The notes under the pieces: model-generated
Databases searched by the model: none
The model's input: only the letters and a program-made list of their open reading frames with translations
What the model was told of the DNA's origin: nothing
Assembly (NCBI GenBank): GCA_005518185.1
Contig: RKSN01000003.1
Span: 558,001-622,000, forward strand
Source: Chakrabartia godavariana
GTDB lineage: Bacteria > Pseudomonadota > Alphaproteobacteria > Sphingomonadales > Sphingomonadaceae
Length of the DNA: 64,000 nt
Reading direction: 5' to 3'
Part shown: piece by piece, positions 1 to 64,000 of the stretch
How positions within the stretch are numbered: the stretch's first letter is position 1
Layout: each line of letters starts with the position of its first letter
Position numbers and translations under genes: made by a program

Positions 1-1
1 C

Positions 2-517
2 AACGCCGCCTGGGCGAGCGGGCGGCTGCGGTTCGATGCCGGGCCGGGCGTCCGCTCCGAAGCCGATGTGCAGACACTCCTTGCCTTTTTCCGCGCCCGG
101 CGTGGCGCGGCCAAGGCCTTCCGCTTCCGCGACCCGCTCGACCACAGCTCCAACGCGATGACAGGCCCGCCGACGCCGGGCGATGTCGTGCTGGGCGAGG
201 GCGATGGCGCACGCGTCCGCTTCGACCTCGTCAAGCTTTATGGCGAGGGCGACGATGCGGAGGTGCGGCCGATCACGCGGCCGGTGTCGGGGTCGATCCG
301 CGTTGCGCTGGGCGGGGCCGAACAGGTCACGGGCTGGCGCTTTGCGGACGGGGCGATCCTGTTTGACGGCGCCCCCGCAGCAGGCGTCTCCGTCACGGCG
401 GGCTTTCTGTTCGATGTCCCCGTCCGCTTTGAGGCCGACCGGCTCGACATTGCGGGCCATCGCCCCGAAGCGGGAGACGTGCCGCACGTCCCGCTGATCG
501 AGGTGCGCGAGGGATGA
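2..517 (+). CDS. GTA tail protein g12 (DUF2460 family), 5' end outside window
   Basis: The reading frame is open from the first bases, so the N-terminus lies outside the window; about 171 residues are visible. The segment 'FFRARRG' followed by 'FRFRDPLD' is the DUF2460 (TIGR02217) signature. In the Rhodobacter capsulatus gene transfer agent this family is orfg12, a distal tail component between the tail tube and the hub. The next gene starts inside the stop codon (ATGA overlap at 514-517), and the following three genes match g13, g14 and g15 in order, which supports the assignment more than similarity of this protein alone. The family is usually about 210 residues, so roughly 40 residues are missing upstream. 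Confidence 0.85.
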   Translation, partial: NAAWASGRLRFDAGPGVRSEADVQTLLAFFRARRGAAKAFRFRDPLDHSSNAMTGPPTPGDVVLGEGDGARVRFDLVKLYGEGDDAEVRPITRPVSGSIRVALGGAEQVTGWRFADGAILFDGAPAAGVSVTAGFLFDVPVRFEADRLDIAGHRPEAGDVPHVPLIEVREG

Positions 518-1317
518 GCTGGTTCCAATCCGAGCTGACCACGCTCACCTTCTGCTGGCGGCTTGACCGACGCGATGGTGTGACGGTCGGCCTCACCAGC
601 CATGATCGCGACCTCTGGTTTCGCGACCTGCGCCATCATGCCGCGCCCGGCATGGTCCCGTCCGCCATCGAGACGCACCGCGACATGATAGCCGCGAGCG
701 TGGACCTGGAAGGCGCGGTCACCTCCGCGCTGCTGACCGAGGCGGACCTCGCCGCCGGCCTGTGGGATGCGGCGCGTCTGACGCTCCATGCCGTCAACTG
801 GCAGGCGCCGGACATCGCACCGGTCTTTCTCGTGCGCGGGCAATTGGGCGCGGTCGAGTCTGCCGGGACCAGCTTTGCGGTCGAACTGTCGGGTGTGCTT
901 GCCGCGCTCGATCAGCCGGTGAGCGAGGTCACGACGCCGCAATGTCGCGCCGCGCTGGGCGATGCGCGCTGCCGGGTCGATCTGCGCGGCCGCCGGGCCA
1001 TGGCGCGCATCGTCGCGGTCGATGGCCACACGGTGCAACTGGATACGACCTTTTCCGACGGGCGCTTCGCCCTTGGGCAGCTGCGCATGTTGACCGGACC
1101 GCGCGCCGGGCAGACGCTGCCGGTGCTGGGGCAGGACGGGGACTGCATCACGCTGGCCGATGCCATTGCGGACGCGATGGTCGGGGTGCGCGTCGACCTT
1201 CTGGAGGGCTGCGACCGGACGCTGACGGCCTGCACCGCGCGCTTTGGCAATGCCATCAACTTTCAGGGCGAACCGCATCTGCCCGGCAATGACCTGCTGA
1301 CGCGCTATGGCAGCTGA
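514..1317 (+). CDS. GTA tail hub protein g13 (DUF2163/TIGR02218)
   Basis: This 267-residue protein begins 'MSWFQSELTTLTFCWRL', followed by 'VGLTSHDRDL', the DUF2163 N-terminal pattern. The C-terminal part contains 'CRAALGDARCRVDL' and a Cys-containing 'EGCDRTLTAC..RFGNAINFQGEP' region typical of the phiE125 gp8-like domain. In the R. capsulatus GTA it is orfg13, a tail hub component next to the peptidase g14. It overlaps g12 by 4 bases and g14 by 11 bases, so the set is clearly one transcription unit with coupled translation. Length fits the family (about 270-300 residues). Confidence 0.88.
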   Translation: MSWFQSELTTLTFCWRLDRRDGVTVGLTSHDRDLWFRDLRHHAAPGMVPSAIETHRDMIAASVDLEGAVTSALLTEADLAAGLWDAARLTLHAVNWQAPDIAPVFLVRGQLGAVESAGTSFAVELSGVLAALDQPVSEVTTPQCRAALGDARCRVDLRGRRAMARIVAVDGHTVQLDTTFSDGRFALGQLRMLTGPRAGQTLPVLGQDGDCITLADAIADAMVGVRVDLLEGCDRTLTACTARFGNAINFQGEPHLPGNDLLTRYGS

Positions 1318-1699
1318 TCCCGACACGATCATCGCCCGCGCCCGCGCCTGTCTGGGCGTGCCCTTCCGGCTGCAGGGCCGCGACCGGTGGGGCCTCGACT
1401 GCGTGGGTCTTATCGCTACCGCCTATGAACTTCGGGAAAGCGCACCCCGCGCCTATCGCCTGCGCGGAACGACGGAGGGCACCGCGCAGGCGCTGCTGGC
1501 GGCACATTTTCGCGCGCGGTCCGGCTTGAGGCCGGAGGCCGGAGACGTCCTCCTGCTCCGGTCGGGGCCCGCGCAACTCCATCTCGGGCTCTGGGCGGGC
1601 GCGGGGATGGTTCACGCCCATGCCGGCCTGCGGCGCGTCGTGGAGACGCCCGGCCTGCCGGACGGGATCATCGGCATCTGGTATCTGGGGGAACGCTGA
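1307..1699 (+). CDS. GTA NlpC/P60-type cell wall peptidase g14
   Basis: This 130-residue NlpC/P60 cysteine peptidase matches TIGR02219 (GTA orfg14). The probable nucleophile is Cys32 in 'WGLDCVGL'. The probable catalytic His is His92 in 'QLHLGLW', and a third polar residue could be His103 or His105 in 'MVHAHAG'. In GTA particles the enzyme sits at the tail tip and is thought to open host peptidoglycan during DNA delivery. There is no signal peptide, as expected for a particle-borne enzyme. The start overlaps the g13 stop by 11 bases and g15 follows after 2 bases. The catalytic roles are from the family and were not tested here. Confidence 0.88.
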   Translation: MAADPDTIIARARACLGVPFRLQGRDRWGLDCVGLIATAYELRESAPRAYRLRGTTEGTAQALLAAHFRARSGLRPEAGDVLLLRSGPAQLHLGLWAGAGMVHAHAGLRRVVETPGLPDGIIGIWYLGER

Positions 1700-1701
1700 C
1701 C

Positions 1702-3876
1702 ATGGCGACACTTTTGCTCACGGCGGTGGGATCGGCCATCGCTGGACCCTTGGGTGGCGCGGTCGGCGCGCTGGCCGGGCAGCGGGTCGATCAGGCGCTG
1801 TTTTCCCCCGGCGGGCGCAGCGGGGCACGGCTTGCGGATCTGTCGGTTCAGTCCTCCAGCTATGGCAGCAGCATCCCCCGCCTGTTCGGACATACGCGCG
1901 TGGCGGGCACCGTGATCTGGGCGACCGATCTGCGGGAAGAGCGGACGCGCGTCTCGCAGGGCAAGGGGCGGCCCAAGGCCACGGTCTACAGCTATTCCGC
2001 CTCGTTCGCGGTGCTTTTGTCGGCGCGGCGGATCAACGGCGTCGGGCGCATCTGGGCCGACGGCAAGCTGCTGCGTGGTGCGGCAGGCGACTTCAAGATC
2101 GAAACCGGCTTTCGCCTGTATGAGGGCGCGCCGGACCAGCCGCCGGACCCGCTGATCGCGGCGGCCGAGGGTGCGGCAGCGCCGGCCTATCGCGGGCGGG
2201 CCTATGCCGTGTTCGAGGACATGGCGCTGGATAGCTTCGGCAACCGTCTGCCCATGCTGAGCTTCGAGGTTTTTGCCGACGCTGCGCCGGTCACGGCGTC
2301 GCGCGTTCTGGGTGAACTCGCGGGCCCCTCGGTGCGCGCAGAGGGGGGTGGCGCGTTCGACGGCTTCGTGGCGGACGGCACCTCGGTCCGCGCCGCGCTT
2401 GATCCGCTCGACCGGCTGTTTGACCTCGCATGGCGGGATACAGGCGGCGTTATTCGCGTCACGCCACCGGAACCGGTGCCCGACATCATCCCCCCGCATG
2501 ATCTGGGCGCACGTCCGGACCAGCGCGCCGAGCCCCGGTCCCGCCTGCAGCGCGCGGCTGCCGCTGCGCGACCGTCACGCGTGGAGATCGGCTTTGCCGA
2601 CCCGGCCCGGGATTATCAGCCCGGCGTCCAGGCCGTCGATCTGCGCATCGCGGGCCGGACGGAGCGCATGGAGGTGCCCGTCGTCCTCGGTGCGCCGGCA
2701 GCAGCGCTGCTTGCCCGCGACCGGCTGTTCGCGCTGCGCCGCGATGCCGATCAGCTGGAGGTGCGCCTTCCCTGGCGCGGCCTGTCCGCCTGGTCGGCCG
2801 ATCTGCTCGATATCGACGGCGCGCTCTGGCGGGTGCGGTCGGTCCGGCTGGAGGCGATGTGTCTTGTCTGCACACTGACGCCGCACATGGTGCTGCCCTC
2901 CGCCGCAGCGGTGGCGGACGGGGGCCGGGCGTTGCGTGAGGCAGATCATGTTGCGGGGGCAACCGTTCTCCTGCTCGCCGATCTGCCGCCTTTGGGCGAC
3001 GACGCGGCAATCTCGCCACAGGTCATTGTGGCCGCTGCGGGAACCGGCGCGGGCTGGCGGTCCGCCGCGCGCCTCCAGCGTAACGGGCAGGCTGGCACCT
3101 GGAATGAGATTGGCGCGACGGTTGGCCCTGCCATCATGGGCACGACGCGCACCGCGCTGGCGGCCGCCGCACCGCATCTCGTCGATCTCGACAGCAGCGT
3201 CGAGATCGAGCTGCTGCACGACGGCATGGCGCTCCTCAGTGCCGACGAGGCCGCACTTTGGGCAGGCGAGAATCTCGCGCTGATCGGTGAGGAGCTAGTG
3301 CAGTTTGGCGAGGCCACGCAATTGGGGCCGCGCCTGTGGCGGCTGTCGCGTCTGCTGCGGGCGCGGCGCGGCACGCGAGCACCGGTTGGCGGCCATGGCG
3401 CGGGGGCACGTTTCCTCCTTCTGGAACAGGCGCAGGTAACGCCGCTCGCCGTGCCTGTGGGCATCGATGCGGTGTCGGTGCTGGCAAAGGGCGTCGGCGA
3501 TCCCGACGCGGTGGCGGCCATGCTGACGGCACCCGGACGGGCGCTTGTTCCCTTGCCTCCAGTTCACCTTTCAGTAGCGGCGCAGCCCGACGGGAGCGTT
3601 GCACTGCGCTGGGTTCGGCAAAGCCGGGCGGGCTGGTCCTGGCTTGATGGCGTCGACGCCCCTCTGGGGGAGGAGACGGAGCAGTACCGCGTGCGCGTGA
3701 CCGGTCAGCCGTCGGGTCAGGAGACGCTATGGGACGCGACCGTCCCGACGCTGCGGCTGGACCCCGCATGGCTCGCGGCGCGGCGCACGCAGGGCGATGA
3801 CCGGCTGAATGTTGCCGTGTCCCAGGTTGGCCGTTTCGCGCTGTCGCCGCCGGGACACATCACAGTCCATCTATAA
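1702..3876 (+). CDS. GTA baseplate / host-specificity protein g15 (short form)
   Basis: This 724-residue protein has a Gly/Ala-rich N-terminus (about residues 6-28), then 'DLSVQSSSYGSSIPRLFGHTR' shortened at its end, which resembles the start of GTA orfg15. The middle and C-terminal parts fit the phage_tail_3 region (PF13550) and a tip domain ending 'GHITVHL'. The R. capsulatus homologue is about 1300 residues and contains a TIM-barrel domain (PF13547) between these parts. At 724 residues this protein appears to lack that module. It would form the tail tip that contacts the recipient cell. The gene is spaced 2 bases from g14. Confidence 0.85.
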   Translation: MATLLLTAVGSAIAGPLGGAVGALAGQRVDQALFSPGGRSGARLADLSVQSSSYGSSIPRLFGHTRVAGTVIWATDLREERTRVSQGKGRPKATVYSYSASFAVLLSARRINGVGRIWADGKLLRGAAGDFKIETGFRLYEGAPDQPPDPLIAAAEGAAAPAYRGRAYAVFEDMALDSFGNRLPMLSFEVFADAAPVTASRVLGELAGPSVRAEGGGAFDGFVADGTSVRAALDPLDRLFDLAWRDTGGVIRVTPPEPVPDIIPPHDLGARPDQRAEPRSRLQRAAAAARPSRVEIGFADPARDYQPGVQAVDLRIAGRTERMEVPVVLGAPAAALLARDRLFALRRDADQLEVRLPWRGLSAWSADLLDIDGALWRVRSVRLEAMCLVCTLTPHMVLPSAAAVADGGRALREADHVAGATVLLLADLPPLGDDAAISPQVIVAAAGTGAGWRSAARLQRNGQAGTWNEIGATVGPAIMGTTRTALAAAAPHLVDLDSSVEIELLHDGMALLSADEAALWAGENLALIGEELVQFGEATQLGPRLWRLSRLLRARRGTRAPVGGHGAGARFLLLEQAQVTPLAVPVGIDAVSVLAKGVGDPDAVAAMLTAPGRALVPLPPVHLSVAAQPDGSVALRWVRQSRAGWSWLDGVDAPLGEETEQYRVRVTGQPSGQETLWDATVPTLRLDPAWLAARRTQGDDRLNVAVSQVGRFALSPPGHITVHL

Positions 3877-3894
3877 TAATCGCAGGAGCAATTG

Positions 3895-4389
3895 ATGACG
3901 GATACAACGCCGCGACTTGAACTTCCCTTTCTCTTTGCCGGACAGGCGCAGAAAGAACTGACGCACAACGAGGCGCTCCAGCGGATCGACTTATATGTGC
4001 AGGCGGTTGTCGAAGACCGCCGCGCAACCCCGCCGGCCGCGCCGCAGCCGGGGCAATGCTGGCTCGTCGATGCAGCGGCGGCGAGGGAATGGGCCGGACA
4101 GGACGGCGCAATTGTCCAGTGGACGGGCGGGGGCTGGCGTTATGCGGCCCCGTTTGAGGGGATGGCTGTGTGGCATCGTGCGCAGGGCCTCGCTTTGCGC
4201 CATATCGGCGGGGAATGGTCCGCGGCACTTTCCGTCACACAGGTGCGAATCGGAGGCAATCAGATCATAGGGGCGCGCCAGAGCGGCATTTCTGCGCCGT
4301 CCGGCGGGGCGATTGCGGATACGGAGTGCCGAACCGCCGTGGTGGCAATTCTGGCGGCTTTGCAAGCGCATGGGCTGATTGCAAACTAA
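3895..4389 (+). CDS. DUF2793 protein at the end of the GTA cluster
   Basis: This 164-residue protein has the DUF2793 signature 'LELPFLFAGQAQKELTHNEAL' (shortened here to its recognisable core: AGQAQKELTHNE), then 'PPAAPQPGQCWLVD' and 'YAAPFEGM'. The start is the ATG at 3895, preceded by AGGAG at 3884-3888; a TTG three bases upstream is unlikely. It lies 18 bases after g15 and is the last gene before a long gap and a new promoter region. From memory, DUF2793 proteins occur among GTA/phage fibre or head-spike components, so a surface-binding role is plausible. That is inference from family and position. Confidence 0.8.
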   Translation: MTDTTPRLELPFLFAGQAQKELTHNEALQRIDLYVQAVVEDRRATPPAAPQPGQCWLVDAAAAREWAGQDGAIVQWTGGGWRYAAPFEGMAVWHRAQGLALRHIGGEWSAALSVTQVRIGGNQIIGARQSGISAPSGGAIADTECRTAVVAILAALQAHGLIAN

Positions 4390-4523
4390 ACTGGCGCAAT
4401 ACTATTCCACTAAGACTGAGGCTTTTACGCAACACTTCCCGGCAATGTGCCCTTGCACGGCAGAATTGCATCCGTTAGGACCGACAGGCTGTCCCAAGTG
4501 ACAATTGAGAAAGGGGATTTACA

Positions 4524-5639
4524 ATGCGGAAGCTTGCTCTCGTAGCAGTGCTCGCCTCGACCGCCATGGCCACTCCCGCGCTCGCGCGTGATGATGCATG
4601 GTACATTGGTGTCGAAGCTGGTCCGTCGCTTTTTGAAGAACAGAAGACCGATATCGGGACTCTGGACAATATTGCCGCTGCTAACTTCAAGACCGGCTAT
4701 GATGTCGATGGCATCATCGGTTATGACTTCGGCGGTTTCCGCCTCGAAGCGGAAGTCGGCTACAAGCAGGCGTCGATCGACTCCTGGTCTTCGCAGACGA
4801 CGACACCCGCCGGTGCCACGGCTGCCCTGTCTCCCGCCCGCATCTATAACGGTGCCGGTGGCAAGGCCAGCGCCCTCAGCTTCATGCTGAACGGCCTGCT
4901 CGACTTCGGCGACAATGACGGCCTGCAGGGTTATGTCGGCGGTGGTGCCGGTGTTGCCCGCACCAAGGCCTCGTTCTCGATCGATCCGGCGGGTCCGGGC
5001 TTCCTGGACGATTCGGACACGGGTCTTGCCTGGCAGGTGATCGCGGGTATCCGCGCACCGCTCAGCGCGCACTGGGACATTGGCCTCAAGTATCGCCTGT
5101 TCAACCAGGGCAATGTCGATCTGGTCGATCGTATCGGTCGTGCAACGTCGACGACGATGCGCACGCACTCGCTGCTCGGCAGCCTGATCTACAACTTCGG
5201 CGAACCGGCGGCTCCGCCGCCCCCGCCGCCTCCCCCGCCGCCGCCTCCCCCGCCGCCGCCGCCTCCGCCGCCGGTTGCACAGGCTGTGTGCGCACCGGGG
5301 CCGTACATTGTCTTCTTCGAATGGGACAAGTCGGACGTCACGGCTGAAGCTGCATCGATCCTCGACAACGCTGTCACCGCCTATGGCGATTGCGGCAATG
5401 CGCAGGTCATGCTTGCTGGCCACGCCGACAAGTCGGGCACGCCCAAGTACAACCTCGGCCTGTCCGAGCGTCGTAACACGTCGGTCCGCGCCTATCTTGA
5501 AGGCAAGGGCATTCCGAGCGGCGTCATCTCGACGCAGGCCTTCGGTGAAGGCGCCCCGCGCGTCGAAACCGCAGACGGTGTTCGCGAACTGCAGAACCGT
5601 CGTGTGGAAATCACCTACGGTCCGGGTTCGGGTCAGTAA
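4524..5639 (+). CDS. OmpA-family outer membrane protein with polyproline linker
   Basis: This 371-residue protein has a signal peptide ('MRKLALVAVLASTAMATPALA', cleavage near residue 21) and an N-terminal 8-stranded OmpA-like barrel (about 25-225). Next comes a run of 20 consecutive prolines (231-250, nt 5214-5273), and last a C-terminal OmpA peptidoglycan-binding domain (about 260-368). The diaminopimelate-contacting residues of the family are present as Asp302 ('GHADKSG') and Arg317 ('LSERR'). It tethers the outer membrane to peptidoglycan. GAGAAAGGGG lies 6-15 bases before the start and a strong terminator follows, so it is monocistronic. Abundant OmpA proteins with Pro-rich hinges are typical of sphingomonads. 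Confidence 0.92.
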   Translation: MRKLALVAVLASTAMATPALARDDAWYIGVEAGPSLFEEQKTDIGTLDNIAAANFKTGYDVDGIIGYDFGGFRLEAEVGYKQASIDSWSSQTTTPAGATAALSPARIYNGAGGKASALSFMLNGLLDFGDNDGLQGYVGGGAGVARTKASFSIDPAGPGFLDDSDTGLAWQVIAGIRAPLSAHWDIGLKYRLFNQGNVDLVDRIGRATSTTMRTHSLLGSLIYNFGEPAAPPPPPPPPPPPPPPPPPPPPVAQAVCAPGPYIVFFEWDKSDVTAEAASILDNAVTAYGDCGNAQVMLAGHADKSGTPKYNLGLSERRNTSVRAYLEGKGIPSGVISTQAFGEGAPRVETADGVRELQNRRVEITYGPGSGQ

Positions 5640-5670
5640 TCGACCTGACACCTTCGGGTATCATGAATTG

Positions 5671-5703
5671 GGGGTCGGCCTTCGGGCTGGCCCCTTTTTC
5701 TTT
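5671..5703 (+). terminator. Intrinsic terminator of the ompA-like gene
   Basis: A 10-bp stem (5671-5680 with 5685-5694, two G-U pairs) closed by a TTCG tetraloop is followed by TTTTTCTTT. It lies 31 bases after the stop codon of the ompA-like gene. Confidence 0.9.
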
Positions 5704-5787
5704 GTGCTTAGGGTGAGACAGTAACGTCTCGATCCTAAACGATGCGCGCCGGCCGCAACCGCCGGTCAACCAGATGGATAGGCAGCT

Positions 5788-7101
5788 ATGAAAATCACGA
5801 TGATCGGCGCGGGATATGTCGGACTGGTTTCGGGCACCTGCTTTGCCGATTTCGGACACAGCGTGACCTGTGTCGACCTCGATCAGGCGAAGATCGACGC
5901 GCTGCTCAGCGGCATCATGCCCATCTATGAACCCGGTCTGGCTGAGCTTGTGGCGAGCAATGTCGCCGCCGGGCGCCTGTCCTTCACGACCGATCTCAAG
6001 GCGGGGGTGGCTGGCGCTGACGCCGTCTTCATCGCGGTTGGCACGCCGTCCCGCCGGGGCGACGGCCATGCCGATCTGACCTATGTCTATCAGGCAACGC
6101 GCGACATTGCCGCTGCGATCACCGGCCCGCTCGTCGTCGTGACCAAGTCGACCGTACCGGTCGGCACGGGGGATGAGGTGGAGCGCATCCTGCGCGAAGC
6201 CGCGCCGGGCGCGGACGTCGCCGTCGTGTCCAATCCGGAATTCCTGCGCGAGGGCGCGGCCATCACCGACTTCAAGCGGCCCGACCGGATCGTGATCGGC
6301 ACCTCGGATGAACGCGCCAAGGCCGTCATGCAGGAAATCTACCGCCCACTCTATCTCAACCAGGCGCCGCTGCTCTTTACCGAACGCCGGACATCCGAAC
6401 TGATCAAATACGCCGCCAACGCCTTTCTCGCGACGAAGATCACCTTCATCAACGAGATGGCGGACCTGTGCGAGGCCGTCGGGGCTGATGTGCAGGACGT
6501 GGCGCGCGGCATCGGGCTCGACAACCGCATCGGGTCCAAGTTCCTGCACGCAGGACCCGGCTATGGCGGATCCTGCTTCCCCAAGGACACGCTCGCGCTT
6601 CTCAAGACCGCCGAGGACCATGACGTGCCGTCGCGCATCGTCGAGGCGGTCGTGCAGGTCAATGACAGCCGCAAGCGCGCCATGGGCCGCAAGATCATCC
6701 ATGCCATGGGCGGCGATGCGCGCGGCAAGACGGTCGGCCTGCTCGGCGTGACCTTCAAGCCGAATACCGACGACATGCGCGACGCCCCCTCGATTGCGAT
6801 CGCACAGGCGCTGCAGGACGCAGGCGCAAAGGTCGTTGCCTATGATCCCGAAGGGATGGAGGCGGCCAAGGCGGTGATGCCGGGCGTCACCTTCCGGTCG
6901 GACCCCTATGCGGTTGCCGAAGGCGCCGACGCGCTCGCGCTTGTGACTGAATGGGATGCCTTCCGCGCGCTCGATCTGGCGCGTATCGCAGGCGCAATGC
7001 ACGCGCCCGTCCTTGTCGACCTGCGCAACGTCTACAAGCCCGAAGAAGCACGGCGTTACGGCCTGCGCTACTCCTCAATCGGTCGGCCTGACCCCGCTTA
7101 A
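5788..7101 (+). CDS. ugd: UDP-glucose 6-dehydrogenase
   Basis: This 437-residue enzyme oxidises UDP-glucose to UDP-glucuronate with two NAD+. The N-terminal Rossmann motif GAGYVG is at residues 7-12. The central 'KYAANAFLATK' helix and the catalytic Cys263 in 'GYGGSCFPKD' are intact, and the C-terminal UDP-binding domain contains 'GVTFKPNTDDMRDAPS'. Length is normal for the UDP-glucose/GDP-mannose dehydrogenase family. The gene is convergent with a UDP-glucuronate-epimerase-type gene, with which it shares the four bases TTAA (7098-7101) as stop codons. The product is the expected substrate of that neighbour, so both probably serve exopolysaccharide or sphingan synthesis. Confidence 0.95.
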   Translation: MKITMIGAGYVGLVSGTCFADFGHSVTCVDLDQAKIDALLSGIMPIYEPGLAELVASNVAAGRLSFTTDLKAGVAGADAVFIAVGTPSRRGDGHADLTYVYQATRDIAAAITGPLVVVTKSTVPVGTGDEVERILREAAPGADVAVVSNPEFLREGAAITDFKRPDRIVIGTSDERAKAVMQEIYRPLYLNQAPLLFTERRTSELIKYAANAFLATKITFINEMADLCEAVGADVQDVARGIGLDNRIGSKFLHAGPGYGGSCFPKDTLALLKTAEDHDVPSRIVEAVVQVNDSRKRAMGRKIIHAMGGDARGKTVGLLGVTFKPNTDDMRDAPSIAIAQALQDAGAKVVAYDPEGMEAAKAVMPGVTFRSDPYAVAEGADALALVTEWDAFRALDLARIAGAMHAPVLVDLRNVYKPEEARRYGLRYSSIGRPDPA

Positions 7102-8093
7102 GCGGCCAGTCCGCGATAGCGGCAATACCAGTCGACAAAGTCGGGGATGCCGACCTCGATTGGTGTCGTCGGCGCAAAGCCCAGCTCGTCCGAAATCGCC
7201 GAGATGTCGGCATAGGTCTCCAGCACATCGCCCGGCTGCAGCGGCTGGAAGTCGATCTGCGCCTTCTGTCCGCAGGCGTCCTCGATGACGGCGATCAGCT
7301 TCATCAGCTCTTCGGACTGATTGTTGCCGATGTTGAACAGCCGGTGGGGTGACACGCTGCCGCCCGCCTTGGGCTCGCCGTCATCCGCAACGGGCCGGTC
7401 GATCGCGGCCAATATGCCGGCCAGAATGTCGCTGACATGGGTGAAGTCGCGCCGCATCTGTCCCTGATTGTACACGGTGATCGGCTGGCCGTTCAGAATG
7501 CGGTCGACAAAGCCCCACACGGCCATGTCGGGCCGGCCCCAGCGCCCATAGACGGTGAAGAAGCGCAGTCCGGTGAGCGGAATGCGGAACAAATGGGCGT
7601 AGGTTTCGCTCATCAGTTCGTCGGCCTTTTTGGTCGCGGCATAGAGCGAGATCGGGTGATCGACCCGGTCGCTGACGCGGAAGGGCAGGTCCCGATTGGC
7701 GCCATAGACCGAGGAGGAGGACGCATAGACCATCTGCCGCACGCCCCGGTGCCGCGCGATTTCGAGCATGTTGAGATGCCCGGCCAGGTTTGACTGCAGA
7801 TAGGCGCGCGGGTTGATGAGCGAGTAGCGCACACCCGGCTGGGCGCCGAGGTGCACGATCGTGTCGATCTCCACGCCGCGCAGTGCGTCGTCCAGCGCGA
7901 CATGATCGGCAAAATCGATCTGGTGGAAGGCGAAGTGCGGATGCGCGATGTCGGTGAGCCGGTCGCGCTTGAGCTGGACATCATAATAGTCGTTGAGGTT
8001 GTCGATGCCGACGACGCGCTCCCCCCGCGCCAGCAGGGCACGCGCGACGTGCGAGCCGATGAACCCGGCAACCCCGGTCACGATGATGGCCAT
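7098..8093 (-). CDS. NAD-dependent epimerase, UDP-glucuronate 4-epimerase type
   Basis: This 331-residue extended short-chain dehydrogenase has the NAD motif GVAGFIG at residues 7-13, the Ser cluster 'YASSSSVYG' (123-131) and the catalytic pair Tyr151/Lys155 in 'SLYAATKKADE'. 'DNLNDYYDVQLKRDRL' after the Rossmann fold and 'RFFTVYGRWGRPDM' resemble the UDP-glucuronate 4-epimerase branch, which makes UDP-galacturonate. I start it at the ATG at 8093 because AAAGGA lies 6 bases upstream and the Rossmann strand follows at once. Its convergent neighbour ugd supplies UDP-glucuronate, which supports the specificity. GDP-mannose or other epimerase activity cannot be excluded. Confidence 0.87.
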   Translation of the reverse strand: MAIIVTGVAGFIGSHVARALLARGERVVGIDNLNDYYDVQLKRDRLTDIAHPHFAFHQIDFADHVALDDALRGVEIDTIVHLGAQPGVRYSLINPRAYLQSNLAGHLNMLEIARHRGVRQMVYASSSSVYGANRDLPFRVSDRVDHPISLYAATKKADELMSETYAHLFRIPLTGLRFFTVYGRWGRPDMAVWGFVDRILNGQPITVYNQGQMRRDFTHVSDILAGILAAIDRPVADDGEPKAGGSVSPHRLFNIGNNQSEELMKLIAVIEDACGQKAQIDFQPLQPGDVLETYADISAISDELGFAPTTPIEVGIPDFVDWYCRYRGLAA

Positions 8094-8212
8094 CTGAAAT
8101 CCTTTTTCCAATGTGGCACGGGGCCACATTATCGCGCTTATGCATAGCGCGTCTTGAGTATCGGTAAAATCTGGCCGAAACCATGTGTCGAGCGATGCAA
8201 GGGAGACTTGAG

Positions 8213-8746
8213 ATGAAACCGACCACCATAGCGATCCTGACCGCCGGGATGCTTCTCACCACCGGCTGTGCGCAGACCACCACGGCTTCGGGTGGCCGCA
8301 CGGCTGTCGCCGACCTCTTCGATGCATCGGGCAAGGCGTCGGGCAGCGCGACCCTTCGGGACTCGGCCGATGGCCTGTGGCTCGACGTGTCCGTCAAGGG
8401 TGTGACGCCGGGCGCACATGGTCTGCATGTCCACGCAGTCGGCACCTGCACCGCGCCCGACTTCGCGTCGGCGGGCGGGCATTGGAACCCGACCGCGCAC
8501 CAGCATGGCAAGAAGAACCCGCAGGGCCCGCACGCCGGGGATGCGCCGAACCTGATCGCCAATGCCAAGGGCAGCGGACGCCTCAAGACCTGGCTGGGTG
8601 CCGGGATGATTTCGGGCGGGGCCACGCCCTTGCTCGACGCCGACGGGGCGGCGGTGGTGCTTCATGCCGATCCCGATGACGAAATGACCGATCCGTCGGG
8701 CAAGAGCGGCAAGCGCGTCCTGTGCGGCGTGCTGCGCCTGCGCTAG
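8213..8746 (+). CDS. sodC: Cu/Zn superoxide dismutase, lipoprotein
   Basis: This 177-residue SodC converts superoxide to peroxide in the periplasm. It has a lipoprotein signal peptide with lipobox LTTGC (lipidated Cys19). The metal ligands of the family are recognisable: two His in 'HGLHVHAVGTC', then 'GGHWNPT', 'HQHG', 'PHAGD' and a late His in 'VLHADPDDEMTD'. The disulfide partners are in 'GTC' and 'RVLCGV'. The start at 8213 is preceded by AAGGGAG. The stop codon TAG overlaps the stop of the convergent transporter gene (CTAG at 8743-8746). Confidence 0.93.
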   Translation: MKPTTIAILTAGMLLTTGCAQTTTASGGRTAVADLFDASGKASGSATLRDSADGLWLDVSVKGVTPGAHGLHVHAVGTCTAPDFASAGGHWNPTAHQHGKKNPQGPHAGDAPNLIANAKGSGRLKTWLGAGMISGGATPLLDADGAAVVLHADPDDEMTDPSGKSGKRVLCGVLRLR

Positions 8747-10341
8747 ACCGGCTCACCCGCGGCCCGCGCCCGCTCGACCACGGTCTGTTCGAGCCGGGGC
8801 ACCGCGCGCATCGCGGTCAGGATACAGGCGAGAATGATGGGCATCACGATGATGGCGCCCATCAGCGCCAGCCGCAGGTCGCCCGTCACATCGCTCGACA
8901 GCCCGACGAGATAGGGTCCAAGGCCGAGGCCGAGGATCGTCGTGCCGAGGAAGAACACCGCTGTTGACGTGCCGCGCATGCGCGGGAGGACGAGATCCTG
9001 CACCGAGGCCGCGCAGGGGCCGAGCCACATGATGTGGACGAAGACGTTGATCGCGGACAGCACGTAGAAGGTGGTGAGGTCGGTCGCGCTATAGGCGCCG
9101 ATGATCGTGACGGCCGATCCCAGTGCGGCGATCAGCATCACCATCACGCGCCCGGCCGCAAAGCGCTTGCGCAGCCAGTCGCCCAGAATCCCGCCAAAGG
9201 TCGTGCCGAGGCCGCCCCCGATCGCCGTGATCGCGCCGAGCGTGATGCCGGCTTCTGCACCGACGCCAAATTGTGTCTTGGCGTAGAGGAAGATGAAGGG
9301 CGACAGGCCGTAGCTGATATAGGACATGAGGCCACCGGCCACCGTCAGCGAGATGAAGGCGGGGTTGGCGACCAAAGCGAAGCTCGCCGGATCGCGCAGG
9401 CGGATTGTCTGCATCCAGCTACCGACGCAATAGAGGCCGATTCCGATCGCCGCCCACTGGACCATGTTGGTCGTGATGTGGACATCGCCAAAGGCCGCGA
9501 CGACGGCGCGCTTTTCGGGACGGAGCAGCCCGTCGGTGAAGATCACGGCTCCGGTCGCTGCGAGGACGACGGCGGCAAAGAGGATCAGGTTGATGGTGAG
9601 CGGCCCCTTGCCCGGTGCCATGCGGGCAAAGCCGCGCCAGTTCCACGGCGGCAGCATCGCCGCAAATTCGCCAAGGACGGCGGCGAAGGGACGGGGATTG
9701 CCCGGCGTCGGCATGCCGTCAATCGCGCCGCGCACCGGCTCACGCACGGTAAACCACATCAGGAACGCAAGGATGATCCCCGGCAGGCCAAAGGCGAAAT
9801 AGGTCGCCTGCCAGCCCGACAGCCCGAAAGGCGCGGTGTCCGCCGTATAGTGCGTCGCCCAATAGTCGATCACCGCACCGCCGAAGACGAGCGACGCGCC
9901 CGACCCCAGATAGATGCCCGAAGAATAGAGCGCGAGGACCGTCGCGCGGACCGATTTGGGGAAATAGTCCTGCAGCAGCGAATAGGCGGCCGGTGAGGCG
10001 CTCGCCTCCCCGATGCCGACGCCGATCCGCGCCGACCCCAGCTGCGCAAAGTTGGACGACAGGCCCGAGACGGCGGTCATCATCGACCAGAAGCCAAGGC
10101 CGATGGAAATGGTGCGCACGCGGTTCCACCCGTCGGCCAGCTTGGCGAGGGGCAGTCCGAACACGGCATAGAAGAGCGCAAAGGCCGTGCCGAACAGGAG
10201 GCCGATCTGGGCGTCGGAAACGCCCATGTCTTCCTTCAGATAGGGGGCAATGATGGTGACGACCTGCCGGTCCAGAAAGTTGAAGGCATAAATGACCATC
10301 AACAAGATCAGCACATATGTGCGGTATGCCGTCCCAGCCAT
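8743..10341 (-). CDS. MFS transporter, spinster-like
   Basis: This 532-residue protein has about 12 hydrophobic segments. The start 'MAGTAYRTYVLILLMVIYAF' is followed by 'NFLDRQVVTIIAPYLKEDMG', and the loop 'LADGWNRVRT' is the MFS 2-3 loop. 'RIGVGIGEASASPAAYSLL' is characteristic of the spinster/Spns-like branch common in sphingomonads. The large loop after segment 6 (about residues 215-260) makes it longer than typical 400-450-residue MFS proteins. The substrate is unknown. Frame runs upstream of 10341 have no transporter-like sequence and were left out. It may be co-transcribed with the thpR-like gene 55 bases upstream. Confidence 0.85.
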   Translation of the reverse strand: MAGTAYRTYVLILLMVIYAFNFLDRQVVTIIAPYLKEDMGVSDAQIGLLFGTAFALFYAVFGLPLAKLADGWNRVRTISIGLGFWSMMTAVSGLSSNFAQLGSARIGVGIGEASASPAAYSLLQDYFPKSVRATVLALYSSGIYLGSGASLVFGGAVIDYWATHYTADTAPFGLSGWQATYFAFGLPGIILAFLMWFTVREPVRGAIDGMPTPGNPRPFAAVLGEFAAMLPPWNWRGFARMAPGKGPLTINLILFAAVVLAATGAVIFTDGLLRPEKRAVVAAFGDVHITTNMVQWAAIGIGLYCVGSWMQTIRLRDPASFALVANPAFISLTVAGGLMSYISYGLSPFIFLYAKTQFGVGAEAGITLGAITAIGGGLGTTFGGILGDWLRKRFAAGRVMVMLIAALGSAVTIIGAYSATDLTTFYVLSAINVFVHIMWLGPCAASVQDLVLPRMRGTSTAVFFLGTTILGLGLGPYLVGLSSDVTGDLRLALMGAIIVMPIILACILTAMRAVPRLEQTVVERARAAGEPV

Positions 10342-10396
10342 GCGTCTCCCCGCGTCGTCACGTGTTCGCGTCGACCTTACAGGGATTGGTGTCGGT

Positions 10397-10948
10397 TCAA
10401 AGCGGTTTTGATGGGGACAGCAGCCCGTAGGTCGCAACCGGTCGATAGACGCTGCCCTCGGACGTGGGGACGCTTTCGAAAAGCGTAAAGGCCTCGACCG
10501 TGAATGGCGGCGAGGACAGGTCGGCATGACGGCCGAGGAAGGGCGCGACGGCGGCCGCAGGCTGTGCCATCCGGGCCAGCGTGACATGCGGCCGATAGGC
10601 GCGCTGTTCGGGCGGCAGCCCGATCGCGACGAGCGCACGGTCGATCCTGGCGTGCAGCGCGGCCAGCGGCTCGACCGGGCTCAGGCCCGCCCAAAGGCTG
10701 TGCACGCTGCCCTTCTTTTCGAACAGGCCGACCCCGCGCAGGGCGACGTCAAAGGCTGACGCACGGACGGCAGCAAGGGCCTCGGCCACCGCGTCCGCCG
10801 TCCGGCCATCGACCGCGCCAACAAAGCGCAGCGTGACATGCAGCTGCGCGTCCGTCTGCCAGCGGGCGCCGTTGACGCCGCCCATCCGGTCGAGGAGCGA
10901 GCGTCGTATCCCGGCGGGCGGGACGCAGGCGACGAACAGACGGTGCAT
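10397..10948 (-). CDS. thpR: RNA 2',3'-cyclic phosphodiesterase (2'-5' RNA ligase family)
   Basis: This 183-residue protein of the 2H phosphoesterase superfamily begins 'MHRLFVACVPP'. The two catalytic HxTx motifs are 'LHVTLRF' in the N-terminal half and 'PHVTLAR' in the C-terminal half. ThpR hydrolyses 2',3'-cyclic phosphate ends of RNA and joins 2'-5' ends in the reverse reaction. The start at 10948 gives the canonical N-terminus; upstream in-frame codons read as non-family sequence. It is divergent from the Bax-inhibitor-1 gene. Confidence 0.9.
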   Translation of the reverse strand: MHRLFVACVPPAGIRRSLLDRMGGVNGARWQTDAQLHVTLRFVGAVDGRTADAVAEALAAVRASAFDVALRGVGLFEKKGSVHSLWAGLSPVEPLAALHARIDRALVAIGLPPEQRAYRPHVTLARMAQPAAAVAPFLGRHADLSSPPFTVEAFTLFESVPTSEGSVYRPVATYGLLSPSKPL

Positions 10949-11037
10949 ATGTCGTGTTTTGCTTGAATTTCGCGCGGGAAGCACGATATTTTGTCTCATC
11001 CGGCTATTGTGCCGGTCTGTTATTGGAGAGAGTTACG

Positions 11038-11772
11038 ATGGCTAACTGGTCAGACCCCCGTACGGTGGGCGCGGCTCCGGCAGTCGATGTCGGGGCGCGT
11101 GGCGCCGCGGTCGATGCGGGCCTGCGGTCCTACATGCTGTCTGTTTACAATTACATGTCCTCGGGCGTGTTGCTCACCGGCATTGTCGCCCTGCTGTTCG
11201 CCTCTTCGGGCGCGGCGCAGAACATCATGTTCGGCCCCGGCATTCTGAAGTGGGTGATCATCCTGTCGCCCCTGGCTTTCGTCATGGTGATGAACTTCGG
11301 GCTCAACCGTCTGTCCACGGCTGCGCTGCAGGCGTGTTTCTGGGGCTTTGCCACGGTCATGGGCCTGTCGATGTCGACGATCTTCCTCGTCTACACGGGC
11401 GCCTCGATCGCGCAGACCTTCTTTGCAACCGCTGCGGCCTTCGCGGGCCTCAGCCTGTGGGGTTACACCACGAAGAAGGATCTGTCGGGCTTCGGCACCT
11501 TCCTGATCATGGGCGTGGTCGGGCTGCTCGTCGCCTCCATCATCAACATCTTCCTGCAGTCGGGCACGATGAATCTCGTCATCAGCTTCGTCGGCGTGCT
11601 GCTGTTCGCGGGCCTCACCGCCTATGACACGCAGCGCATCAAGTCGATGTACGCCTATGTTGCGGGCACCGACATGGTCGGAAAGACCGTAATCATGGGC
11701 GCGCTGTCGCTCTATCTGGACTTCGTCAACATGTTCCAGTTCCTGCTCAGCTTCATGGGCAACCGCGACTGA
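11038..11772 (+). CDS. Bax inhibitor-1/YccA family membrane protein
   Basis: This 244-residue integral membrane protein has seven predicted hydrophobic helices from about residue 32. The family pattern is present: 'YNYMSSGVLLTGI' near the N-terminus, 'GLTAYDTQRIKSMY' in the sixth helix region and 'GALSLYLDFVNMFQFLLSF' near the end (the recognisable core is LYLDFVNMF). Bacterial members (YccA, BsYetJ) act as pH-sensitive calcium leak channels or modulate FtsH. A TATTGGAGAGAG ribosome site precedes the ATG at 11038. It is followed by a strong terminator. Confidence 0.92.
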   Translation: MANWSDPRTVGAAPAVDVGARGAAVDAGLRSYMLSVYNYMSSGVLLTGIVALLFASSGAAQNIMFGPGILKWVIILSPLAFVMVMNFGLNRLSTAALQACFWGFATVMGLSMSTIFLVYTGASIAQTFFATAAAFAGLSLWGYTTKKDLSGFGTFLIMGVVGLLVASIINIFLQSGTMNLVISFVGVLLFAGLTAYDTQRIKSMYAYVAGTDMVGKTVIMGALSLYLDFVNMFQFLLSFMGNRD

Positions 11773-11795
11773 TCATCGTTGATCGAAGGAAAAAG

Positions 11796-11829
11796 AAGGG
11801 CCCGGTGGAGCGATCCGCCGGGCCCTTTT
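11796..11829 (+). terminator. Intrinsic terminator after the Bax-inhibitor-1 gene
   Basis: AAGGGCCCGG (11796-11805) pairs with CCGGGCCCTT (11818-11827) around a 12-base interior part, and is followed by a short T run. It lies 24 bases after the stop codon. Confidence 0.85.
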
Positions 11830-11865
11830 GTTAGAAGCGGATTTGTTCGCGCAGAGGCGCTTTCA

Positions 11866-11976
11866 CGTCGCCCCGGCGAAGGCCGGGGCCGTTGCGCAAG
11901 TTTGGGACGCGATTGGAGCGCCCGCCAGCTTTTGCACCTCATTTTTCGAGCGGCCCCGGCCTGCGCCGGGGCGACG
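11866..11976. repeat. Inverted pair of palindromic REP-type units
   Basis: A 26-base unit at 11866-11891 is repeated in inverted orientation at 11951-11976 with one mismatch. Each unit itself forms a hairpin (CCCCGGC / GCCGGGG). The 59 bases between them have no visible gene. The pair lies between two convergent genes, the usual place for REP/BIME-like elements. Confidence 0.85.
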
Positions 11977-11986
11977 ACCAGAACCG

Positions 11987-12607
11987 CTATCCGTTGGCCG
12001 CAATCAGCCCGGCATCGATCTCCTTGGCGCGGACATAGGCCGGGCGCGTGCGCAGCGGCGTCAGATAGGCGTTGAACTCCGGCCGGGGCTCCAGCAGTTT
12101 GAAGTTCAGCATGAAGTCGAGCAGCGAGGCGACATAGACGTCCGCCGCGCTGAACGCATCGCCTGCGATGAAGGCCCGGCCATCTACCGCCCCCGCAATC
12201 GTATCGATGGCGAGATCGATATTGCCGAAGCCTGCCATGCCCTGCTTGTCCTCGGGCAGCGTCCAGCCGATCGCCTTTACGGTGAAGATCGATTCCAGCG
12301 GCCCGGCGGCGAAGAAGAGCCAGCGGTAGAAGGCCCCGCGATGCGCGGGCGCGGGCAGCAGCCCGGCGTCGGGAAAGGCATTGGCGAGATAGGCGCAAAT
12401 GGCCGCGCATTCCGTGACGACCTGATCGCCATGGGTGATCGCAGGTACCTTGCCCATCGGATTGATCGCCAGATAGTCGGGCCCCTTCATCGTGGTGCCG
12501 TAATCGAGGATCACCGTCTCATAAGATTGGCCCAGTTCCTCAAGCAGCCAGCGGATGATCTGCCCGCGCGATTGCGGGTTGGTGTAGAAGGTCAGTGCCT
12601 CAGCCAT
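11987..12607 (-). CDS. Glutathione S-transferase family protein
   Basis: This 206-residue protein has an N-terminal thioredoxin-like domain (about 1-80) with 'NPQSRGQIIRWLLEEL', 'NPMGKVPAI' (the cis-Pro of the glutathione site) and 'VTECAAICAYL', then an all-helical C-terminal domain. It conjugates or reduces substrates with glutathione; the substrate is unknown. The start at 12607 is preceded by GGGAG 8 bases upstream. It is divergent from the dienelactone hydrolase gene. Confidence 0.9.
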   Translation of the reverse strand: MAEALTFYTNPQSRGQIIRWLLEELGQSYETVILDYGTTMKGPDYLAINPMGKVPAITHGDQVVTECAAICAYLANAFPDAGLLPAPAHRGAFYRWLFFAAGPLESIFTVKAIGWTLPEDKQGMAGFGNIDLAIDTIAGAVDGRAFIAGDAFSAADVYVASLLDFMLNFKLLEPRPEFNAYLTPLRTRPAYVRAKEIDAGLIAANG

Positions 12608-12712
12608 CGTCGAATCTCCCTTTCCACCAGATTGGAACAAAAATAGAACAATATTGCAAGGAGATTGTGCGTGCGGTCGCTGACGCTAGCATGACGGCAA
12701 AGGAGATTCGTG

Positions 12713-13591
12713 ATGGATGACGCACAGGATACGCCGCTTCCGCCTGACCAGAGCTGGATCTTGGACAAGGGAGTGACCCGGCGGCAGGCGCTCGCGGGAA
12801 CGGTCGTTGCAACGGGCTATGCACTTGCCGCCCAGCCGCTGTCGGCAACCGCCATCGCCACGTCCGCCGACGGGCTCGATGCCGGGATGGTCAGCTTTCC
12901 CACCGGCGGCATTGCGATGGGCGCCTATCGCGCCAAGCCCAAGGGCAAGGCCAACCTGCCTGTCATCATCGTCGTGCAGGAGATTTTCGGCCTGCATGAA
13001 TGGATCCGCGATATCGTCCGCCGTTTTGCAAGGGCGGGCTATTATGCCATCGCGCCCGATCTCTATCAGCGGCAGGGCGATGCGACCAAGGTCGCGGATT
13101 TCAAGCAGCTGTTTGCCGAGATCGTCTCCAAGGTGCCCGATGCGCAGGTCATGGCCGACCTTGACGCGCTGACCCAGTTCGTCGGGAAGGACGGTGGCAA
13201 TGCCCGGCGGATCGGCATCACGGGCTATTGCTGGGGCGGCCGGATCACCTGGCTCTATGCAGCGCGCAACCCGAAGCTGAAGGCGGGCGTCGCCTGGTAT
13301 GGCCGCGTGAAAGGCGCCGCGACGGAGCTTCAGCCGAAGAACCCGATCGAGCTGGTCTCCGCGATCAATGCGCCGGTCCTTGGTCTCTATGGCGCACGCG
13401 ACAAGGGCATTCCCGTGGCCGATGTCGAGGCGATGAATGCGGCGCTCAAGGCGGCGAAGAAGCCCTCGTCGATCCATTTGTATCCGGAGGCGGACCACGG
13501 CTTTCTCGCCGATTATCGGCCCAGCTACAATGAAGCGGCGGCCCGTGACGGCTGGTCACGGGCGCTCGCGCATTTCAAAAAGTATCTTTGA
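12713..13591 (+). CDS. Dienelactone hydrolase family protein, exported by Tat
   Basis: This 292-residue alpha/beta hydrolase carries a twin-arginine signal (Arg23-Arg24 in 'VTRRQALAG') followed by a hydrophobic stretch, so it is probably periplasmic. The dienelactone hydrolase triad is visible: Cys in 'GYCWGG', Asp in 'YGARDKGIP' and His in 'EADHGF'. The conserved 'VQEIFGLHEWIRDI' precedes them. Cys rather than Ser as nucleophile is typical of this family. I start at the ATG at 12713 because AGGAG lies 7 bases upstream; a GTG at 12710 is possible. The natural substrate is not indicated by neighbours. Confidence 0.88.
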   Translation: MDDAQDTPLPPDQSWILDKGVTRRQALAGTVVATGYALAAQPLSATAIATSADGLDAGMVSFPTGGIAMGAYRAKPKGKANLPVIIVVQEIFGLHEWIRDIVRRFARAGYYAIAPDLYQRQGDATKVADFKQLFAEIVSKVPDAQVMADLDALTQFVGKDGGNARRIGITGYCWGGRITWLYAARNPKLKAGVAWYGRVKGAATELQPKNPIELVSAINAPVLGLYGARDKGIPVADVEAMNAALKAAKKPSSIHLYPEADHGFLADYRPSYNEAAARDGWSRALAHFKKYL

Positions 13592-13605
13592 GACAATCCA
13601 CCCAT

Positions 13606-13633
13606 CGTCATCCTGAACAAGTTCAGGATGACG
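13606..13633. repeat. Perfect 13-bp palindrome (intergenic repeat unit)
   Basis: CGTCATCCTGAAC (13606-13618) and its exact complement (13621-13633) flank a 2-base centre. It stands between the convergent dienelactone hydrolase and clpA genes and could stop transcription from either side, though there is no T run. The same family occurs twice at 58520-58615. Confidence 0.85.
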
Positions 13634-13696
13634 AGGAAAGGGACAGCTCAATAAACCCCCAGCCTGAGCTGAGGTGCCGCACGCGTGCACGAGCCG

Positions 13697-16018
13697 TCAG
13701 GCGCTCGCCTTGGCCCCGGCCTTGCCGCCCTTCTTGCCCTTTTTGGGCGGGGCAGGGACGATCTCGAAGGTCAGCGCGCCCTCCTTCAGGTGGACGCTCA
13801 CTTCGCCGCCATGGACGAGCTTGCCAAAGAGCAGTTCCTCGGCGAGCGGCTGCTTGATCTTTTCCTGAATGAGACGGCCCATGGGGCGCGCCCCATAGAG
13901 CTTGTCATAGCCGCGCTCGGTCAGCCAGTCCTTCGACGCCTGGTCGAGCTTGATATGGACGTCGCGGTCGGCCAGCTGCAGCTCGAGCTGCAGGATGAAC
14001 TTGTCGACCACGCGGCTGACGACCTGCGGCGGCAGATAGCCAAACGGCACGATGGCATCGAGACGGTTGCGGAATTCCGGCGTGAAGAGCTTCTTCACGG
14101 CGTCCTCGCCCGCATCCTCGCGGCTGATGTCGCCAAAGCCGATGCTCTCGCGCGCCATGTCCGACGCCCCGGCATTGGTCGTCATGATCAGAATGACGTT
14201 GCGGAAGTCGACCGTCTTGCCGTGGTGATCGGTCAGGCGGCCATTGTCCATGACCTGCAACAGAATGTTGAACAGGTCGGGATGCGCCTTTTCGATTTCG
14301 TCGAGCAGGAGGACGCAGTGCGGCTGCTGGTCGATGGCATCGGTCAGAAGCCCGCCCTGATCATAGCCGACATAGCCCGGCGGCGCGCCGATCAGGCGGC
14401 TCACCGAATGGCGTTCCATATATTCGGACATGTCGAAGCGCTGGAGCGGAATGCCCATGATCGAGGCGAGCTGGCGCGCGACCTCGGTCTTGCCGACACC
14501 GGTGGGGCCGGAGAACAGATAATTGCCGATGGGCTTGTCGGGATCGCGCAGCCCGGCGCGCGACAGCTTGATCGCGCTCGACAGCACCTCGATCGCCACA
14601 TCCTGCCCGAAGACGACGCGCTTCAGATCGCTTTCCAGCGTCTCGAGCGTCTTCTTGTCATCGGACGACACCGATTTGGGCGGGATGCGCGCCATCGTTG
14701 CGATGACGGCTTCGATTTCCTTCGCGGTGATCGTCTTCTTGCGCTTGTTGACCGGCACCAGCATCTGCATCGCGCCGACCTCATCGATCACATCGATCGC
14801 CTTGTCGGGCAGCTTGCGGTCGTTGATGTAGCGCGCCGACAGCTCGACGGCCGCCTTGATGGCTTCGGGCGTGTACTTGACCTTGTGATGGTCCTCAAAG
14901 GCCGAGCGCAGGCCGGTCAGGATCTTGATCGTGTCCTCGATCGTCGGCTCATTGACGTCGATCTTCTGGAACCGGCGCAGCAGCGCGCGATCCTTTTCGA
15001 AATGATTGCGGAATTCCTTGTACGTCGTGGAGCCGATGCAGCGGATCTGGCCGCCCGACAGCGCGGGCTTCAGCAGATTGGAGGCATCCATCGCCCCGCC
15101 CGAGGTCGCCCCCGCGCCGATCACCGTGTGGATCTCGTCGATGAACAGGATCGCGTGCGGCAGCTTTTCCAGCTCGTTGACGACAGCCTTCAGCCGCTCC
15201 TCGAAATCGCCGCGATAGCGGGTGCCCGCCAGAAGCGCGCCCATGTCGAGCGAGTAGATGACGGCTTCCTTCAGCACGTCGGGCACGTCGCCTTCGATGA
15301 TCTTGCGGGCGAGCCCTTCGGCAATCGCGGTTTTCCCGACGCCGGGCTCGCCGACGTACAGCGGATTGTTCTTGGACCGGCGGCACAGGATCTGGACGGT
15401 GCGGTCGACCTCCGGCCCACGCCCGATCAGCGGATCGACCTTGCCGATCTTCGCCTTTTCATTGAGGTCGACGCAGAACTGCTTGAGCGCCGATTCCTGC
15501 TTGCCCTTGGCATCGGCGGGCTGCTTCTTGTCCTCGCGCTCTTCGGGGCTTTCCGCCTTCTTCTGCTCGGGCACCTCGCTGCCCTTGCCGACGCCGTGGC
15601 TGATATAGCTGACGGCATCGAGGCGGCTCATGTCCTGCTGCTGGAGGAAATAGACGGCATAGCTTTCGCGTTCGGAAAACAGCGCGACGAGCACGTTGGC
15701 GCCGGTCACCTCATCGCGGCCGGACGACTGCACGTGCAGGATCGCGCGCTGGACAACGCGCTGGAACCCGCTGGTCGGCGAGGGGTCGGATTCACCCTCC
15801 AGCCGGAGCGATTCAAGCTCGGTGTCGAGATAATGGGTGACGGTGTCTTTCAGTTCGCCCGTGTCCACACCGCAGGCGATCATCACCTTGGACGCGTGGG
15901 CATCATCGATCAGCGCGAGGAGCAGATGCTCCAGCGTCGCATATTCGTGCTTGCGGCTCGCGGCCGCACCCAGCGCATTGTGCAGGGTGGTTTCCAGTTC
16001 TCGGGCAAAAGACGGCAT
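13697..16018 (-). CDS. clpA: ATP-dependent Clp protease ATP-binding subunit ClpA
   Basis: This 773-residue AAA+ unfoldase works with ClpP on N-end-rule and other substrates. Order: an N-terminal Clp_N repeat domain (about 1-140, '[11 protein letters not shown]'); a first AAA+ module with Walker A 'GEPGVGKTA' near residue 223; a second AAA+ module with Walker A 'GPTGVGKTE' near residue 504; and a D2-small domain with '[17 protein letters not shown]'. There is no long middle coiled coil, so it is ClpA and not ClpB. The last residues are Gly/Lys/Ala-rich. No clpS gene is present in this window. It is preceded by a DUF1192 gene on the same strand, 66 bases away. Confidence 0.96.
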
Positions 16019-16084
16019 TCAAACGCTCCTTAAGACCCCCATGTCGGGTGCCAGTGACCCGAGATCAAGGCCGACGTCTCCCGC

Positions 16085-16282
16085 TTACTTCCGAAATAGG
16101 GCGTCTGCGCTTGCCCGAAAGTTAACGGCGGCGGCAATCTTGCCTTCAATGCGGGCCAGTTCGGCCTGCAAAACCTCTTTGCGCGTGGTCAGCTCTTCGA
16201 CCGACAGGGGGTCGAGATCCTGCTTCACCAACTGGGTGAGCGGATCGTCCGGTCGCTTGGCAAGAAGGTCATCGAGATCCAT
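16085..16282 (-). CDS. DUF1192 small protein
   Basis: This 65-residue protein begins 'MDLDDLLAKRPDDPL' and continues with 'LSVEELTTRKEVLQAELARIE', a predicted coiled-coil helix, ending 'ADALFRK'. This fits the small alphaproteobacterial DUF1192 family, whose function is unknown. It is in the same orientation as clpA and could share its transcript. Short length and a good family pattern make it real in spite of its size. Confidence 0.78.
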   Translation of the reverse strand: MDLDDLLAKRPDDPLTQLVKQDLDPLSVEELTTRKEVLQAELARIEGKIAAAVNFRASADALFRK

Positions 16283-16393
16283 TGCCGAAACGTCCTTCGA
16301 AAGGCGTTTGAAGTCAAGCCGGTGACTTTACGGAAGATGCGTTGACCGCGCCCCCGCACTGCCCCTACCAGTCCCGCAACAAGGGAGCATTGC

Positions 16394-17389
16394 ATGAGCC
16401 TGCCAGCCACCATGACCTGTATCGACCCGGCCGAGGCCGGCGGCCCCGAGGTTCTCCAGCCTGTTACACGCCCGTTGCCGGTTCCGGCGGCGGGGGAGGT
16501 GCTGATCAAGGTGGCCGCAGCCGGCGTCAACCGCCCCGACGTCCTGCAGCGCCGTGGCATGTATCCGCCGCCGCCAGGTGCGCCGAGCGTGCCGGGCCTT
16601 GAAGTCGCTGGCGAGATCGTCGCGGTCGGCCCCGAAGTCGAGCCGGCGCTCCTTGGCACGCGGGTCTGCGCGCTCGTCGCGGGAGGCGGCTATGCCGAAT
16701 ATTGCGCCGCGCCCGTGGGCCAGTGCCTGCCCGTTCCCGATGGCCTGTCGATGGAAGAGGCGGCCGCCATGCCGGAGACGCTTTTCACCGTGTGGACCAA
16801 CGTGTTTGAGCGAGGCTATGCCAAAGCGGGCGAAACGATCCTGATCCATGGCGGCACCAGCGGGATCGGCACGATGGCGATTGCGTTGTGCAAGCTCTTT
16901 GGTCTCACCGTCATCGTGACCTGCGGTTCGGATGACAAATGTGCCGCCGCGTGCGCCCTCGGCGCGGATCACGCGATCAATTACAGTGCGGCCGACTTTG
17001 TGGCGGAGGTCGCCACGCTGACCGACGGCAAGGGGGTGCAGCTGATCCTCGACATGGTCGGCGGCGACTATGTGCCCCGCAATCTTCAGTGCCTTGCCGA
17101 AGATGGCCGGCATGTCACGATTGCCGTCCAGCGCGGGATCACGGCGGAGATCAACATTGCCGCCGTCATGGTCCGCCGCCTGACACTCACCGGCTCCACG
17201 CTCCGTGCCCGGCCGGTCGCGTTCAAGTCGCTCGTTGCCGATGAACTGCGCCGCACCGTCTGGCCACTGGTCGAGGCGGGCCAGCTGCGGCCGGTAATGG
17301 ACACCGCCTTCCCCCTGGCCGAGGCCGCCGCCGCGCACGCGCGCATGGAGGCAGGCGCACATGTCGGGAAGATTGTGCTGACGGTTTGA
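16394..17389 (+). CDS. NAD(P)H-quinone oxidoreductase (zeta-crystallin/PIG3 type)
   Basis: This 331-residue zinc-free medium-chain dehydrogenase has the GroES-like N-terminal domain containing 'AAAGVNRPDVLQRRGMYPPP', which marks the PIG3/TP53I3-like quinone oxidoreductases. The NADPH-binding Rossmann region is 'LIHGGTSGIGTMAI', and the segment 'LILDMVGGDY' follows. It reduces quinones by one electron or enones by two. The ribosome site AAGGGAG lies 8 bases before the ATG. It is the only gene between a divergent DUF1192/clpA unit and a repeat-rich gap. Confidence 0.9.
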   Translation: MSLPATMTCIDPAEAGGPEVLQPVTRPLPVPAAGEVLIKVAAAGVNRPDVLQRRGMYPPPPGAPSVPGLEVAGEIVAVGPEVEPALLGTRVCALVAGGGYAEYCAAPVGQCLPVPDGLSMEEAAAMPETLFTVWTNVFERGYAKAGETILIHGGTSGIGTMAIALCKLFGLTVIVTCGSDDKCAAACALGADHAINYSAADFVAEVATLTDGKGVQLILDMVGGDYVPRNLQCLAEDGRHVTIAVQRGITAEINIAAVMVRRLTLTGSTLRARPVAFKSLVADELRRTVWPLVEAGQLRPVMDTAFPLAEAAAAHARMEAGAHVGKIVLTV

Positions 17390-17397
17390 CTCTTGAT

Positions 17398-17513
17398 CCT
17401 CCCCCATCGGGGGAGGGGGACCATGCGAAGCATGGTGGAGGGGGCCGCTCCATGTGTTGGTTTCCCCCTCCGTCAGCCGCAAGCGGCTGCCACCTCCCCC
17501 GGTGGGGGAGGAT
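17398..17513. repeat. Two inverted, modular hairpin repeats
   Basis: Units at about 17398-17444 and 17464-17513 lie in opposite orientation. Their outer parts match (TCCTCCCCC and GGGGGAGG blocks), while the inner hairpins differ: ACCATG/CATGGT around CGAAG in the first, and CAGCCGC/GCGGCTG in the second. They fill the space between two convergent genes. The pattern is that of mobile palindromic units in alphaproteobacteria with an exchangeable core. Confidence 0.8.
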
Positions 17514-18311
17514 TTAAACCCCCGCGTCCTGCAGGCGCTTGGCGCGATTGCGGATCAGGCCCGGCATGAAACGGGCGAGAAAGGCGAGCTGGCCCGCCGT
17601 CTTGCCGACGAGGGTATGGACCTTCTTGCCCTGCGTTGCATCCCAGGCGGCCTGTGCGACCATCTCGACCGGCGAAATCTCGAAGCCCGCTTCCTTCAGC
17701 GTCTCGCGCGTCGAGCGGTTTGAGCCCGACGAGATGCCGTCGAGGATCGGCGTGTCGATGAAGCTCGGCATCAGGCTGCGCACCTTCACGCTATGCGGCG
17801 CCCATTCGATGTCGAGCGCTTCGGTCAGCCCGCGCACGCCGAACTTCGTGGCGGCATAGACGGCAAGCCCGCCCGACCCATAGATGCCCGCCGCCGAACA
17901 GGTGTTGAGCAGGCAGGAGCCGGGCGTTCTGGACAGATAGGGGAAGGCGGCCTCAGCACCGCGGATCACGCCCTTCAGGTTCACGTCGAGCATCAGGTCA
18001 TGGTCTGCGGGCGCGACTTCGGCGAACGGCCCGCCCTTGCCGATACCGGCATTGTTGAACATCACGTCCATCCGTTCGCCCGCATCCGTCCAGAAGGCAG
18101 CAAGGACGGCGGCCCATTGGCCGGCGTCACGCACATCAAGATGATAGGTTGCGCTTTGCCCGGCGGGCAGCATCGCCGCCGTCTCCTTGGTGCCCGCGTC
18201 GTTGATGTCGGCGAGGCCGACGAACCAGCCTTTTCCCGCAAAATGGAGCGCAACCGCGCGTCCAATGCCCGATGCGCCGCCCGTGATGAAGATCGCCTTG
18301 CGCTCACCCAT
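17514..18311 (-). CDS. Short-chain dehydrogenase/reductase
   Basis: This 265-residue classical SDR has the cofactor motif TGGASGIG near residue 10, 'NNAG' in the middle, and the catalytic Ser/Tyr-x3-Lys as 'YAATK' preceded by 'CSAAGIYG'. A C-terminal tail of about 30 residues ('LARFMPGLIRNRAKRLQDAGV' region) follows the core. GGAGGGG lies 8 bases before the ATG. The substrate is unknown, and no neighbour suggests a pathway. Confidence 0.88.
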   Translation of the reverse strand: MGERKAIFITGGASGIGRAVALHFAGKGWFVGLADINDAGTKETAAMLPAGQSATYHLDVRDAGQWAAVLAAFWTDAGERMDVMFNNAGIGKGGPFAEVAPADHDLMLDVNLKGVIRGAEAAFPYLSRTPGSCLLNTCSAAGIYGSGGLAVYAATKFGVRGLTEALDIEWAPHSVKVRSLMPSFIDTPILDGISSGSNRSTRETLKEAGFEISPVEMVAQAAWDATQGKKVHTLVGKTAGQLAFLARFMPGLIRNRAKRLQDAGV

Positions 18312-18369
18312 TTTACATCCCCTCCTATCCCATTATGAAGCGTCGTAACCAAAGGAGCCGGTTGCGCCA

Positions 18370-18870
18370 ATGCGTATTTTGGGGTTGATCCTTGCCCTGT
18401 TGCTGTTGCCCGCACCGGCGGCAGCGCAGGTCGTCATTTCGTTTTACTCGCATGATCTGGGCGCGACCTTCCCGCACGCCTTCATCACGCTGCGCGGCAA
18501 AACGTCGGACGGGCGGGTGGTGGATACCAATTACGGCTTTACCGCCAAGGCGCTGACACCGGCCATTCTGATGGGCTCGGTCGGCGGCAAGGTCGAAACC
18601 TCGACGCCCGCTTATGTCGCGTCGAGCGACCGGCAATTTTCGGTGCCGCTCGACGACCGGCAATATGCGTCAGTCATGTCACTCGTGGAGAAATGGCGGA
18701 CGATGCCGGGCAAGAGTTACAACCTCAACAAGCGCAACTGCATCCATTTCGTGGGGGAGGTGGCGCAGGCGGTGGGGCTGAAGGTCGTGTTCGACAAAAG
18801 CCTCCTCAAAAAGCCCAAATCCTTTCTCCACTCGCTCGTCGCACTCAACCCGTGGCTCAAGGGCTCATGA
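18370..18870 (+). CDS. Secreted hypothetical protein, possible permuted papain-like fold
   Basis: This 166-residue protein has a clear signal peptide (cleavage after 'PAPAAAQ', near residue 20). I do not recognise a named family with certainty. His36 in 'FPHAFITLRG' comes before Cys124 in 'KRNCIHFVGEVA'. This His-then-Cys order is that of circularly permuted NlpC/P60-like proteins (YiiX, LRAT, DUF4105-like), so a periplasmic cysteine hydrolase is possible. The last four bases overlap the start of thiL (ATGA), so the two are translated together. Confidence in the gene is high and in the function low. Confidence 0.75.
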   Translation: MRILGLILALLLLPAPAAAQVVISFYSHDLGATFPHAFITLRGKTSDGRVVDTNYGFTAKALTPAILMGSVGGKVETSTPAYVASSDRQFSVPLDDRQYASVMSLVEKWRTMPGKSYNLNKRNCIHFVGEVAQAVGLKVVFDKSLLKKPKSFLHSLVALNPWLKGS

Positions 18871-19775
18871 CGGTCGAGACCGACTTTCTGACCGGGCTGC
18901 GGCGGATCGCAACGGACAGCGCGGCGCGCGGCCTGCTTGATGATGTGGCGGTGCTGGGGGATCTTGTCCTCACGCACGACATGATCGTCGAAGGCGTCCA
19001 TTTCCTGCCCGATGACAGTCCGGCCGACGTCGCGTGGAAGCTCGTGGCTGTCAACCTCTCCGACCTCGCGTCGAAGGGCGCGGCCCCTGTGGGCATGCTG
19101 GCCGGGACCGGGCTGACCCGCGATGCGGCTTGGAATGCGGCCTTTGTCGAAGGTCTGGGTGAGGCGACGCGCGCGCTTGGCGTGCCATTGCTCGGCGGCG
19201 ATACGGTGGTGATGCCTGAGGGCGCGCCGCGCACCTTCGGGCTGACCGCGATTGGCCGGGTCAATTTTACGCCGCCCTCGCGGATCGGCGCTGCGCCGGG
19301 CGACGTGCTCTATGTGGCGGGCGTCATTGGCGACGCCGGGCTCGGGCTCGACATTGCGCTGGGCCGGCGCGCCGGGCCCGACAGCCTCCTTGCGGCCTAT
19401 CGCCGCCCGGTCCCGCTGCTGGACAGCGGGCGGCTGCTGGCGGGGCATGTGACCGCGATGATGGACGTCTCCGATGGCCTGCTGATCGATGCCGCGCGGC
19501 TCGCGGAGGCGAGCGGTGCCGGCGTGCGGATCGACCTTGATGCCATTCCCCTGTCGGCGGATGCCATGGCCTTCGGGTCAGACCGCGCGGCCCGGCTGCG
19601 CGCGGCTTCGGCCGGGGATGATTATGCGCTTCTGTTCGCGGCTTCGCTGCCGCCGCCGCAGGTGCCCGACCGGGTGACGCGCATCGGGCAGATCGTCCGG
19701 GCGCCCGGCCTGCAGCTTGTCGATGCGCAAGGGGCTGTTCCGCTGCCGGAAAGGCTCGGCTGGCTGCACGGCTAG
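18867..19775 (+). CDS. thiL: Thiamine-monophosphate kinase
   Basis: This 302-residue ThiL phosphorylates thiamine monophosphate to the diphosphate cofactor. The N-terminal 'LLDDVAVLGDLVLTHDMIVEGVHF' region corresponds to the metal/ATP-binding 'GDDAAV..D.lvEg.HF' signature (core DMIVEGVHF), with Leu-Leu in place of the usual Ile-Gly. 'AVNLSDLASKGAAPVG', 'LGGDT' and 'DVSDGLLIDAARLA' are all conserved ThiL segments. The start at 18867 overlaps the upstream stop. The protein is slightly shorter at the N-terminus than the E. coli enzyme (325 residues). Confidence 0.92.
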   Translation: MTVETDFLTGLRRIATDSAARGLLDDVAVLGDLVLTHDMIVEGVHFLPDDSPADVAWKLVAVNLSDLASKGAAPVGMLAGTGLTRDAAWNAAFVEGLGEATRALGVPLLGGDTVVMPEGAPRTFGLTAIGRVNFTPPSRIGAAPGDVLYVAGVIGDAGLGLDIALGRRAGPDSLLAAYRRPVPLLDSGRLLAGHVTAMMDVSDGLLIDAARLAEASGAGVRIDLDAIPLSADAMAFGSDRAARLRAASAGDDYALLFAASLPPPQVPDRVTRIGQIVRAPGLQLVDAQGAVPLPERLGWLHG

Positions 19776-19892
19776 GATGGTTGCCAAAGGGTTGCCAAGG
19801 CGACTCGCAGGCTTCATACCCGCGCCGAACTCCGCCAGAGGCCCAAAAAGTCTCGGGAGTCCGCACACGTATGGGGGAAAGGGATAACCCTG

Positions 19893-22001
<2,109 letters not shown>

Positions 22002-22025
22002 GTCGAACTTGAGACAAGGTTGAGA

Positions 22026-22063
22026 AAGCCCCGTCCGGAACCATCCGGGCGGGGTTTTCTTTT
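22026..22063 (+). terminator. Intrinsic terminator of hppA
   Basis: AAGCCCCGTCCGG (22026-22038) pairs with CCGGGCGGGGTTT (22045-22057) with one G-U and a six-base loop, followed by TTTTCTTTT. It lies 24 bases after the stop codon. Confidence 0.92.
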
Positions 22064-22118
22064 GTCATTTTGCGCGTTAAGGACCGCGCCCAGCGAAAAC
22101 TGAAGCCAAAGAGATTGC

Positions 22119-22337
22119 ATGGCCAAGGAAGAACTTCTCGAGATGCGCGGCACGGTCGTGGAACTGCTGCCCAACGCCATGTTCCGCGTGAAGCTTGAGA
22201 ATGATCACGAAATCCTGGGCCACACCGCCGGCAAGATGCGCAAGAACCGCATTCGCGTGCTCGTTGGCGACGATGTGCTCGTTGAACTTACGCCCTATGA
22301 TCTGACCAAGGGCCGCATCACCTATCGCTTCAAGTGA
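22119..22337 (+). CDS. infA: Translation initiation factor IF-1
   Basis: This 72-residue protein is a complete S1/OB-fold IF-1: '[15 protein letters not shown]' at the N-terminus, '[17 protein letters not shown]' with '[15 protein letters not shown]' in the middle, and '[12 protein letters not shown]' at the end. It binds the A site of the 30S subunit during initiation. It opens an operon with maf (GTGA overlap), an RNase E/G gene and yacG. Confidence 0.98.
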
Positions 22338-22930
22338 CGGACACCGGGGCTGGCCCCGTGACGTTCGTTCTCGCGTCGGCCTCGCCCCGTCGGCAGGAGC
22401 TGCTCGCCCGGCTGGGCGTGACGCCTGACATCATTGACCCCGCCGATTGTGATGAAACCCCGCACAAGGGCGAACGGCCCTTGCCCTATGCGCGCCGGAT
22501 CGCCGCGGAAAAGGCCGCCATTGTTGCGGCACGACATGCAGGCGCAGCCATCCTTTCCGCAGATACCGTCGTCGCCGTGGGCGCGCGCATCCTTGGCAAG
22601 GCCGAAACCGAGGCCGACGCCCGCGCCTTCCTCTCGCTGCTGTCCGGGCGCCGACACCGGGTCCACTCCGCCGTCACGCTCATCGATGCAGGCGGACAGG
22701 CGCGCCACCGTGTCTCAACGAGCATCCTCGCCTTCAAGCGCCTGAGCGCGGCGGAGATCGACGCCTATGTCGCCAGTGGCGAAGGACTGGGCAAGGCCGG
22801 CGGCTATGCCGTGCAGGGCTTTGCGGAAGCCTTTGTCCGCACCCTGTCCGGATCGCATTCGGGCGTGATGGGCCTGCCGCTTTTTGAAACCCGCGCCCTC
22901 CTTTTGGCCGCGGGCCTTCCCTGTGGCTGA
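22334..22930 (+). CDS. maf: Maf-family nucleotide pyrophosphatase
   Basis: This 198-residue Maf/HAM1-like protein has '[18 protein letters not shown]' at the N-terminus (core ASASPRR), 'ILSADTVVA' (the catalytic Asp of the family) and '[12 protein letters not shown]'. Maf proteins hydrolyse dTTP/UTP and modified pyrimidine nucleotides and affect septation. The GTG start at 22334 overlaps the infA stop by four bases; a second GTG near 22358 would give an equally good N-terminus. The downstream gene overlaps by 8 bases. Confidence 0.93.
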
Positions 22931-23945
22931 ATGGCTCTATGAGCAGGGTCTGGGCGAGAACCGGGCCCTCCTGATCGAGGATGGCCGCGCGGTCGAAGCG
23001 CATCTTGAAGTCTTTCCCGCGCCGCTGCAGCCTGGCGACATCCACGCCATGCGCGTCATTGAAATTCAGGTGCCGGGCAAGCGCGCCCTTGTGCGCAGGT
23101 GGACCCCGGGCGCGGCGCCGGACGCCAATCCGGACTTTGAGGCGATCCTCGAGCCTGTACCCGACAGAACCGGGCTCCAGCGCGACATCCTGGTCGAGAT
23201 CATCCGGGAGCCGATCTTCGACGGCCGGGTGCACAAGCGGGCCAAGGCCCGCCTAGCGGGGCCGGACAGCGTGCCGGGCAGTGCTCCGGCACTGCGGGAC
23301 CGGATCGCAGGGACCGGCCATCCCGTGCGTCTCGTTGACCCCCATGGCGCGGACCTTCTGGAAGCAGCGGGCTGGACCGAGATCATCGAACAGGCCGAGA
23401 CGGGGCAGGTCGATTTCCCCGGCGGGTCGCTGTCGATCATCCCGACCCAGGCGATGACGCTGATCGACGTCGATGGCTGGCTGGATCCCGATGCGCTCGC
23501 GCTTGCGGCAGCGACCGCCGCCGGTCGTGCGATCCGCCTGTTCGGTCTCGGGGGCAGCACCGTCATCGATTTCCCGACCATGTCGAACAAGGCCGTGCGC
23601 ACGAAGGTGCAGGACGCGGTCATGGCGGGCGTCGGGCCGGGGGCGGAGGGCACCGCCGTCAACGGCTTTGGCCTGATGCAGATCGTCCGCCCCCGCCCGC
23701 GCCGCTCGCTGGTCGAGATCGTCCGGGATGATCCGCCGCGCCGTGCCGCGTGCAAGCTCATGCGACAGGCCGAACGGTCACGCCTGATCGGCGCCGTCAC
23801 GATCACGGCTGCCCCGGCGGTCATCGCCGCGCTGGAGGCCGCGCAGGCGCCCGAACAGCTGGCCCCGCGTCTCGGCGGCACAGTCACTCTGGTCGCCGAC
23901 CCGAAATGTGCGCTATGGGGCGGCCATGTCGCCCCGTCACGATAA
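22923..23945 (+). CDS. Ribonuclease E/G family protein, short form
   Basis: This 340-residue protein begins with a GTG at 22923 ('[17 protein letters not shown]'). The catalytic-core remnants are 'LIDVDGWLDPDALALAAATAA' and 'LGGSTVIDFPTM', which align with the RNase E/G DNase-like subdomain carrying two metal-binding Asp residues (here in 'LIDVD' and 'VIDFP'). The N-terminal S1 part is short and divergent, and there is no C-terminal degradosome scaffold. RNase E is normally over 900 residues, so this is closer to a reduced RNase G. The overlap with maf and yacG places it in the same operon, an arrangement common in alphaproteobacteria. Confidence 0.83.
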   Translation: MAEWLYEQGLGENRALLIEDGRAVEAHLEVFPAPLQPGDIHAMRVIEIQVPGKRALVRRWTPGAAPDANPDFEAILEPVPDRTGLQRDILVEIIREPIFDGRVHKRAKARLAGPDSVPGSAPALRDRIAGTGHPVRLVDPHGADLLEAAGWTEIIEQAETGQVDFPGGSLSIIPTQAMTLIDVDGWLDPDALALAAATAAGRAIRLFGLGGSTVIDFPTMSNKAVRTKVQDAVMAGVGPGAEGTAVNGFGLMQIVRPRPRRSLVEIVRDDPPRRAACKLMRQAERSRLIGAVTITAAPAVIAALEAAQAPEQLAPRLGGTVTLVADPKCALWGGHVAPSR

Positions 23946-24117
23946 CAAGCCCGCCCTCTGCCCGCTGTGCCGCAAGCCGGCCGCTGTGGAGCACCTCCCC
24001 TTCTGCTCGCGCGGATGCAAGGACCGCGATCTCCTCAACTGGCTGGGTGAGGCCTATAAGGTGCCCGCGCGCGTTGACGATGATGAAGCAGATTCGGGGC
24101 TGGACAGCGACGCCTAA
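23926..24117 (+). CDS. yacG: DNA gyrase inhibitor YacG
   Basis: This 63-residue protein has the four-Cys zinc ribbon of YacG: 'LCPLC' followed by 'FCSRGCKDRDLLNWLGEAY' (core FCSRGCKDRDL). YacG binds the C-terminal domain of GyrB and blocks DNA binding. The start at 23926 ('MSPRHDNKP') overlaps the preceding gene by 20 bases. The acidic tail 'DDDEADSGLDSDA' is unstructured. Short proteins of this size are normal for the family (about 60-65 residues). Confidence 0.9.
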   Translation: MSPRHDNKPALCPLCRKPAAVEHLPFCSRGCKDRDLLNWLGEAYKVPARVDDDEADSGLDSDA

Positions 24118-24129
24118 GCCTGCTTATAG
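24101..24129 (+). promoter_or_regulatory. Candidate sigma-70 promoter of tRNA-Phe
   Basis: TGGACA (24101-24106) and TTATAG (24124-24129) are separated by exactly 17 bases. The start of transcription would be near 24136, about 27 bases before the tRNA. The -35 box lies inside the end of yacG. Confidence 0.5.
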
Positions 24130-24162
24130 GCGCCCTTCCTCTTCGCAGGACCCCTGCGACGG

Positions 24163-24238
24163 GCCCGGGTAGCTCAGTTGGTAGAGCAGCGGATTGAAAA
24201 TCCGCGTGTCGGCGGTTCGAATCCGTCCCCGGGCACCA
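24163..24238 (+). tRNA. tRNA-Phe (GAA)
   Basis: The 76-base cloverleaf includes an encoded CCA. The acceptor stem GCCCGGG pairs with CCCGGGC. The anticodon stem GCGGA/TCCGC encloses loop TTGAAAA, so the anticodon is GAA. The T arm contains GGTTCGAATCC. Discriminator base is A. Confidence 0.97.
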
Positions 24239-24396
24239 TTTTCTTCGTCTTTTCAGATATTTAGACCGATGCCGCCGCGTTGCTCTGTCTTGCCGGCATG
24301 GCGAGGGCTGGCGGTGGCGGTCATCGCTTGCTTGCAATGACAGGGCCCGGCGCCCATATCTTTGAAATGCTTTGACGCGCGATCGTGCGCAAGCCT

Positions 24397-24420
24397 GCCC
24401 CGCGCATATTGGCGCGGGGC
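24397..24420. other. 9-bp perfect hairpin in the 24239-24505 gap
   Basis: GCCCCGCGC pairs perfectly with GCGCGGGGC around ATATTG, about 85 bases upstream of the small gene at 24506. No T run follows, so it is not a simple terminator. It could stabilise or fold the leader of the downstream mRNA. The rest of the 267-base gap after the tRNA shows no gene. Confidence 0.5.
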
Positions 24421-24505
24421 GCCGTCCCAAGACCCCAGATTGGTTGGCACGCCCTCTTTTCGGCGTGAACCAGCGCCTGCCTCTCGTTCCTGAAAGGACA
24501 TCATG

Positions 24506-24634
24506 ATGGCCAAATCCCAGAAGAAATCGAACCGCGAAGTGCGCAAGCCCAAGGCGGAAAAGCCGAAGACAAATGCGTCCAAGCCTTCGGAGAAGAACGG
24601 CGTTGTCCCCGGGCTGGAACATATAAAGCGATAG
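24506..24634 (+). CDS. Small basic protein of unknown function (42 residues)
   Basis: The 42-residue reading frame begins 'MAKSQKKSNREVRKPKAEKP' and ends 'NGVVPGLEHIKR'. It is very rich in Lys, Arg and Ser, with a net positive charge, and has no membrane segment. AAAGGA lies 7 bases before the ATG at 24506 (another ATG 3 bases upstream is spaced less well). Similar short 'MAKSQK.SNRE.RKPKA' proteins are, as I remember, annotated in other sphingomonads and rhodobacteria, so I consider it a real gene. Its function is unknown; a nucleic-acid-binding or ribosome-associated role would suit its charge. The next gene starts 11 bases later. Confidence 0.7.
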   Translation: MAKSQKKSNREVRKPKAEKPKTNASKPSEKNGVVPGLEHIKR

Positions 24635-24645
24635 GATCAACCGAT

Positions 24646-24930
24646 ATGCGCGTTTCCGAAACCTTCTGTCACGAACAGGAGGCGCTGCAGCGGGCCAGGG
24701 CCGCGGCGGAGCCTCTGGAAAGTCGTCGCAAGATTGCCCTGACGGCTGCGGCTGCCTGGGCCGTGGAAGGTGCGCTCGCCAAAACCCGCGCGCTCAAACA
24801 GGCGCCGCTGGATGCGCTGGATGCCGACATTGCCCGCGAATTTGCGCAGGAGGATAAAGACGCAGCCGCGCTTGCGGCTGCGTCCTCAGCAGAGGGTGAT
24901 GCAGCGGCGTCAGACGACATCACCCGCTGA
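24646..24930 (+). CDS. Hypothetical 94-residue helical protein
   Basis: This Ala/Glu-rich protein has two predicted helices (about 5-45, 'EQEALQRARAAAEPLESRRK', and about 48-80) and an acidic disordered tail. I do not recognise a family. An AGGA motif (24633-24636) lies 8 bases before the ATG. It follows the 42-residue gene closely, so the two are probably co-transcribed. The codon use is like that of its neighbours, and the frame ends just before a shared terminator. Confidence 0.65.
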   Translation: MRVSETFCHEQEALQRARAAAEPLESRRKIALTAAAAWAVEGALAKTRALKQAPLDALDADIAREFAQEDKDAAALAAASSAEGDAAASDDITR

Positions 24931-24936
24931 TGGCAA

Positions 24937-24970
24937 AAGCCCCGCCCTGTCGGGGGACAGGAAGGGGCTT
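24937..24970 (-). terminator. Terminator of the TonB-receptor gene
   Basis: On the minus strand, AAGCCCC and CCTGTC pair with GACAGG and GGGGCTT around a 2x2 internal loop and a GGGG/CCCC loop, then read into TTTT. It lies 26 bases past the receptor stop codon and may also slow transcription from the other side. Confidence 0.75.
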
Positions 24971-24996
24971 CTGCGACGCCGAAGGCGACTTCTGCT

Positions 24997-27498
24997 TTAG
25001 AACTTCACCGTGCCTTCCACGCCGATCAGGCGGCGTGTGCCGGGGGTGATGAACGATCCGCCGAACTCCACGGCAGTGATGACTTCGTTCAGATACTTCT
25101 TGTTGAACAGGTTGTTGGCGAAGACCGACAGACCGAAGCGATCACTCTGGACGCCCAGGCGGGCGTTGAAGATGCCGAACGCGTCGCGGCGGGCCACATC
25201 ATACTTGCCGTCACCGACAAAGGCCGGGAGCTGGAGCGCCGAGCCGGGCAGCAGGCCCGAGAACAGCGTCGGGATCGACTGGTTCTGCACGGTGTGGAAC
25301 CAGGTCGGGCCGGTCAGGCGATAGTCGGCGCGGCCGACGATTTTCAGGTCGTTGCTGAGCGGCTGTTCCAGATCGACGCCGACGTTGAGCGTGTAGTCGG
25401 CCGTATAGGGCGACTTGTTGCCCACCGTGTAGGGACGCGAGCTGTTCTTCTTGATCGAGCTGTCGGTGTAGTTGAACGACCCGAACAGCTTGACGCCCTG
25501 CACCGGCTTCACCGTGGCGGTGAGTTCTGCACCCTTCAGGTCGACACGGTCGATGTTCGACACCACGCGCAGCAGGCCGAAACCGCCGACGAAGAATTCG
25601 AAGAACTGCATGTTGTGGACCTGGGTGTAATAGCCCGCGAGGTCGAAGGTGACCGCGCCATCCGCCAAATTGCCCTTCACGCCGGCTTCGAACGCGCTCG
25701 ACCATTCCTTCTTATACTGGTCATCCACGCGCACATTGGCGCCGAAGAAGTTGACGAAGCTGTTGCGGATGAGCTGTGCCGACCCCTGGTTGTTGAAGCC
25801 GCCGGATTTGAACCCGATGCCCCAGTTGCCATAGATGTTGAGGTCGTCCGTCGGCTTGTAGCTGAGTGTGACCTTGGGCTCGAACTGCTTGAAGCTCGCG
25901 CTCTTCGGGGTCAACGCGCCGAATGCCTGGCCGGGGTTGATCGGACCGCCGGTGAACGGATCGGTCGCGGTCGGGACGAGCGAGGAGGACTTGCGGTCCT
26001 CAACGTCGTAACGCACCGCCAGCCCGGCATCGAACTTGTCATTGGGCTTCCATTCGAGCGACCCGAAGGCGGCGTAGACATTGGTGTTGAACCGGTCGGC
26101 GAGCAGCAGCGTCGTCGGGTTGGTCGAGGTCGGCGCGTTGTACAGCTCCTTGATGACGCCGTTGCCCGTGTCGCCGCCAAGGCTGACGCCCACGGTGCGC
26201 TTGATGTGCAGGTAATAGGCGCCGAGCTGCCAGTTGATCGATTCGCCTTCGCCCATCACGCGCCATTCGGTGCTGAAATCGGTCTGCTTGCGCAGCTGAT
26301 ACTGCGTGCCGTCACAGGTCGTCGGGCTGTAGGGGCCGAAGGTCGAGCCATTGGCGGGCGCGAAGATGAACGGCACCGGGATCTGCCCGATGAAGCCGGG
26401 CTGGTTGACCTTGTAGCCGGTGAGCGCGGCGGTGCTCGCAAAGCAAGCGTTGACCGTCGCCTGGCCCGCCGGGCTGGCGGCGCCGATGAAGCGGGCAAAG
26501 TCGGCCGAGGTGCCGTCGGCGACGAGATCCTGATCGACGTTCGAATAGAGCGCCCAGCCGACGAGCTTCAGGCTGTCGGACAGTTCGTGATCAAGCTTGA
26601 CCGAGAAGTCGAGGCTCGTCTGGTCGTTGGTCGGCCGGATGTTGCTGTAGAAGTTGAACGGGTGCTTGTTCACGTCTTCGTAGAAGGCAGGGTTCACCGC
26701 GCCGAAATTGGGCAGATGGAACGACGCGTTGAACGGCAGCGAGGCGCCGTGGAATTCGGCATAGCGCGCCTTCAGGTCAACCTGCGTCGGGCCGCCATCG
26801 CCGATCAGGACGCGGCCATCGACCGCCCAGTTCTGCTTGTCGTCGACCGTCTTCGAATCGGTGAAGACATTGCGGTAAAAGCCATCGGACTTGCTGGCAT
26901 AGCCCGACAGGACAAAGCCCGCGCCTGCGCCGAGCGGTCCGGCGATGTGCGCGGTCGTTTCCCAGGTGTTGTACTGGCCATAGGACAGCTTGGCAGCCCC
27001 GGTGAGCGTGTCCGTCGGCTTCAGCGTCTGGATGACGATGGCACCGGCGGCGGCGTTGCGGCCGTAAATGGCGCCCTGCGGACCCTTGAGCATTTCAACC
27101 TGGCGCAGCGTGCCCTGCGGCTGGTTGAGCTGCGCGGTGTTGGTCTTGAGGATGCCGTCCACGACGAGCGCGACCGAGCTTTCGGCGTCTCGCGCGCCGT
27201 TGATGCCGCGGATGTTGATCTGCGTGTCGCCCGCTTCGGCAGTGCCGGTCACGATGGTGACGCCCGGCGTCAGGCGGACAAAGTCTTCCGCCTTGGTGGC
27301 GCCCGTGCGGGCAATCGTGTCAGCCGTGAGGACCGCGACCGACGCCGGCACGTCCTGAAGCCGTTCGTTCTGGCGACGGGCCGTGACGATGATGGCTTCA
27401 CCGTCGTCCCCTTCGGCGGCGTTCTGCGCAAGGACCGGCGTTGCCGTCAACGCGACGGCACTGGCGGTGGAAGCAAGGATAAATCGGGAAAGACGCAT
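24997..27498 (-). CDS. TonB-dependent outer membrane receptor
   Basis: This 833-residue receptor has a signal peptide ('MRLSRFILASTASAVALTATPVLA' region, cleavage near 24), a TonB-box-like 'AIIVTARR', a plug domain (about 45-160, 'INIRGINGARDAESSVALVVDG', core RGINGARD) and a 22-stranded barrel that ends in Phe ('GVEGTVKF'). AGGGAGG lies just before the ATG at 27498. It would import a bulky or scarce substrate across the outer membrane. It is divergent from a GntR regulator, with a palindromic site in the shared promoter, so it is probably the uptake gene of the adjacent catabolic cluster. Frames extending upstream of 27498 are not receptor-like. Confidence 0.93.
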   Translation of the reverse strand: MRLSRFILASTASAVALTATPVLAQNAAEGDDGEAIIVTARRQNERLQDVPASVAVLTADTIARTGATKAEDFVRLTPGVTIVTGTAEAGDTQINIRGINGARDAESSVALVVDGILKTNTAQLNQPQGTLRQVEMLKGPQGAIYGRNAAAGAIVIQTLKPTDTLTGAAKLSYGQYNTWETTAHIAGPLGAGAGFVLSGYASKSDGFYRNVFTDSKTVDDKQNWAVDGRVLIGDGGPTQVDLKARYAEFHGASLPFNASFHLPNFGAVNPAFYEDVNKHPFNFYSNIRPTNDQTSLDFSVKLDHELSDSLKLVGWALYSNVDQDLVADGTSADFARFIGAASPAGQATVNACFASTAALTGYKVNQPGFIGQIPVPFIFAPANGSTFGPYSPTTCDGTQYQLRKQTDFSTEWRVMGEGESINWQLGAYYLHIKRTVGVSLGGDTGNGVIKELYNAPTSTNPTTLLLADRFNTNVYAAFGSLEWKPNDKFDAGLAVRYDVEDRKSSSLVPTATDPFTGGPINPGQAFGALTPKSASFKQFEPKVTLSYKPTDDLNIYGNWGIGFKSGGFNNQGSAQLIRNSFVNFFGANVRVDDQYKKEWSSAFEAGVKGNLADGAVTFDLAGYYTQVHNMQFFEFFVGGFGLLRVVSNIDRVDLKGAELTATVKPVQGVKLFGSFNYTDSSIKKNSSRPYTVGNKSPYTADYTLNVGVDLEQPLSNDLKIVGRADYRLTGPTWFHTVQNQSIPTLFSGLLPGSALQLPAFVGDGKYDVARRDAFGIFNARLGVQSDRFGLSVFANNLFNKKYLNEVITAVEFGGSFITPGTRRLIGVEGTVKF

Positions 27499-27597
27499 TT
27501 TAACCTCCCTGTAAGGTAATCCGGATCGTTGCCGGACATGGGTTCTTGAGCCGCGCTGTTGGTGTCCTCGTGCGACAGGCGACTTGATGCGGCAAAG

Positions 27598-27626
27598 AGA
27601 TAATGTATACAAATAGCTACGGTCAA
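27598..27626 (-). promoter_or_regulatory. Candidate sigma-70 promoter of the TonB receptor
   Basis: On the minus strand TTGACC (27626-27621) and TTATCT (27603-27598) are separated by exactly 17 bases, in good position for the receptor gene that starts at 27498. The palindrome at 27604-27611 occupies the spacer directly next to the -10 box. Confidence 0.65.
27604..27611. promoter_or_regulatory. Candidate GntR operator 1 (TGTATACA)
   Basis: The perfect 8-bp palindrome TGTATACA has A/T-rich flanks (AATGTATACAAA). It lies in the spacer of the receptor promoter. On the plus strand its TATACA part would be the -10 box of the regulator, with TTGATG at 27584-27589 sixteen bases upstream. FadR-subfamily GntR proteins often bind TTGTATACAA-like sites. 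A bound repressor would block both genes. Confidence 0.6.
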
Positions 27627-27642
27627 GCTTTTTGGAGTCTCC

Positions 27643-28317
27643 ATGTCCCGCGCTTCCGATCGCGCTTACGATGTCATCCGCAACATGATCCTGTCGGGCG
27701 AACTCCCGGCGGGCGCGCAGCTTGTGGAAGAGGCGCTGGCCGAGAAATGCGGGGTTTCGCGCACACCGGTCCGCGAGGCGATGCGGCGGCTCGAATCGGA
27801 TCTTCTGGTCACGCGCACCGACACGCAGCGCAGCTTCGTGGCGGACTGGTCCCTTGACGATGTGGCCGATGCGTTTGAGCTGCGCGCCATGCTGGAAGGG
27901 CAGGCCGCCCGCCGCGCGGCCGAGCGCATGACCGATGCCGCGCTGGAACGCATCCGCGCCGCCAATCGCCAGATCGGCATCGCGATCGGCAAGCCGTCCC
28001 CCGATGTGGCCGGATTTCTTGAGGGAAACCGGGAGTTTCACGCCGTCATCCTCGAAGTGGCGGGCTCGCGCCGGCTGGCCTCGCTGCTCGTGACTCTGGT
28101 CGAACAGCCGGTCGTCTGGCGGACTGCGTACCATTATGGGCGCGAGGAATTGCGCCGCTCACATAATGAGCATGATGAGCTGATCGCGGCCTTTGCGCGC
28201 CGCGACGGTGCCTGGGCGGCCGCGATCATGACCAGCCACATCCTGCGCGCCTACCATGCCTATGCCGATGCGCATGGCGGCTTTGCCGAGCAGATGCATC
28301 GGGAGGCGGCCGAATAA
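27643..28317 (+). CDS. GntR-family transcriptional regulator, FCD (FadR-type) subfamily
   Basis: This 224-residue regulator has an N-terminal winged helix (about 5-75: 'YDVIRNMILSGELPAGAQL', 'LAEKCGVSRTPVREAMRRLE') and an all-helical FCD ligand-binding domain (about 80-220). The metal-ligand positions of FCD proteins are visible as 'FHAVI', 'HNEHDEL' and 'SHILRAYH'. Such proteins respond to carboxylic acid ligands. It is divergent from the TonB receptor and its stop overlaps the start of the lyase gene (TAATG). TGTATACA occurs at both control points, so it most likely represses itself, the receptor and the catabolic operon. The ligand is unknown. Confidence 0.93.
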   Translation: MSRASDRAYDVIRNMILSGELPAGAQLVEEALAEKCGVSRTPVREAMRRLESDLLVTRTDTQRSFVADWSLDDVADAFELRAMLEGQAARRAAERMTDAALERIRAANRQIGIAIGKPSPDVAGFLEGNREFHAVILEVAGSRRLASLLVTLVEQPVVWRTAYHYGREELRRSHNEHDELIAAFARRDGAWAAAIMTSHILRAYHAYADAHGGFAEQMHREAAE

Positions 28318-29225
28318 TGTATACAGAAACGATTGAAATGGTGGAGGTCGCGCCGCGCGACGGCCTCCAGAACGAAAAGAGGCTGATTGAAACGGCGGAC
28401 AAGATCGCGCTTGTTGACCGCGCGCTGGCCGCCGGTGTCCGGCGGATCGAGGTGACAAGCTTCGTCAATCCCAAGGCTGTCCCGCAAATGGCCGATGCCG
28501 AAGCCGTGTGCGCGGGCCTGCCGGAGCGCGACGACGTGACCTATATCGGTCTCGTCATGAACGCGCGCGGGGCGCACCGCGCACTCGCCACAGGCCGCAT
28601 TGATCAGCTGGGCGCGGTCGCTGTCGCCACCGATCAGTTCGCCATGGCCAATCAGGGCCAGACGAGCGACGGTTCGGTCGAGGCTGCGAAGGAGATCATC
28701 GCGCTGTCACAGGCGGCGGGCAAGACCGGGCAGGTGACCATCGGCGCGTCCTTCGGCTGCCCGTTCGAGGGCGAGGTGGCGGAGGACCGTGTCGTTGCGA
28801 TGGCGGCGGCGCTGGCTGAAGCCGGGCCGGTTGAAATCGGACTTGCCGACACGATCGGCGTCGGCAACCCGGCGCATGTGGCCTCGCTTGTGGGCAAGGT
28901 GCGCGCCGCTGTGCCGCACGTGCCCGTCCGGGTTCATTTCCACAACACGCGTGGTACGGGGCTCGCCAATGTGTGGGCCGCCATTGGCGCAGGCGCGCGC
29001 GTTGTCGACGCGTCGATCGGCGGGCTGGGCGGCTGCCCGTTCGCGCCGGGGGCGGCGGGCAATGTCTCGACCGAGGACGTCGTCTACATGCTCGAGCGCG
29101 CCGGCGTGCACACCGGGCTTGATCTTTCCGCGCTCGTTTCGGCCAACCACTGGCTGGGCGAGGTCATGCAACGCACACTTCCGGGAATGGTGCCCAAGGC
29201 GCCCGCATTCCCCAAACAGGCATAA
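28317..29225 (+). CDS. HMG-CoA lyase family enzyme (hydroxymethylglutaryl-CoA lyase type)
   Basis: This 302-residue TIM-barrel lyase of the HMGL/DRE-TIM family shows 'VEVAPRDGLQNEKRLI' at the N-terminus (catalytic Arg and metal-binding Asp in PRDGLQNE). It also has 'HFHNTRGTG' (metal His) and the HMG-CoA lyase Cys loop 'GLGGCPFAPGAAGNVSTED' (core GGCPFAPGA). The family cleaves 3-hydroxy-3-methylglutaryl-CoA or related 3-hydroxyacyl-CoA to an acyl-CoA and an oxoacid. It opens the operon with a one-base overlap with the regulator and is followed by hydantoinase-type genes, so the true substrate may be a pathway-specific hydroxyacyl-CoA and not leucine-derived HMG-CoA. Confidence 0.88.
   Translation: MYTETIEMVEVAPRDGLQNEKRLIETADKIALVDRALAAGVRRIEVTSFVNPKAVPQMADAEAVCAGLPERDDVTYIGLVMNARGAHRALATGRIDQLGAVAVATDQFAMANQGQTSDGSVEAAKEIIALSQAAGKTGQVTIGASFGCPFEGEVAEDRVVAMAAALAEAGPVEIGLADTIGVGNPAHVASLVGKVRAAVPHVPVRVHFHNTRGTGLANVWAAIGAGARVVDASIGGLGGCPFAPGAAGNVSTEDVVYMLERAGVHTGLDLSALVSANHWLGEVMQRTLPGMVPKAPAFPKQA
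28318..28325. promoter_or_regulatory. Candidate GntR operator 2 (TGTATACA) at the lyase start codon
   Basis: A second exact copy of TGTATACA overlaps the start codon of the HMG-CoA-lyase-family gene (A-TG-TAT-ACA at 28317-28325), again with AA on its left. It could act as a roadblock to transcription running from the regulator gene into the operon. Confidence 0.45.
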
Positions 29226-29243
29226 CAGAAGGACTTTGAATCG

Positions 29244-31292
29244 ATGGGATATCGTTTGGGGGTGGATGTCGGCGGCACCTTTACCGACCTCTTGCTGTTC
29301 AACACCGAAACCGGGGCCTTCTGGCGGCACAAGACGCCGTCGACGCCGCATGACAGTTCCGAAGGCATTCTGAACGGTGTGACGGCGATCTGCGCCAATG
29401 CCGGTGTCACGCCCGGCCAGATCGACTATTTCCTCCACGGAACGACGGTTGCGACCAATGCGGTGCTCGAAGGCAAGGGTGCCAAGGTGGGCCTCGTCAC
29501 GACCGAGGGCTATCGCGACATCATGCAGATCGCGCGCAGCTTCGTGCCCGGCGGTCTCGCGGCCTGGATCATCTGGCCCAAGCCGCAGCCGCTTGCCGCG
29601 CTGGAGAACACCGTCACCGTCAAGGGCCGCATGAATGCGGACGGGCAGGAAGTCCGCCCGCTCGATGAGGCCGATGTACGCAACCAGCTTGGCATCCTGA
29701 AGGCGAAGGGCGTCGAGGCGGTCACCGTCAGCCTGATCAACGCCTATGCCAATGGCGCGCACGAAGCGCGGATCGGCCAGATCGCGGCCGAAATCCTGCC
29801 CGGCGTGCCGGTGTCGCTGAGCCATGAGGTCCTGCCCGAAATGCAGGAATATGAACGCACGCTCACCACGGTGGCGAACGCTTCGGTCCGGCCGGTCGTC
29901 GGCAAATATGTCGCCAATCTGCGCAACCGTCTGGCGACCGAGGGCATGACCGGAAAGCTTTCGCTGCTCCGGTCGGATGGCGGCCTGATGAGCGCCGAAA
30001 AGGCCGAGGAGCATCCGGTCAACATCCTGATGTCGGGCCCCGCAGGCGGCGTGACCGGCGCCATCTGGGTCGGCCGCAATGCGGGCATCAAGAATATCCT
30101 GACGCTCGACGTCGGCGGCACCAGCACCGACGTGGCGCTGATCGAAAATCTCGAGCCGCGCCGCCAGCGTACGACCGAGGTCGGCCATCTGTCCGTGCGC
30201 GCCTCCGCGCTCGACGTGAAGACGGTGGGCGCAGGCGGCGGATCGATCGCTTATGTGCCCGAACTGACCAAGGCGCTGCGCGTCGGGCCGCAGAGCGCAG
30301 GCGCCGTTCCCGGCCCTGTCGCTTATGGCAAGGGCGGCACCGCGCCGACCGTGACCGACGCCAATGTCGTCCTTGGCTATCTGCCTGAAAACCTGTTGGG
30401 CGGGACGTTCCAGCTCGACCGTGAAGGCGCCAAGGCGGCGGTGCAGACGATTGCCGATGCACTCGGCATCGACCTGATGGCGGCGGCACGTGGCATCATC
30501 GACATCGTCAATGAAAACATGTTCGGCGCACTGCGCATGATCTCGGTCCAGCAGGGTTATGATCCGCGCGACTTTGCCGTGATGGGTTTTGGCGGCGCCG
30601 GGCCGCTCCACGTCAATGCGGTCGCCAAACTGATGGGCAGCTGGCCCGCCATTTCGCCGGTCAGCCCGGGCGTGCTGTGCGCGCTTGGCGATGCGACGAC
30701 GCGGATGCGGACCGAAACGGCCCGCTCCTGGTCGCGCCTTGCACAGGACACCAAGCCGGAAGATCTGGTCGCCGTGCTCGCTGAAATGGCGACGCAGGTG
30801 ACGGGCGAGCTTCTGTCGGACGGTGTGCCCGAAGCCGAGATCACGACTGCGTTCGAAGTCGATGTCCGCTATGCCGGACAGGCGTTCGAAGTGCCGCTGA
30901 CGATCACGCCGGACCTGCTGGCGGCCGAAGGTATTGCCGGCATCCTCGCCCGCTTTGACGAGGAGCACAAACGCCTCTTCACCTTCAACATGGATACCCC
31001 GCACGAGATCGTGAACCTGCGCGCCGTTGCGCTGGGCCGCGCGCTCGATCTGCCGGCGGCCCCTCTCGAACAGGGCAACGGCGATCCGTCGGCGGCCAAG
31101 CTGCGCGATCACGTCCTCTGGATGGACGGGCGCGAACAGGCGGCGGTCATCTATGACCGCGCCAAGCTGAAGGCAGGTGACGTCATCCCCGGCCCGGCCA
31201 TCGTCTGCGAGATGGACTCGACCACACTCATCGAATCCGACTGCGTCGGCACTGTCGACGCTGTCGGCAACATCCTCATCAACCTGGCCTGA
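29244..31292 (+). CDS. Hydantoinase/oxoprolinase A subunit (ATP-dependent cyclic amidase)
   Basis: This 682-residue protein has the N-terminal hydantoinase/oxoprolinase fold with the ASKHA phosphate motif 'GVDVGGTFTD' (residues 6-15), 'HGTTVATNAVLEGKGA', and a second domain with 'LTLDVGGTSTDVALI' and 'GAGGGSIAYV'. With the B subunit it forms enzymes that use ATP to hydrolyse cyclic amides, such as 5-oxoprolinase, N-methylhydantoinase and caprolactamase, or that carboxylate ketones, such as acetone and acetophenone carboxylases. The downstream B gene starts 17 bases later. The next genes argue for a cyclic amide or imide, but the family cannot be assigned to one substrate from sequence alone. 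Confidence 0.9.
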   Translation: MGYRLGVDVGGTFTDLLLFNTETGAFWRHKTPSTPHDSSEGILNGVTAICANAGVTPGQIDYFLHGTTVATNAVLEGKGAKVGLVTTEGYRDIMQIARSFVPGGLAAWIIWPKPQPLAALENTVTVKGRMNADGQEVRPLDEADVRNQLGILKAKGVEAVTVSLINAYANGAHEARIGQIAAEILPGVPVSLSHEVLPEMQEYERTLTTVANASVRPVVGKYVANLRNRLATEGMTGKLSLLRSDGGLMSAEKAEEHPVNILMSGPAGGVTGAIWVGRNAGIKNILTLDVGGTSTDVALIENLEPRRQRTTEVGHLSVRASALDVKTVGAGGGSIAYVPELTKALRVGPQSAGAVPGPVAYGKGGTAPTVTDANVVLGYLPENLLGGTFQLDREGAKAAVQTIADALGIDLMAAARGIIDIVNENMFGALRMISVQQGYDPRDFAVMGFGGAGPLHVNAVAKLMGSWPAISPVSPGVLCALGDATTRMRTETARSWSRLAQDTKPEDLVAVLAEMATQVTGELLSDGVPEAEITTAFEVDVRYAGQAFEVPLTITPDLLAAEGIAGILARFDEEHKRLFTFNMDTPHEIVNLRAVALGRALDLPAAPLEQGNGDPSAAKLRDHVLWMDGREQAAVIYDRAKLKAGDVIPGPAIVCEMDSTTLIESDCVGTVDAVGNILINLA

Positions 31293-31309
31293 CGGAAGGG
31301 ACCACAACC

Positions 31310-33196
31310 ATGGCTGCAACCATCGTTCAGACCAACACCAAGCCTTTCGAGAAGGTGGCCATCGATCCGGTCACGCTCGACATCATCGAAAACGCGCTGC
31401 GCAATGCCCGTGTCGAAATGGACGCGACGCTCGTGCGCACCGCCATGTCGCCGGGCATCCGCGAACAGGGCGACGCCTTTCCGCTGATTGCCGACCATAC
31501 CGGCAAGATGATCGTCGGCCAGTTCGGCAGCTTCATCGGCGGCTTCCTCGACAATTATGAAGGCACGCTGGAAGACGGCGACATGATCTTCCTGTCCGAT
31601 CCCTATTCGGTCGGCGGGGCGGTCAGCCATTCCAACGACTGGCTCGTACTTCTGCCCGTGTTCAAGGATGGCCGCCTGATCGCCTATACCTCGATGTTCG
31701 GCCACCAGTCCGACATTGGCGGCAAGGTCGTCGGCTCGATGCCGATCAACGCGCGGTCGATCTACGAGGAAGGCGTCCGCATTCCGCCCGTCAAGATCTG
31801 GAAGAAGGGCGAGTATAATGATGATCTGATGAAGCTCGTCATGCACCAGACCCGCAAGCCGGACTGGTGCGCGGCGGATCTGAACGCGCTCATCGCCTCA
31901 TGCCGGGTCGCGGCGCGTCGCGTCGTCGAAATGGCCGCGCGCTTTGGCGACGATGTCTATGTCTCGGCCACGCAGGAACTGCTGGCGCGCAACCACCGCG
32001 CGATGAAGACCCTCCTTTCTCAGGCGGTCAGCGAAGAGCCGGTCAGTTTTGAGGATTATATCTGCGACGACGGCATGGGCTTTGGCCCCTACCGCATCAA
32101 GTGCACGATGCGCCGCGAAGGTGAGGTCGTCATCCTCGATTTCGACGGCACCGACCCGCAGTCGATCGCCTCGATCAACTTCTATCTGAACGAGAACATG
32201 TTCAAGATGTTCTTCGGGATCTACATGATCATGGTCTTCGACCCGCAGATCCTGTTCAACGACGGCTTCTATGATCTGATCGACGTTCGGATTCCGGAAG
32301 GCTCGCTGCTGAAGCCGAAATTCCCGGCAGCGCTTTCGGGCCGCACCCATGCGCTGGGCCGCATCTTCGACATTCTGGGCGGCCTGCTCGGCCAGAAGAC
32401 GCCGGAGTTCCTGAACGCCGCCGGCTTCTCCTCCAGCCCGCACCTCTTCTATTCGGGCAATGACCAGCGTCCCGGCAAGGGCAATGCCTGGTTCCAGCTG
32501 TTCCAGATCGGCTTTGGCGGCATTCCGGGGCGTCCCCTGGGCGACGGGCCGGACGGCCACTCGCTCTGGCCGGGCTTCACCAACGTGCCCAACGAGTTTC
32601 TGGAACGCTACTTCCCGATGATGATCGAGCGCTATGAGACCGAGCCGGACTCGGGCGGGGCGGGCCTGCATCGCGGCGGCAATGGCATTCACATGACCTA
32701 TCGCTTCCTCTCGCCCGGCACGATCTCGATCCACGACGACCGCTGGTTCGTGCCGCCCTGGGGCGTGAATGGCGGTGAACCGGGCAAGCGCGCCCGCAAG
32801 ATCCTCGAAAAGGCGGATGGCACGCAGATCATCATCGCCAACAAGGTCGAGGATGTGGACGTCGAGGTCGATGACCAGCTGCACTTCATCACCTGGGGTG
32901 GCGGTGGCTGGGGCGATCCGCTGGAGCGCGATCCGGCGCTGGTCGCGCTGGAGATTGTGCAGGGGCTCGTCACGCCGGAGGGCGCACGCGCTTATGGCGT
33001 GGTGGTGGACGCCAGTGGCACCGTTGATGCGGCGGCCACCGAAAAGCTGCGCGCCGAGATGCGTACGACGCGCGGGCCGCTCGCGCTGTTCAACGCCGGG
33101 CCGGGCATCGAGACGCTGCGCGCGAATTGCGCCGCGGAAACCGGCCTGCCCGCCCCCGTCCAGCCCGTCTGGAAGCATCTGGAGGCGGCGGAGTGA
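31310..33196 (+). CDS. Hydantoinase/oxoprolinase B subunit
   Basis: This 628-residue protein begins 'IDPVTLDIIENALRNARVEM' (core PVTLDIIENAL), the hydantoinase B signature. It contains 'GQFGSFIGGFLDN', 'DFDGTDPQ' and, near the end, 'TWGGGGWGDPLERDP', the Gly-rich C-terminal motif of the family. This subunit carries the hydrolytic or carboxylation chemistry after ATP activation by A. Separate A and B genes are usual for bacterial hydantoinases and lactamases, whereas eukaryotic 5-oxoprolinase is one fused chain. GGAAGGG lies before the ATG. The last bases overlap or adjoin the CoA-transferase gene. Confidence 0.9.
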   Translation: MAATIVQTNTKPFEKVAIDPVTLDIIENALRNARVEMDATLVRTAMSPGIREQGDAFPLIADHTGKMIVGQFGSFIGGFLDNYEGTLEDGDMIFLSDPYSVGGAVSHSNDWLVLLPVFKDGRLIAYTSMFGHQSDIGGKVVGSMPINARSIYEEGVRIPPVKIWKKGEYNDDLMKLVMHQTRKPDWCAADLNALIASCRVAARRVVEMAARFGDDVYVSATQELLARNHRAMKTLLSQAVSEEPVSFEDYICDDGMGFGPYRIKCTMRREGEVVILDFDGTDPQSIASINFYLNENMFKMFFGIYMIMVFDPQILFNDGFYDLIDVRIPEGSLLKPKFPAALSGRTHALGRIFDILGGLLGQKTPEFLNAAGFSSSPHLFYSGNDQRPGKGNAWFQLFQIGFGGIPGRPLGDGPDGHSLWPGFTNVPNEFLERYFPMMIERYETEPDSGGAGLHRGGNGIHMTYRFLSPGTISIHDDRWFVPPWGVNGGEPGKRARKILEKADGTQIIIANKVEDVDVEVDDQLHFITWGGGGWGDPLERDPALVALEIVQGLVTPEGARAYGVVVDASGTVDAAATEKLRAEMRTTRGPLALFNAGPGIETLRANCAAETGLPAPVQPVWKHLEAAE

Positions 33197-33201
33197 CAGC
33201 C

Positions 33202-34389
33202 ATGAACACGGGGGCTTTGCGCGACATTCGGGTCGTCGAACTCGGCCAGCTGCTTGCCGGGCCGTTCTGCGGCCAGCTGCTGGGTGATATGGGCGCCGAC
33301 GTGATCAAGGTCGAACCGCCGGTCACGGGGGACCCCATGCGTGAATGGGGGCAGGGTGCCGAAAAGGTGCAATGGGAAGTCATTGCCCGCAACAAGCGCT
33401 CGGTCAGCGCCAATCTGCGCGTGCCCGAAGGGCAGGCGCTGGTGAAGCGGCTGATCGCCCATGCCGATGTCCTCATCGAGAACTTCAAGCCCGGCACGAT
33501 GGAGAAATGGGGCCTTGGCCCCGACGTCCTTCTGGCCGAATTCCCCGGTCTCATCATCGCGCGCATGTCCGGCTATGGGCAGACCGGCCCCTATTCGGAC
33601 CGCGCGGGCTTTGGCGGGATCGGCGAAGCGATGGGCGGCTGGCGCTACATCGTCGGGGAACCGGACCGGCCGCCGAGCCGCATGGGCATCTCGATCGGCG
33701 ATACGCTGACGGCGACCTATGGCTGCATGGGCGTGCTCGCCGCGCTGCATGAGCGGGAGCGTTCCGGGCGCGGGCAGGTCATCGATGCGGCGCTCTATGA
33801 AAGCGTGCTGCAGGTCATGGAAGGGCTCGTGCCCGAATATGACCGCATGGGCCTGATCCGTGAACGGTCCGGCTCGGTGCTGAAGGGCATTGCCCCGTCC
33901 AACGTCTACAGCTGCAAGGACGGTGAGTTCATGATCGGCGCCAACAAGGACTCGCTGTGGAAGCGGCTGGCCGAGGCCATGGGCCGTCCCGAACTCGGCG
34001 ATGATCCGCGCTATGCAACGCATCTGGCGCGCGGCGAAAATCAGGACGAGCTCGACGCCCTCATCAACGACTGGACGAAGACGCTGACCGTTGATGAGGT
34101 CGATGCGCTGATGATCGACTATTCGATCCCGGCGGGCCGCGTCTACCGCGCGCCGGACATGATCGCCGACCCGCATTTCCAGGCGCGCGACGCGATCATC
34201 GAGGTGGAGACCGAACGCTTCGGGCCGCTCAAGATGCAGTCGAGCTTCCCCAAATTTTCGGCCACCCCCGGCAGCGTTCGGCGCCCGGCGCCGTCCAGGG
34301 TGGGGCAGCACAATGCCGAAATCTATGGCGAGCTGCTCGGCCTTGAAGCCGCAGAGCTGGCGGCGATGGCGGACAAGGGGATCATCTGA
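33202..34389 (+). CDS. Class III CoA-transferase (CaiB/BaiF family)
   Basis: This 395-residue protein begins 'LRDIRVVELGQLLAGPFCGQ' (core VVELGQLLAGPF) and has 'LGDMGADVIKVEPP', 'NKRSVSANLRVPEG' and 'GRGQVIDAALYESV'. The Asp of 'ISIGDTLTA' occupies the position of the catalytic Asp that forms the acyl anhydride in formyl-CoA transferase. It moves CoA between carboxylic acids. Two starts are possible: ATG at 33202 (chosen, canonical N-terminus) or GTG at 33193, which overlaps the previous stop by four bases. In this operon it probably activates the ring-opened or hydroxylated acid for the HMG-CoA-lyase-type enzyme. Confidence 0.9.
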   Translation: MNTGALRDIRVVELGQLLAGPFCGQLLGDMGADVIKVEPPVTGDPMREWGQGAEKVQWEVIARNKRSVSANLRVPEGQALVKRLIAHADVLIENFKPGTMEKWGLGPDVLLAEFPGLIIARMSGYGQTGPYSDRAGFGGIGEAMGGWRYIVGEPDRPPSRMGISIGDTLTATYGCMGVLAALHERERSGRGQVIDAALYESVLQVMEGLVPEYDRMGLIRERSGSVLKGIAPSNVYSCKDGEFMIGANKDSLWKRLAEAMGRPELGDDPRYATHLARGENQDELDALINDWTKTLTVDEVDALMIDYSIPAGRVYRAPDMIADPHFQARDAIIEVETERFGPLKMQSSFPKFSATPGSVRRPAPSRVGQHNAEIYGELLGLEAAELAAMADKGII

Positions 34390-35033
34390 TGGCGCGTCCG
34401 GAGGATGATCTCGGGGCCAATTATGCGGGGGCCTTTGATGGCACCCTGCCCTTTGGCGCGCGCCCGGCGCTGATCGTTATCGACCTTGTGGAGGCCTATC
34501 TCCAGCCCGGATCGCCGCTTTATGCCGGGATTGAACCCGCGCTCGACAGCGCGGTGCGGCTGGTGGCGGCGGCGCGGGCGGCGGGTATTCCGGTCATCTT
34601 CACCAATGTCGCCTATCAGAAGGGGGGCGCCGATGGCGGCGTCTTCTTCCGCAAGATTCCGGCGCTCAAGGTGTTCGAAGAAGGCTCCCCGCTCGGGGCG
34701 TTCCCGGCCGTGCTCAGCCCGCAGGTTGGCGATCTCGTCATTACCAAGCGCTATGCCTCGGCCTTTTTCGCGACGCATCTGGCCGCGACGCTGACCGCGC
34801 ACGGCATCGACACGGTCATGCTGTGCGGCACCTCAACGTCAGGCTGCGTGCGCGCGACCGCGCTCGATGCCTGCCAGCACGGCTTTGTGCCCTATGTCGT
34901 CCGCGATGCCTGTGGCGACCGGCACGCTGGCCCGCATGAGGCCAATCTGTTCGACATGCAGGCGAAGTTCGCCGAAGTCGTGAGCGAGGCGCAGGCGATC
35001 GACCTGCTCAGGCCAGCACCTTCCCGGGATTGA
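34389..35033 (+). CDS. Cysteine hydrolase, isochorismatase family (N-carbamoylsarcosine amidohydrolase-like)
   Basis: This 214-residue protein has the catalytic triad of the amidohydrolase branch of the isochorismatase fold: Asp32 in 'LIVIDLVEAY', Lys120 in 'VITKRYASAF' and Cys153 in 'TSTSGCVRATA'. Members hydrolyse N-carbamoyl amino acids, maleamate, nicotinamide or similar amides. The start overlaps the preceding stop by one base (TGATG) and the 3' end overlaps the convergent dehydrogenase gene by 26 bases. Coupling with hydantoinase A/B is what is seen in creatinine/N-methylhydantoin degradation, so an N-carbamoyl or half-amide product of the cyclic amidase is a plausible substrate. Confidence 0.9.
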   Translation: MARPEDDLGANYAGAFDGTLPFGARPALIVIDLVEAYLQPGSPLYAGIEPALDSAVRLVAAARAAGIPVIFTNVAYQKGGADGGVFFRKIPALKVFEEGSPLGAFPAVLSPQVGDLVITKRYASAFFATHLAATLTAHGIDTVMLCGTSTSGCVRATALDACQHGFVPYVVRDACGDRHAGPHEANLFDMQAKFAEVVSEAQAIDLLRPAPSRD

Positions 35034-36381
35034 GAAGCCCCAGCGGATCGAACGCCGCCTTCAGGCGACGCATCGTTGCAATCTCGTCGGCCGAGCGCGA
35101 GAGGTGGAGGAAGTCCTTCTTGTGCAGGCCAATGCCATGTTCGGCGGAGATCGACCCGTCGAGCGCGGTCGCGACCTCATAGACAGCCTCCTCGACCGCC
35201 AGCAGATCGTCCGGGCCAAAGCCGCCCGCGATCAAATGGACATTGCCGTCGCAGACATGGCCGAAATAGATTTGCGTCGTGCCCGGCCAGCGCGCTTCAA
35301 GGGAGGCGGTGCAATTCTCGACAAACGCACCGATGCGGCTCGTCGGCACGCTGATGTCGAAATTGCCGACGGGGTTGAACGCCTGAATGAGTTCACCCCC
35401 CATGTCGCGCACCGCCCAGATGGCGCGCGTCTGCTGGACCGACTGGGCGAGCACGGCATCGGCGGCGATGCCCTGTTCAAACGCGGCCTCCAGAAAGGCG
35501 GCCAATTCGGCTTCGGCCTGTTCGCCCGAGGACGAGACTTCGGTGATGACATAGCCGCCCGCACCCGGCGCGAGCGGCGGCGGGGCCGCCTGCTTGGCGG
35601 CGGCGCGGACATAGAATTCGGGCCACATCACCTCAAAGGCCGACAGGCTGTCGCCCAGCCGTTCGCGCGCTAGCCCGAGAAAGCGCTCGATTGCGGCATA
35701 ATCGGCAAAGCTGGCGAGCGAGGTTGCGACGCTGCGTGGTTTGGGGGCCATGCGCAGCACGACGCGCGTGATGAGGCCCAACGTCCCTTCGCTGCCGATG
35801 AAGACCTGCTTCAGGTCATAGGCGGCGTTGTTCTTGAGCATCTGGTTCATGGAAGAGACGATGGTGCCGTCGGCCAGCACGGCCTCAAGCCCGAGCACCA
35901 TCGCGCGCGCCATCCCGTATCTGAGGACCCGGTTCCCGCCGGCATTGGTGGAGAGGTTGCCCCCGATCTGGCAGGTGCCGCGCGACCCGATGTCGAGCGG
36001 GAAGAGCATGCCCGCGTCGTCCGCCGCGATCTGGATGGCCTCCAGCGGAACGCCCGCCTGCGTGGTCAACGTCTGCGACACTGCGTCGACGGCTTCGATC
36101 TTGTTCATCCGCTCCATCGAGATGAGCAGCGCGCCGTCATCGGGCACCGTGCCGCCGGTCAGCCCGGTCAACCCACCCTGCGGGACGACGGGAATGCGGT
36201 GTGCCGTTGCGATCCGGAGCGCGTCCGACACCTCCTGCGTGGAGCGCGGCCGGAACAGCGCGAGGGGCCGCACGCCGGGTGCGGCGCGCATCAGCCAGTC
36301 GCCGAAATACTTCTCGCTGATCTCGGTCTCGGGCGGATTGTCGGGGAAGGCCGCGACCAAGGCGTCAAGGGCGGATGACAT
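35008..36381 (-). CDS. FAD-linked 2-hydroxyacid dehydrogenase (GlcD/D-2-hydroxyglutarate dehydrogenase type)
   Basis: This 457-residue flavoprotein of the VAO/PCMH fold has 'PVVPQGGLTGLTGGTVPDDG' (core PQGGLTGLTGG), 'GMLFPLDIGSRGTCQIGGNLSTNAGG' (core IGGNLSTNAGG, FAD pyrophosphate site) and a C-terminal cap ending 'EHGIGLHKKDFL..AFDPLGLLNPGKVL'. The family oxidises D-lactate, glycolate or D-2-hydroxyglutarate to 2-oxoacids. The start at 36381 ('MSSALDALVAAFP') is divergent from the Rieske oxygenase, and the 3' end overlaps the isochorismatase-type gene by 26 bases. It could produce a 2-oxoacid for the benzoylformate-decarboxylase-type enzyme at 41905-43461; that is inference. Confidence 0.9.
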   Translation of the reverse strand: MSSALDALVAAFPDNPPETEISEKYFGDWLMRAAPGVRPLALFRPRSTQEVSDALRIATAHRIPVVPQGGLTGLTGGTVPDDGALLISMERMNKIEAVDAVSQTLTTQAGVPLEAIQIAADDAGMLFPLDIGSRGTCQIGGNLSTNAGGNRVLRYGMARAMVLGLEAVLADGTIVSSMNQMLKNNAAYDLKQVFIGSEGTLGLITRVVLRMAPKPRSVATSLASFADYAAIERFLGLARERLGDSLSAFEVMWPEFYVRAAAKQAAPPPLAPGAGGYVITEVSSSGEQAEAELAAFLEAAFEQGIAADAVLAQSVQQTRAIWAVRDMGGELIQAFNPVGNFDISVPTSRIGAFVENCTASLEARWPGTTQIYFGHVCDGNVHLIAGGFGPDDLLAVEEAVYEVATALDGSISAEHGIGLHKKDFLHLSRSADEIATMRRLKAAFDPLGLLNPGKVLA

Positions 36382-36445
36382 GGTGGCTGACTCTCCCAAT
36401 TCGTATGTGTCGCGTACTATTGCGCTTCCGCCATTCAAGCCTAAG

Positions 36446-37804
36446 ATGCAAGCCATGATATGGGAAGAGGTGAGGGGCCTTGTCGATGATCGCGTCGACG
36501 ACGGCTGGTTCAGCGTGGACCGTCGCGCATTCACGGCGCAGGAGGTCTTTGACCTTGAGATGCGGCACGTCTTCGAAGGCGGCTGGGTCTTTCTCGGCAT
36601 GGCGAGCCAGCTGCCCAACCCGCACGACTATCTGACCACCACCGTCGGGCGCGTGCCCGTGGTCGTCATGCGCGATGGCGAGGGGAAACTCGGCGCCTAT
36701 ATCAACGCCTGCACGCACAAGGGCGCGCTGATCTGTCACAAGCGCACGGGCAGTGGGCGGTTGCATGTCTGCCGCTATCACAGCTGGAGCTTTGACAGTG
36801 CGGGCAGGAATGTCGCGGTCAAGGCGATGAAGGACGGCGCCTACTCGGACGCATTCAAGGCGTTTGACCGCAACCTTGTCCGCCTTGCCGCCTTCGCCGA
36901 TTATCGCGGCTTCCTGTTCGGCAGTCTGGTTGAGACCTGTTCGATCGAAGAGCATCTGGGTGAGGCGCGCCACATGCTCGACCTTGCCGCCGATCAGGGC
37001 GAGGACGGGCTGGAACTGGTGCCGGGCGAAGTCATCTTCACCTATGACGGCAACTGGAAACTCCAGCTCGAAAACTGCGCCGACGCCTATCACTTCACCT
37101 CCGCGCATCCGTCCTATCTCCAGCTCGTCGAGAAGCGCAGGCGCGAGGAGAAGGCCAATTCGGTCAAGTCGGTCTGGGGCGAGAATTCGGCCTGGAGCGA
37201 GATGACCGAGGGCGTCACCGGCGGCACCTACGCCTTTGAGCAGGGCCATGTCGTCAACTGGCAGATCATCCCCTTGAGCGACACCGTGCCGCTGGCCGAC
37301 CGTGCCGAGATCCTCGCCGCGCGCCACGGCGAGAAGCGCCGCGACTGGATGGTCAATATGCGCAACGTGACGATCTTTCCCAACATGCAGATCGCCGAGA
37401 ATGCGTCGAGCCAGCTGCGCATCATCCGGCCCATTGCGCCGGGCCTGACCGAGATGCGCACCTTCTGCATCGCACCCAAGGGGGAAAGCGCCGAAGCGCG
37501 GCGGATGCGCATCCGCAATTATGAGGATTTCTTCAATCCGACCGGCATGGCGACACCCGATGACACGATCTGCTACGCCGATTGTCAGGATGGCCACGCG
37601 AACCCGATGCAGTCTTGGATTCTCGGCTATTCCCGCGGCATGACGAGCGTGCAGCAAGGCGCGGATGAATTCGCCGAAGTGCTCGACATGACGCCTGACC
37701 GCAGCCAGCCCTGCGGATCGCAGCTCTGCGACGAAACGCTGTTCCACAGTTACTACCGCGCCTGGCTCGGGCGGCTGAAGGCCGGCATGGAGCGCGACGC
37801 ATGA
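36446..37804 (+). CDS. Rieske aromatic-ring-hydroxylating oxygenase, alpha subunit
   Basis: This 452-residue protein contains a Rieske [2Fe-2S] site, Cys89-x-His91 and Cys109-x2-His112 (17 residues between). The mononuclear iron site has Asp213, His216 and His221 in 'ENCADAYHFTSAHP'. The segment 'NWKLQLENCADAYH' is typical of benzoate/anthranilate/toluate-type dioxygenases, which also use a separate small beta subunit, and that subunit follows. Starts at 36446 or 36455 are both possible; neither has a strong ribosome site. No ferredoxin or reductase gene is seen nearby, so electrons must come from elsewhere. The substrate is unknown. Confidence 0.93.
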   Translation: MQAMIWEEVRGLVDDRVDDGWFSVDRRAFTAQEVFDLEMRHVFEGGWVFLGMASQLPNPHDYLTTTVGRVPVVVMRDGEGKLGAYINACTHKGALICHKRTGSGRLHVCRYHSWSFDSAGRNVAVKAMKDGAYSDAFKAFDRNLVRLAAFADYRGFLFGSLVETCSIEEHLGEARHMLDLAADQGEDGLELVPGEVIFTYDGNWKLQLENCADAYHFTSAHPSYLQLVEKRRREEKANSVKSVWGENSAWSEMTEGVTGGTYAFEQGHVVNWQIIPLSDTVPLADRAEILAARHGEKRRDWMVNMRNVTIFPNMQIAENASSQLRIIRPIAPGLTEMRTFCIAPKGESAEARRMRIRNYEDFFNPTGMATPDDTICYADCQDGHANPMQSWILGYSRGMTSVQQGADEFAEVLDMTPDRSQPCGSQLCDETLFHSYYRAWLGRLKAGMERDA

Positions 37805-38280
37805 TCACGCGCGCTGAGGCGGAAGACCTGATCGCCCGCGAAAGTCTGGCGCTCGACCGGCGGGACTGGGACGGGTGGCTGTCGCTCTTCACCGAGGACT
37901 GTTCCTACTGGATGCCCGCCTGGCGCGACGAGGAAAACCCGACCGAAGACCCGCAGAGCGAGCTGTCGCTGATCTGGTATCAGGGGCGGCACAATCTGGA
38001 AGACCGCGTGTGGCGCGTGAAGTCGGGCCTGTCGGTCGCGTCGGTGCCGCTCATGCGGACCTCGCACCATGTGTCCAACATATTGGTCGAGGGTGCGGAC
38101 CGCGTGGCGGCGAGCTTTGCGGTCCATGTCCACAATGCGAAGCGTCGGGCGGACCATGTCTTCTTCGGGCGCTACGAATACCGTCTCGTGCGCGAGGGCG
38201 ATGCGCTGAAGATTGCCGAGAAGAAGATCCTGCTGATGAACGATTACATCCCGGCGGTGGCTGATTTTTATATGCTGTGA
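37801..38280 (+). CDS. Aromatic-ring-hydroxylating oxygenase, beta subunit
   Basis: This 159-residue protein is the small subunit with the SnoaL/NTF2-like cone fold. It has 'EAEDLIARESLALDRRDWDGWLSLFTED' (core LDRRDWDGWLSLF) at the N-terminus, 'RTSHHVSNI' in the middle and 'LLMNDYIPAVADFYML' at the end. It has a structural role in the alpha3beta3 oxygenase. The start overlaps the alpha subunit stop by four bases (ATGA). The two subunits form one operon that ends here before a repeat region. Confidence 0.92.
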   Translation: MITRAEAEDLIARESLALDRRDWDGWLSLFTEDCSYWMPAWRDEENPTEDPQSELSLIWYQGRHNLEDRVWRVKSGLSVASVPLMRTSHHVSNILVEGADRVAASFAVHVHNAKRRADHVFFGRYEYRLVREGDALKIAEKKILLMNDYIPAVADFYML

Positions 38281-38589
38281 GTGGCGCAGCCAAGTGCGCC
38301 TTCAAACACCCGTCGCCCCGTGCTTGACACGGGGCTGGGCTAAGCTCCGTCCGATCTAAGTCCTCCGCTTGCCAGACACCTTCCCGTCCGGACGTCTCGC
38401 AATCCGGGCACCATGCCCAGCAGCAAAGCACCAGAAAAGCCAAGCCCCGTGTCAAGCACGGGGCGACCGAGACTCTGATGACGTTGGAGCGGCCCCCAGC
38501 CACCTGCATTGGTATTCACACCCCTTGAGATAGGCGGCGCGGACGCTAGGCTCATGGTGCGCCGCACAAATGGCGCCGGAGGATCGGGG
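38281..38589. repeat. 309-base gap with a perfect 25-bp inverted repeat
   Basis: Positions 38312-38336 and 38443-38467 are perfect inverted copies (25 of 25). Each is itself a hairpin with CCCCGTG and CACGGGG arms. The space between (38337-38442) has no convincing gene. The ribosome site GGAGGAT of the next gene is at 38578-38584. Nothing else is visible in the gap. Confidence 0.8.
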
Positions 38590-41367
38590 ATGAAGACAAG
38601 TGCGGACCTGCGCGCGCGCCTGAAGGCGCTGCATCGCCAGACGGCGGAGACGCCGATCTTCAATCCCGTCTTTCAGCTGAGTCTCGATCTCTCGCGCGAG
38701 ATTGAGAATGGCGGCCTTGACCTGACGGGCGTCGGTGCGCTTGTCGATGAGCTGGAGTGCGAGGCGCTCGAAAGCCGCGCCAGCCATGTCCGCGATCTGC
38801 TCACGCCGGTCGCACAGCCCGCCAACCTTGCCCGCCTGCGCGAGATGGTGACGGCGACCGCGACCGACTTTGACAGCTTTGCCGCGCGCTGGTCCCGTCC
38901 GTTGCTCCACGCCGTCTTTACCGCGCACCCGACCTTCCTGCTGACCCCGGCGCAGAGCGACGCGATTGCCGAGGCCGTCGCGAGCGAGGGGGGCGGGGCG
39001 GTCTGCGCCGCCAGCCGCAATCGTCCCGCGATCACGCTCGATTTCGAACATGAGGAGGCGATGGCCGCCATCGGCCGGGCGGCACAGGCGCGCGATGCGC
39101 TGACCGGTGTCGTGCTTGAGGTTGCGGCCGCCAAATGGCCCGACCGCTGGACCGCCCTCCTGCCGCAGCCCTACCGGCTTGCGACCTGGGTCGGCTATGA
39201 CATGGACGGCCGCACCGATATCGGCTGGTCGACCTCGCTGCGCTATCGCCTGATGGAAAAGGCGCTGCGCCTGTCCGGCTATGCAACCAAGCTTTCGGCG
39301 ATTGATCCGGTTCACCCGCTCATCGACACGCTACGCGGGGCCGAGACGCACAGCAGGGAGATGGCGGAGCGCTTTGCCCGCGATCTCTCGACGCCCGACG
39401 CGCTGTCGGACGCCGCCAACGCGCTAACGGCGGCGCATCCGGACAAGATCATCACGCTCACGCCGCTGATCGACCAGCTTGTCGCCGAGGCGAAAGGCGC
39501 CGCGCCCGACGCGGCCAAGGCGCTCCTCGTCCTTGCGTCGGCCATGCGTGCCGACGGTCTCGGCATGGGCTGGGTGCATTTCCGTGTGAACACGTCGCAG
39601 CTGCACAACGCCATTCGCCGCCGGATCGACCCGGACAATACGCTCGATCTGGGCAGCCGCACCGCGCTTCAGAAGGTGCGCGCCCTGCTGGAGGGCGTGA
39701 CACCGCTGCGCTCCAACTTTGCCGCCCTCGCGATTGAGAGCACGACCGCGCTGCGGCAGTTCCTCGCCATGGTGCAGATCCTGCATCACGTCGATGGCGA
39801 CGCGCCGATCCGGATGCTGATCGCGGAGTGCGAGCAGCCGCAGACCGTGCTCGCCGCGCTCTATTTCGCGAAGCTCTTCGGCATTGACGACAAGGTCGAT
39901 GTCTCGCCTTTGTTCGAGACCGAAAGCGCGATGGAACATGGCGCGCGCTTCCTCGACGCGATGCTCGCCGAGCCGACCTATCAGGCCTATGCCCGCACAC
40001 GGGGCCGTGTCTCGATCCAGACCGGCTTTTCGGATGCGGGCCGGTTCGTGGGGCAATTGCCCGCCGCGCTCGCGATTGAACGCCTGCACGGGCGCCTTGC
40101 GCGCATCATGGCACGGCATGGGCTGACCGATGTCGCCGCCCTCATCTTCAACACGCATGGCGAGTCGATGGGCCGCGGCGCGCATCCGGTGAGCATTGCC
40201 GACCGGATGCGCTATCCGATGAGTGACTGGGCGCGGCAGCAATTTGCGGCCAATGGCATCGCCACCGAGCTGGAGGCGAGCTTTCAGGGGGGCGATGGCT
40301 ATCTGCTGTTCCGCAACCCCGCACTGGCGCTCGCGACGCTCACGCGCATTGCCGAGGCGGAGCTGACGCCGCTCCCGGTCGGTGAAGACCCCTTCTACAC
40401 GCGCACCGACATCAGCCTCGATTTCTATCGCGGCATCCGACGCGTCCAGCGCGAGCATCTGGAATCGCGCACCTATGCCCGGGCGGTGACGGCGTTCGGG
40501 CTGGGTCTCCTCAATGAGACCGGCAGCCGCAAATCGCGTCGCCAGTCGGACCTCGCGGCCGACCGCGAGATGAGCCTTCGGCAGATCCGCGCGATCCCGC
40601 ACAATGCGATCCTCCAGCAGCTCGGCTATCCGGTGAATGTGATCGCGGGCGTCGGCACGGCGGCGGGCGAGGATCTGGAAGGCGTGGCTGAAGTGCTGGC
40701 CAATTCGCGGCGCGGCCGTGCGCTCGTGCGGATGCTGCGCGCCTCGGACCGGCTGGCCAGCATCAAGTCGGTCGCGGCCTATGGGGAGCTGTTCAACTCG
40801 GCCTATTGGGCGAGCCGCCCCTATCGCGGGACGGAGACGGCGCTCGAACCGGCCTGCCTGTCGCTGGCCGAACATCTGACCAAGGATGACCGCACCGGCG
40901 TGTTCCGGCGGCTGGCCTCACGGTTGCGCGTGGATGGCTTGAAGCTTCACCGCCTGCTGGATCGCCTGCCCAAGGATGAGACGGCGAACAATGGCGCGCG
41001 CGAAGATGTCCGCCGCTCGCTCGGCGCGCTTCATGCGCTGCGCCTTGCCCTGATGCAGCACATGTTCCTGAAAGCTGTGCAGATCCCCGTTTTCTCCCGC
41101 TCCAACGACATCAGCCGTGACGATGTGCTCGAAATGGTCTTCACCCTGCGGATCGACGATGCGCTTGCCCAGTTGCGGCGTGCGTTTCCGGTCTCGGCGC
41201 CAAGCATCGACGATTTCGCGGTGAACGAGCCGACCGACTATCCCGATGGCGACGGGCAGGCCTATGCCGGCATCCAGTCCGCCTATATCGCACCGATTGA
41301 GCAGGCCTATGCGCTGTGCCTGCGGATCGGAACGGCAATTGCCAACCACTTCGGGGCGCATGGGTAG
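38590..41367 (+). CDS. Phosphoenolpyruvate carboxylase homologue with altered active site
   Basis: This 925-residue protein keeps the overall PEPC plan. His113 is in 'FTAHPT'. The metal ligands are Glu443 in 'PLFETES' and Asp482 in 'GFSDAG'. Arg529 lies in 'GRGAHP'. But 'TAHPT' is followed by FLLTPAQ, where canonical enzymes have E-V-x-R-R. The 'SDSxKDAG' Lys is replaced ('SDAGRFVG'), and the catalytic 'FHGRGG' loop reads 'FNTHGESMGRG', so the loop Arg is Glu525. It may be a non-canonical PEPC or a related enzyme. GGAGGATC precedes the ATG. It lies downstream of the oxygenase genes but is separated from them by a repeat gap, so membership in that operon is doubtful. Confidence 0.8.
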   Translation: MKTSADLRARLKALHRQTAETPIFNPVFQLSLDLSREIENGGLDLTGVGALVDELECEALESRASHVRDLLTPVAQPANLARLREMVTATATDFDSFAARWSRPLLHAVFTAHPTFLLTPAQSDAIAEAVASEGGGAVCAASRNRPAITLDFEHEEAMAAIGRAAQARDALTGVVLEVAAAKWPDRWTALLPQPYRLATWVGYDMDGRTDIGWSTSLRYRLMEKALRLSGYATKLSAIDPVHPLIDTLRGAETHSREMAERFARDLSTPDALSDAANALTAAHPDKIITLTPLIDQLVAEAKGAAPDAAKALLVLASAMRADGLGMGWVHFRVNTSQLHNAIRRRIDPDNTLDLGSRTALQKVRALLEGVTPLRSNFAALAIESTTALRQFLAMVQILHHVDGDAPIRMLIAECEQPQTVLAALYFAKLFGIDDKVDVSPLFETESAMEHGARFLDAMLAEPTYQAYARTRGRVSIQTGFSDAGRFVGQLPAALAIERLHGRLARIMARHGLTDVAALIFNTHGESMGRGAHPVSIADRMRYPMSDWARQQFAANGIATELEASFQGGDGYLLFRNPALALATLTRIAEAELTPLPVGEDPFYTRTDISLDFYRGIRRVQREHLESRTYARAVTAFGLGLLNETGSRKSRRQSDLAADREMSLRQIRAIPHNAILQQLGYPVNVIAGVGTAAGEDLEGVAEVLANSRRGRALVRMLRASDRLASIKSVAAYGELFNSAYWASRPYRGTETALEPACLSLAEHLTKDDRTGVFRRLASRLRVDGLKLHRLLDRLPKDETANNGAREDVRRSLGALHALRLALMQHMFLKAVQIPVFSRSNDISRDDVLEMVFTLRIDDALAQLRRAFPVSAPSIDDFAVNEPTDYPDGDGQAYAGIQSAYIAPIEQAYALCLRIGTAIANHFGAHG

Positions 41368-41390
41368 GACATTTGTCCTCCCCATCTGCT

Positions 41391-41492
41391 CGCCCTGAGC
41401 TTGTCGAGCCGAAGGCGACCGAAGGTCAACGGTGGTTCTTTCTGGACCCAGAGCTTCGAGGAACTGTAAGGGCGGTCCTTCGACAAGCTCAG
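41391..41492. repeat. Inverted pair of CTTGTCGA-type intergenic repeats
   Basis: A unit containing CCCTGAGCTTGTCGAG at 41393-41408 is matched by the inverted CTTCGACAAGCTCAG at 41478-41492. This is a widespread repeat type in proteobacterial genomes. About 70 bases lie between the two units. They stand downstream of the PEPC-like gene and upstream of an AT-richer gene. Confidence 0.75.
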
Positions 41493-41569
41493 CACAAACG
41501 GAGAGTTGTTTTGTAATTGCCGTTGTCCAAGAACGATTGCAAACTTCGGACTTGATCAGGGGGTGATGC

Positions 41570-41908
41570 ATGCTCGTTTTTTGGTGGCAAGGTAAAGGCT
41601 ATTTCACGTTTCTAATTGGCCTTGCCTCATTGGCCGCATTTGGAGTGCTGCAAGCCGCTGCTGAACCGTATGTTCCGGATGAACCTTGGTATTGGGGATT
41701 GGCATTTGGCGTTGCAGCCGTCCTGAATTGGATGAAGGGATCAGCGCTTAACCAAAAACGAATTGAGCGACGCCAGCCGACGACAATTCGTTCGAGATTG
41801 TTTTACAACGCGGTGCACCGGTCGATGTCCCTGCCGATGGAAACCTTCTCCATTGTCTTCGGCTTGATCGGGCTCGTGCTCGTCGTGCAAAGTCTGCGCG
41901 CAATCTAA
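41570..41908 (+). CDS. Small membrane protein of unknown function, AT-richer than neighbours
   Basis: This 112-residue protein has three hydrophobic segments (about 5-30, 40-55 and 90-110) around a basic middle 'LNQKRIERRQPTTIRSR'. I recognise no family. Codons are visibly AT-richer (for example TTT, AAA, GAA, TTG and CAA) than those of the genes on both sides, which suggests foreign origin or weak selection. GGGGG at 41560-41564 is a weak ribosome site. Its stop shares four bases (CTAA, 41905-41908) with the convergent decarboxylase gene. Confidence 0.6.
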   Translation: MLVFWWQGKGYFTFLIGLASLAAFGVLQAAAEPYVPDEPWYWGLAFGVAAVLNWMKGSALNQKRIERRQPTTIRSRLFYNAVHRSMSLPMETFSIVFGLIGLVLVVQSLRAI

Positions 41909-43461
41909 TCCACCATCACCTCAACCAAAGTCGGCCCATCCGCCGCGAACGATTGCGCCAGCGCCGCATCCAGATCATCGCCAGTGGACACGCGCACGCC
42001 CGGAACACCCTGCCCGTGCGCGATGGGGACGAAGTCGAGGCCGGACAGGTCGGTCCCAACGGTCTGCTGCAGGCCGAACACGCGGCCGAAGTTGATCAGC
42101 GCTTCATAGCCGCCATTGTTCACGATGATGAAGCTGATGGGCAGGCGCAGTTGGGCGGCGGTCCAAAGCCCTTGGATGGCATACATCGAAGAGCCGTCGC
42201 CGAGCAGGCAGATGACTTTCTCGCCCGGACGTCCGAGTGCGACGCCGATGCTGGCGGGGAGGCCGTGGCCGAGGCCGCCGCTGGCGCAGGTGTAGAAGGT
42301 GTCTGGCTCCAGGATCGGCAAATGGTCGTGCATCGGCCCGCGCGTGCTGGGTGCTTCCTCCACGATGATGCTTCCCTTGGGGCGGAGGGCGGCCATGCGC
42401 TGCATGAGGTAGGCATCGGTCAGCGGCATCGCCGGGAGTGGCGGGAAGGCCGCGCGTGGAGCAGGGGCGGTGCGTGCGACAGGATTGGGCCCCGCGAGCA
42501 AGTCGGTGAGCGCGGGCTTCAAGGACGATACGATCGACGTCCCCGTCGGCACCCAGCTCGCCATGTTGGGATCATCGACGATCTGGAACAGCTTCGCGCC
42601 TTCGGGCACGTGCGGGCCAAAGCCTTCGACATGATAGATGAAGGTCGGCGCGCCGAGGACGAGGATCAGGTCATGGCCGGCAAGGCTTTCGACAATCGGT
42701 TCGCGCCCCGCCGTCAGAAAGCCCTGGAACAGCGGATGGTCCTCGGGAAAACCTGCCCGCGCGGCCATGGGTGCGACCCAGACGGCGGCCTTGTGCCGCT
42801 CGGCGAGTGACACGGTTTCATTCCAGCAATCATCGCGGCTGACCCCCGCGCCGACGACGATGGCGGGGTTGCGCGCAGTCGCGAGCGCGTCGGCCAGCGC
42901 GCCCAGCATGGCCGCATCGCCGCGCATCTTTTGCGAGACTGTCGTGATCTCCAGCGGGTCGCACGGCTTGTCCCAGTCATCGACCGGCACCGAGACGAAG
43001 GTCGGGCCGCACGGCGCCTGCATCGCGATGTGATAGGCGCGCGCAATGGCGGCAGGCACATCCTCGGCGCGCGCGGGCTCAATCGACCATTTGACATAAG
43101 GACGCGGAAACTCGCTTGCCCGCTCGGCGAAGAGGAACGGCTCAAAAGGCAGGATCGACCGCGCCTGCTGTCCTGCGGTGACGACGAGCGGCGTCTGGTT
43201 CTTGAAGGCGGTGAACAGGTTGCCGAGCGCATGGCCGACGCCCGCTGCGGAATGGAGATTGACCATCGCCGCATTGCGCGTCGCCTGCGCATAGCCATCC
43301 GCCATGCCGACCACGACCGATTCCTGCAGGCCGAGGATGTAACGGAAATCCTCCGGGAAATTGCGGAACATCGGCAGTTCGGTCGAGCCGGGATTGCCGA
43401 AGATCGTCTTCATGCCAACCCGGCGCATGAACTCGATGGTGGCGTCGCGAACGGTGGTCAT
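41905..43461 (-). CDS. mdlC: Benzoylformate decarboxylase-type ThDP enzyme
   Basis: This 518-residue ThDP enzyme aligns residue for residue with Pseudomonas putida benzoylformate decarboxylase at the N-terminus: Ser26 in 'GNPGSTEL', Glu47 in 'GLQE' and His70 in 'NLHSAAG' fall at the same numbers. His277 in 'TFIYH' corresponds to its His281. 'VTAGQQARS', 'RPYVKWS' and 'PVDDWDKP' are also shared. The ThDP/Mg motif is 'GDGSSMYA...VNNGG'. The reaction is benzoylformate (or a related aryl 2-oxoacid) to aldehyde and CO2. No mandelate racemase or S-mandelate dehydrogenase is nearby. Other 2-oxoacid decarboxylase specificities remain possible. Confidence 0.85.
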   Translation of the reverse strand: MTTVRDATIEFMRRVGMKTIFGNPGSTELPMFRNFPEDFRYILGLQESVVVGMADGYAQATRNAAMVNLHSAAGVGHALGNLFTAFKNQTPLVVTAGQQARSILPFEPFLFAERASEFPRPYVKWSIEPARAEDVPAAIARAYHIAMQAPCGPTFVSVPVDDWDKPCDPLEITTVSQKMRGDAAMLGALADALATARNPAIVVGAGVSRDDCWNETVSLAERHKAAVWVAPMAARAGFPEDHPLFQGFLTAGREPIVESLAGHDLILVLGAPTFIYHVEGFGPHVPEGAKLFQIVDDPNMASWVPTGTSIVSSLKPALTDLLAGPNPVARTAPAPRAAFPPLPAMPLTDAYLMQRMAALRPKGSIIVEEAPSTRGPMHDHLPILEPDTFYTCASGGLGHGLPASIGVALGRPGEKVICLLGDGSSMYAIQGLWTAAQLRLPISFIIVNNGGYEALINFGRVFGLQQTVGTDLSGLDFVPIAHGQGVPGVRVSTGDDLDAALAQSFAADGPTLVEVMVD

Positions 43462-43532
43462 GGGGCAGTCGATCCTCTCTTCGGGCCTGATGGCATGATG
43501 TGCGCCGCTCTGCCAGTTTGAACCCGGAAAGT

Positions 43533-43735
43533 TTCACGCGGAGACGCGGAGGCGCGGAGAAGGGAACCAACTGTGTGCTCCGGACTTGATCCGGAGCCTA
43601 GGGGTGAATCGCTGCAACTTTGGTCCCTCGACTTCGCTCGGGACGAACAGAAATTTGTTCCTCCTCCGCGTCTCCGCGTGAACGTGTCTGTTGTGAAGCA
43701 GGTGGCCCTAGGCTCCGGATCAAGTCCGGAGCACA
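43533..43735. repeat. Composite inverted-repeat mosaic upstream of rlmN
   Basis: Within a 360-base gap (43462-43821) lie two perfect inverted pairs: 43533-43552 with 43663-43682 (20 bp), and 43574-43603 with 43706-43735 (30 bp). A 22-base palindromic unit at 43623-43644 stands between them. A further partial unit is near 43755-43775. No gene is visible in the gap. The same unit types recur after rlmN. Confidence 0.85.
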
Positions 43736-43821
43736 GCTCGGGGGAGCCCTGCGTTCTTTGCGTCTCCGCGCGAATCCCGCAAACCTAGCCTTTCCGCCCG
43801 ACTCGCCCTATATGCGCGGCC

Positions 43822-45006
43822 ATGCAGATTCCCGGACATATCGATCCCGTCGCGGTGCCGCGCGCGCCCACCTTGCGCGAAGACGGCCGCGTGGACCTTG
43901 TCGGCCTGTCGAAGGACCAGATCCGCGCCGAGCTTCTGGCGGCGGGCCTTGACCTCAAAGCGGCCAAGCTGCGTGCCAAGCAGATCTGGCACTGGGTCTA
44001 TAATCGCGGCGCGACCGACTTTGCGCAGATGACCGATATTGCCAAGGCGCAGCATCCGTTTCTGGCGGAGCATTTCGTCATCGGCCGTCCCGAAGTGGTC
44101 GAGGCACAGGTCTCGTCCGACGGGACGCGCAAGTGGCTGCTGCGCGCGCCCGATGCGCAGGACTATGAGATGGTCTTCATCCCCGATGCGGATCGCGGGA
44201 CGCTGTGCGTGTCCTCGCAGGTTGGCTGCACGCTCAACTGCCGCTTCTGCCACACGGGCACGATGCGGCTGGTGCGCAACCTGACGGCGAGCGAGATCGT
44301 CGGGCAGGTCATGCTCGCGCGCGATGCGCTCGGCGAATGGCCGTCGCAGCCCGAAGGCCGGATGCTCACCAACATCGTCATGATGGGCATGGGCGAGCCG
44401 CTCTACAATTTCGAGAATGTGCGCGATGCGCTGAAGATCGTGATGGACGGGGATGGCCTTGCGCTCTCCAAGCGGCGCATCACGCTCTCCACTTCAGGCG
44501 TCGTGCCGATGATGGAGCGCGCAGGCGCGGAGATCGGCGTCAACCTCGCCGTCTCGCTCCATGCGGTCACCAAGGAAATCCGCGACGAGATCGTGCCGAT
44601 CAACCGCAAATACGGGATTGAGGAACTGCTGCAGGCCTGCGCCGACTATCCCGGCGTCAACAATGCGCGGCGCATCACCTTTGAGTATGTCATGCTCAAG
44701 GACAAGAATGACAGCGATGACGATGCACGGGAGCTGGTGCGTCTCATCAAGAAGTACCGCCTGCCTGCCAAGGTGAACCTCATTCCGTTCAACCCCTGGC
44801 CCGGCGCGCCCTATGACACCTCGACGCCGGAGCGCGTCCGGTCCTTTTCCAACATCGTGTTTGAAGCGGGCATCTCCGCGCCGGTGCGCACGCCGCGCGG
44901 CCGCGACATCGATGCCGCCTGCGGGCAGCTGAAGACCAGCTCCGAAAAGAAGTCGCGCGCTGAGCTTGACCGGTTGGCGGAAGAGAAGTTGGCGGCGCTG
45001 GGTTAG
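43822..45006 (+). CDS. rlmN: Dual-specificity 23S rRNA/tRNA adenosine C2-methyltransferase RlmN
   Basis: This 394-residue radical-SAM enzyme methylates C2 of A2503 in 23S rRNA and A37 in some tRNAs. The [4Fe-4S] cysteines are Cys136, Cys140 and Cys143 in '[12 protein letters not shown]'. The methyl-carrying Cys near the end is Cys367 in 'DIDAACGQL'. '[13 protein letters not shown]' and 'RRITLSTSG' are typical. The N-terminal accessory domain contains '[13 protein letters not shown]'. Length is normal. The gene is alone, bracketed on both sides by related repeat mosaics. Confidence 0.96.
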
Positions 45007-45009
45007 GGT

Positions 45010-45155
45010 CGCGCGGAGACGCGGAGTCGTCTCTTTTCCGTTCGTCCCGAGCGAAGTCGAGGGACTGTCTTTGGAGCGATCCACCCCCGGGCTCCGGCTC
45101 AAGGGCGGAGCAAGTTCTTGTTTCCCTTTGCCGCGCCTCTGCGTGATCCCTTAAC
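45010..45155. repeat. Repeat mosaic downstream of rlmN
   Basis: The 22-base unit at 45044-45065 is the exact inverted copy of that at 43623-43644. GCGGAGACGCGGAG at 45012-45025 matches the unit at 43538-43551, and CTCCGG...AAG at about 45092 and CTCTGCGTGA at 45137-45146 look like degenerate copies. The order is a shortened version of the mosaic before rlmN. Confidence 0.75.
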
Positions 45156-45232
45156 CTCGGTGCCCGCAGCCGGGCTTGCATCGCGGATCATGTCCCCGCA
45201 CACTCCCCCAAATAGTCAGGGGGAGGATGAGG

Positions 45233-46519
45233 ATGGCGAACGCAGGGGCCCATGCGGCCGGGGGCGGCCTGCCCAAGCGCTACATCGTTGCGGGGATGTG
45301 CTTTCTTGCAACGTTCATCTGCTACATTGACCGGGTCAACATCTCGGTCGCGATCATCCCGATGGCCGAGGAATTTGGCTGGTCGGCGACGACCAAGGGT
45401 CTTGTCCTCTCCTCCTTCTTCATCGGCTATCTGGCGGCGATGGTGCCGGCCGGATGGCTCGCCAACCGCTATGGCGGAAAGCTGCTGCTCGGCATCGCGC
45501 TGATCGGCTGGTCGATCTTCACCTTCCTGACGCCGGTGGCGGCGGGTCTCTCCTTTGCGGCGCTGATCGTCACCCGCGTGCTGATGGGCGTGGGGGAGGC
45601 GGCGAGCTTTCCCGCCGTGTACAACCTTCTGGCGCGCTGGTTTCCCAAGGCTGAAAAATCGCGCGCCGCAGCCATCAACCTTACCGGCATTCCTCTGGGG
45701 ACCGTCTTTGCGCTCTCGCTGACCGGCTGGCTTATCGCGAACCATGGCTGGCAGAGCGTCTTTTATGTGTTCGGTATCCTGGGTGTTGCCTTTGCGGTCC
45801 TCTGGCTGTTGGTCATTCACCCGCGCCCGTCGGTGCACCCCGGCCTCTCGGCGGCGGAGCGCGCGCATCTGGCGCATCTCGATGACGAGATCGGCGCCGG
45901 GCAAAGTGACATCCCTTGGCGCAAGCTGTTCTCGCACTCGGCGGTCTGGGCGCTTATCGTCAATCACTTCTGCGCCAACTGGACGCTCTATCTCTTCCTC
46001 ACCTGGCTGCCGAGCTACTTCCGCGATGTGCAGCATCTGTCGATTGCCAGCTCGGGGCTGTTCGCGGTGGGGCCATGGGTCAGCCAGTTCGTCGCGGGCA
46101 ATCTGAGCGCGCAGGTGGCGGACCGGTGGATTGCGCGCGGGGCAGATGTCACGCGCGTCCGCAAGGTCATGCAGTGCGGCGGCCTGCTCGGCGGTGCTGT
46201 GTTCCTGCTGCTTGCCGCGCAAGCGACGACGCCGGGCATGGCCCTGTTCACGCTGTGCGCGGCGCTGGGTATCGGGTCGATGTGCTGGGCAGGCTTTGCC
46301 ACCAACCACCTTGATATCGCGCCGCGCCATGCGGACGTGCTGTTCAGCATCAGCAATATCGGGGGCACGCTGCCGGGCGTCTTCGGTGTCGCATTGACGG
46401 GACTTCTCGTCGATCTGACGGGCGGCTATACCGCGACCTTCTTCGTCGCGGCGGGCATCAACGTGGTCGGGGCGATCATCTGGCTCCTGTTCGGAACCGG
46501 CAAGCGCATTCTGGACTAG
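45233..46519 (+). CDS. MFS transporter, anion:cation symporter (ACS) type
   Basis: This 428-residue protein has twelve hydrophobic helices. 'CYIDRVNISVAIIPMAEEFG' (core DRVNISVA) and the first loop 'GWLANRYGGK' mark the ACS family, which carries organic anions such as aromatic acids, hexuronates and phthalate. The chosen start at 45233 stands 6 bases after GGGGGAGG. Its stop shares CTAG (46516-46519) with the convergent flavoprotein gene. It could serve the catabolic genes upstream, but the rlmN gene lies between them. Confidence 0.85.
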   Translation: MANAGAHAAGGGLPKRYIVAGMCFLATFICYIDRVNISVAIIPMAEEFGWSATTKGLVLSSFFIGYLAAMVPAGWLANRYGGKLLLGIALIGWSIFTFLTPVAAGLSFAALIVTRVLMGVGEAASFPAVYNLLARWFPKAEKSRAAAINLTGIPLGTVFALSLTGWLIANHGWQSVFYVFGILGVAFAVLWLLVIHPRPSVHPGLSAAERAHLAHLDDEIGAGQSDIPWRKLFSHSAVWALIVNHFCANWTLYLFLTWLPSYFRDVQHLSIASSGLFAVGPWVSQFVAGNLSAQVADRWIARGADVTRVRKVMQCGGLLGGAVFLLLAAQATTPGMALFTLCAALGIGSMCWAGFATNHLDIAPRHADVLFSISNIGGTLPGVFGVALTGLLVDLTGGYTATFFVAAGINVVGAIIWLLFGTGKRILD

Positions 46520-47718
46520 GTGCGGCTGGCCATCGCCTGGGCTGCGGCCACGCCGCTCGCCCAGGCCCATTGGAAATTGTAGCCGCCGAGCCAGCCGGTG
46601 ACGTCCACCGCCTCCCCGATCACGTAGAGGCCGGGCACCTTGGCGGCCTCCATCGTCTTGGAGGAGAGTTCGGCGGTGCTGACGCCGCCTATCGTGACTT
46701 CGGCCTTGGCAAAGCCTTCGGTGCCATTGGGGTGGAAGGCCCAGTCGGCAAGGCGGCGCTCAATCTGATCGAGCATCGGGTCCTTCATCTCGACGAGTTC
46801 GAGGAGGCCCCAGTCAACATCCTCGCCACTGACCTTGCCCGACAGCGCAAAGGCCAGCCGGTCGGGCAGATGGCTGGCGAGCGTGGTGCGCAGCGTCTGG
46901 CGCGGGCGTTCGCGCTTGAGCTGCTTCAGCCAGTCCCGCGGCGCGTCGGGCAGGAAGTTGATGCCCACGGCCTCGCCATGCCGCCAGTAAGAGGAGACCT
47001 GCAGAATTGCGGGGCCAGACAGGCCGCGATGCGTGAAGAGTGCGGCCTCGCGGAACTTTGTCTTGCCGGTGCGGGCCACCACCTCGGCCGAGACGCCAGA
47101 GAGCGTGCGGAATAGCGTTTCCTCCCCGCCCAGCGTAAAGGGCACCAGCGCAGGGCGCGGCTCCACGACCTTCAGCCCGAAGCGGCGGGCAATGTCATAG
47201 GCGATGCCCGTCGCGCCCATTTGCGGGATGGAGGGGCCGCCGGTCGCGACGACAAGGGCGGGTGCCTGCGCGCCGCCGGCCCGGAACAGGCCATCGGCAT
47301 GGCCGATCTCGCCAATGTCGGTTGAAAAGGCAAAGTCGACGCCGCCCTTGGCGCATTCATCCATCAGCATCGCGACGATCTGCTTCGCAGAGCCATCGCA
47401 GAAGAGCTGGCCGAGCGTCTTTTCATGCCAGGCGATGCCATAGCTGTCGACGAGCGCGATGAAGTCCGCCGGGCGATAGCGGCCAAGCGCCGACTTTGCG
47501 AAATGCGGGTTGGCGGACAGGAACCGCTCGGCGGTCGCGTTCACATTGGTGAAGTTGCAGCGCCCGCCGCCCGAAATGAGGATCTTCTTTCCCGGCGCAT
47601 CGGCATGGTCGATGACGAGGACGCGCTTTCCCGCTTGGCCGGCGCGGGCGGCGCACATCAGCCCCGCCCCGCCTGCGCCGAGGATGATGACGTCGTATCG
47701 AGGGGAAGCCGTGTTCAT
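46516..47718 (-). CDS. NAD(P)/FAD-dependent oxidoreductase, HI0933/BaiN family
   Basis: This 400-residue flavoprotein has the FAD motif 'ILGAGGAGLMCA' near residue 11, 'GKKILISGGGRCNFTN' (core SGGGRCNFTN, specific for the HI0933/BaiN family), 'ALVVATGGPS' in the middle and 'YVIGEAVDVTGWLGGYNFQWA' near the end (core GEAVDVTGWLGGYN). The reaction is not established for most members. The gene is convergent with the MFS gene and divergent from the cyclopropane synthase gene. Confidence 0.93.
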   Translation of the reverse strand: MNTASPRYDVIILGAGGAGLMCAARAGQAGKRVLVIDHADAPGKKILISGGGRCNFTNVNATAERFLSANPHFAKSALGRYRPADFIALVDSYGIAWHEKTLGQLFCDGSAKQIVAMLMDECAKGGVDFAFSTDIGEIGHADGLFRAGGAQAPALVVATGGPSIPQMGATGIAYDIARRFGLKVVEPRPALVPFTLGGEETLFRTLSGVSAEVVARTGKTKFREAALFTHRGLSGPAILQVSSYWRHGEAVGINFLPDAPRDWLKQLKRERPRQTLRTTLASHLPDRLAFALSGKVSGEDVDWGLLELVEMKDPMLDQIERRLADWAFHPNGTEGFAKAEVTIGGVSTAELSSKTMEAAKVPGLYVIGEAVDVTGWLGGYNFQWAWASGVAAAQAMASRT

Positions 47719-47821
47719 CGCGTCGCCCTAGAGCAACAAGCCGTGCGCGACAAACGACGGATTGATGGACGTTGTGATCTGCCCCCTTGCATCGTCGCCA
47801 TTGCTGCTGAAAACTGGACCA

Positions 47822-49063
47822 ATGTGGTTGCTCCTGAAACTGCTCGCCCGCACAATCATTCACGGACGGCTGACGCTGGTTGAAGCAAATGGAACGCGCC
47901 ACAGCTTCGGCGCGCCGCACCCCGACTATCCCGATGTCGTCATGCGCTTTGCAGATGCGGGCGTGGCTGGCGCGATCATGCGCAATCCCCGGCTCGGCTT
48001 TGGCGAGGCATGGCTTGATGGACGCATCATCTTTGACCAGGGCGACATCGCGTCGTTCCTGACGCTGTTTCGCAAGAACGCGTCATGGGAAAAGGGTGGC
48101 GAAGGCCTGAAGCCCAAGGCCGCGTGGCGGCGCGGGTTCAATGCGATTGTCGGGCGGATCGACCGGATCAACTGGGAACGCAAATCGAAGCGCAATGTCG
48201 CGCATCATTATGATCTGGATGACCGGCTGTTCGATCTCTTCCTCGATGCCGACCGGCAGTATAGCTGTGCCTATTTCACCGATCCCGCGAACAGCCTTGA
48301 TCAGGCGCAGGCCGACAAGAAGGCGCATATTGCCGCCAAGCTCGCGCTGACGGCCGGGCAGCGCGTGCTCGACATTGGCTGCGGCTGGGGTGGCATGGCG
48401 CTCTATCTCAACCGGGTGGCGGATGTGGACGTGCTGGGCATCACCTTGTCCGAAGAGCAGCTGAAGGTTGCGCGGCAACGGGCGGCGGACGCGGGCGTGT
48501 CGGATCGGGTGAGGTTCGAGCTGATCGACTATCGCGCTGTCGAGGGGCAGTTCGACCGGATCGTTTCGGTCGGCATGTTCGAACATGTGGGGCCCCGCAA
48601 TTACCGGACCTTTTTTGCCAAGGCGAAGGCGCTGCTGTCCGACGACGGGGTCATGCTGCTTCACACGATCGGACGGATGGGCAAGCCGGGGACGACCGAT
48701 CCGTTCACCGCCAAATACATTTTCCCCGGCGGGTACAACCCCTCCCTCTCCGAAGTGGTGGCGGCGAGCGAGCGGGTGCGCCTGATCCTGACCGACTGCG
48801 AGATCCTGCGGCTCCATTACGCGCACACGCTCGACATCTGGCTTGAGCGGACCAATACCGCGCGCGACCGGATCGTGGAACTCTATGACGAGCGCTTCTT
48901 CCGCCTGTGGCAATTCTATCTGGCGGGGGCGTCCGGTGCGTTCCGTTATGGCGGGCTCGTCAACTTCCAGTTGCAATATGCCAAGAACCGCCATGCGCTT
49001 CCCATCACGCGCGATTATCTGGCCGAGACCGAAGCGCGCTACCGGCTTGCCTTTCCGGGGTGA
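47822..49063 (+). CDS. cfa: Cyclopropane-fatty-acyl-phospholipid synthase
   Basis: This 413-residue enzyme adds a methylene group from S-adenosylmethionine to unsaturated acyl chains of membrane lipids. The SAM site is 'VLDIGCGWGGMALYL', followed by 'GITLSEEQ'. 'AHHYDLDDRLFDLFLD' and 'SVGMFEHVGPRNY' are conserved in the family, and 'YIFPGGYNPSLSEV' precedes the C-terminal helices. The N-terminal part (1-110) is the usual lipid-binding region. I chose 47822 as start because the frame upstream is not family-like; no strong ribosome site is visible. Confidence 0.93.
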   Translation: MWLLLKLLARTIIHGRLTLVEANGTRHSFGAPHPDYPDVVMRFADAGVAGAIMRNPRLGFGEAWLDGRIIFDQGDIASFLTLFRKNASWEKGGEGLKPKAAWRRGFNAIVGRIDRINWERKSKRNVAHHYDLDDRLFDLFLDADRQYSCAYFTDPANSLDQAQADKKAHIAAKLALTAGQRVLDIGCGWGGMALYLNRVADVDVLGITLSEEQLKVARQRAADAGVSDRVRFELIDYRAVEGQFDRIVSVGMFEHVGPRNYRTFFAKAKALLSDDGVMLLHTIGRMGKPGTTDPFTAKYIFPGGYNPSLSEVVAASERVRLILTDCEILRLHYAHTLDIWLERTNTARDRIVELYDERFFRLWQFYLAGASGAFRYGGLVNFQLQYAKNRHALPITRDYLAETEARYRLAFPG

Positions 49064-49099
49064 GTGAACGACACTCGCGCCTTCCAACGGGAGGGGCCG

Positions 49100-49813
49100 A
49101 TGCCAAATCCGGGCACCAGCAAAGACGGCAAGATCTTCCGGCACAGGCTGTCGACGCGGCTGTGGCACTGGATCAATGCCGTCACCGTCTTTGTGATGCT
49201 GATGTCGGGCCTAACCATCTCCAACGCGCATCCGCGCCTCTATTGGGGACACTATGGCGCGAACTTCGACAAGGCGTGGCTGACGCTGCCGCACTTCCCG
49301 GGCTGGGCGACGATCCCGACCGGCTATAATCTCGCGCTCGCCCGGCAATGGCATTTCGCCTTTGCCTGGGTGCTGGCTTTCGGTCTTCTCTTCTACATGG
49401 TGCGGTCGTTGTGGAACGGGCATTTCCGCCGCGACATCGCGCTGAGCGCGAGAGAAGTGGCGCCGGCGCACCTGATCGCGGATGTGAAGCAGCATCTGCG
49501 CCTTGACTTTGAAACGCCGGGCGGCGGCTACAACCCGCTGCAGAAGATCGCTTATTCGGCGGTGCTGTTCGTCCTGCTGCCGGGCCTCATCCTGACCGGC
49601 CTGACGCTCTCGCCGGGGATGAATGCCGTTCTGCCGTGGCTGCTGGATGTCTTTGGCGGGCGGCAGTCGGCCCGATCGATCCACTTCCTCTGTGCAGGCG
49701 GGATGGCCGCCTTCATCGTCATCCATCTGCTGCTGGTGCTGGCTGCCGGCCCGATCAATGAGGTTCGTTCGATGATCACCGGCTGGTTCCGGGTGAAGGG
49801 AGGCCGCGCATGA
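49100..49813 (+). CDS. Membrane cytochrome b (cytochrome b561/NiFe-hydrogenase-type)
   Basis: This 237-residue protein has four to five membrane helices. Candidate heme ligands are His in 'TRLWHWINA', 'RQWHFAFAW', 'SIHFLCAGG' and 'FIVIHLLLV'. It fits the prokaryotic cytochrome b561 / HyaC-like superfamily. GGGAGGGG 4 bases before the ATG at 49100 supports this start over a GTG at 49064. The next gene, a periplasmic molybdoenzyme, overlaps by four bases (ATGA), so this cytochrome probably exchanges electrons between it and the quinone pool. Confidence 0.87.
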   Translation: MPNPGTSKDGKIFRHRLSTRLWHWINAVTVFVMLMSGLTISNAHPRLYWGHYGANFDKAWLTLPHFPGWATIPTGYNLALARQWHFAFAWVLAFGLLFYMVRSLWNGHFRRDIALSAREVAPAHLIADVKQHLRLDFETPGGGYNPLQKIAYSAVLFVLLPGLILTGLTLSPGMNAVLPWLLDVFGGRQSARSIHFLCAGGMAAFIVIHLLLVLAAGPINEVRSMITGWFRVKGGRA

Positions 49814-50559
49814 TTCTGACCCGGCGGAACATGCTGGTCACCGCAGGCGCGGGGCTGGTCGCGGGCTGCGACCGGCTTGGCCAGAGCCCGACCTTCCAGA
49901 AGGTGCTGGGCCTTGGCGAGGCGGGCAATTTCGCAATCCAGCGGTCGCTGCAGCAGCGGGCGGCGCTGGCACCCGAATTTGACCGTACACAGATTTCACC
50001 CATCTTCCGCGCCAATGGCACGCATCTGCCGGCGGGTGAGGGATATGCCCGGCATATCGCGGAAAAGTTCGTCAACTGGCGCGTGCAGGTGGACGGGCTC
50101 GTCGCGCGACCGCTCGCGCTTTCCCCGGCGCAGCTCCGGCAGATGCCCAAGCGGACGCAGATCACGCGGCACGACTGTGTCGAGGGGTGGAGTGCGATCG
50201 GCGAGTGGACGGGCACGCCGCTCAAGCTCTTGCTCGATGCCGCCGGGCTAAAGCCACAGGCGCGCTATCTGGTGTTTCACTGCGCCGACCGGATGGGCAA
50301 TGGTGAGATGTACTATGAGAGCATCGACCTCATCGATGCGCTCCATCCCCAGACCATCCTTGCCTGGGCGCTCAACGGGAAGGAGCTGGGCGTCGGCAAT
50401 GGCGCCCCCGTGCGGCTGCGCGTGGAGCGGCAGCTTGGCTACAAGCAGGCCAAATATGTCGAGCGGATCGAAGCCGTGGCAGACCTCGCCACCATCCGGG
50501 GCGGCAAGGGGGGCTATTGGGAGGATGGCCACGGCTACCAATGGTATGCCGGGATCTGA
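49810..50559 (+). CDS. Molybdopterin-dependent oxidoreductase, Tat-exported lipoprotein
   Basis: This 249-residue protein of the sulfite-oxidase/MsrP fold has the molybdenum-coordinating Cys123 in 'TRHDCVEGWSAIGEW' (core HDCVEGW). The N-terminus carries a twin-arginine motif 'LTRRNML' and then a lipobox 'GLVAGC' (Cys20), so it is probably exported folded by Tat and lipidated. It lacks other subdomains of true sulfite oxidases. Its membrane cytochrome partner is the upstream gene, as in the MsrPQ (YedYZ) system, though the cytochrome is of another family. The substrate is unknown. Confidence 0.87.
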   Translation: MILTRRNMLVTAGAGLVAGCDRLGQSPTFQKVLGLGEAGNFAIQRSLQQRAALAPEFDRTQISPIFRANGTHLPAGEGYARHIAEKFVNWRVQVDGLVARPLALSPAQLRQMPKRTQITRHDCVEGWSAIGEWTGTPLKLLLDAAGLKPQARYLVFHCADRMGNGEMYYESIDLIDALHPQTILAWALNGKELGVGNGAPVRLRVERQLGYKQAKYVERIEAVADLATIRGGKGGYWEDGHGYQWYAGI

Positions 50560-50584
50560 CCCGCACCCGTCGCACGGGCGCGGG
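50560..50584. terminator. Hairpin between the molybdoenzyme and EF-hand genes
   Basis: CCCGCACCCGT pairs with ACGGGCGCGGG around CGC with one A-C mismatch. It lies in the 39-base gap of a convergent pair, directly after the stop codon. No T run follows, so it may only be a weak terminator. Confidence 0.4.
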
Positions 50585-50598
50585 CCGATATGTCCGCT

Positions 50599-51234
50599 TC
50601 AGTTGCGCTTCTTCGCTTTCCACGCCGCGCGCATCTTCTCACGGGCAGCCTGACGTTCGGCGTCGCTGATCGTGCCGTCCTTGTTGGTGTCCACGCGGTC
50701 AAAGCGGGCGAGCGCGGCGGCGGTTGCCTCGGCCTCGGTCACCTTCCCGTCCTTATTGGCATCGGCCATCGTGAACATGCGGGCTTCCATGCCGCCCATA
50801 CCGCCATGTTCCATGCGCATCATCTTCATGCCGCCATGGCCGCCCATGGGCGGCGGCGGCGCTGCCTCACCCGGCGGGGGCGGAGGCATGTCGCCACCCA
50901 TCATGTGCTGGTGATGGGCGTCAAATTCGGCGCGGCTGATGCTGCCATCCTTGTCGGTGTCGATCTTGGCGAACATCTCGTCCTGCATCTTGGCCATGTG
51001 CGCGGTGCGTCCCGCGTCGATCTCGGCCTGCGTGACAGCACCGTCCTTGTTGCTGTCCATTTCGGCAAAATGTGCCTTCACCTGCGCCGTCACATCGGCG
51101 CGCGTCATGGGCGTGCGCTTCATCGGCGCGGGCGGGGTGGCCGTGGCGTCATGCCCGGCATGATCCATGCCTTGCGCAAGGAGAGGCGCGCCTCCCAAAA
51201 AGGCCAATCCGGCCAGCAGCAGTGCCTTTTTCAT
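50599..51234 (-). CDS. Secreted EF-hand calcium-binding protein
   Basis: This 211-residue protein has a signal peptide ('[21 protein letters not shown]' region, cleavage near 20) and four EF-hand loops: [36 protein letters not shown] and [13 protein letters not shown] central segment rich in Pro, Gly, His and Met ('[20 protein letters not shown]') divides them into two pairs and may bind metal. It is probably periplasmic, a calcium sensor or buffer. The start at 51234 is preceded by GGAGAC. The family is common in sphingomonads and its partner is not known. Confidence 0.9.
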
Positions 51235-51465
51235 CGATCTGTCTCCATTTCCGGATGCGGGGGTCTCGGTCGGTTTCGATCCGGCCACATCCTTCTAATC
51301 TCTGGATTATTGCACATGGCTGAATGGGTGATGCAAGGGGTGGATGCCGCGACATTGCTCTGGCGGGCTGCATGCGCTACAGCGGCTGCGCGCCCCGGCA
51401 GCCGCGCGGACAGTCCGTTCCGCCCGCCGGGGTTTCGCGCTTTTGATCAAAGTCAGGACTGTCGA

Positions 51466-52245
51466 ATGACCCGTCGCCGCCAGATTTACGAAGGCAAAGC
51501 CAAGATCCTCTACGAAGGACCGGAGCCGGGAACGCTGATCCAGTATTTCAAGGATGATGCGACCGCGTTCAACGCCCAGAAAAAGGGCACGATCAACGGC
51601 AAGGGCGTCATCAACAACCGGATTTCGGAGCACGTCTTCACCCTGCTCGGCCATATCGGCATCCCGACGCACTTCATCAAGCGGCTCAACATGCGCGAAC
51701 AGCTCGTCCGCCAGGTCGAGATCGTCCCGATTGAGGTCGTGGTCCGCAATGTCGCGGCGGGTTCCCTGTCAAAGCGCTATGGCATTGAGGAAGGCACGCC
51801 GCTCAGCCGCACGATCCTTGAATATTATTACAAGGACGATGCGCTTGGCGATCCGCTGATCACCGAAGAGCATATCGCCTGCTTCGGCTGGGCGAGCCAG
51901 GAAGAGATCCACGAGATTGCCGACATGGCGATCCGCATCAACGATTTCATGTCGGGGCTGTTTGCGGGCATCGGCATCCGTCTGGTCGACTTCAAGCTCG
52001 AATTCGGCCGGGTGTGGGAAAATGACTATTCCCGCATCATCCTTGCCGACGAGATCAGCCCCGATGGCTGCCGCCTGTGGGACATGGCTTCGGGCGAAAA
52101 GCTCGACAAGGACCGCTTCCGCCGCGACCTCGGTGGAGAAGTCGAGGCCTATCAGGAAGTTGCCCGTCGTCTGGGTCTCCTCCCCGAAGGCTCCGACAAT
52201 GCGGTTCTCGATCTCGAAACGCACCGGAAGAAGTTGCGCGACTAA
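51466..52245 (+). CDS. purC: Phosphoribosylaminoimidazole-succinocarboxamide synthase
   Basis: This 259-residue SAICAR synthetase joins aspartate to CAIR in purine synthesis. '[29 protein letters not shown]' (core [10 protein letters not shown]) starts the ATP-binding part. '[12 protein letters not shown]', '[10 protein letters not shown]' and '[10 protein letters not shown]' are conserved. '[14 protein letters not shown]' binds substrate. AGGA lies 7 bases before the ATG at 51466; the frame upstream is not part of the gene. The 230 bases before it (51235-51465) show no other gene. Confidence 0.96.
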
Positions 52246-52316
52246 GCGCGCGGTCAACCTTTTCTAAACCATGGCGGACCTAGTCTGGCGTCTTTTCCGA
52301 TGGAGGCGCCAGAAGG

Positions 52317-52652
52317 ATGGCCAGCTTTTATCAGACCGGCGAGGATGTCGCCCTTGAAGCACCGCGGCGGGCGGAGCGCATTGCCGTGCGCATGCAGGCG
52401 AGCCTGCGCGAACCCAGCTTCAGCAAGTTCGATGTCATGGTCAGCGACCTGTCGACCGACGGGTTCCGCTGCGAGACGCATTACCGCATCACGCCCGGCA
52501 CAGTGGTCTGGCTGACCATCCCGGGGCTGTCCGCGCTGGAAAGCCGCGTCGTCTGGGCCAATGGCAAAGCCTATGGCTGCGCCTTTACGCAGCCGCTCCA
52601 TGTGGCCGTCATGGAACATGTCGCGCGGATGCACCCGGCCCCGCGCGGCTGA
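52317..52652 (+). CDS. PilZ-domain protein
   Basis: This 111-residue single-domain PilZ protein has the c-di-GMP-binding motifs RxxxR ('RAERIAVR') and [D/N]xSxxG ('SDLSTDGFRC'). It binds cyclic di-GMP and alters motility, polysaccharide production or another output. A GGAGG at 52302-52306 is 10 bases from the ATG; AGAAGG lies immediately before it. It is convergent with a lipoprotein gene with only 12 bases between. Confidence 0.88.
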   Translation: MASFYQTGEDVALEAPRRAERIAVRMQASLREPSFSKFDVMVSDLSTDGFRCETHYRITPGTVVWLTIPGLSALESRVVWANGKAYGCAFTQPLHVAVMEHVARMHPAPRG

Positions 52653-52664
52653 ACCCGAAAGCGG

Positions 52665-53177
52665 TTACTGCTGGTAGGACGGCTGCGCCTGCGGGGCGAG
52701 ATCGGCTTCCGCATCCGGCGTCTGTGTCGAGGAAATGCCCCCGATGCGGCGGAAGATATAGGCATAGAGCTCGGGCTGGTTGAGGACGATCTCTGTCTTC
52801 GCCTGCGCCAGCACGGGGATGCCCTGACTGGAAATCTGTGCAATCCGCAGTGCGATCTGGCTGCCCTTCCCGTCCGGAAGAACAAGCGCATAGAAGCGGA
52901 GGTCCGTCCCGGTGTCTGCGCCCTTGTCGCCCGACTTGCCGCGGATGCCCCGGATCTGGCCCGTTGCGCGGTCGATGACGTCAAGCTTGTAGCCGGCTTC
53001 CCGGAAGACGGCGACCGTCCGGTCGAAGGTTGCCTCGATCGGCTGCGCGTAGTGGCTCCGCTGATAGCTGGCATCCACATTGAAGACAGAGCGGTCGGGC
53101 TGCATCGGCTCGGTGCGGGCGCACCCGGTCGCGAGCGTCAGCGCCACTAAGCCTGCGAGAATTTTCAGCTTGGTCAT
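52665..53177 (-). CDS. Hypothetical lipoprotein
   Basis: This 170-residue protein has a lipoprotein signal peptide with lipobox 'LATGC' (lipid on Cys19). The mature part has a compact alternating pattern ('FREAGYKLDVIDRATGQIRGI', 'DLRFYALVLPDGKGSQIALR') that could be a small alpha/beta domain like those of outer-membrane lipoproteins, but I cannot name a family. GGAG lies 7 bases before the ATG at 53177. The Gln/Pro-rich tail is probably unstructured. Confidence 0.7.
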   Translation of the reverse strand: MTKLKILAGLVALTLATGCARTEPMQPDRSVFNVDASYQRSHYAQPIEATFDRTVAVFREAGYKLDVIDRATGQIRGIRGKSGDKGADTGTDLRFYALVLPDGKGSQIALRIAQISSQGIPVLAQAKTEIVLNQPELYAYIFRRIGGISSTQTPDAEADLAPQAQPSYQQ

Positions 53178-53415
53178 CGGACACTCCTTTTGTTGAGGGA
53201 AGGTTAGGAATCCGATCTCCGCCTGTCTATGCGATCGGGCCGGATCGGCAGCGATTGTCCGATAATCGAGGCAAATTCCACCAGACCGGCGCGGCATCGA
53301 CCGCAGGGCGCCTCCGTTTTGGAGCGGGCATAAACACCATCTTATGATTTCCGGCCTAGCCGAGGCGCGGACAAGGAAATGAGAACAAATTTAAGACTAT
53401 TCTTCAAAGGTTTGT

Positions 53416-53433
53416 CGACACCAAAGAGTGTCG
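53416..53433. other. Small hairpin 25 bases upstream of the winged-helix gene
   Basis: CGACAC pairs with GTGTCG around CAAAGA at the 3' end of a 280-base gap (53178-53458) that is AT-richer than its surroundings near 53370-53420. It could be an operator or leader hairpin. No gene is seen in the gap. Confidence 0.4.
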
Positions 53434-53458
53434 TCACGCCACGCAAACGGGTCGCGTC

Positions 53459-53827
53459 ATGGTAAATCATTTTTCTCCGGCGGGCGTCGTCGCGCGACGA
53501 CTGGCGGTAAAACTTGATCCCGATGACCTGCGGTTGATCGCTTCGCTCTATTTCGGAGGTGTTCAGCGCGCAGATGACCTTCGCACGGCGTTGGGCCTGT
53601 CGCGCCTGACCTTCCACCTGCGCGTCCGGCGACTGAAACGGGCGGGCATATTCGCGGGTGCCCCCGATGCGGTCGAGATGGATATGCACAATCTCAACCT
53701 CACCCTTGCGGCCCGACGCAAGCTGTTTGCGCTCGAAAGCGAGATCCGCGCAGCGGGTCTCTATGACGGGCGGCTGCACGGCGAGGGAACAGGACTCTCT
53801 GCGGATCGGTTATCGCCTTGGAATTGA
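53459..53827 (+). CDS. Small winged-helix DNA-binding protein
   Basis: This 122-residue protein has a MarR-like winged-helix plan: helix 'DPDDLRLIASLYF', helix 'RADDLRTALGL', recognition helix 'RLTFHLRVRRLKRAGI' and a wing into 'LTLAARRKLFALES'. There is no large effector domain. It is followed after 49 bases by a second small winged-helix gene, so the two are probably a tandem regulatory pair. No target can be read from the neighbours. Confidence 0.65.
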   Translation: MVNHFSPAGVVARRLAVKLDPDDLRLIASLYFGGVQRADDLRTALGLSRLTFHLRVRRLKRAGIFAGAPDAVEMDMHNLNLTLAARRKLFALESEIRAAGLYDGRLHGEGTGLSADRLSPWN

Positions 53828-53876
53828 GGCGCTGTCGAACACGTTCCACCAGAATATTTAGGCGAATGAGCACGCA

Positions 53877-54191
53877 ATGGGTCAAATGAGTCAAGGTTTG
53901 TTGGAGGTGGAGCAGGCGTTCCGCTTGCGCGTGATGACGCCCGAATTTGAGATCATCCTGCGGCTTTACGAACGGGGCCCGACAGCATCGGCCGCGTTGC
54001 GATCTGCCTCGCGTGCCTCGTCGGCCGCGTTCAGCCTGATCCTGAAACGCCTGGTTGGTGCCGACATTCTGAGGGTCGAACATGACGCCGTTGACCGGCG
54101 CGTGCGCAAATATGACCTGACCCCTTGGGCGCGCGACGTGGTGGATACGTACGCGCGGACCCTGGCAGCGGGGACCGCACAGGGCCGCTAG
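53877..54191 (+). CDS. MarR-type small transcriptional regulator
   Basis: This 104-residue protein has a winged-helix core: 'TPEFEIILRLYERG', 'SAALRSASRASSAAFSLILKRLVGADIL' (recognition region SSAAFSLILKRLV) and 'DRRVRKYDLTPWAR', which is the MarR wing. It lacks the long dimerisation helices of full-size MarR (about 140 residues). Second of two small regulators in tandem. It is convergent with rpsI; the hairpin between them acts mainly on rpsI. Confidence 0.7.
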   Translation: MGQMSQGLLEVEQAFRLRVMTPEFEIILRLYERGPTASAALRSASRASSAAFSLILKRLVGADILRVEHDAVDRRVRKYDLTPWARDVVDTYARTLAAGTAQGR

Positions 54192-54210
54192 GCGCAAGAA
54201 TAGCTTGGCC

Positions 54211-54246
54211 AAAAGAAAAGGGGCCGACCTTGCGGTCGACCCCTTT
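54211..54246 (-). terminator. Terminator of the rplM-rpsI operon
   Basis: On the minus strand AAAGGGGTCGACC pairs with GGTCGGCCCCTTT (one mismatch) around GCAA, then TTTTCTTTT. It lies 35 bases after the rpsI stop. On the plus strand the same hairpin may weakly end the regulator transcript. Confidence 0.92.
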
Positions 54247-54281
54247 CCTGTTTCGATCTGCGGGGATGACCCCGCAAAAGC

Positions 54282-54827
54282 TTAGCGCTTCGAGAACTGG
54301 AAGCTGCGGCGGGCCTTCGCCTTGCCGTACTTCTTACGTTCAACCGCGCGGCTGTCGCGGGTCAGGAAGCCGGCGGCCTTGACGACCGAGCGGAGCGCGG
54401 GCTCCTGCTTGGTCAGGGCCTGGCTGATGCCGTGCTTGACGGCGCCGGCCTGGCCCGAAAGGCCACCGCCCTTGACGGTTGCGACAACGTCATACTGACC
54501 TTCGCGGTCGGCAATGCCGAACACCTGGTTGATGACGAGACGCAGCGTCGGACGTGCGAAATAGACTTCCTGATCGCGACCGTTGATCGTGATCTTGCCG
54601 GAACCGGGCTTCACCCAGACGCGCGCGACGGCGTCCTTGCGGCGGCCGGTGGCGTAGGAGCGGCCCTGCGCGTCGACTTCACGCTCACGCAGCGGCGCGG
54701 GCGGTGCGGTGACGACCGGTGCGGCCGGCGCTTCGTCGGCAGCCGGAGCCGCCACGGGCGCTTCGGCAGCAGCCTTGGTGAGATCGCCGAGATCGGCGAG
54801 CGACTGACGGGTATCGGTGTCGGACAT
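54282..54827 (-). CDS. rpsI: 30S ribosomal protein uS9 with N-terminal extension
   Basis: This 181-residue protein carries the complete uS9 core (about 52-181: '[21 protein letters not shown]', core [10 protein letters not shown]; ending '[15 protein letters not shown]'). The universal C-terminal S-K-R reaches the P-site tRNA. The first about 50 residues are an Ala/Pro/Glu-rich extension ('[19 protein letters not shown]') absent from E. coli uS9 (130 residues) but common in sphingomonads. The start shares one base with the rplM stop (TAATG). Confidence 0.97.
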
Positions 54828-55306
54828 TATGCACCCACCTTGTTCTTGCGGTTCATCGACGCAACGTCGAGGACGTTCGGGTTCTGAGCGGCGTGCGGGT
54901 GCTCGCTGCCCGAATAGAGGCGCAGGTTGCGCATTTGCTGGCGACCGAGCGGACCACGCGGGATCATGCGTTCCACGGCCTTTTCAAGCACGCGTTCCGG
55001 GAAGCGGCCTTCGAGCACCTTGCCCGCGGTCACGCCCTTGATGCCGCCGGCATAGCCGGTGTGCTTGTAATAGACCTTCTGGCCCAGCTTGCGGCCGGTG
55101 AAGCGCACCTTGTCCGCGTTGATGACGATGACATTGTCACCGCAATCGACGTGCGGGGTGAAGCTCGGCTTGTGCTTGCCACGCAGGATGTTGGCAATGA
55201 TGGTGGCGACACGGCCGACGACGAGACCTTCGGCGTCGATGATGTGCCACTGCTTTTCGACTTCCGCCGGCTTGGCCGGCTTGGTCACGCGGGTGAGCGC
55301 CTTCAT
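54827..55306 (-). CDS. rplM: 50S ribosomal protein uL13
   Basis: This 159-residue protein begins with '[17 protein letters not shown]' (core [13 protein letters not shown]) and has '[20 protein letters not shown]' and '[14 protein letters not shown]', all typical of L13. It is an early-assembling large-subunit protein. rplM-rpsI order is standard in bacteria. The unusual point is the region just upstream, where a hairpin with a T-rich tail precedes the gene. Confidence 0.97.
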
Positions 55307-55328
55307 AAGGATGCGTCCTTTTGACGGT

Positions 55329-55371
55329 AAAACGAAAACGCGCCACCCCGAAAGGCAGCGACGATGGCGCG
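55329..55371 (-). terminator. Terminator-like hairpin between ctaA and rplM
   Basis: On the minus strand CGCGCCA (55371-55365) pairs with TGGCGCG (55345-55339) and is followed by TTTTCGTTTT. It stands 22 bases before the rplM start and 68 bases after the ctaA stop. It can end ctaA transcription, and a promoter for rplM may overlap it (TTGACT at 55400-55395). Confidence 0.65.
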
Positions 55372-55438
55372 CCTTTTGCAGGTAGGGGCGCTTGAGTCAA
55401 GCTTTCGGGCGGGTTTGCTAACGGGTAAAATAATACCG

Positions 55439-56476
55439 TCAGCGTTTCGAGCGGCTGTCCTTCGCCCGTCCGATCACGTGCAGGCCCCACATGGTGGACG
55501 CGACGACAAGCGCGCCAACCGCCTGGTGCAGCACGGCAAAGACGATGTTCACGCCGGACATCACCGTTGCGATGCCGAGCAGGATCTGCGTGCCAAAGGC
55601 GCTGTGGATGGCGATGGAAGCCGGTCGTGCGCCGGCGGCCTTCACCTTGCGCGCCAGCACGACGAGGACGCCGACGACCACCCATGCCCACCAGCGGTGG
55701 ATGAAATGGACGAGGAACGGGTCATGCGTCGCGGCATAAAGTGCGCCGTTTGCCCACTCGATCCCCTCGGGGACGACGTGATCGTTCATCAGCGGCCAGG
55801 TGCTGGCGACCTGCCCGGCGCGCATCCCGGCGGTCAGCGCGCCCCAGACGATCTGGAAGAAGAGGATGCCGCCCGCCAGCAGCGCAAAGGGCGTCACCCG
55901 CGCCAGCGGTGCAGCGGCATCACGATGGAGCTGCAAACAGTCGAGCGCGGTCCAGATGAGCGCGGAGAAAAGAAGGAGCGCCATCGTCAGATGGGCAGCG
56001 AGCATCACCGGCTGCACATTCACCCGGTCGACCAGGCCGCTCTTCACCATCAGCCAGCCGATCAGCCCCTGAAGCCCGCCGAGGATGAGCAGGATGACGA
56101 GGCGTCCGGTCAGCGCGCGCGGAATAGCGCGCTTCACGCCGAACCAGATCAGCGGCAGCATGAAGGCCAGACCAATTAGCCGCCCGAACAGGCGGTGGAA
56201 ATATTCCCAGAAATAGATGTGCTTGAACGCGGCGAGGTCCATCCCCGCATTCATCAGCACATATTGGGAGCTGTTCTTGTATTTGGCGAACTCGGCCTGC
56301 CAGTCGGCGTCGGTGAGCGGCGGGATGGCCCCGGTCACGGGTTTCCACTCGGTGATCGACAGGCCCGATTCGGTCAGGCGCGTGATGCCCCCGATGACGA
56401 CCATGATGAAGACGAGCCCGGCAACGGCAAAAAGCCAGCGGGCAATGGCGAGGGGACGCGTGGTCTGTTCCGACAT
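55439..56476 (-). CDS. ctaA: Heme A synthase
   Basis: This 345-residue protein of the COX15/CtaA family has eight membrane helices. It oxidises heme O to heme A for cytochrome oxidase. Conserved His residues appear in 'EYFHRLFGR', 'AAHLTMALL', 'NDHVVPEG' and 'FIHRWWAW'. The N-terminal 'GGITRLTESGLSITEWKPVTG' (core TRLTESGLSI) is diagnostic of the type 2 (alphaproteobacterial/mitochondrial) enzymes. The start at 56476 is the first Met of a family-like N-terminus. A Zur-type palindrome lies 77 bases upstream, in the region divergent with merC. Confidence 0.95.
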   Translation of the reverse strand: MSEQTTRPLAIARWLFAVAGLVFIMVVIGGITRLTESGLSITEWKPVTGAIPPLTDADWQAEFAKYKNSSQYVLMNAGMDLAAFKHIYFWEYFHRLFGRLIGLAFMLPLIWFGVKRAIPRALTGRLVILLILGGLQGLIGWLMVKSGLVDRVNVQPVMLAAHLTMALLLFSALIWTALDCLQLHRDAAAPLARVTPFALLAGGILFFQIVWGALTAGMRAGQVASTWPLMNDHVVPEGIEWANGALYAATHDPFLVHFIHRWWAWVVVGVLVVLARKVKAAGARPASIAIHSAFGTQILLGIATVMSGVNIVFAVLHQAVGALVVASTMWGLHVIGRAKDSRSKR

Positions 56477-56552
56477 GGGCGCGCCTATACGCCTGCCCCG
56501 GCGCTTGCGAAAGTCTTGCTTCACCAAAGGGAACGCCCACTGGCACAAGGAT

Positions 56553-56565
56553 GTTATATTGTAAC
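56553..56565. promoter_or_regulatory. Candidate Zur box
   Basis: GTTATATTGTAAC is a 13-base palindrome with one mismatching pair, and its form is close to bacterial Zur operators (GTTATA-N-TATAAC). It stands 47 bases before the merC start, in front of the merC-zur unit, and between that unit and the divergent ctaA. The gene for a Zur-type regulator is 465 bases away. Confidence 0.65.
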
Positions 56566-56611
56566 CTTTGGGTGACTATGGCATAGCCCCGGCAACAGAC
56601 AGGGACTCGCC

Positions 56612-56980
56612 GTGCACACGCAAGGACTTAAATGGGATCGCATTGACCGCTGGGCCATTGCCCTGTCGGGCCTGTGCGTTGCCCATTGCATTGCGACGGC
56701 GGTCTTCTTCGCCATGCTCGCCTCGGTGGGCGGCGCTCTGCTCAACCCCCTTTTCCATGAAGTCGGGTTGCTGATGGCCATCCTGTTCGGCGCCATCGGG
56801 CTGGGCCGGGGCGTGCTGCGGCACGGCTATGCCATGCCCGTCTGGATCGGATCGCTGGGCCTCGGCATCATGCTGGGGGCGCTCACCCTGCCCCATGACG
56901 GCAGCGAGGCAATGTTCACCGTGATCGGCGTGGCCATTGTCGCGCTGGGCCACGATCTCAACCGGCGCGCCGTGTCCTGA
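56612..56980 (+). CDS. MerC-domain membrane protein
   Basis: This 122-residue protein has four membrane helices and begins with GTG. The family's metal-binding Cys pair is Cys22 and Cys26 in 'GLCVAHCIATA'. Transposon MerC proteins have a second Cys pair near the C-terminus; none is present here. No merA, merR or merT is near, so mercury resistance is unlikely. Just upstream is a Zur-box-like palindrome and just downstream the Zur-type regulator, so a zinc-related import or sensing role is more likely. Confidence 0.8.
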   Translation: MHTQGLKWDRIDRWAIALSGLCVAHCIATAVFFAMLASVGGALLNPLFHEVGLLMAILFGAIGLGRGVLRHGYAMPVWIGSLGLGIMLGALTLPHDGSEAMFTVIGVAIVALGHDLNRRAVS

Positions 56981-57029
56981 TCAGGTCCGCCCGCTTGCGG
57001 CGACCTTCCGACACGCGTAAGTCTGGCCC

Positions 57030-57497
57030 ATGGCTTCGCACGCACATCATCATCATGACCATCCGGCGGGAGACGCGCTGATCGACGCCGCCCGCAATGC
57101 GATGGCGCGCTCGGGCGAGCAATGGACGGCAATGCGGGCGAGCGTGTTCGATGCGCTCGTGGGCTTTGAAAAGCCCGCCTCGGCCTATGACATTGCCGAT
57201 GCTGTCTCGCGGGCACAGGGACGGCGCGTTGCAGCCAACAGCGTCTACCGCATCCTTGACCTGTTCGTGGCGGCCAACGTCGCGACGCGGGTGGAAAGCG
57301 CCAACGCCTATCTCGCCAATGCGCATCCCGATTGCGACCATGACTGCATCTTTCTGGTCTGCGACGATTGTGGCAACACAACCCATATCGACAATGACGC
57401 GGTGACCGAAGGCGTCCGTGCGGCAGCACGCAAGGCCGGGTTCAATCCGGTCCGCCCGGTCATCGAAGTGCGCGGCACCTGCGCCGACTGCGCCTGA
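57030..57497 (+). CDS. zur: Fur-family regulator, Zur type
   Basis: This 155-residue Fur-family protein has a His-rich N-terminus ('SHAHHHHDH', residues 3-11), an N-terminal winged helix with 'WTAMRASVFDALVGFEKPASAYD' (core FEKPASAYDIADAV) and 'NSVYRILDLF', and the dimerisation domain with structural zinc Cys pairs 'CDDC' and 'CADC'. 'YLANAHPDCDHDCIFLVCDDCG' (core HPDCDHDCIFLVC) fits Zur proteins better than Fur. It would repress zinc-uptake genes when zinc is bound. It follows merC by 49 bases, and a Zur-box-like palindrome precedes merC, so autoregulation is likely. Confidence 0.85.
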   Translation: MASHAHHHHDHPAGDALIDAARNAMARSGEQWTAMRASVFDALVGFEKPASAYDIADAVSRAQGRRVAANSVYRILDLFVAANVATRVESANAYLANAHPDCDHDCIFLVCDDCGNTTHIDNDAVTEGVRAAARKAGFNPVRPVIEVRGTCADCA

Positions 57498-57507
57498 GGA
57501 TTTCAAA

Positions 57508-57999
57508 ATGGAAAAGCAGATGATCGCCGATCTCGACGCGCTGGGCGTTGCCCATGACATCGTCGAGCACCCTGCCGTCTTCACGGTCGAGGAAAGCCAC
57601 GCCATCCACGCCACGGTCCCCGGCGCGCACACCAAGAACCTGTTCCTGAAGGATGCCGGTGGCCAGTTCTGGCTCGTCACGGTCCCGCACGATCTGCGCG
57701 TCGACCTGAAGGCGCTGCCTGCCGCCATCGGCTCCAAGCGCGTCAGCTTTGGCAAAGCGGAGGATATGGAGCGCCTCATCGGCGTGACGCCGGGATCAGT
57801 TACACCGCTTGCCGCCATCGCCGATGCCGACGGCGCGGTGAACGTGGTTCTGGACACCCGCCTTGCGGGCGCAGACCGGGTCAATGTCCATCCGCTTCGC
57901 AACACGGCCACGCTCGGCCTTTCGGGGGCGGACCTTGTCCGTGCGCTGGCGCACTGGGGTCATCCGCCCGTCATTGCCGATATTCCCGCCGTCGCCTGA
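57508..57999 (+). CDS. Aminoacyl-tRNA deacylase, YbaK/ProX type
   Basis: This 163-residue free-standing editing domain resembles the INS/YbaK superfamily members of the ProXp-ala type: 'VEHPAVFTVEES' at the N-terminus, 'AHTKNLFLKDAGGQFWLVTV' (core TKNLFLKD with the conserved Lys) and 'GVTPGSVTPLAAI'. These enzymes hydrolyse mischarged alanyl-tRNA-Pro. GAGGA lies 7 bases before the ATG at 57508. It is 10 bases after zur and overlaps mobA by one base (TGATG), so it is in the same transcription unit. Confidence 0.88.
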   Translation: MEKQMIADLDALGVAHDIVEHPAVFTVEESHAIHATVPGAHTKNLFLKDAGGQFWLVTVPHDLRVDLKALPAAIGSKRVSFGKAEDMERLIGVTPGSVTPLAAIADADGAVNVVLDTRLAGADRVNVHPLRNTATLGLSGADLVRALAHWGHPPVIADIPAVA

Positions 58000-58517
58000 T
58001 GCGCGTGCTGGGTGCCATCCTGGGTGGCGGTCAGTCCAGCCGGTTCGGGTCAGACAAGGCAGCGGCGCTCCTTCAAGGCCGACCGCTGATGGACCATGCC
58101 ATTGAGGGGCTACGCCCGCATGTGGACACTGTTATCGCCGTTGGACGCGACTGGCCGGGCCTCCTGCGCGTTGAGGATCTGCCAGCTCCGGGTCAGGGTC
58201 CGCTGGGCGGGCTGCTCGGCGCGCTGATCTTTGCGCGGGACAAGGGCTTCGCATGCGTCCTGACCTGCGGCTGCGACACCGTTGGGCTGACGCCCGATGC
58301 CGTTGCGGCCCTGTCGCCCGCACCCGCCGTGCTCGATCTGCTCCCCATCGTCGGGCTCTGGTCTTCCGAGCTGGCAGAGCCGCTGCGTGACTGGATGACC
58401 GATCCGGCCAACCGCTCGGTCTATCGCTTTGCCGACCATATCGGCGCGCGACGGGTCGCGGTGGCGGTGCCGCCCGCCAACATCAACCGGCCGGAGGATC
58501 TGGCGGGGCTGACCTAA
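57999..58517 (+). CDS. mobA: Molybdenum cofactor guanylyltransferase
   Basis: This 172-residue MobA attaches GMP to molybdopterin to make the bis-MGD cofactor of DMSO-reductase-family enzymes. The nucleotide-binding loop is 'LGGGQSSRFGSDKA'. 'PAPGQGPLGGLLGAL' and 'TCGCDTVGLTPDAV' (metal Asp) are typical. It is rather short (172 residues; E. coli has 194). The molybdoenzyme at 49810 belongs to the sulfite-oxidase class, which does not need this guanylyl step, so mobA serves another enzyme elsewhere in the genome. Confidence 0.88.
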   Translation: MRVLGAILGGGQSSRFGSDKAAALLQGRPLMDHAIEGLRPHVDTVIAVGRDWPGLLRVEDLPAPGQGPLGGLLGALIFARDKGFACVLTCGCDTVGLTPDAVAALSPAPAVLDLLPIVGLWSSELAEPLRDWMTDPANRSVYRFADHIGARRVAVAVPPANINRPEDLAGLT

Positions 58518-58519
58518 CC

Positions 58520-58615
58520 CGTCATGCTGAACTTGTTTCAGCATCCATGAACACCGCCAGATGACAGGTCCGGGAACAGGGATGCCAATGGATCCCGAAA
58601 CAAGTTCGGGATGAC
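58520..58615. repeat. Two inverted palindromic repeats with changed stems and a fixed centre
   Basis: Units at 58520-58546 and 58590-58615 are in opposite orientation. Each folds around ACTTGT/ACAAGT. The stems differ by paired changes (GCTGAA/TTCAGC in the first, CCCGAA/TTCGGG in the second). The palindrome at 13606-13633 is a third member. They fill the gap between convergent mobA and the amidohydrolase gene. Confidence 0.8.
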
Positions 58616-58623
58616 AGTGCGCT

Positions 58624-60321
58624 CTATTGCCCCGTCTTCGCCGCCCAGACCCGCTTGCCGCCGACCCAGGTCTCGAACACCTTGGTCGCGCGCAGCTCCG
58701 AGGGCGAGGCGAGCAGCGGGTCGGTGTCGACGAGCGTGAAGTCGGCCCACATGCCGGGCGTCAGGCGCCCGACCTTGCCTTCGGCAAAGCTCGCATAGGC
58801 AGCACCCGTGGTGAACCCGGCGAGCGCGTCCTCGCGGCTCACGCGTTCCTGCGGCTGCCATCCGCCAAAGGGCTCGCCCTTGGCGTCCATCCGTGTGAAG
58901 GCAGTGGCCAGGCCCGCAAAAGGATCGGGGCTTTCGACCGGCACGTCGGAGCCAAAGGCCAGCCGCACGCCAGCCACCTGCATCGAATGCCAGGCATAGG
59001 CCCCCGCCAGACGCCCGGTGCCGAGGCGGGCTTCGGCCATCAGCCGGTCACTCGTCTGGTGCACGGGCTGCATCGACGCGATCACCCCCAGTCGGGCAAA
59101 GCGTGGGATGTCGGCGGGATCGACGATCTGCGCATGTTCGATCCGCCAGCGCCGGTCGCCGGTATAGGTCTGCGACAGTTCCTCGATCGAATCGAGCACC
59201 TGCGCATTGGCCGCATCGCCGATCGCGTGGACCGCGATCTGGAAGCCGTCCATCGCCGCGCGGCTCATCAGGTTGCGCATCTTCGCATCGTCAAGGAACT
59301 GCAGCCCCCGCTCACCCGGCTTGTCGGCATAGGGCTGCTTGAGCCAGGCACCGCGCGATCCGAGCGCGCCATCGGCATAGAGCTTCACGCCCGCCATGCG
59401 CAGCCTGTCGCCATAGAGCCACGGCGTCGGTTCGCCCGCCGCAATGGCGAGCATCGGCTCGACGCTGGCCGAGTAGCTGAAGATCCGGATGTTGAGCCAG
59501 CCCGCGTCGCCCGCCCGGCGGTACGACGCCCAGTCCTCGGTTGCGGTGCCCATGTCGGCAATGCTCGTGATGCCAAAGGCCAGCAGGTGCGCCTGCGCCT
59601 TGGCGAGCGCCATATCGCGTTCCTTGGACAGGGGCTTGGGCACGGCCTGATCGACCAGCGCGGTTGCTCCATCGACGAAGACGCCGCTCGGCTTGCCGCC
59701 CTCCATCTGGATTTGGCCGCCCGCCGGGCTCTTGGTGGTGGCGGTGATGCCGGCGGCGGCCATCGCGGCGCTGTTGGCCCATCCGGCATGGCCATCGACG
59801 CGTTCCAGCCAGACCGGCCGGTCAGCGACGGCGGCATCGAGCTCAGCGGCCGTCGGGAAGCGGCCCAGTTTCCAGCTTTCCTGATTCCAGCCGCGCCCGA
59901 TGATCCATTTGCGCTGCGGATTGGCGCGGGCATAGGCCGCAATCTTCGCCTGTGCATCGGCAAGGCTCGTCGTGCCCGAGAGGTCGAGCGTCATCAGCTG
60001 GAAGCCAAGGCCCATCACATGGCCGTGCGCATCGATGAGGCCGGGCAGCAGCGTCCGCCCCTGCCCGTCGAGCCGATAGTCGAAGGTTTCGGGCGGGGCC
60101 TTCTTGTCCTTCTTCTTCTTTTTGGGGTCGCCCAGCGTCTCGTTGGAGCGGATCAGGCGGACAATCTTGCCATCGGTGCCGATGACCATGCCGGTGAAGC
60201 GGACGACCTCTCCCTTGCCGTCGAGCGTGAGGCCGTTGACGTTCTCGATGAGCGTGTCCGCGCGCGAAGGGGAAGTGGTGGCGGCGGCAAGGAGCGCGAC
60301 TGCGCCGAGGAGGCCCCTCAT
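58624..60321 (-). CDS. Exported amidohydrolase family 3 (YtcJ-like)
   Basis: This 565-residue protein has a signal peptide (cleavage near 'SPSRA', residue 21), so the mature enzyme is probably periplasmic. The metal-site motif is 'LPGLIDAHGHVMG', followed by 'TLDLSGTTS' and 'GRGWNQESW', which mark the YtcJ/LAF3-type N-acyl amidohydrolases. 'RWRIEHAQIVDP' and 'FGSDVPVESPDPF' are conserved metal-binding segments. An insertion 'DPKKKKKDKKAPPE' near residue 70 is unusual and highly basic. Its start shares four bases with the upstream dehydrogenase stop (ATGA), so the two form an operon. Confidence 0.88.
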   Translation of the reverse strand: MRGLLGAVALLAAATTSPSRADTLIENVNGLTLDGKGEVVRFTGMVIGTDGKIVRLIRSNETLGDPKKKKKDKKAPPETFDYRLDGQGRTLLPGLIDAHGHVMGLGFQLMTLDLSGTTSLADAQAKIAAYARANPQRKWIIGRGWNQESWKLGRFPTAAELDAAVADRPVWLERVDGHAGWANSAAMAAAGITATTKSPAGGQIQMEGGKPSGVFVDGATALVDQAVPKPLSKERDMALAKAQAHLLAFGITSIADMGTATEDWASYRRAGDAGWLNIRIFSYSASVEPMLAIAAGEPTPWLYGDRLRMAGVKLYADGALGSRGAWLKQPYADKPGERGLQFLDDAKMRNLMSRAAMDGFQIAVHAIGDAANAQVLDSIEELSQTYTGDRRWRIEHAQIVDPADIPRFARLGVIASMQPVHQTSDRLMAEARLGTGRLAGAYAWHSMQVAGVRLAFGSDVPVESPDPFAGLATAFTRMDAKGEPFGGWQPQERVSREDALAGFTTGAAYASFAEGKVGRLTPGMWADFTLVDTDPLLASPSELRATKVFETWVGGKRVWAAKTGQ

Positions 60322-61187
60322 TTCGCCTTCAGACGCCGGATCAGCGCACTCGTATCCTGACGTCCGCCGCCCATGTCCTGCACCTCGGCATAGAATTGGT
60401 CGATCAGCGCGGCGAGCGGCAGCGTGGCGCCATTGGCGCGCGCTTCGGACAGGGCGAGGCCCAGATCCTTGCGCATCCAGTCCACTGCAAAGCCGAAGTC
60501 GAACTCACCCTTGGCCATCGTGTCCCAGCGGTTGAGCATCTGCCAGCTGGAGGCGGCGCCGCCCGAAATCGACTCGAACACCTTGTCGAGATCAAGCTCG
60601 GCGGCCTGTGCAAAGCGCATCGCTTCCGCAAGGCTCTGGATGATGCCGGCAAAGGTGATCTGGTTGACCATTTTGGTTGTCTGGCCCGCACCGGCCGGGC
60701 CGACATGGACGATCTTGCGCGAATAGGCCTCCATGAAGGGTGTGGCCGCCGCAATTGCCTTGTCCTGACCGCCGCACATCAATGTGAGCGTGCCCTGTTC
60801 GGCGCCGATCTGCCCGCCGGTCACGGGCGCATCGACGACCATGATGCCGACATCCTTCGCCTCGACCGCGAGCTGGCGTGCAATCTGGGCCGAGACGGTC
60901 GTGTGATCGACATAGACGGTGCCCGGTGTCATCGACCGGAACGCGCCGTCGCGGCTCATCGTGACGGCGGCCAGATCCTCATCGGTGCCAACACAGCTGA
61001 TGACGATGTCCACGCCCTCTGCGGCCTTGGCCGGAGAATCCGCGACCGCCCCGCCATGTTGGGCGACCCAGCTTTCGGCCTTGGCACGTGTGCGATTGTA
61101 GACGACGAGCTCATGCCCTGCCTTGGCGAGGTGACGGGCCATCGGCCCACCCATGACGCCAAGTCCGATAAATGCGACTTTTCCCAT
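60318..61187 (-). CDS. 3-hydroxyisobutyrate dehydrogenase-type beta-hydroxyacid dehydrogenase
   Basis: This 289-residue protein has the NAD-binding motif 'FIGLGVMGGPMARHL' (core GLGVMGGPM), 'DAPVTGGQIGAEQGTL' (substrate loop), and 'GPAGAGQTTKMVNQ' with the catalytic Lys. The family covers 3-hydroxyisobutyrate, tartronate semialdehyde and 6-phosphogluconate-like substrates; this member resembles 3-hydroxyisobutyrate dehydrogenase/tartronate semialdehyde reductase. GGAG lies 5 bases before the ATG. It is cotranscribed with the amidohydrolase and is divergent from the threonine dehydratase gene. Confidence 0.88.
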   Translation of the reverse strand: MGKVAFIGLGVMGGPMARHLAKAGHELVVYNRTRAKAESWVAQHGGAVADSPAKAAEGVDIVISCVGTDEDLAAVTMSRDGAFRSMTPGTVYVDHTTVSAQIARQLAVEAKDVGIMVVDAPVTGGQIGAEQGTLTLMCGGQDKAIAAATPFMEAYSRKIVHVGPAGAGQTTKMVNQITFAGIIQSLAEAMRFAQAAELDLDKVFESISGGAASSWQMLNRWDTMAKGEFDFGFAVDWMRKDLGLALSEARANGATLPLAALIDQFYAEVQDMGGGRQDTSALIRRLKAK

Positions 61188-61283
61188 GCCGTCTCCTTAC
61201 GGGGCCTTGGCGCGGTTGGCCAGTGGCGTCGCACCGGCTTTGGCTTGCGTTTTGGCGCGAGAAAGCCCAAGGCCCGCGCCATT

Positions 61284-62525
61284 ATGGCCACTGTCCCTGC
61301 CCCCGCAAAATCGCTGCCCGTTTCCATCGACGATGTGAAGGCTGCGCGGGCGCGCATTGGCGGGTCGATCGTGCGCACGCCGACGCTCCACAGCCAGACG
61401 CTGTCGCAACTGACCGGCGCCAATGTGTGGCTGAAGTTCGAAAATCTCCAGTTCACGGCAGCCTACAAGGAACGCGGTGCGCTCAATCGCCTGCTGCAGC
61501 TCAGCGAGGAAGCGCGCAAGATCGGCGTGATCGCGGCGTCGGCCGGCAACCACGCGCAGGGTCTTGCCTATCATGGCAAGCGGCTCGGCGTGCCGGTCAC
61601 CATCGTGATGCCCAAGCCGACGCCGATCGTGAAGGTCATGCAGACCGAAAGCCATGGCGCGCGCGTCGTGCTGTTCGGGGAGACATTCGACGCGGCCTAC
61701 ACCCATGCGCGCGAGATGGAGGCGAAGGAGAAGCTGACCTTCGTCCATCCGTTCGATGAGCCGGAGATCATTGCAGGGCAGGGCACGCTTGCGCTCGAAA
61801 TGATCGAGGACGCGCCCGAGATCGACTGCTTTGCCGTGCCCATCGGGGGTGGCGGGCTCATCTCCGGCGTCTCGACCGTGGCCCGCGCGCTGAAGCCCGA
61901 CGCGAAGATCATCGGCGTGCAGGCCGAGCTTTTCCCGAGCATGTACAATGTCATCAAGGGCACGCACCTCGACATTGGCGGGGATACGCTCGCCGAAGGC
62001 ATCGCTGTGAAATACCCTGGCGACCTGACGCGCAACTTCGTGCGCGAACTGGTCGATGACATCCAGCTCGTCAGCGAACGCCATCTGGAAGAGTCGGTCA
62101 GCCTTTTGCTCCAGATCGAAAAGACTGTGGTCGAGGGTGCCGGGGCCGCCGGTCTGGCCGCGTTGCTGGCCAATCCGGACATGTTCCGCGGCCGCAATGT
62201 CGGCATCGTCCTGTGCGGCGGCAATATCGACACGCGCCTGCTCGCCAACGTCCTGCTGCGCGATCTCGCCCGCTCGGGCCGTCTGGCGCGCATCCGCCTG
62301 CGCCTGCAGGATCGGCCGGGCGCGCTGTTTGGCGTGTTTGGCATCTTTGCAAAGCTCAATGCGAACGTGCTGGAAATCTATCACCAGCGCGTGTTCACGA
62401 CGCTGCCGGCCAAGGGACTGATCACCGATATCGAGTGCGAATTGCGCGATCGCGCCCATCTGGAGGCATTGTTAACCGCACTTGCCGAGGGCGGTTATGA
62501 TGCCAGCCTCGTCGAATTGGCGTGA
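61284..62525 (+). CDS. ilvA: Threonine ammonia-lyase with ACT domain
   Basis: This 413-residue PLP enzyme converts threonine to 2-oxobutanoate. The PLP Lys lies in 'FTAAYKERGAL'. 'ASAGNHAQGLA' and 'VPIGGGGLISGV' hold the cofactor phosphate. The C-terminal part ('RIRLRLQDRPGALFGVFGIFA', core LQDRPGALFGVF) is one ACT domain for feedback control. This layout fits the short threonine dehydratase class (about 400 residues) and not the long IlvA with two ACT-like domains. It could act biosynthetically or catabolically. There is no strong ribosome site at 61284. Confidence 0.92.
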   Translation: MATVPAPAKSLPVSIDDVKAARARIGGSIVRTPTLHSQTLSQLTGANVWLKFENLQFTAAYKERGALNRLLQLSEEARKIGVIAASAGNHAQGLAYHGKRLGVPVTIVMPKPTPIVKVMQTESHGARVVLFGETFDAAYTHAREMEAKEKLTFVHPFDEPEIIAGQGTLALEMIEDAPEIDCFAVPIGGGGLISGVSTVARALKPDAKIIGVQAELFPSMYNVIKGTHLDIGGDTLAEGIAVKYPGDLTRNFVRELVDDIQLVSERHLEESVSLLLQIEKTVVEGAGAAGLAALLANPDMFRGRNVGIVLCGGNIDTRLLANVLLRDLARSGRLARIRLRLQDRPGALFGVFGIFAKLNANVLEIYHQRVFTTLPAKGLITDIECELRDRAHLEALLTALAEGGYDASLVELA

Positions 62526-62659
62526 TATAACCGTTTTAACCGCGTTTTCTTGGTAAACGTTCTTTTCACGCCGTCGTTCACCCGACATAAGTGGTTCCAC
62601 TCCGGCGCGATCTGGCGCGTTGGGGGTCAGGGACTCACTCAAGAGGCACGGCTCAGGCG

Positions 62660-63451
62660 ATGACAGCACAGTTCCGCTTTCCCCGCTTTTTCGTGACGAG
62701 CCCGGCCCCCTGCCCGTATCTTCCGGGCAAGTTTGAGCGCAAGGTCTTCACCGACCTGACCGGCGTTCATGCCGGCGAACTCAACGAAGCGCTCAGCAAG
62801 ATCGGCTTTCGCCGCAGTCAGGGCGTTGCCTATCGGCCAAGCTGCCTTGACTGTTCGGCGTGCGTTTCGGTGCGCGTGGTCACGCAGGAGTTTCGCCCCA
62901 ACGCCTCGCAGAAGAAGATGCTGCGCCGCAATTCGGATCTGGAGGTGTCGGCCTGCCAGCCCTGGGCGACTGAAGAGCAGTTTGCCCTGTTGCGCCGCTA
63001 TCTGTCGGCCCGCCACCCCGGCGGCGGCATGTCGCAGATGGACGATATCGATTATGCCGACATGGTCGAAACCACGCCCGTCGACACCAATGTCGTGGAA
63101 TATCGCGAACCCTCGGTCGATGGCCGCCCCGGTCGGCTGATCGGCGCCTGCCTGACCGACCGGCAGGTGGATGGCCTGTCGATGATCTACAGCTTCTTTG
63201 AACCCGATTTGCCGTCCCGGCCGGGCCTGGGCACCTTCATCATCCTCGACCATATCCTGCGCGCGGCTGAGGCGGGTCTGCCCTATGTCTATCTGGGCTA
63301 TTGGATCGCCGGTTCCCCGCGCATGGAATATAAGACGCGCTTCCAGCCGCTTGAACGGCTTGGCCCGCAGGGCTGGGGCCGCTTCGAACCCGAAGAAGCC
63401 AAGGAACGCGTCTATCCGCCCGAACTCGCCCGGGTGATGATCGGGGCCTAG
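62660..63451 (+). CDS. bpt: Aspartate/glutamate leucyltransferase (Bpt)
   Basis: This 263-residue protein of the ATE family transfers leucine from tRNA to N-terminal Asp or Glu of proteins, making them substrates of the ClpS/ClpA N-end-rule pathway. Both ATE domains are visible: '[23 protein letters not shown]' (core PCPYLPG) and '[16 protein letters not shown]' with the Cys cluster, then '[15 protein letters not shown]', '[17 protein letters not shown]' and '[12 protein letters not shown]'. The start at 62660 is chosen for a canonical N-terminus. The partner unfoldase clpA is also in this window. The stop shares CTAG with thiG. Confidence 0.95.
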
Positions 63452-64000
63452 ATCAGCCCGGCGAGCGGCGAAGAGGGGTCGGCATACATGCGGCGCCCCA
63501 TGCGCCCGGCGCGATAGGCGGCGCGGCCGCTTTCCACCGCCAGCTTCATCGCGTGTGCCATCAGGATCGGGTCCTTGGCTTCGGCAATGGCGGTGTTCAT
63601 CAGCACGCCTTCACAGCCCAGCTCCATCGCAACCGCCGCGTCCGACGCCGTGCCGACGCCCGCATCGACGAGCACGGGCACCTTGGCGCCTTCGATGATC
63701 AGGCGGATCGTCACGCGGTTCTGGATGCCAAGACCCGAGCCGATCGGCGCGCCCAGCGGCATGATGGCTACCGCGCCGGCGTCTTCCAGCTGCTTGGCGG
63801 CAATCGGATCATCGACGCAGTAGACCATCGGCTTGAAGCCCTCCTTCACCAGGACTTCAGTCGCCTTCAGCGTTTCGCGCATGTCGGGGTAGAGCGTGCG
63901 CGCCTCACCCAGCACCTCAAGCTTGACGAGATCCCAGCCACCGGCCTCGCGCGCCAGCCGCAGCGTGCGGATCGCATCGTCGGCCGTGAAGCAGCCCGCC
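63448..64000 (-). CDS. thiG: Thiazole synthase ThiG, 5' end outside window
   Basis: About 183 C-terminal residues are visible and the frame is open to the end of the window. '[21 protein letters not shown]' (core [14 protein letters not shown]) is followed by '[16 protein letters not shown]', '[14 protein letters not shown]' and '[21 protein letters not shown]' (core [10 protein letters not shown]), all ThiG segments. The enzyme forms the thiazole ring of thiamine with ThiS. Full ThiG is about 255 residues. The stop overlaps that of bpt by four bases (CTAG at 63448-63451). Confidence 0.93.

Follow-up and report, generated by a model that had tools for sequence, protein, structure and literature searches.

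The locus was analysed within a 64 kb stretch of Chakrabartia godavariana DNA, hereafter the window. Pfam detected all ten gene families named in the initial annotation, with scores well above the curated cut-offs in every case, and the annotated gene list held with corrected coordinates (Table 1). The GntR, HMGL, HydA, HydB, CaiB and isochorismatase-fold amidase genes form module 1 (27643-35033), with the TonB receptor gene divergent. In the core (28317-35033), the intergenic gaps were -1, 18, 17, 5 and -1 bp; this fits one operon and agrees with the near-adjacent or overlapping stops and starts described there before. The FAD gene is convergent with this operon and overlaps its last 26 bp; the Rieske pair, in turn, points away from the FAD gene. 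The genes are contiguous, as claimed, but with these orientations the whole set is not one operon.

Table 1 Features of the locus, in positions of the window.
Feature	Position	Strand	Evidence or remark
TonB-dependent receptor	24997-27498	-	Pfam Plug + TonB_dep_Rec_b-barrel; start corrected
Probable GntR operator, palindrome ATGTATACAA (consensus TTGTATACAA)	27603-27612	.	between TonB and GntR genes
GntR-family regulator with FCD domain, operon gene 1	27643-28317	+	Pfam GntR + FCD
HMGL, HMG-CoA-lyase-type (DRE-TIM) lyase	28317-29225	+	Pfam HMGL-like; NCBIfam NF004283
HydA, ATP-binding subunit, hydantoinase/oxoprolinase-type	29244-31292	+	Pfam Hydant_A_N, Hydantoinase_A, Hydant_A_C
HydB	31310-33196	+	Pfam Hydantoinase_B (PF02538)
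CaiB-type/SUGCT-like class III CoA-transferase	33202-34389	+	Pfam CoA_transf_3
Isochorismatase-fold amidase	34389-35033	+	Pfam Isochorismatase
FAD-linked 2-hydroxyacid dehydrogenase, GlcD-like	35008-36381	-	Pfam FAD_binding_4 + FAD-oxidase_C
Rieske oxygenase alpha, BenAB/AntAB-like	36455-37804	+	Pfam, NCBIfam
Rieske oxygenase beta, BenAB/AntAB-like	37801-38280	+	Pfam, NCBIfam
Benzoylformate decarboxylase (BFD)	41905-43461	-	NCBIfam NF005485, 817 bits vs cut-off 493

The locus had also been called an island, a term that its surroundings did not justify. The neighbouring tRNA-Phe had no repeat of its 3' end anywhere in the window, so integration at this tRNA was rejected, and no integrase was among the window genes classed (some small ORFs were left unclassed). 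A "tRNA-Asp" reported by ARAGORN (28978-29060) falls within the HMGL gene and is likely to be spurious.

In all 57 Sphingomonadales loci whose flanks were adequate, HydA, HydB, CaiB and HMGL occurred together, and 45 of these loci also had the amidase. This supports the earlier proposal of an ATP-dependent opening of a cyclic amide with CoA transfer and cleavage of a C-C bond as the last steps. The two nearest relatives (L002 and L003) lack the amidase at its usual position, as do 12 of the 57 loci, and the enzyme may therefore be dispensable. The TonB gene was found at 56/57 of these loci and at 26/39 further Sphingomonadales loci, and the GntR regulator gene was conserved beside the cluster. 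HydB, the sole PF02538 gene in the window genome, belongs to a tight clade with 58-100% identity, followed by a gap to ~31% for the next homologues. The clade and its partners were also detected in Acidiphilium and Rubrobacter, and in other families the gene order was shuffled. The operon is common to many bacteria of water and soil, and in part to archaea.

The consensus TTGTATACAA was present in 38 of 42 homologous intergenic regions. Its copy before the GntR gene was the only site with at most one mismatch in the 64 kb window, where the mean expected by chance was 0.17. Where relatives have the HMGL operon apart from GntR, the operator occurs once more, ahead of HMGL. GntR would repress the operon through this operator, repression being the presumed direction of regulation. 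Another site in the same genome (C4:60815) was discarded, as it looks like a chance match with no clear promoter arrangement around it.

Distant relatives either carried an additional LeuCD pair, the second in their genomes (isopropylmalate isomerase), or had CaiB and HMGL replaced by an ICL/PEPM-type lyase, whose best PDB match was 2,3-dimethylmalate lyase (3fa3). A Geobacillus plasmid carried the amidase, HydAB, CaiB, HMGL, LeuC and LeuD together. There were two types of haloarchaeal loci: in the first, HydA-HydB-amidase was followed by an ICL/PEP-mutase-family lyase, and in the second, CaiB and a LeuA/citramalate-synthase-like protein stood beside HydA-HydB-amidase. Outside the Novosphingobium-type set, the fetched flanks of 14 of 80 loci contained LeuC, which has a binomial P of 4e-12 under a rough p of 0.0135 when the loci are treated as unrelated. 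In all 11 LeuC-bearing genomes checked, it was an extra copy beside the housekeeping leuC. The Novosphingobium-type clusters had no LeuCD (0/57) and the window genome has a single leuC, which leaves the hydration step unexplained in clusters of this type.

The catalytic residues of the module were well preserved. HydA and HydB have the hydantoinase/oxoprolinase architecture, with the N, A and C domains of HydA and the HydB domain on adjacent genes (Pfam). Asp8 and Asp289 of HydA lie in DVGGTFTD/DVGGTSTD motifs. Among the sequences of relatives, the HydB metal tetrad was nearly invariant (D55, H107 and D110 each in 143/143, H132 in 136/143), and its counterparts in caprolactamase CapB are D41/H99/D102/H124 (PMC8453981). 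CaiB matched CoA_transf_3 over its full length (1-366/366, 416 bits). Its nearest NCBIfam model was succinate-glutarate CoA-transferase, below cut-off, and no equivalog cut-off was reached; its PDB relatives include succinate-hydroxymethylglutarate CoA-transferase (9br7). The PRDGLQNE and Cys-loop motifs of HMGL are retained in most relatives. HMGL also scored above the cut-off of the PRK05692 (NF004283) HMG-CoA-lyase subfamily (306 vs 246 bits), so plain HMG-CoA chemistry may apply.

The amidase triad D32-K120-C153 was invariant in 108/108 sequences. Its best solved relatives were 26st, named N-carbamoylsarcosine amidohydrolase (167 bits), and then 3ot4 (147 bits). The tail motif PHEANLFD is as in 3ot4 and nearly as in 4l07 (PHEASLYD), unlike in 1nba. 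3ot4 is a NicF-type and 4l07 an Hpo-type maleamate amidohydrolase. The operon enzyme shares fold, triad and motif with both, and is predicted to be a half-amide (maleamate-type) amidohydrolase. In the pathways of 3ot4 and 4l07, however, maleamate comes from pyridine cleavage and not from an imide.

Our preferred reading, held with about even confidence, is that the operon serves the catabolism of a cyclic imide imported through TonB, most probably a substituted maleimide or succinimide. With the gene set, its conservation, the operator, the catalytic residues and the LeuCD or dimethylmalate-lyase-like co-occurrence as observed above, we infer the order of steps as follows. The TonB receptor would likely import the substrate. 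HydA and HydB would spend ATP on activating one of the ring carbonyls, and the ring would be opened at the HydB metal site to a half-amide, from which the amidase would free ammonia, giving a dicarboxylate. An unsaturated acid could then be hydrated to an alkylmalate by an isopropylmalate-isomerase-like enzyme, for which the distant relatives would have their dedicated LeuCD. In the window genome, this step would have to fall to the sole housekeeping LeuCD, or the ring would already be hydroxylated at the start. CaiB would put CoA on the alkylmalate. HMGL is predicted to cleave the resulting 2-alkylmalyl-CoA by a retro-Claisen reaction, the reverse of the isopropylmalate/citramalate-synthase type, yielding a 2-oxoacid together with an acyl-CoA, which would be acetyl-CoA if that carbon bears no substituent. 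Across all variants of the module, an alkylmalate would be split into a 2-oxoacid and either an acyl-CoA or an acid.

The initial annotation had left the substrate as a cyclic amide or imide. The imide is favoured here, and a hydantoin or N-carbamoyl route is less likely, because the LeuCD or dimethylmalate-lyase-like enzymes of distant relatives act on dicarboxylates, not on amino acids. In such a route, HydAB would open a hydantoin that is 5-substituted or N-methylated, the carbamoyl group then being removed by the amidase, in the style of creatinine/N-methylhydantoin breakdown or of Pseudomonas NS671 hyuABCE, with CaiB and HMGL degrading the skeleton after deamination elsewhere. We consider this rather unlikely. 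Several matches point towards it: the nearest PDB relative of the amidase carries the N-carbamoylsarcosine amidohydrolase name, which is also given to the enzyme in Novosphingobium capsulatum, and HydB is closest to N-methylhydantoinase (7hk5). The operon is also similar to creatinine breakdown in combining an ATP-dependent HydAB with an isochorismatase-fold amidase. However, it adds CaiB and HMGL, which like LeuCD and the dimethylmalate-lyase-like enzyme of distant relatives act on dicarboxylates, the tail motif of its amidase resembles that of maleamate amidohydrolase and not that of the 1nba enzyme, and no deaminase or transaminase recurred among the loci. A gene of the hydantoin racemase family (Rac) neighboured the cluster in 16/57 and 8/39 loci, but its product has Thr and Ser in place of both catalytic cysteines. 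As a search of the window genome, run without a positive control, also gave no match to Rac, the racemase was rejected as a key to the pathway.

A lactam or oxindole as substrate is clearly unlikely. HydAB would here open a gamma- or delta-lactam bearing a tertiary hydroxyl and a carboxylate, CaiB would form the CoA ester and HMGL would split it, which would suit the need of HMGL for a 3-hydroxyacyl-CoA. The anaerobic indoleacetate pathway offers a parallel, as lactam opening by the hydantoinase-like IaaCE is followed by the class III CoA-transferase IaaL, and the operon likewise has a hydantoinase-type enzyme and a class III CoA-transferase; to our knowledge, the indoleacetate pathway has no HMGL, amidase or LeuCD. 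Among lactam hydrolases, IaaCE is named as hydantoinase-like (PMC8453981). The second parallel is caprolactam breakdown, and caprolactamase alpha was the nearest curated model to HydA, below cut-off. With CapAB of Pseudomonas jessenii, a member of the hydantoinase/5-oxoprolinase family, the operon enzyme shares two subunits, the HydA ATP motifs and the Asp-His-Asp-His tetrad of HydB. Nonetheless, HydA and HydB stayed below the CapA and CapB equivalog cut-offs (541/1000 and 215/1000 bits), and the context here is an amidase, a CoA-transferase and a lyase, not a transaminase route. Lactam opening would yield an amino acid, leaving the recurrent amidase without a role. The aerobic auxin (iad) pathway works with a CoA ligase of the AMP-forming kind, a thiolase and an enzyme annotated as kynurenine formamidase. 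The iad locus has a Rieske oxygenase, the AMP-ligase, the thiolase, a dehydrogenase and the formamidase, and the words "hydantoin" and "lyase" are absent from the text describing it (PMC12633357). Aerobic auxin degradation was rejected, since no hydantoinase is named for it (PMC12633357, PMC10374108, PMC11630574), and the module here is without ligase or thiolase genes.

The locus as first described joins two separate modules, the hydantoinase operon and an adjoining aromatic module (Rieske pair, FAD gene and decarboxylase). One integrated pathway had been proposed, in which the Rieske oxygenase perhaps makes the cyclic amide or imide; alternatively, it could process an aromatic product of the lyase, as an aryl-substituted ring might leave an arylglyoxylate (a benzoylformate-type 2-oxoacid) for the decarboxylase and then the Rieske enzyme. 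The Rieske genes and BFD are indeed near the cluster in the window and in L056, in differing arrangements. Yet the co-occurrence found for HydA, HydB, CaiB, HMGL and mostly the amidase did not extend to the oxygenase: Rieske alpha was near HydAB in 1/57 Sphingomonadales loci with adequate flanks and in 0/39, 0/9, 0/12 and 0/20 of the other locus sets. Rieske matches at E<=1e-80 were found in 20/299 Sphingomonadales, and the pair scored below the benzoate 1,2-dioxygenase equivalog cut-offs (alpha 403 of 781 bits, beta 142 of 226). In L144-L148, its orthologues adjoin BFD without HydAB; the order BFD-RieA-RieB was seen there and in L056, and BFD is the usual operon partner of this pair in other genomes. 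The FAD-Rieske promoter region has no operator copy. In the nearest relative, L002, segments 34380-38432 and 41366-43807 of the window are absent, the whole Rieske segment included, and the hydantoinase operon is retained. A close FAD-dehydrogenase copy stood beside the cluster only in L003 (94%); other matches were weak and distant (3/39 loci). Neither the FAD dehydrogenase nor the Rieske pair belongs to the conserved module 1. With the Rieske pair rarely near the cluster, without an operator and elsewhere in its own BFD operon, the first interpretation does not hold for the oxygenase, nor is it supported for the FAD dehydrogenase, and we regard the integrated pathway as highly improbable.

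Least credible of all is an ATP-dependent ketone carboxylase of the acetophenone/acetone carboxylase kind, with CaiB and HMGL processing its product: the homology of HydA and HydB with ApcC/ApcA and ApcD speaks for it, as does carboxylation yielding an acid that needs CoA, but the Apc models scored far below cut-off and caprolactamase and hydantoinase much higher, the small extra subunit that acetone carboxylase has was not seen among the operon genes, and the recurrent amidase would go unexplained.

We found no description of the operon or its substrate in the open-access literature, although the module is present in a large share of sphingomonads and in archaea. It predicts ATP-dependent imide opening, deamidation and alkylmalate cleavage. 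A bolder and doubtful extension of the imide reading is a cross-domain pathway (Sphingomonadales, other Pseudomonadota, Geobacillus, Rubrobacter and haloarchaea) that would degrade natural alkylmaleimides, such as methylethylmaleimide and hematinic imide from chlorophyll, haem and bilin oxidation. ATP-dependent imide opening would lead to two interchangeable endings, cleavage of alkylmalyl-CoA by CaiB and HMGL or direct dimethylmalate-lyase-like cleavage. If the substrate were a tetrapyrrole-derived maleimide, the module would supply a missing step in natural pigment turnover; with any other substrate, it would still be a new role for the hydantoinase family. In the dimethylmaleate branch of nicotinate fermentation, the hydratase DmdAB acts before 2,3-dimethylmalate lyase. 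That branch has neither the ring opening by HydAB nor the CaiB and HMGL alternative; it is like the distant relatives in pairing an aconitase/LeuCD-type hydratase with an ICL/PEPM-family lyase on alkylmalates.

All gene families named for this region in the initial annotation were found, each above its curated cut-off. Six of them form an operon: a GntR regulator, an HMG-CoA-lyase-type lyase (HMGL), the subunits HydA and HydB of a hydantoinase/oxoprolinase-type amidohydrolase, a class III CoA-transferase (CaiB) and an isochorismatase-fold amidase. Its HydB gene is the only one in the 3.17 Mb genome. This operon and the FAD gene are transcribed convergently, the FAD gene and the Rieske pair divergently, and thus the 13 kb once read as one island (24997-38280) is not a single transcription unit.

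Positions of features in the window and in homologous loci (L).
Feature	Source	Position	Strand	Remark
Small ORFs	window	68-4389		adjoin the tail protein
Gene-transfer-agent or phage tail protein	window	1702-3876		Rcc01698 C-terminal and Phage-tail_3 domains
TonB receptor	window	24997-27498		divergent from the operon
ATGTATACAA	window	27603-27612		copy of the TTGTATACAA motif
GntR, HMGL, HydA, HydB, CaiB, amidase	window	27643-35033	+	single compact operon
tRNA-Asp (ARAGORN)	window	28978-29060		within HMGL gene; probably a false positive
Rieske alpha and beta	window	36455-38280		
PEP carboxylase	window	38509-41367		
Benzoylformate decarboxylase (BFD)	window	41905-43461		817 bits, cut-off 493
Hydantoin-racemase-family gene (Rac), two tandem SnoaL-like genes	L057	4426-6013		between TonB and GntR genes; also L082, L112, L113, L117, others
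Second motif copy	L057	6953-6962		HMGL at 7015
LeuA/citramalate-synthase-like protein	L140	4230-6539		haloarchaeal
LeuA/citramalate-synthase-like protein	L141	11757-14066		haloarchaeal
HydAB paralogues	L122	4680-14416		plasmid
HydAB paralogues	L123	1-9737		plasmid

A HydB scan of genome contigs kept 80 loci out of 349 relatives (83-96% identity; listed titles all Sphingomonadales). All window proteins were mapped on these and on 40 further loci from Sphingomonadales genomes. HydA, CaiB and HMGL accompanied HydB in 57 of 57 scanned loci with adequate flanks, which shows a constant partnership. TonB and GntR were found in 56 of these loci and the amidase in 45, being missing in 12. In other Sphingomonadales families, the amidase and CaiB shift place and strand, and remain nearby. 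HydB matches split into a group at 58-100% identity (plus one at 50%, contig-end fragments) and one at about 31%, so the clade is well-bounded; it occurred in 13 of 398 genomes sampled across the phylum and 30 of 385 across the class.

The motif TTGTATACAA, by inference a putative GntR operator, lies in the TonB-GntR intergenic region of 38 of 42 loci. Apart from its window copy, no site in the 64 kb comes within one mismatch of the motif, and the FAD-Rieske intergenic region has no copy. In loci where the HMGL operon does not directly adjoin GntR, HMGL is immediately preceded by a second copy, as in L057. This distribution of the predicted operator fits the module borders drawn from phylogeny.

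The reading that ties hydantoinase-based catabolism to a Rieske oxygenase was half right; the Rieske part does not belong to the module. Rieske genes were near the HydB cluster only in L056 among 57 loci, and in none of the other locus samples (0/39, 0/9, 0/12 and 0/20). The nearest relative, L002, lacks both 34380-38432 and 41366-43807 of the window. In L003, the FAD gene and the first part of the Rieske gene are retained, and the amidase is missing. Rieske alpha matches (E<=1e-80) occurred in 20 of 299 Sphingomonadales genomes. Among nine such regions compared, five (L144-L148) had BFD and then the two Rieske genes, alpha before beta; HydAB was seen in none. In the window, the PEP carboxylase gene separates the decarboxylase from the Rieske pair, which is on the other strand, whereas elsewhere the three form one operon.

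The strongest clue to module function came from distant relatives. A Geobacillus plasmid carries amidase, HydA, HydB, CaiB and HMGL, then LeuC and LeuD; the alphaproteobacterial locus L162 combines HydA, HydB, lyase, LeuC, LeuD and amidase. Of 80 loci of the HydB clade that lie outside the Novosphingobium-type set, 14 had LeuC nearby (binomial probability 4e-12, taking the chance per locus as roughly 0.0135; the loci are related). It was an extra copy beside another leuC in 11 of 11 LeuC-bearing genomes checked. Some haloarchaeal plasmids have HydA, HydB and amidase, then a single ICL/PEP-mutase-family lyase, which among solved structures best matches 2,3-dimethylmalate lyase. In others, CaiB and a LeuA/citramalate-synthase-like protein adjoin the HydA-HydB-amidase triplet. 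In these haloarchaeal clusters (L140, L141) the protein next to CaiB takes the place of the bacterial HMGL, which suggests a synthase-family enzyme run in the cleavage direction.

HydB shares with caprolactamase the Asp-His-Asp-His metal tetrad that the latter needs (PMC8453981): D55, H107 and D110 were retained in 143/143 sequences and H132 in 136/143. Both ATP-motif aspartates of HydA are retained, and the amidase Asp-Lys-Cys triad is invariant (108/108). The window amidase motif GDRHAGPHEANLFDM matches that of 3ot4 (GDRALGPHEANLFDM) and differs from that of 1nba, the N-carbamoylsarcosine enzyme; despite this, the best overall solved match is 26st, named N-carbamoylsarcosine amidohydrolase. 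We take 3ot4 and 4l07 to be maleamate amidohydrolases.

HydAB and the amidase would fit a ring yielding an acid amide, and an alkylmaleate or alkylmalate would suit LeuCD, an alkylmalate-type lyase, CaiB and HMGL; the combination suggests that the substrate is a cyclic imide, a testable prediction. No LeuCD was found in Novosphingobium-type clusters, and a single leuC in the window genome. Without dedicated LeuCD, the ring may be hydroxylated already, or a housekeeping enzyme may take their place. Rac, with both catalytic cysteines replaced (by Thr and Ser), occurs in many relatives together with two SnoaL-like genes. Because of the missing LeuCD, the presence of Rac and the inconstant amidase, we infer the substrate rather than assign it.

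Full-text search of the open-licence literature found no paper pairing hydantoinase with HMG-CoA lyase or other module partners; the module is apparently an undescribed, widespread variant of hydantoinase-based catabolism. Aerobic auxin degradation was rejected as a match, as its enzymes differ (PMC12633357).

The plasmid paralogues L122 and L123, in Sphingomonas sp. JE1 and Sphingobium sp. TomTYG65, perhaps act on a different substrate. Their neighbours are a fumarate-reductase-like flavoprotein, an FAD oxidase, a zinc dehydrogenase and an aldehyde dehydrogenase, without amidase or CaiB. At the window start, the small ORFs agree with the gene-transfer-agent or phage tail reading of the protein that they adjoin.

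Follow-up and report, generated by a model that had tools for sequence, protein, structure and literature searches.

The region examined lies in a stretch of 64,000 nucleotides from Chakrabartia godavariana (contig RKSN01000003.1, positions 558,001 to 622,000), hereafter called the window. It carries a gene for a GntR-FCD regulator (gntR), a divergent gene that we take to encode a TonB-dependent receptor, following an earlier note on this DNA and general background rather than a family library, and an operon that begins with an HMG-CoA-lyase-like gene. Two exact copies of the palindrome TGTATACA, termed site 1 and site 2, accompany these genes. The features are as follows.

24997–27498, minus strand: presumed TonB-dependent receptor gene, divergent from gntR (open reading frame)
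27584–27611, plus strand: candidate gntR promoter, TTGATG (27584–27589), 16 nt, TATACA (27606–27611)
27598–27626, minus strand: candidate receptor promoter, TTGACC (27626–27621), 17 nt, TTATCT (27603–27598), with site 1 in the spacer
27604–27611, no strand assigned: site 1, putative operator, exact TGTATACA in the receptor promoter spacer
27643–28317, plus strand: gntR, GntR-FCD regulator, likely binder of both sites (PF00392, 2.8e-18; PF07729, 1.9e-24)
28317–29225, plus strand: HMG-CoA-lyase-like gene, first of the operon (PF00682, 4.4e-44; NF004283 above cut-off)
28318–28325, no strand assigned: site 2, putative operator, exact TGTATACA overlapping the lyase start codon
29244–31292, plus strand: hydantoinase/oxoprolinase A-like subunit (PF01968, 8e-86)
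31310–33196, plus strand: hydantoinase/oxoprolinase B-like subunit (PF02538, 4.8e-145)
33202–34389, plus strand: family III CoA-transferase (PF02515, 1.5e-124)
34389–35033, plus strand: isochorismatase-family hydrolase (PF00857, 2.1e-41)

The start of the lyase gene overlaps the stop codon of gntR, and receptor homologues adjoin gntR in most relatives. Judging from the gene set, a cyclic amide may be imported and its ring opened, after which the product would be activated with CoA and cleaved by the lyase. This combination of lyase, hydantoinase-like pair, CoA-transferase, hydrolase and receptor is a recurring one (29244–35033 in the window for the genes that follow the lyase). Located 3ˊ of the operon (35011–38280) are a gene on the minus strand for a GlcD-like FAD protein and a benzoate-dioxygenase-like Rieske pair, and no copies of TGTATACA are found near these genes. 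A search of the open-licence literature returned no description of this locus.

An exact pattern search of the whole window yields only two copies of TGTATACA, which are separated by 714 bp. With the lyase start codon included, the second reads ATGTATACA (28317–28325). The earlier note had placed both copies at these positions and had judged the pair unlikely to be accidental, and both statements are borne out. Specifically, 100 dinucleotide shuffles of the window contain a mean of 0.04 copies (sd 0.20), and none of them carries two. A hand estimate from the shuffle density gives approximately 0.001 expected pairs spaced by 714 bp or less in a genome of this size. Permitting one mismatch adds a sole match in the window, at 11142. 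The same note had named many unrelated copies scattered in the genome as an outcome that would count against its reading. The genome (3,168,918 bases in five contigs) holds only four, two of which are at this locus. The third is inside a GNAT acetyltransferase-like ORF (L066, 5772) and the fourth is near efflux genes (L067, 5817), with no matches to the window proteins of this locus beside either copy. The shuffles, the genome count and the conservation described below rule out a chance origin of the pair. Helical phasing was also considered: the distance corresponds to 68.0 turns at 10.5 bp, yet the spacings in relatives with the gntR-lyase arrangement (703–840 bp) keep no helical phase, and therefore we place no weight on this value.

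Site 1 lies within both candidate promoters, and its TATACA portion (27606–27611) is likely the −10 element of gntR. The promoter geometry given in the earlier note stands, with TTGACC and TTATCT separated by 17 nt for the receptor and TTGATG and TATACA separated by 16 nt for gntR. However, its description of the receptor promoter as good is generous, since a strict sigma-70 scan of 27480–28450 finds no promoters and misses both candidates. Each is a weak match to the consensus. The TTGATG-16-TATACA arrangement is kept in all seven sequences of the closest group. In addition, GTCAAG, which complements all but a small part of the receptor −35 element, is present in all 14 upstream sequences printed, and GGTCAAG in 12 of them.

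The protein encoded between the sites contains a GntR domain (PF00392, 65.8 bits, cut-off 27) followed by an FCD domain (PF07729, 86.9 bits, cut-off 24.3), which assigns it at curated cut-offs to the FCD (FadR) subfamily of the GntR superfamily. The operator form of this subfamily, a palindrome with GT and AC boxes 2–3 nt apart, is also found here, as judged by comparison alone. None of 16 listed NCBIfam equivalog families (PhnR, CsiR, PdhR, LldR, GlcC and others) is matched at its curated cut-off, the best score being for TIGR03338 with 115.1 of the 271.5 bits needed. Atu1419 is the best sequence match in the PDB (6z74, E 1.5e-24), and PmiR of Pseudomonas aeruginosa (7XP0, 7XP1), which has the same fold, is second (E 6.5e-21). 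An AlphaFold2 model of the regulator has a mean pLDDT of 93.1, and Foldseek ranks the Atu1419–DNA complex first by E-value for this model. By TM-score, 7u5q, 3ihu and 9isw are above Atu1419, and VIA-align places 7u5q first (Z 23.4) with Atu1419 (Z 21.5) tied with several other FCD structures. Therefore, Atu1419 can be called the closest structure only in terms of the Foldseek E-value. The helices predicted for the effector domain span residues 71–95, 98–116, 122–140, 143–153 plus 156–163, 167–185 and 189–223, which gives the six helices of the VanR group if 143–153 and 156–163 form one kinked helix, and seven if these are split.

Atu1419 of Agrobacterium fabrum belongs to the VanR group of FCD GntR regulators (structures 6Z74, 6ZA0, 6ZA3, 6ZA7 and 6ZAB) and is reported to bind ATGTATACAT in vitro as well as in crystals, to act as a repressor of its own promoter region and to have paired sites, one over a −10 element and the other in a −35/−10 spacer (Vigouroux et al. 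2020, PMC7797058). The window locus resembles this system in its operator core, in the placing of palindromes in a −35/−10 spacer and over a −10 element, and in its divergent, presumably autoregulated layout. The further degenerate site reported inside an ORF regulated by Atu1419 is counted as another likeness (PMC7797058). However, Atu1419 is described as controlling hydroxycinnamate genes with a folate as the proposed effector, its 10-bp ATGTATACAT sites are 190 bp apart in comparison with an 8-bp core with other flanks at 714 bp here, and no start-codon operator is seen in the portions of that report drawn on (PMC7797058).

The two proteins are only about a third identical, but the metal ligands and four of five DNA contacts are kept. 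Specifically, the Atu1419 contacts Glu34, Arg45, Thr46 and Arg49 correspond to E29, R40, T41 and R44, and the ligands Asn137, His141, His192 and His214 correspond to N129, H133, H177 and H199. All eight residues are invariant in 27 homologues. The fifth contact, the phosphate-contacting Arg31, corresponds to Gln26. The stretch SRTPVR, which holds three of the contacts, is common to FCD regulators at large, and therefore the kept contacts are consistent with, but not proof of, the same specificity. The 27-protein alignment leaves out L028 (a near copy of L027), L030 (partial) and L034 (in-frame stop), as well as the weaker G024 and G016. A second alignment combines the window protein with 31 of 80 distant FCD loci, a pattern-based sample among the matches listed.

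The exact operator of MdcY is ATTGTATACAAT. GT-N2-AC operators are described for the GntR, HpxS, HypR, MdcY, PrpR and UxuR groups of the FadR subfamily (Suvorova et al. 2015, PMC4494728), and TGTATACA fits this consensus with its 2-nt gap from GT to AC. The regulons of these groups differ from that of the window, however, and the window regulator falls under all 16 NCBIfam equivalog cut-offs.

Homologues of the regulator were accepted at E values up to 1e-30, by which 32 of 60 genomes are positive, including the genome of the window. Stretches around 31 of these were compared together with the window, giving 32 loci. In 25 of the 32 loci a copy of TGTATACA lies no more than 300 bp upstream of gntR, and in seven it does not; the runner-up among all 256 eight-base palindromes is present there in four. 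At least one copy is found within 9 kb in 29 loci, with none over this distance in the other three (G017, G024 and G016). Relatives with another gene order also have the palindrome at the lyase operon. Site 1 stays in place among relatives, whereas the second site moves between the lyase start, the region upstream of the lyase and the receptor start. For example, the second copy in G002, G005 and G009 is 96 bp from site 1, beside the receptor start, and G001 and G007 each have a single exact site. An uncultured Erythrobacter assembly (L087) shares the arrangement of the window, one copy lying at −39 and the other on the start codon of the lyase gene. The palindrome thus tracks gntR and recurs at the lyase operon. 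Together with its absence near a related operon that lacks the regulator (G048, below) and the same core being bound by Atu1419, this supports the proposal of the earlier note that the two copies are control points of a local regulator.

Pairs of TGTATACA spaced by 23 bp occur upstream of the lyase gene at five loci (G037, G044, G046, G050 and G054). In relatives where the lyase and CoA-transferase genes diverge (L055, L056, L057, L060 and L062), pairs with this spacing lie between the two genes, as would suit a pair of dimers bound next to each other.

The other 28 genomes, which lack the regulator at the cut-off, served as a control. Seven of these have HydA-like genes (E up to 1e-100) at a total of 16 loci, of which one carries TGTATACA (L078, 35% identity) and 15 do not. 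The most informative case is G048, where a lyase, HydA, HydB, CoA-transferase and hydrolase at 52–68% identity are present without the regulator at the cut-off and no TGTATACA occurs in 19 kb; G047, which has HydA and HydB, likewise lacks a copy over stretches of 19 and 12 kb. Since such loci mostly lack the palindrome, the site goes with the regulator and not with the operon. Cut-off-negative genomes may carry a more distant regulator. Whole-genome searches for TTGTATACAA find a match in 22 of 31 regulator-bearing genomes, but a control pattern in reverse is matched at a similar rate, and thus at this strictness these counts say little and it is position that is informative. Among 80 distant FCD regulators in the matches listed, 10 have TGTATACA within 330 bp upstream, compared with four for the next palindromes, which indicates that the core is widespread. 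At many Firmicutes FCD loci among the matches listed (within L103–L162), TGTATACA is found approximately 1 kb upstream of the regulator gene, where it may mark the start of an operon in which the regulator gene is second.

Site 2 corresponds to bases 2–9 of the lyase reading frame (ATG TAT ACA). The lyase start could be compared in 23 loci, and 17 of these carry a copy on the start codon (the window, G000, together with G012, G027 and G013) or up to 130 bp upstream of it (13 loci). No copy is found near the lyase start in the remaining six (G009, G005, G002, G007, G001 and G016), among which G001 and G007 keep the one-mismatch form TGTATTCA at this position. With the inclusion of L087, the ATG TAT ACA start is found in five genomes. 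Lyase N-termini otherwise vary (MGPD, MYSN, MTAT, MAVP, MQNA, MIPD), and ACA is used for 15 of 347 threonine codons in 12 window genes, yet all five MYT starts are encoded with TAT ACA. The rarity of ACA and the variable N-termini therefore indicate that the constraint probably comes from the DNA site and not from the peptide.

A tree was built from 25 lyases without those of G007, whose contig ends in the gene, and G016; the G012 lyase is represented by its first 248 residues, as the match continues in another frame. The five start-codon sites fall in two separate parts of this tree and require four state changes, also when only well supported branches are used, and their label shows no more clustering than expected from shuffling, as 148 of 500 shuffles give a count as low. 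A single origin of the start-codon site on this tree is accordingly rejected, and the pattern may reflect repeated gain, gain and loss, or transfer of the lyase gene. The lyase of G027 (L041, 8283–9194) is 55% identical to that of the window, adjoins HydA and HydB at 83% identity, and groups elsewhere on the tree. This lyase gene may have been replaced while its start-codon operator was kept or regained.

Judged from sequence, both copies of TGTATACA are almost certainly binding sites of the regulator encoded between them. We favour a local repressor of the classical kind that controls its own gene, and we are highly confident that both palindromes are operators of this GntR-FCD protein, whereby site 1 would shut the divergent promoters, site 2 would stop readthrough, and an inducer would release both. 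The comparisons establish the sites with their spacing and conservation, their association with gntR and the kinship with Atu1419, for which the same operator core is proven; in proposing this scheme we infer that the protein binds the sites and represses instead of activating, as well as how site 2 acts and what releases the repressor. With site 1 inside the receptor spacer and probably forming the gntR −10 element, a bound dimer would shut both promoters and so repress uptake and gntR itself. At the end of gntR, repressor on site 2 would stop polymerase passing from gntR into the catabolic operon, either alone as a roadblock or through a tetramer that joins it to site 1, as described for Atu1419. 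The inducer is presumably a compound of the pathway, with release assumed from the behaviour of the family. The sequence upstream of site 2 is coding, and by eye that of the window and that of G012 differ except for the ribosome-binding stretch. Since no conserved promoter is seen there in these two genomes, site 2 more likely acts on transcription that originates at the gntR promoter. A more speculative proposal, which we hold only tentatively, is that the start-codon operator splits one transcript, such that gntR is made from the shared promoter whereas polymerase halts where the first catabolic gene begins to be read, and that the operator was fitted onto ATG TAT ACA more than once in evolution and so dictates the first residues of the enzyme.

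It is conceivable, though we consider it unlikely, that site 2 acts mainly through DNA looping, with a tetramer bridging the two sites over 714 bp rather than by a local roadblock. Electron microscopy of Atu1419 has shown a tetramer looping two sites 190 bp apart, but according to the same report no other member of the superfamily had been a tetramer before, the rest being dimers (PMC7797058). In favour of looping, the second site shifts while site 1 is fixed, although this mobility would suit a roadblock as well; both the single exact site of G001 and G007 and the spacings without helical phase argue against a loop. A still less probable explanation is that the lyase operon has an internal promoter of its own near the gntR 3' end, and that site 2 overlies it. 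In G003, G004, G006 and G011 the copy is in a gap upstream of the lyase with room for such a promoter, but the window copy is on the start codon, is preceded by coding sequence that diverges from G012 outside the ribosome-binding stretch, and has no promoter detectable by the strict sigma-70 scan.

FCD paralogues exist in general, and another one in the genome could share the site. That a different regulator of the same specificity binds both copies seems very improbable to us; many FCD regulators share the core (10 of the 80 distant ones among the matches listed), but the genome has only four copies of TGTATACA and their presence in relatives follows this gntR. The weakest contender, to which we attach almost no probability, is that site 2 merely results from what the lyase gene encodes. 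Although it is in the reading frame as Met-Tyr-Thr, a coding constraint is ruled out as its cause by the variable lyase N-termini and the consistent choice of the rare ACA codon, and 13 other loci carry their copy upstream of the lyase start.

With good support, the locus adds a new example to a known type of bacterial gene switch. These comparisons raise it from a hunch based on raw sequence to a supported regulon for uncharacterised catabolic genes that recur across one bacterial order, and they supply an exact putative operator that can be used for inducer screening. In addition, the recurring start-codon operator provides a compact case of a binding site laid over coding sequence, in which roadblock and looping can be contrasted as modes of repression.
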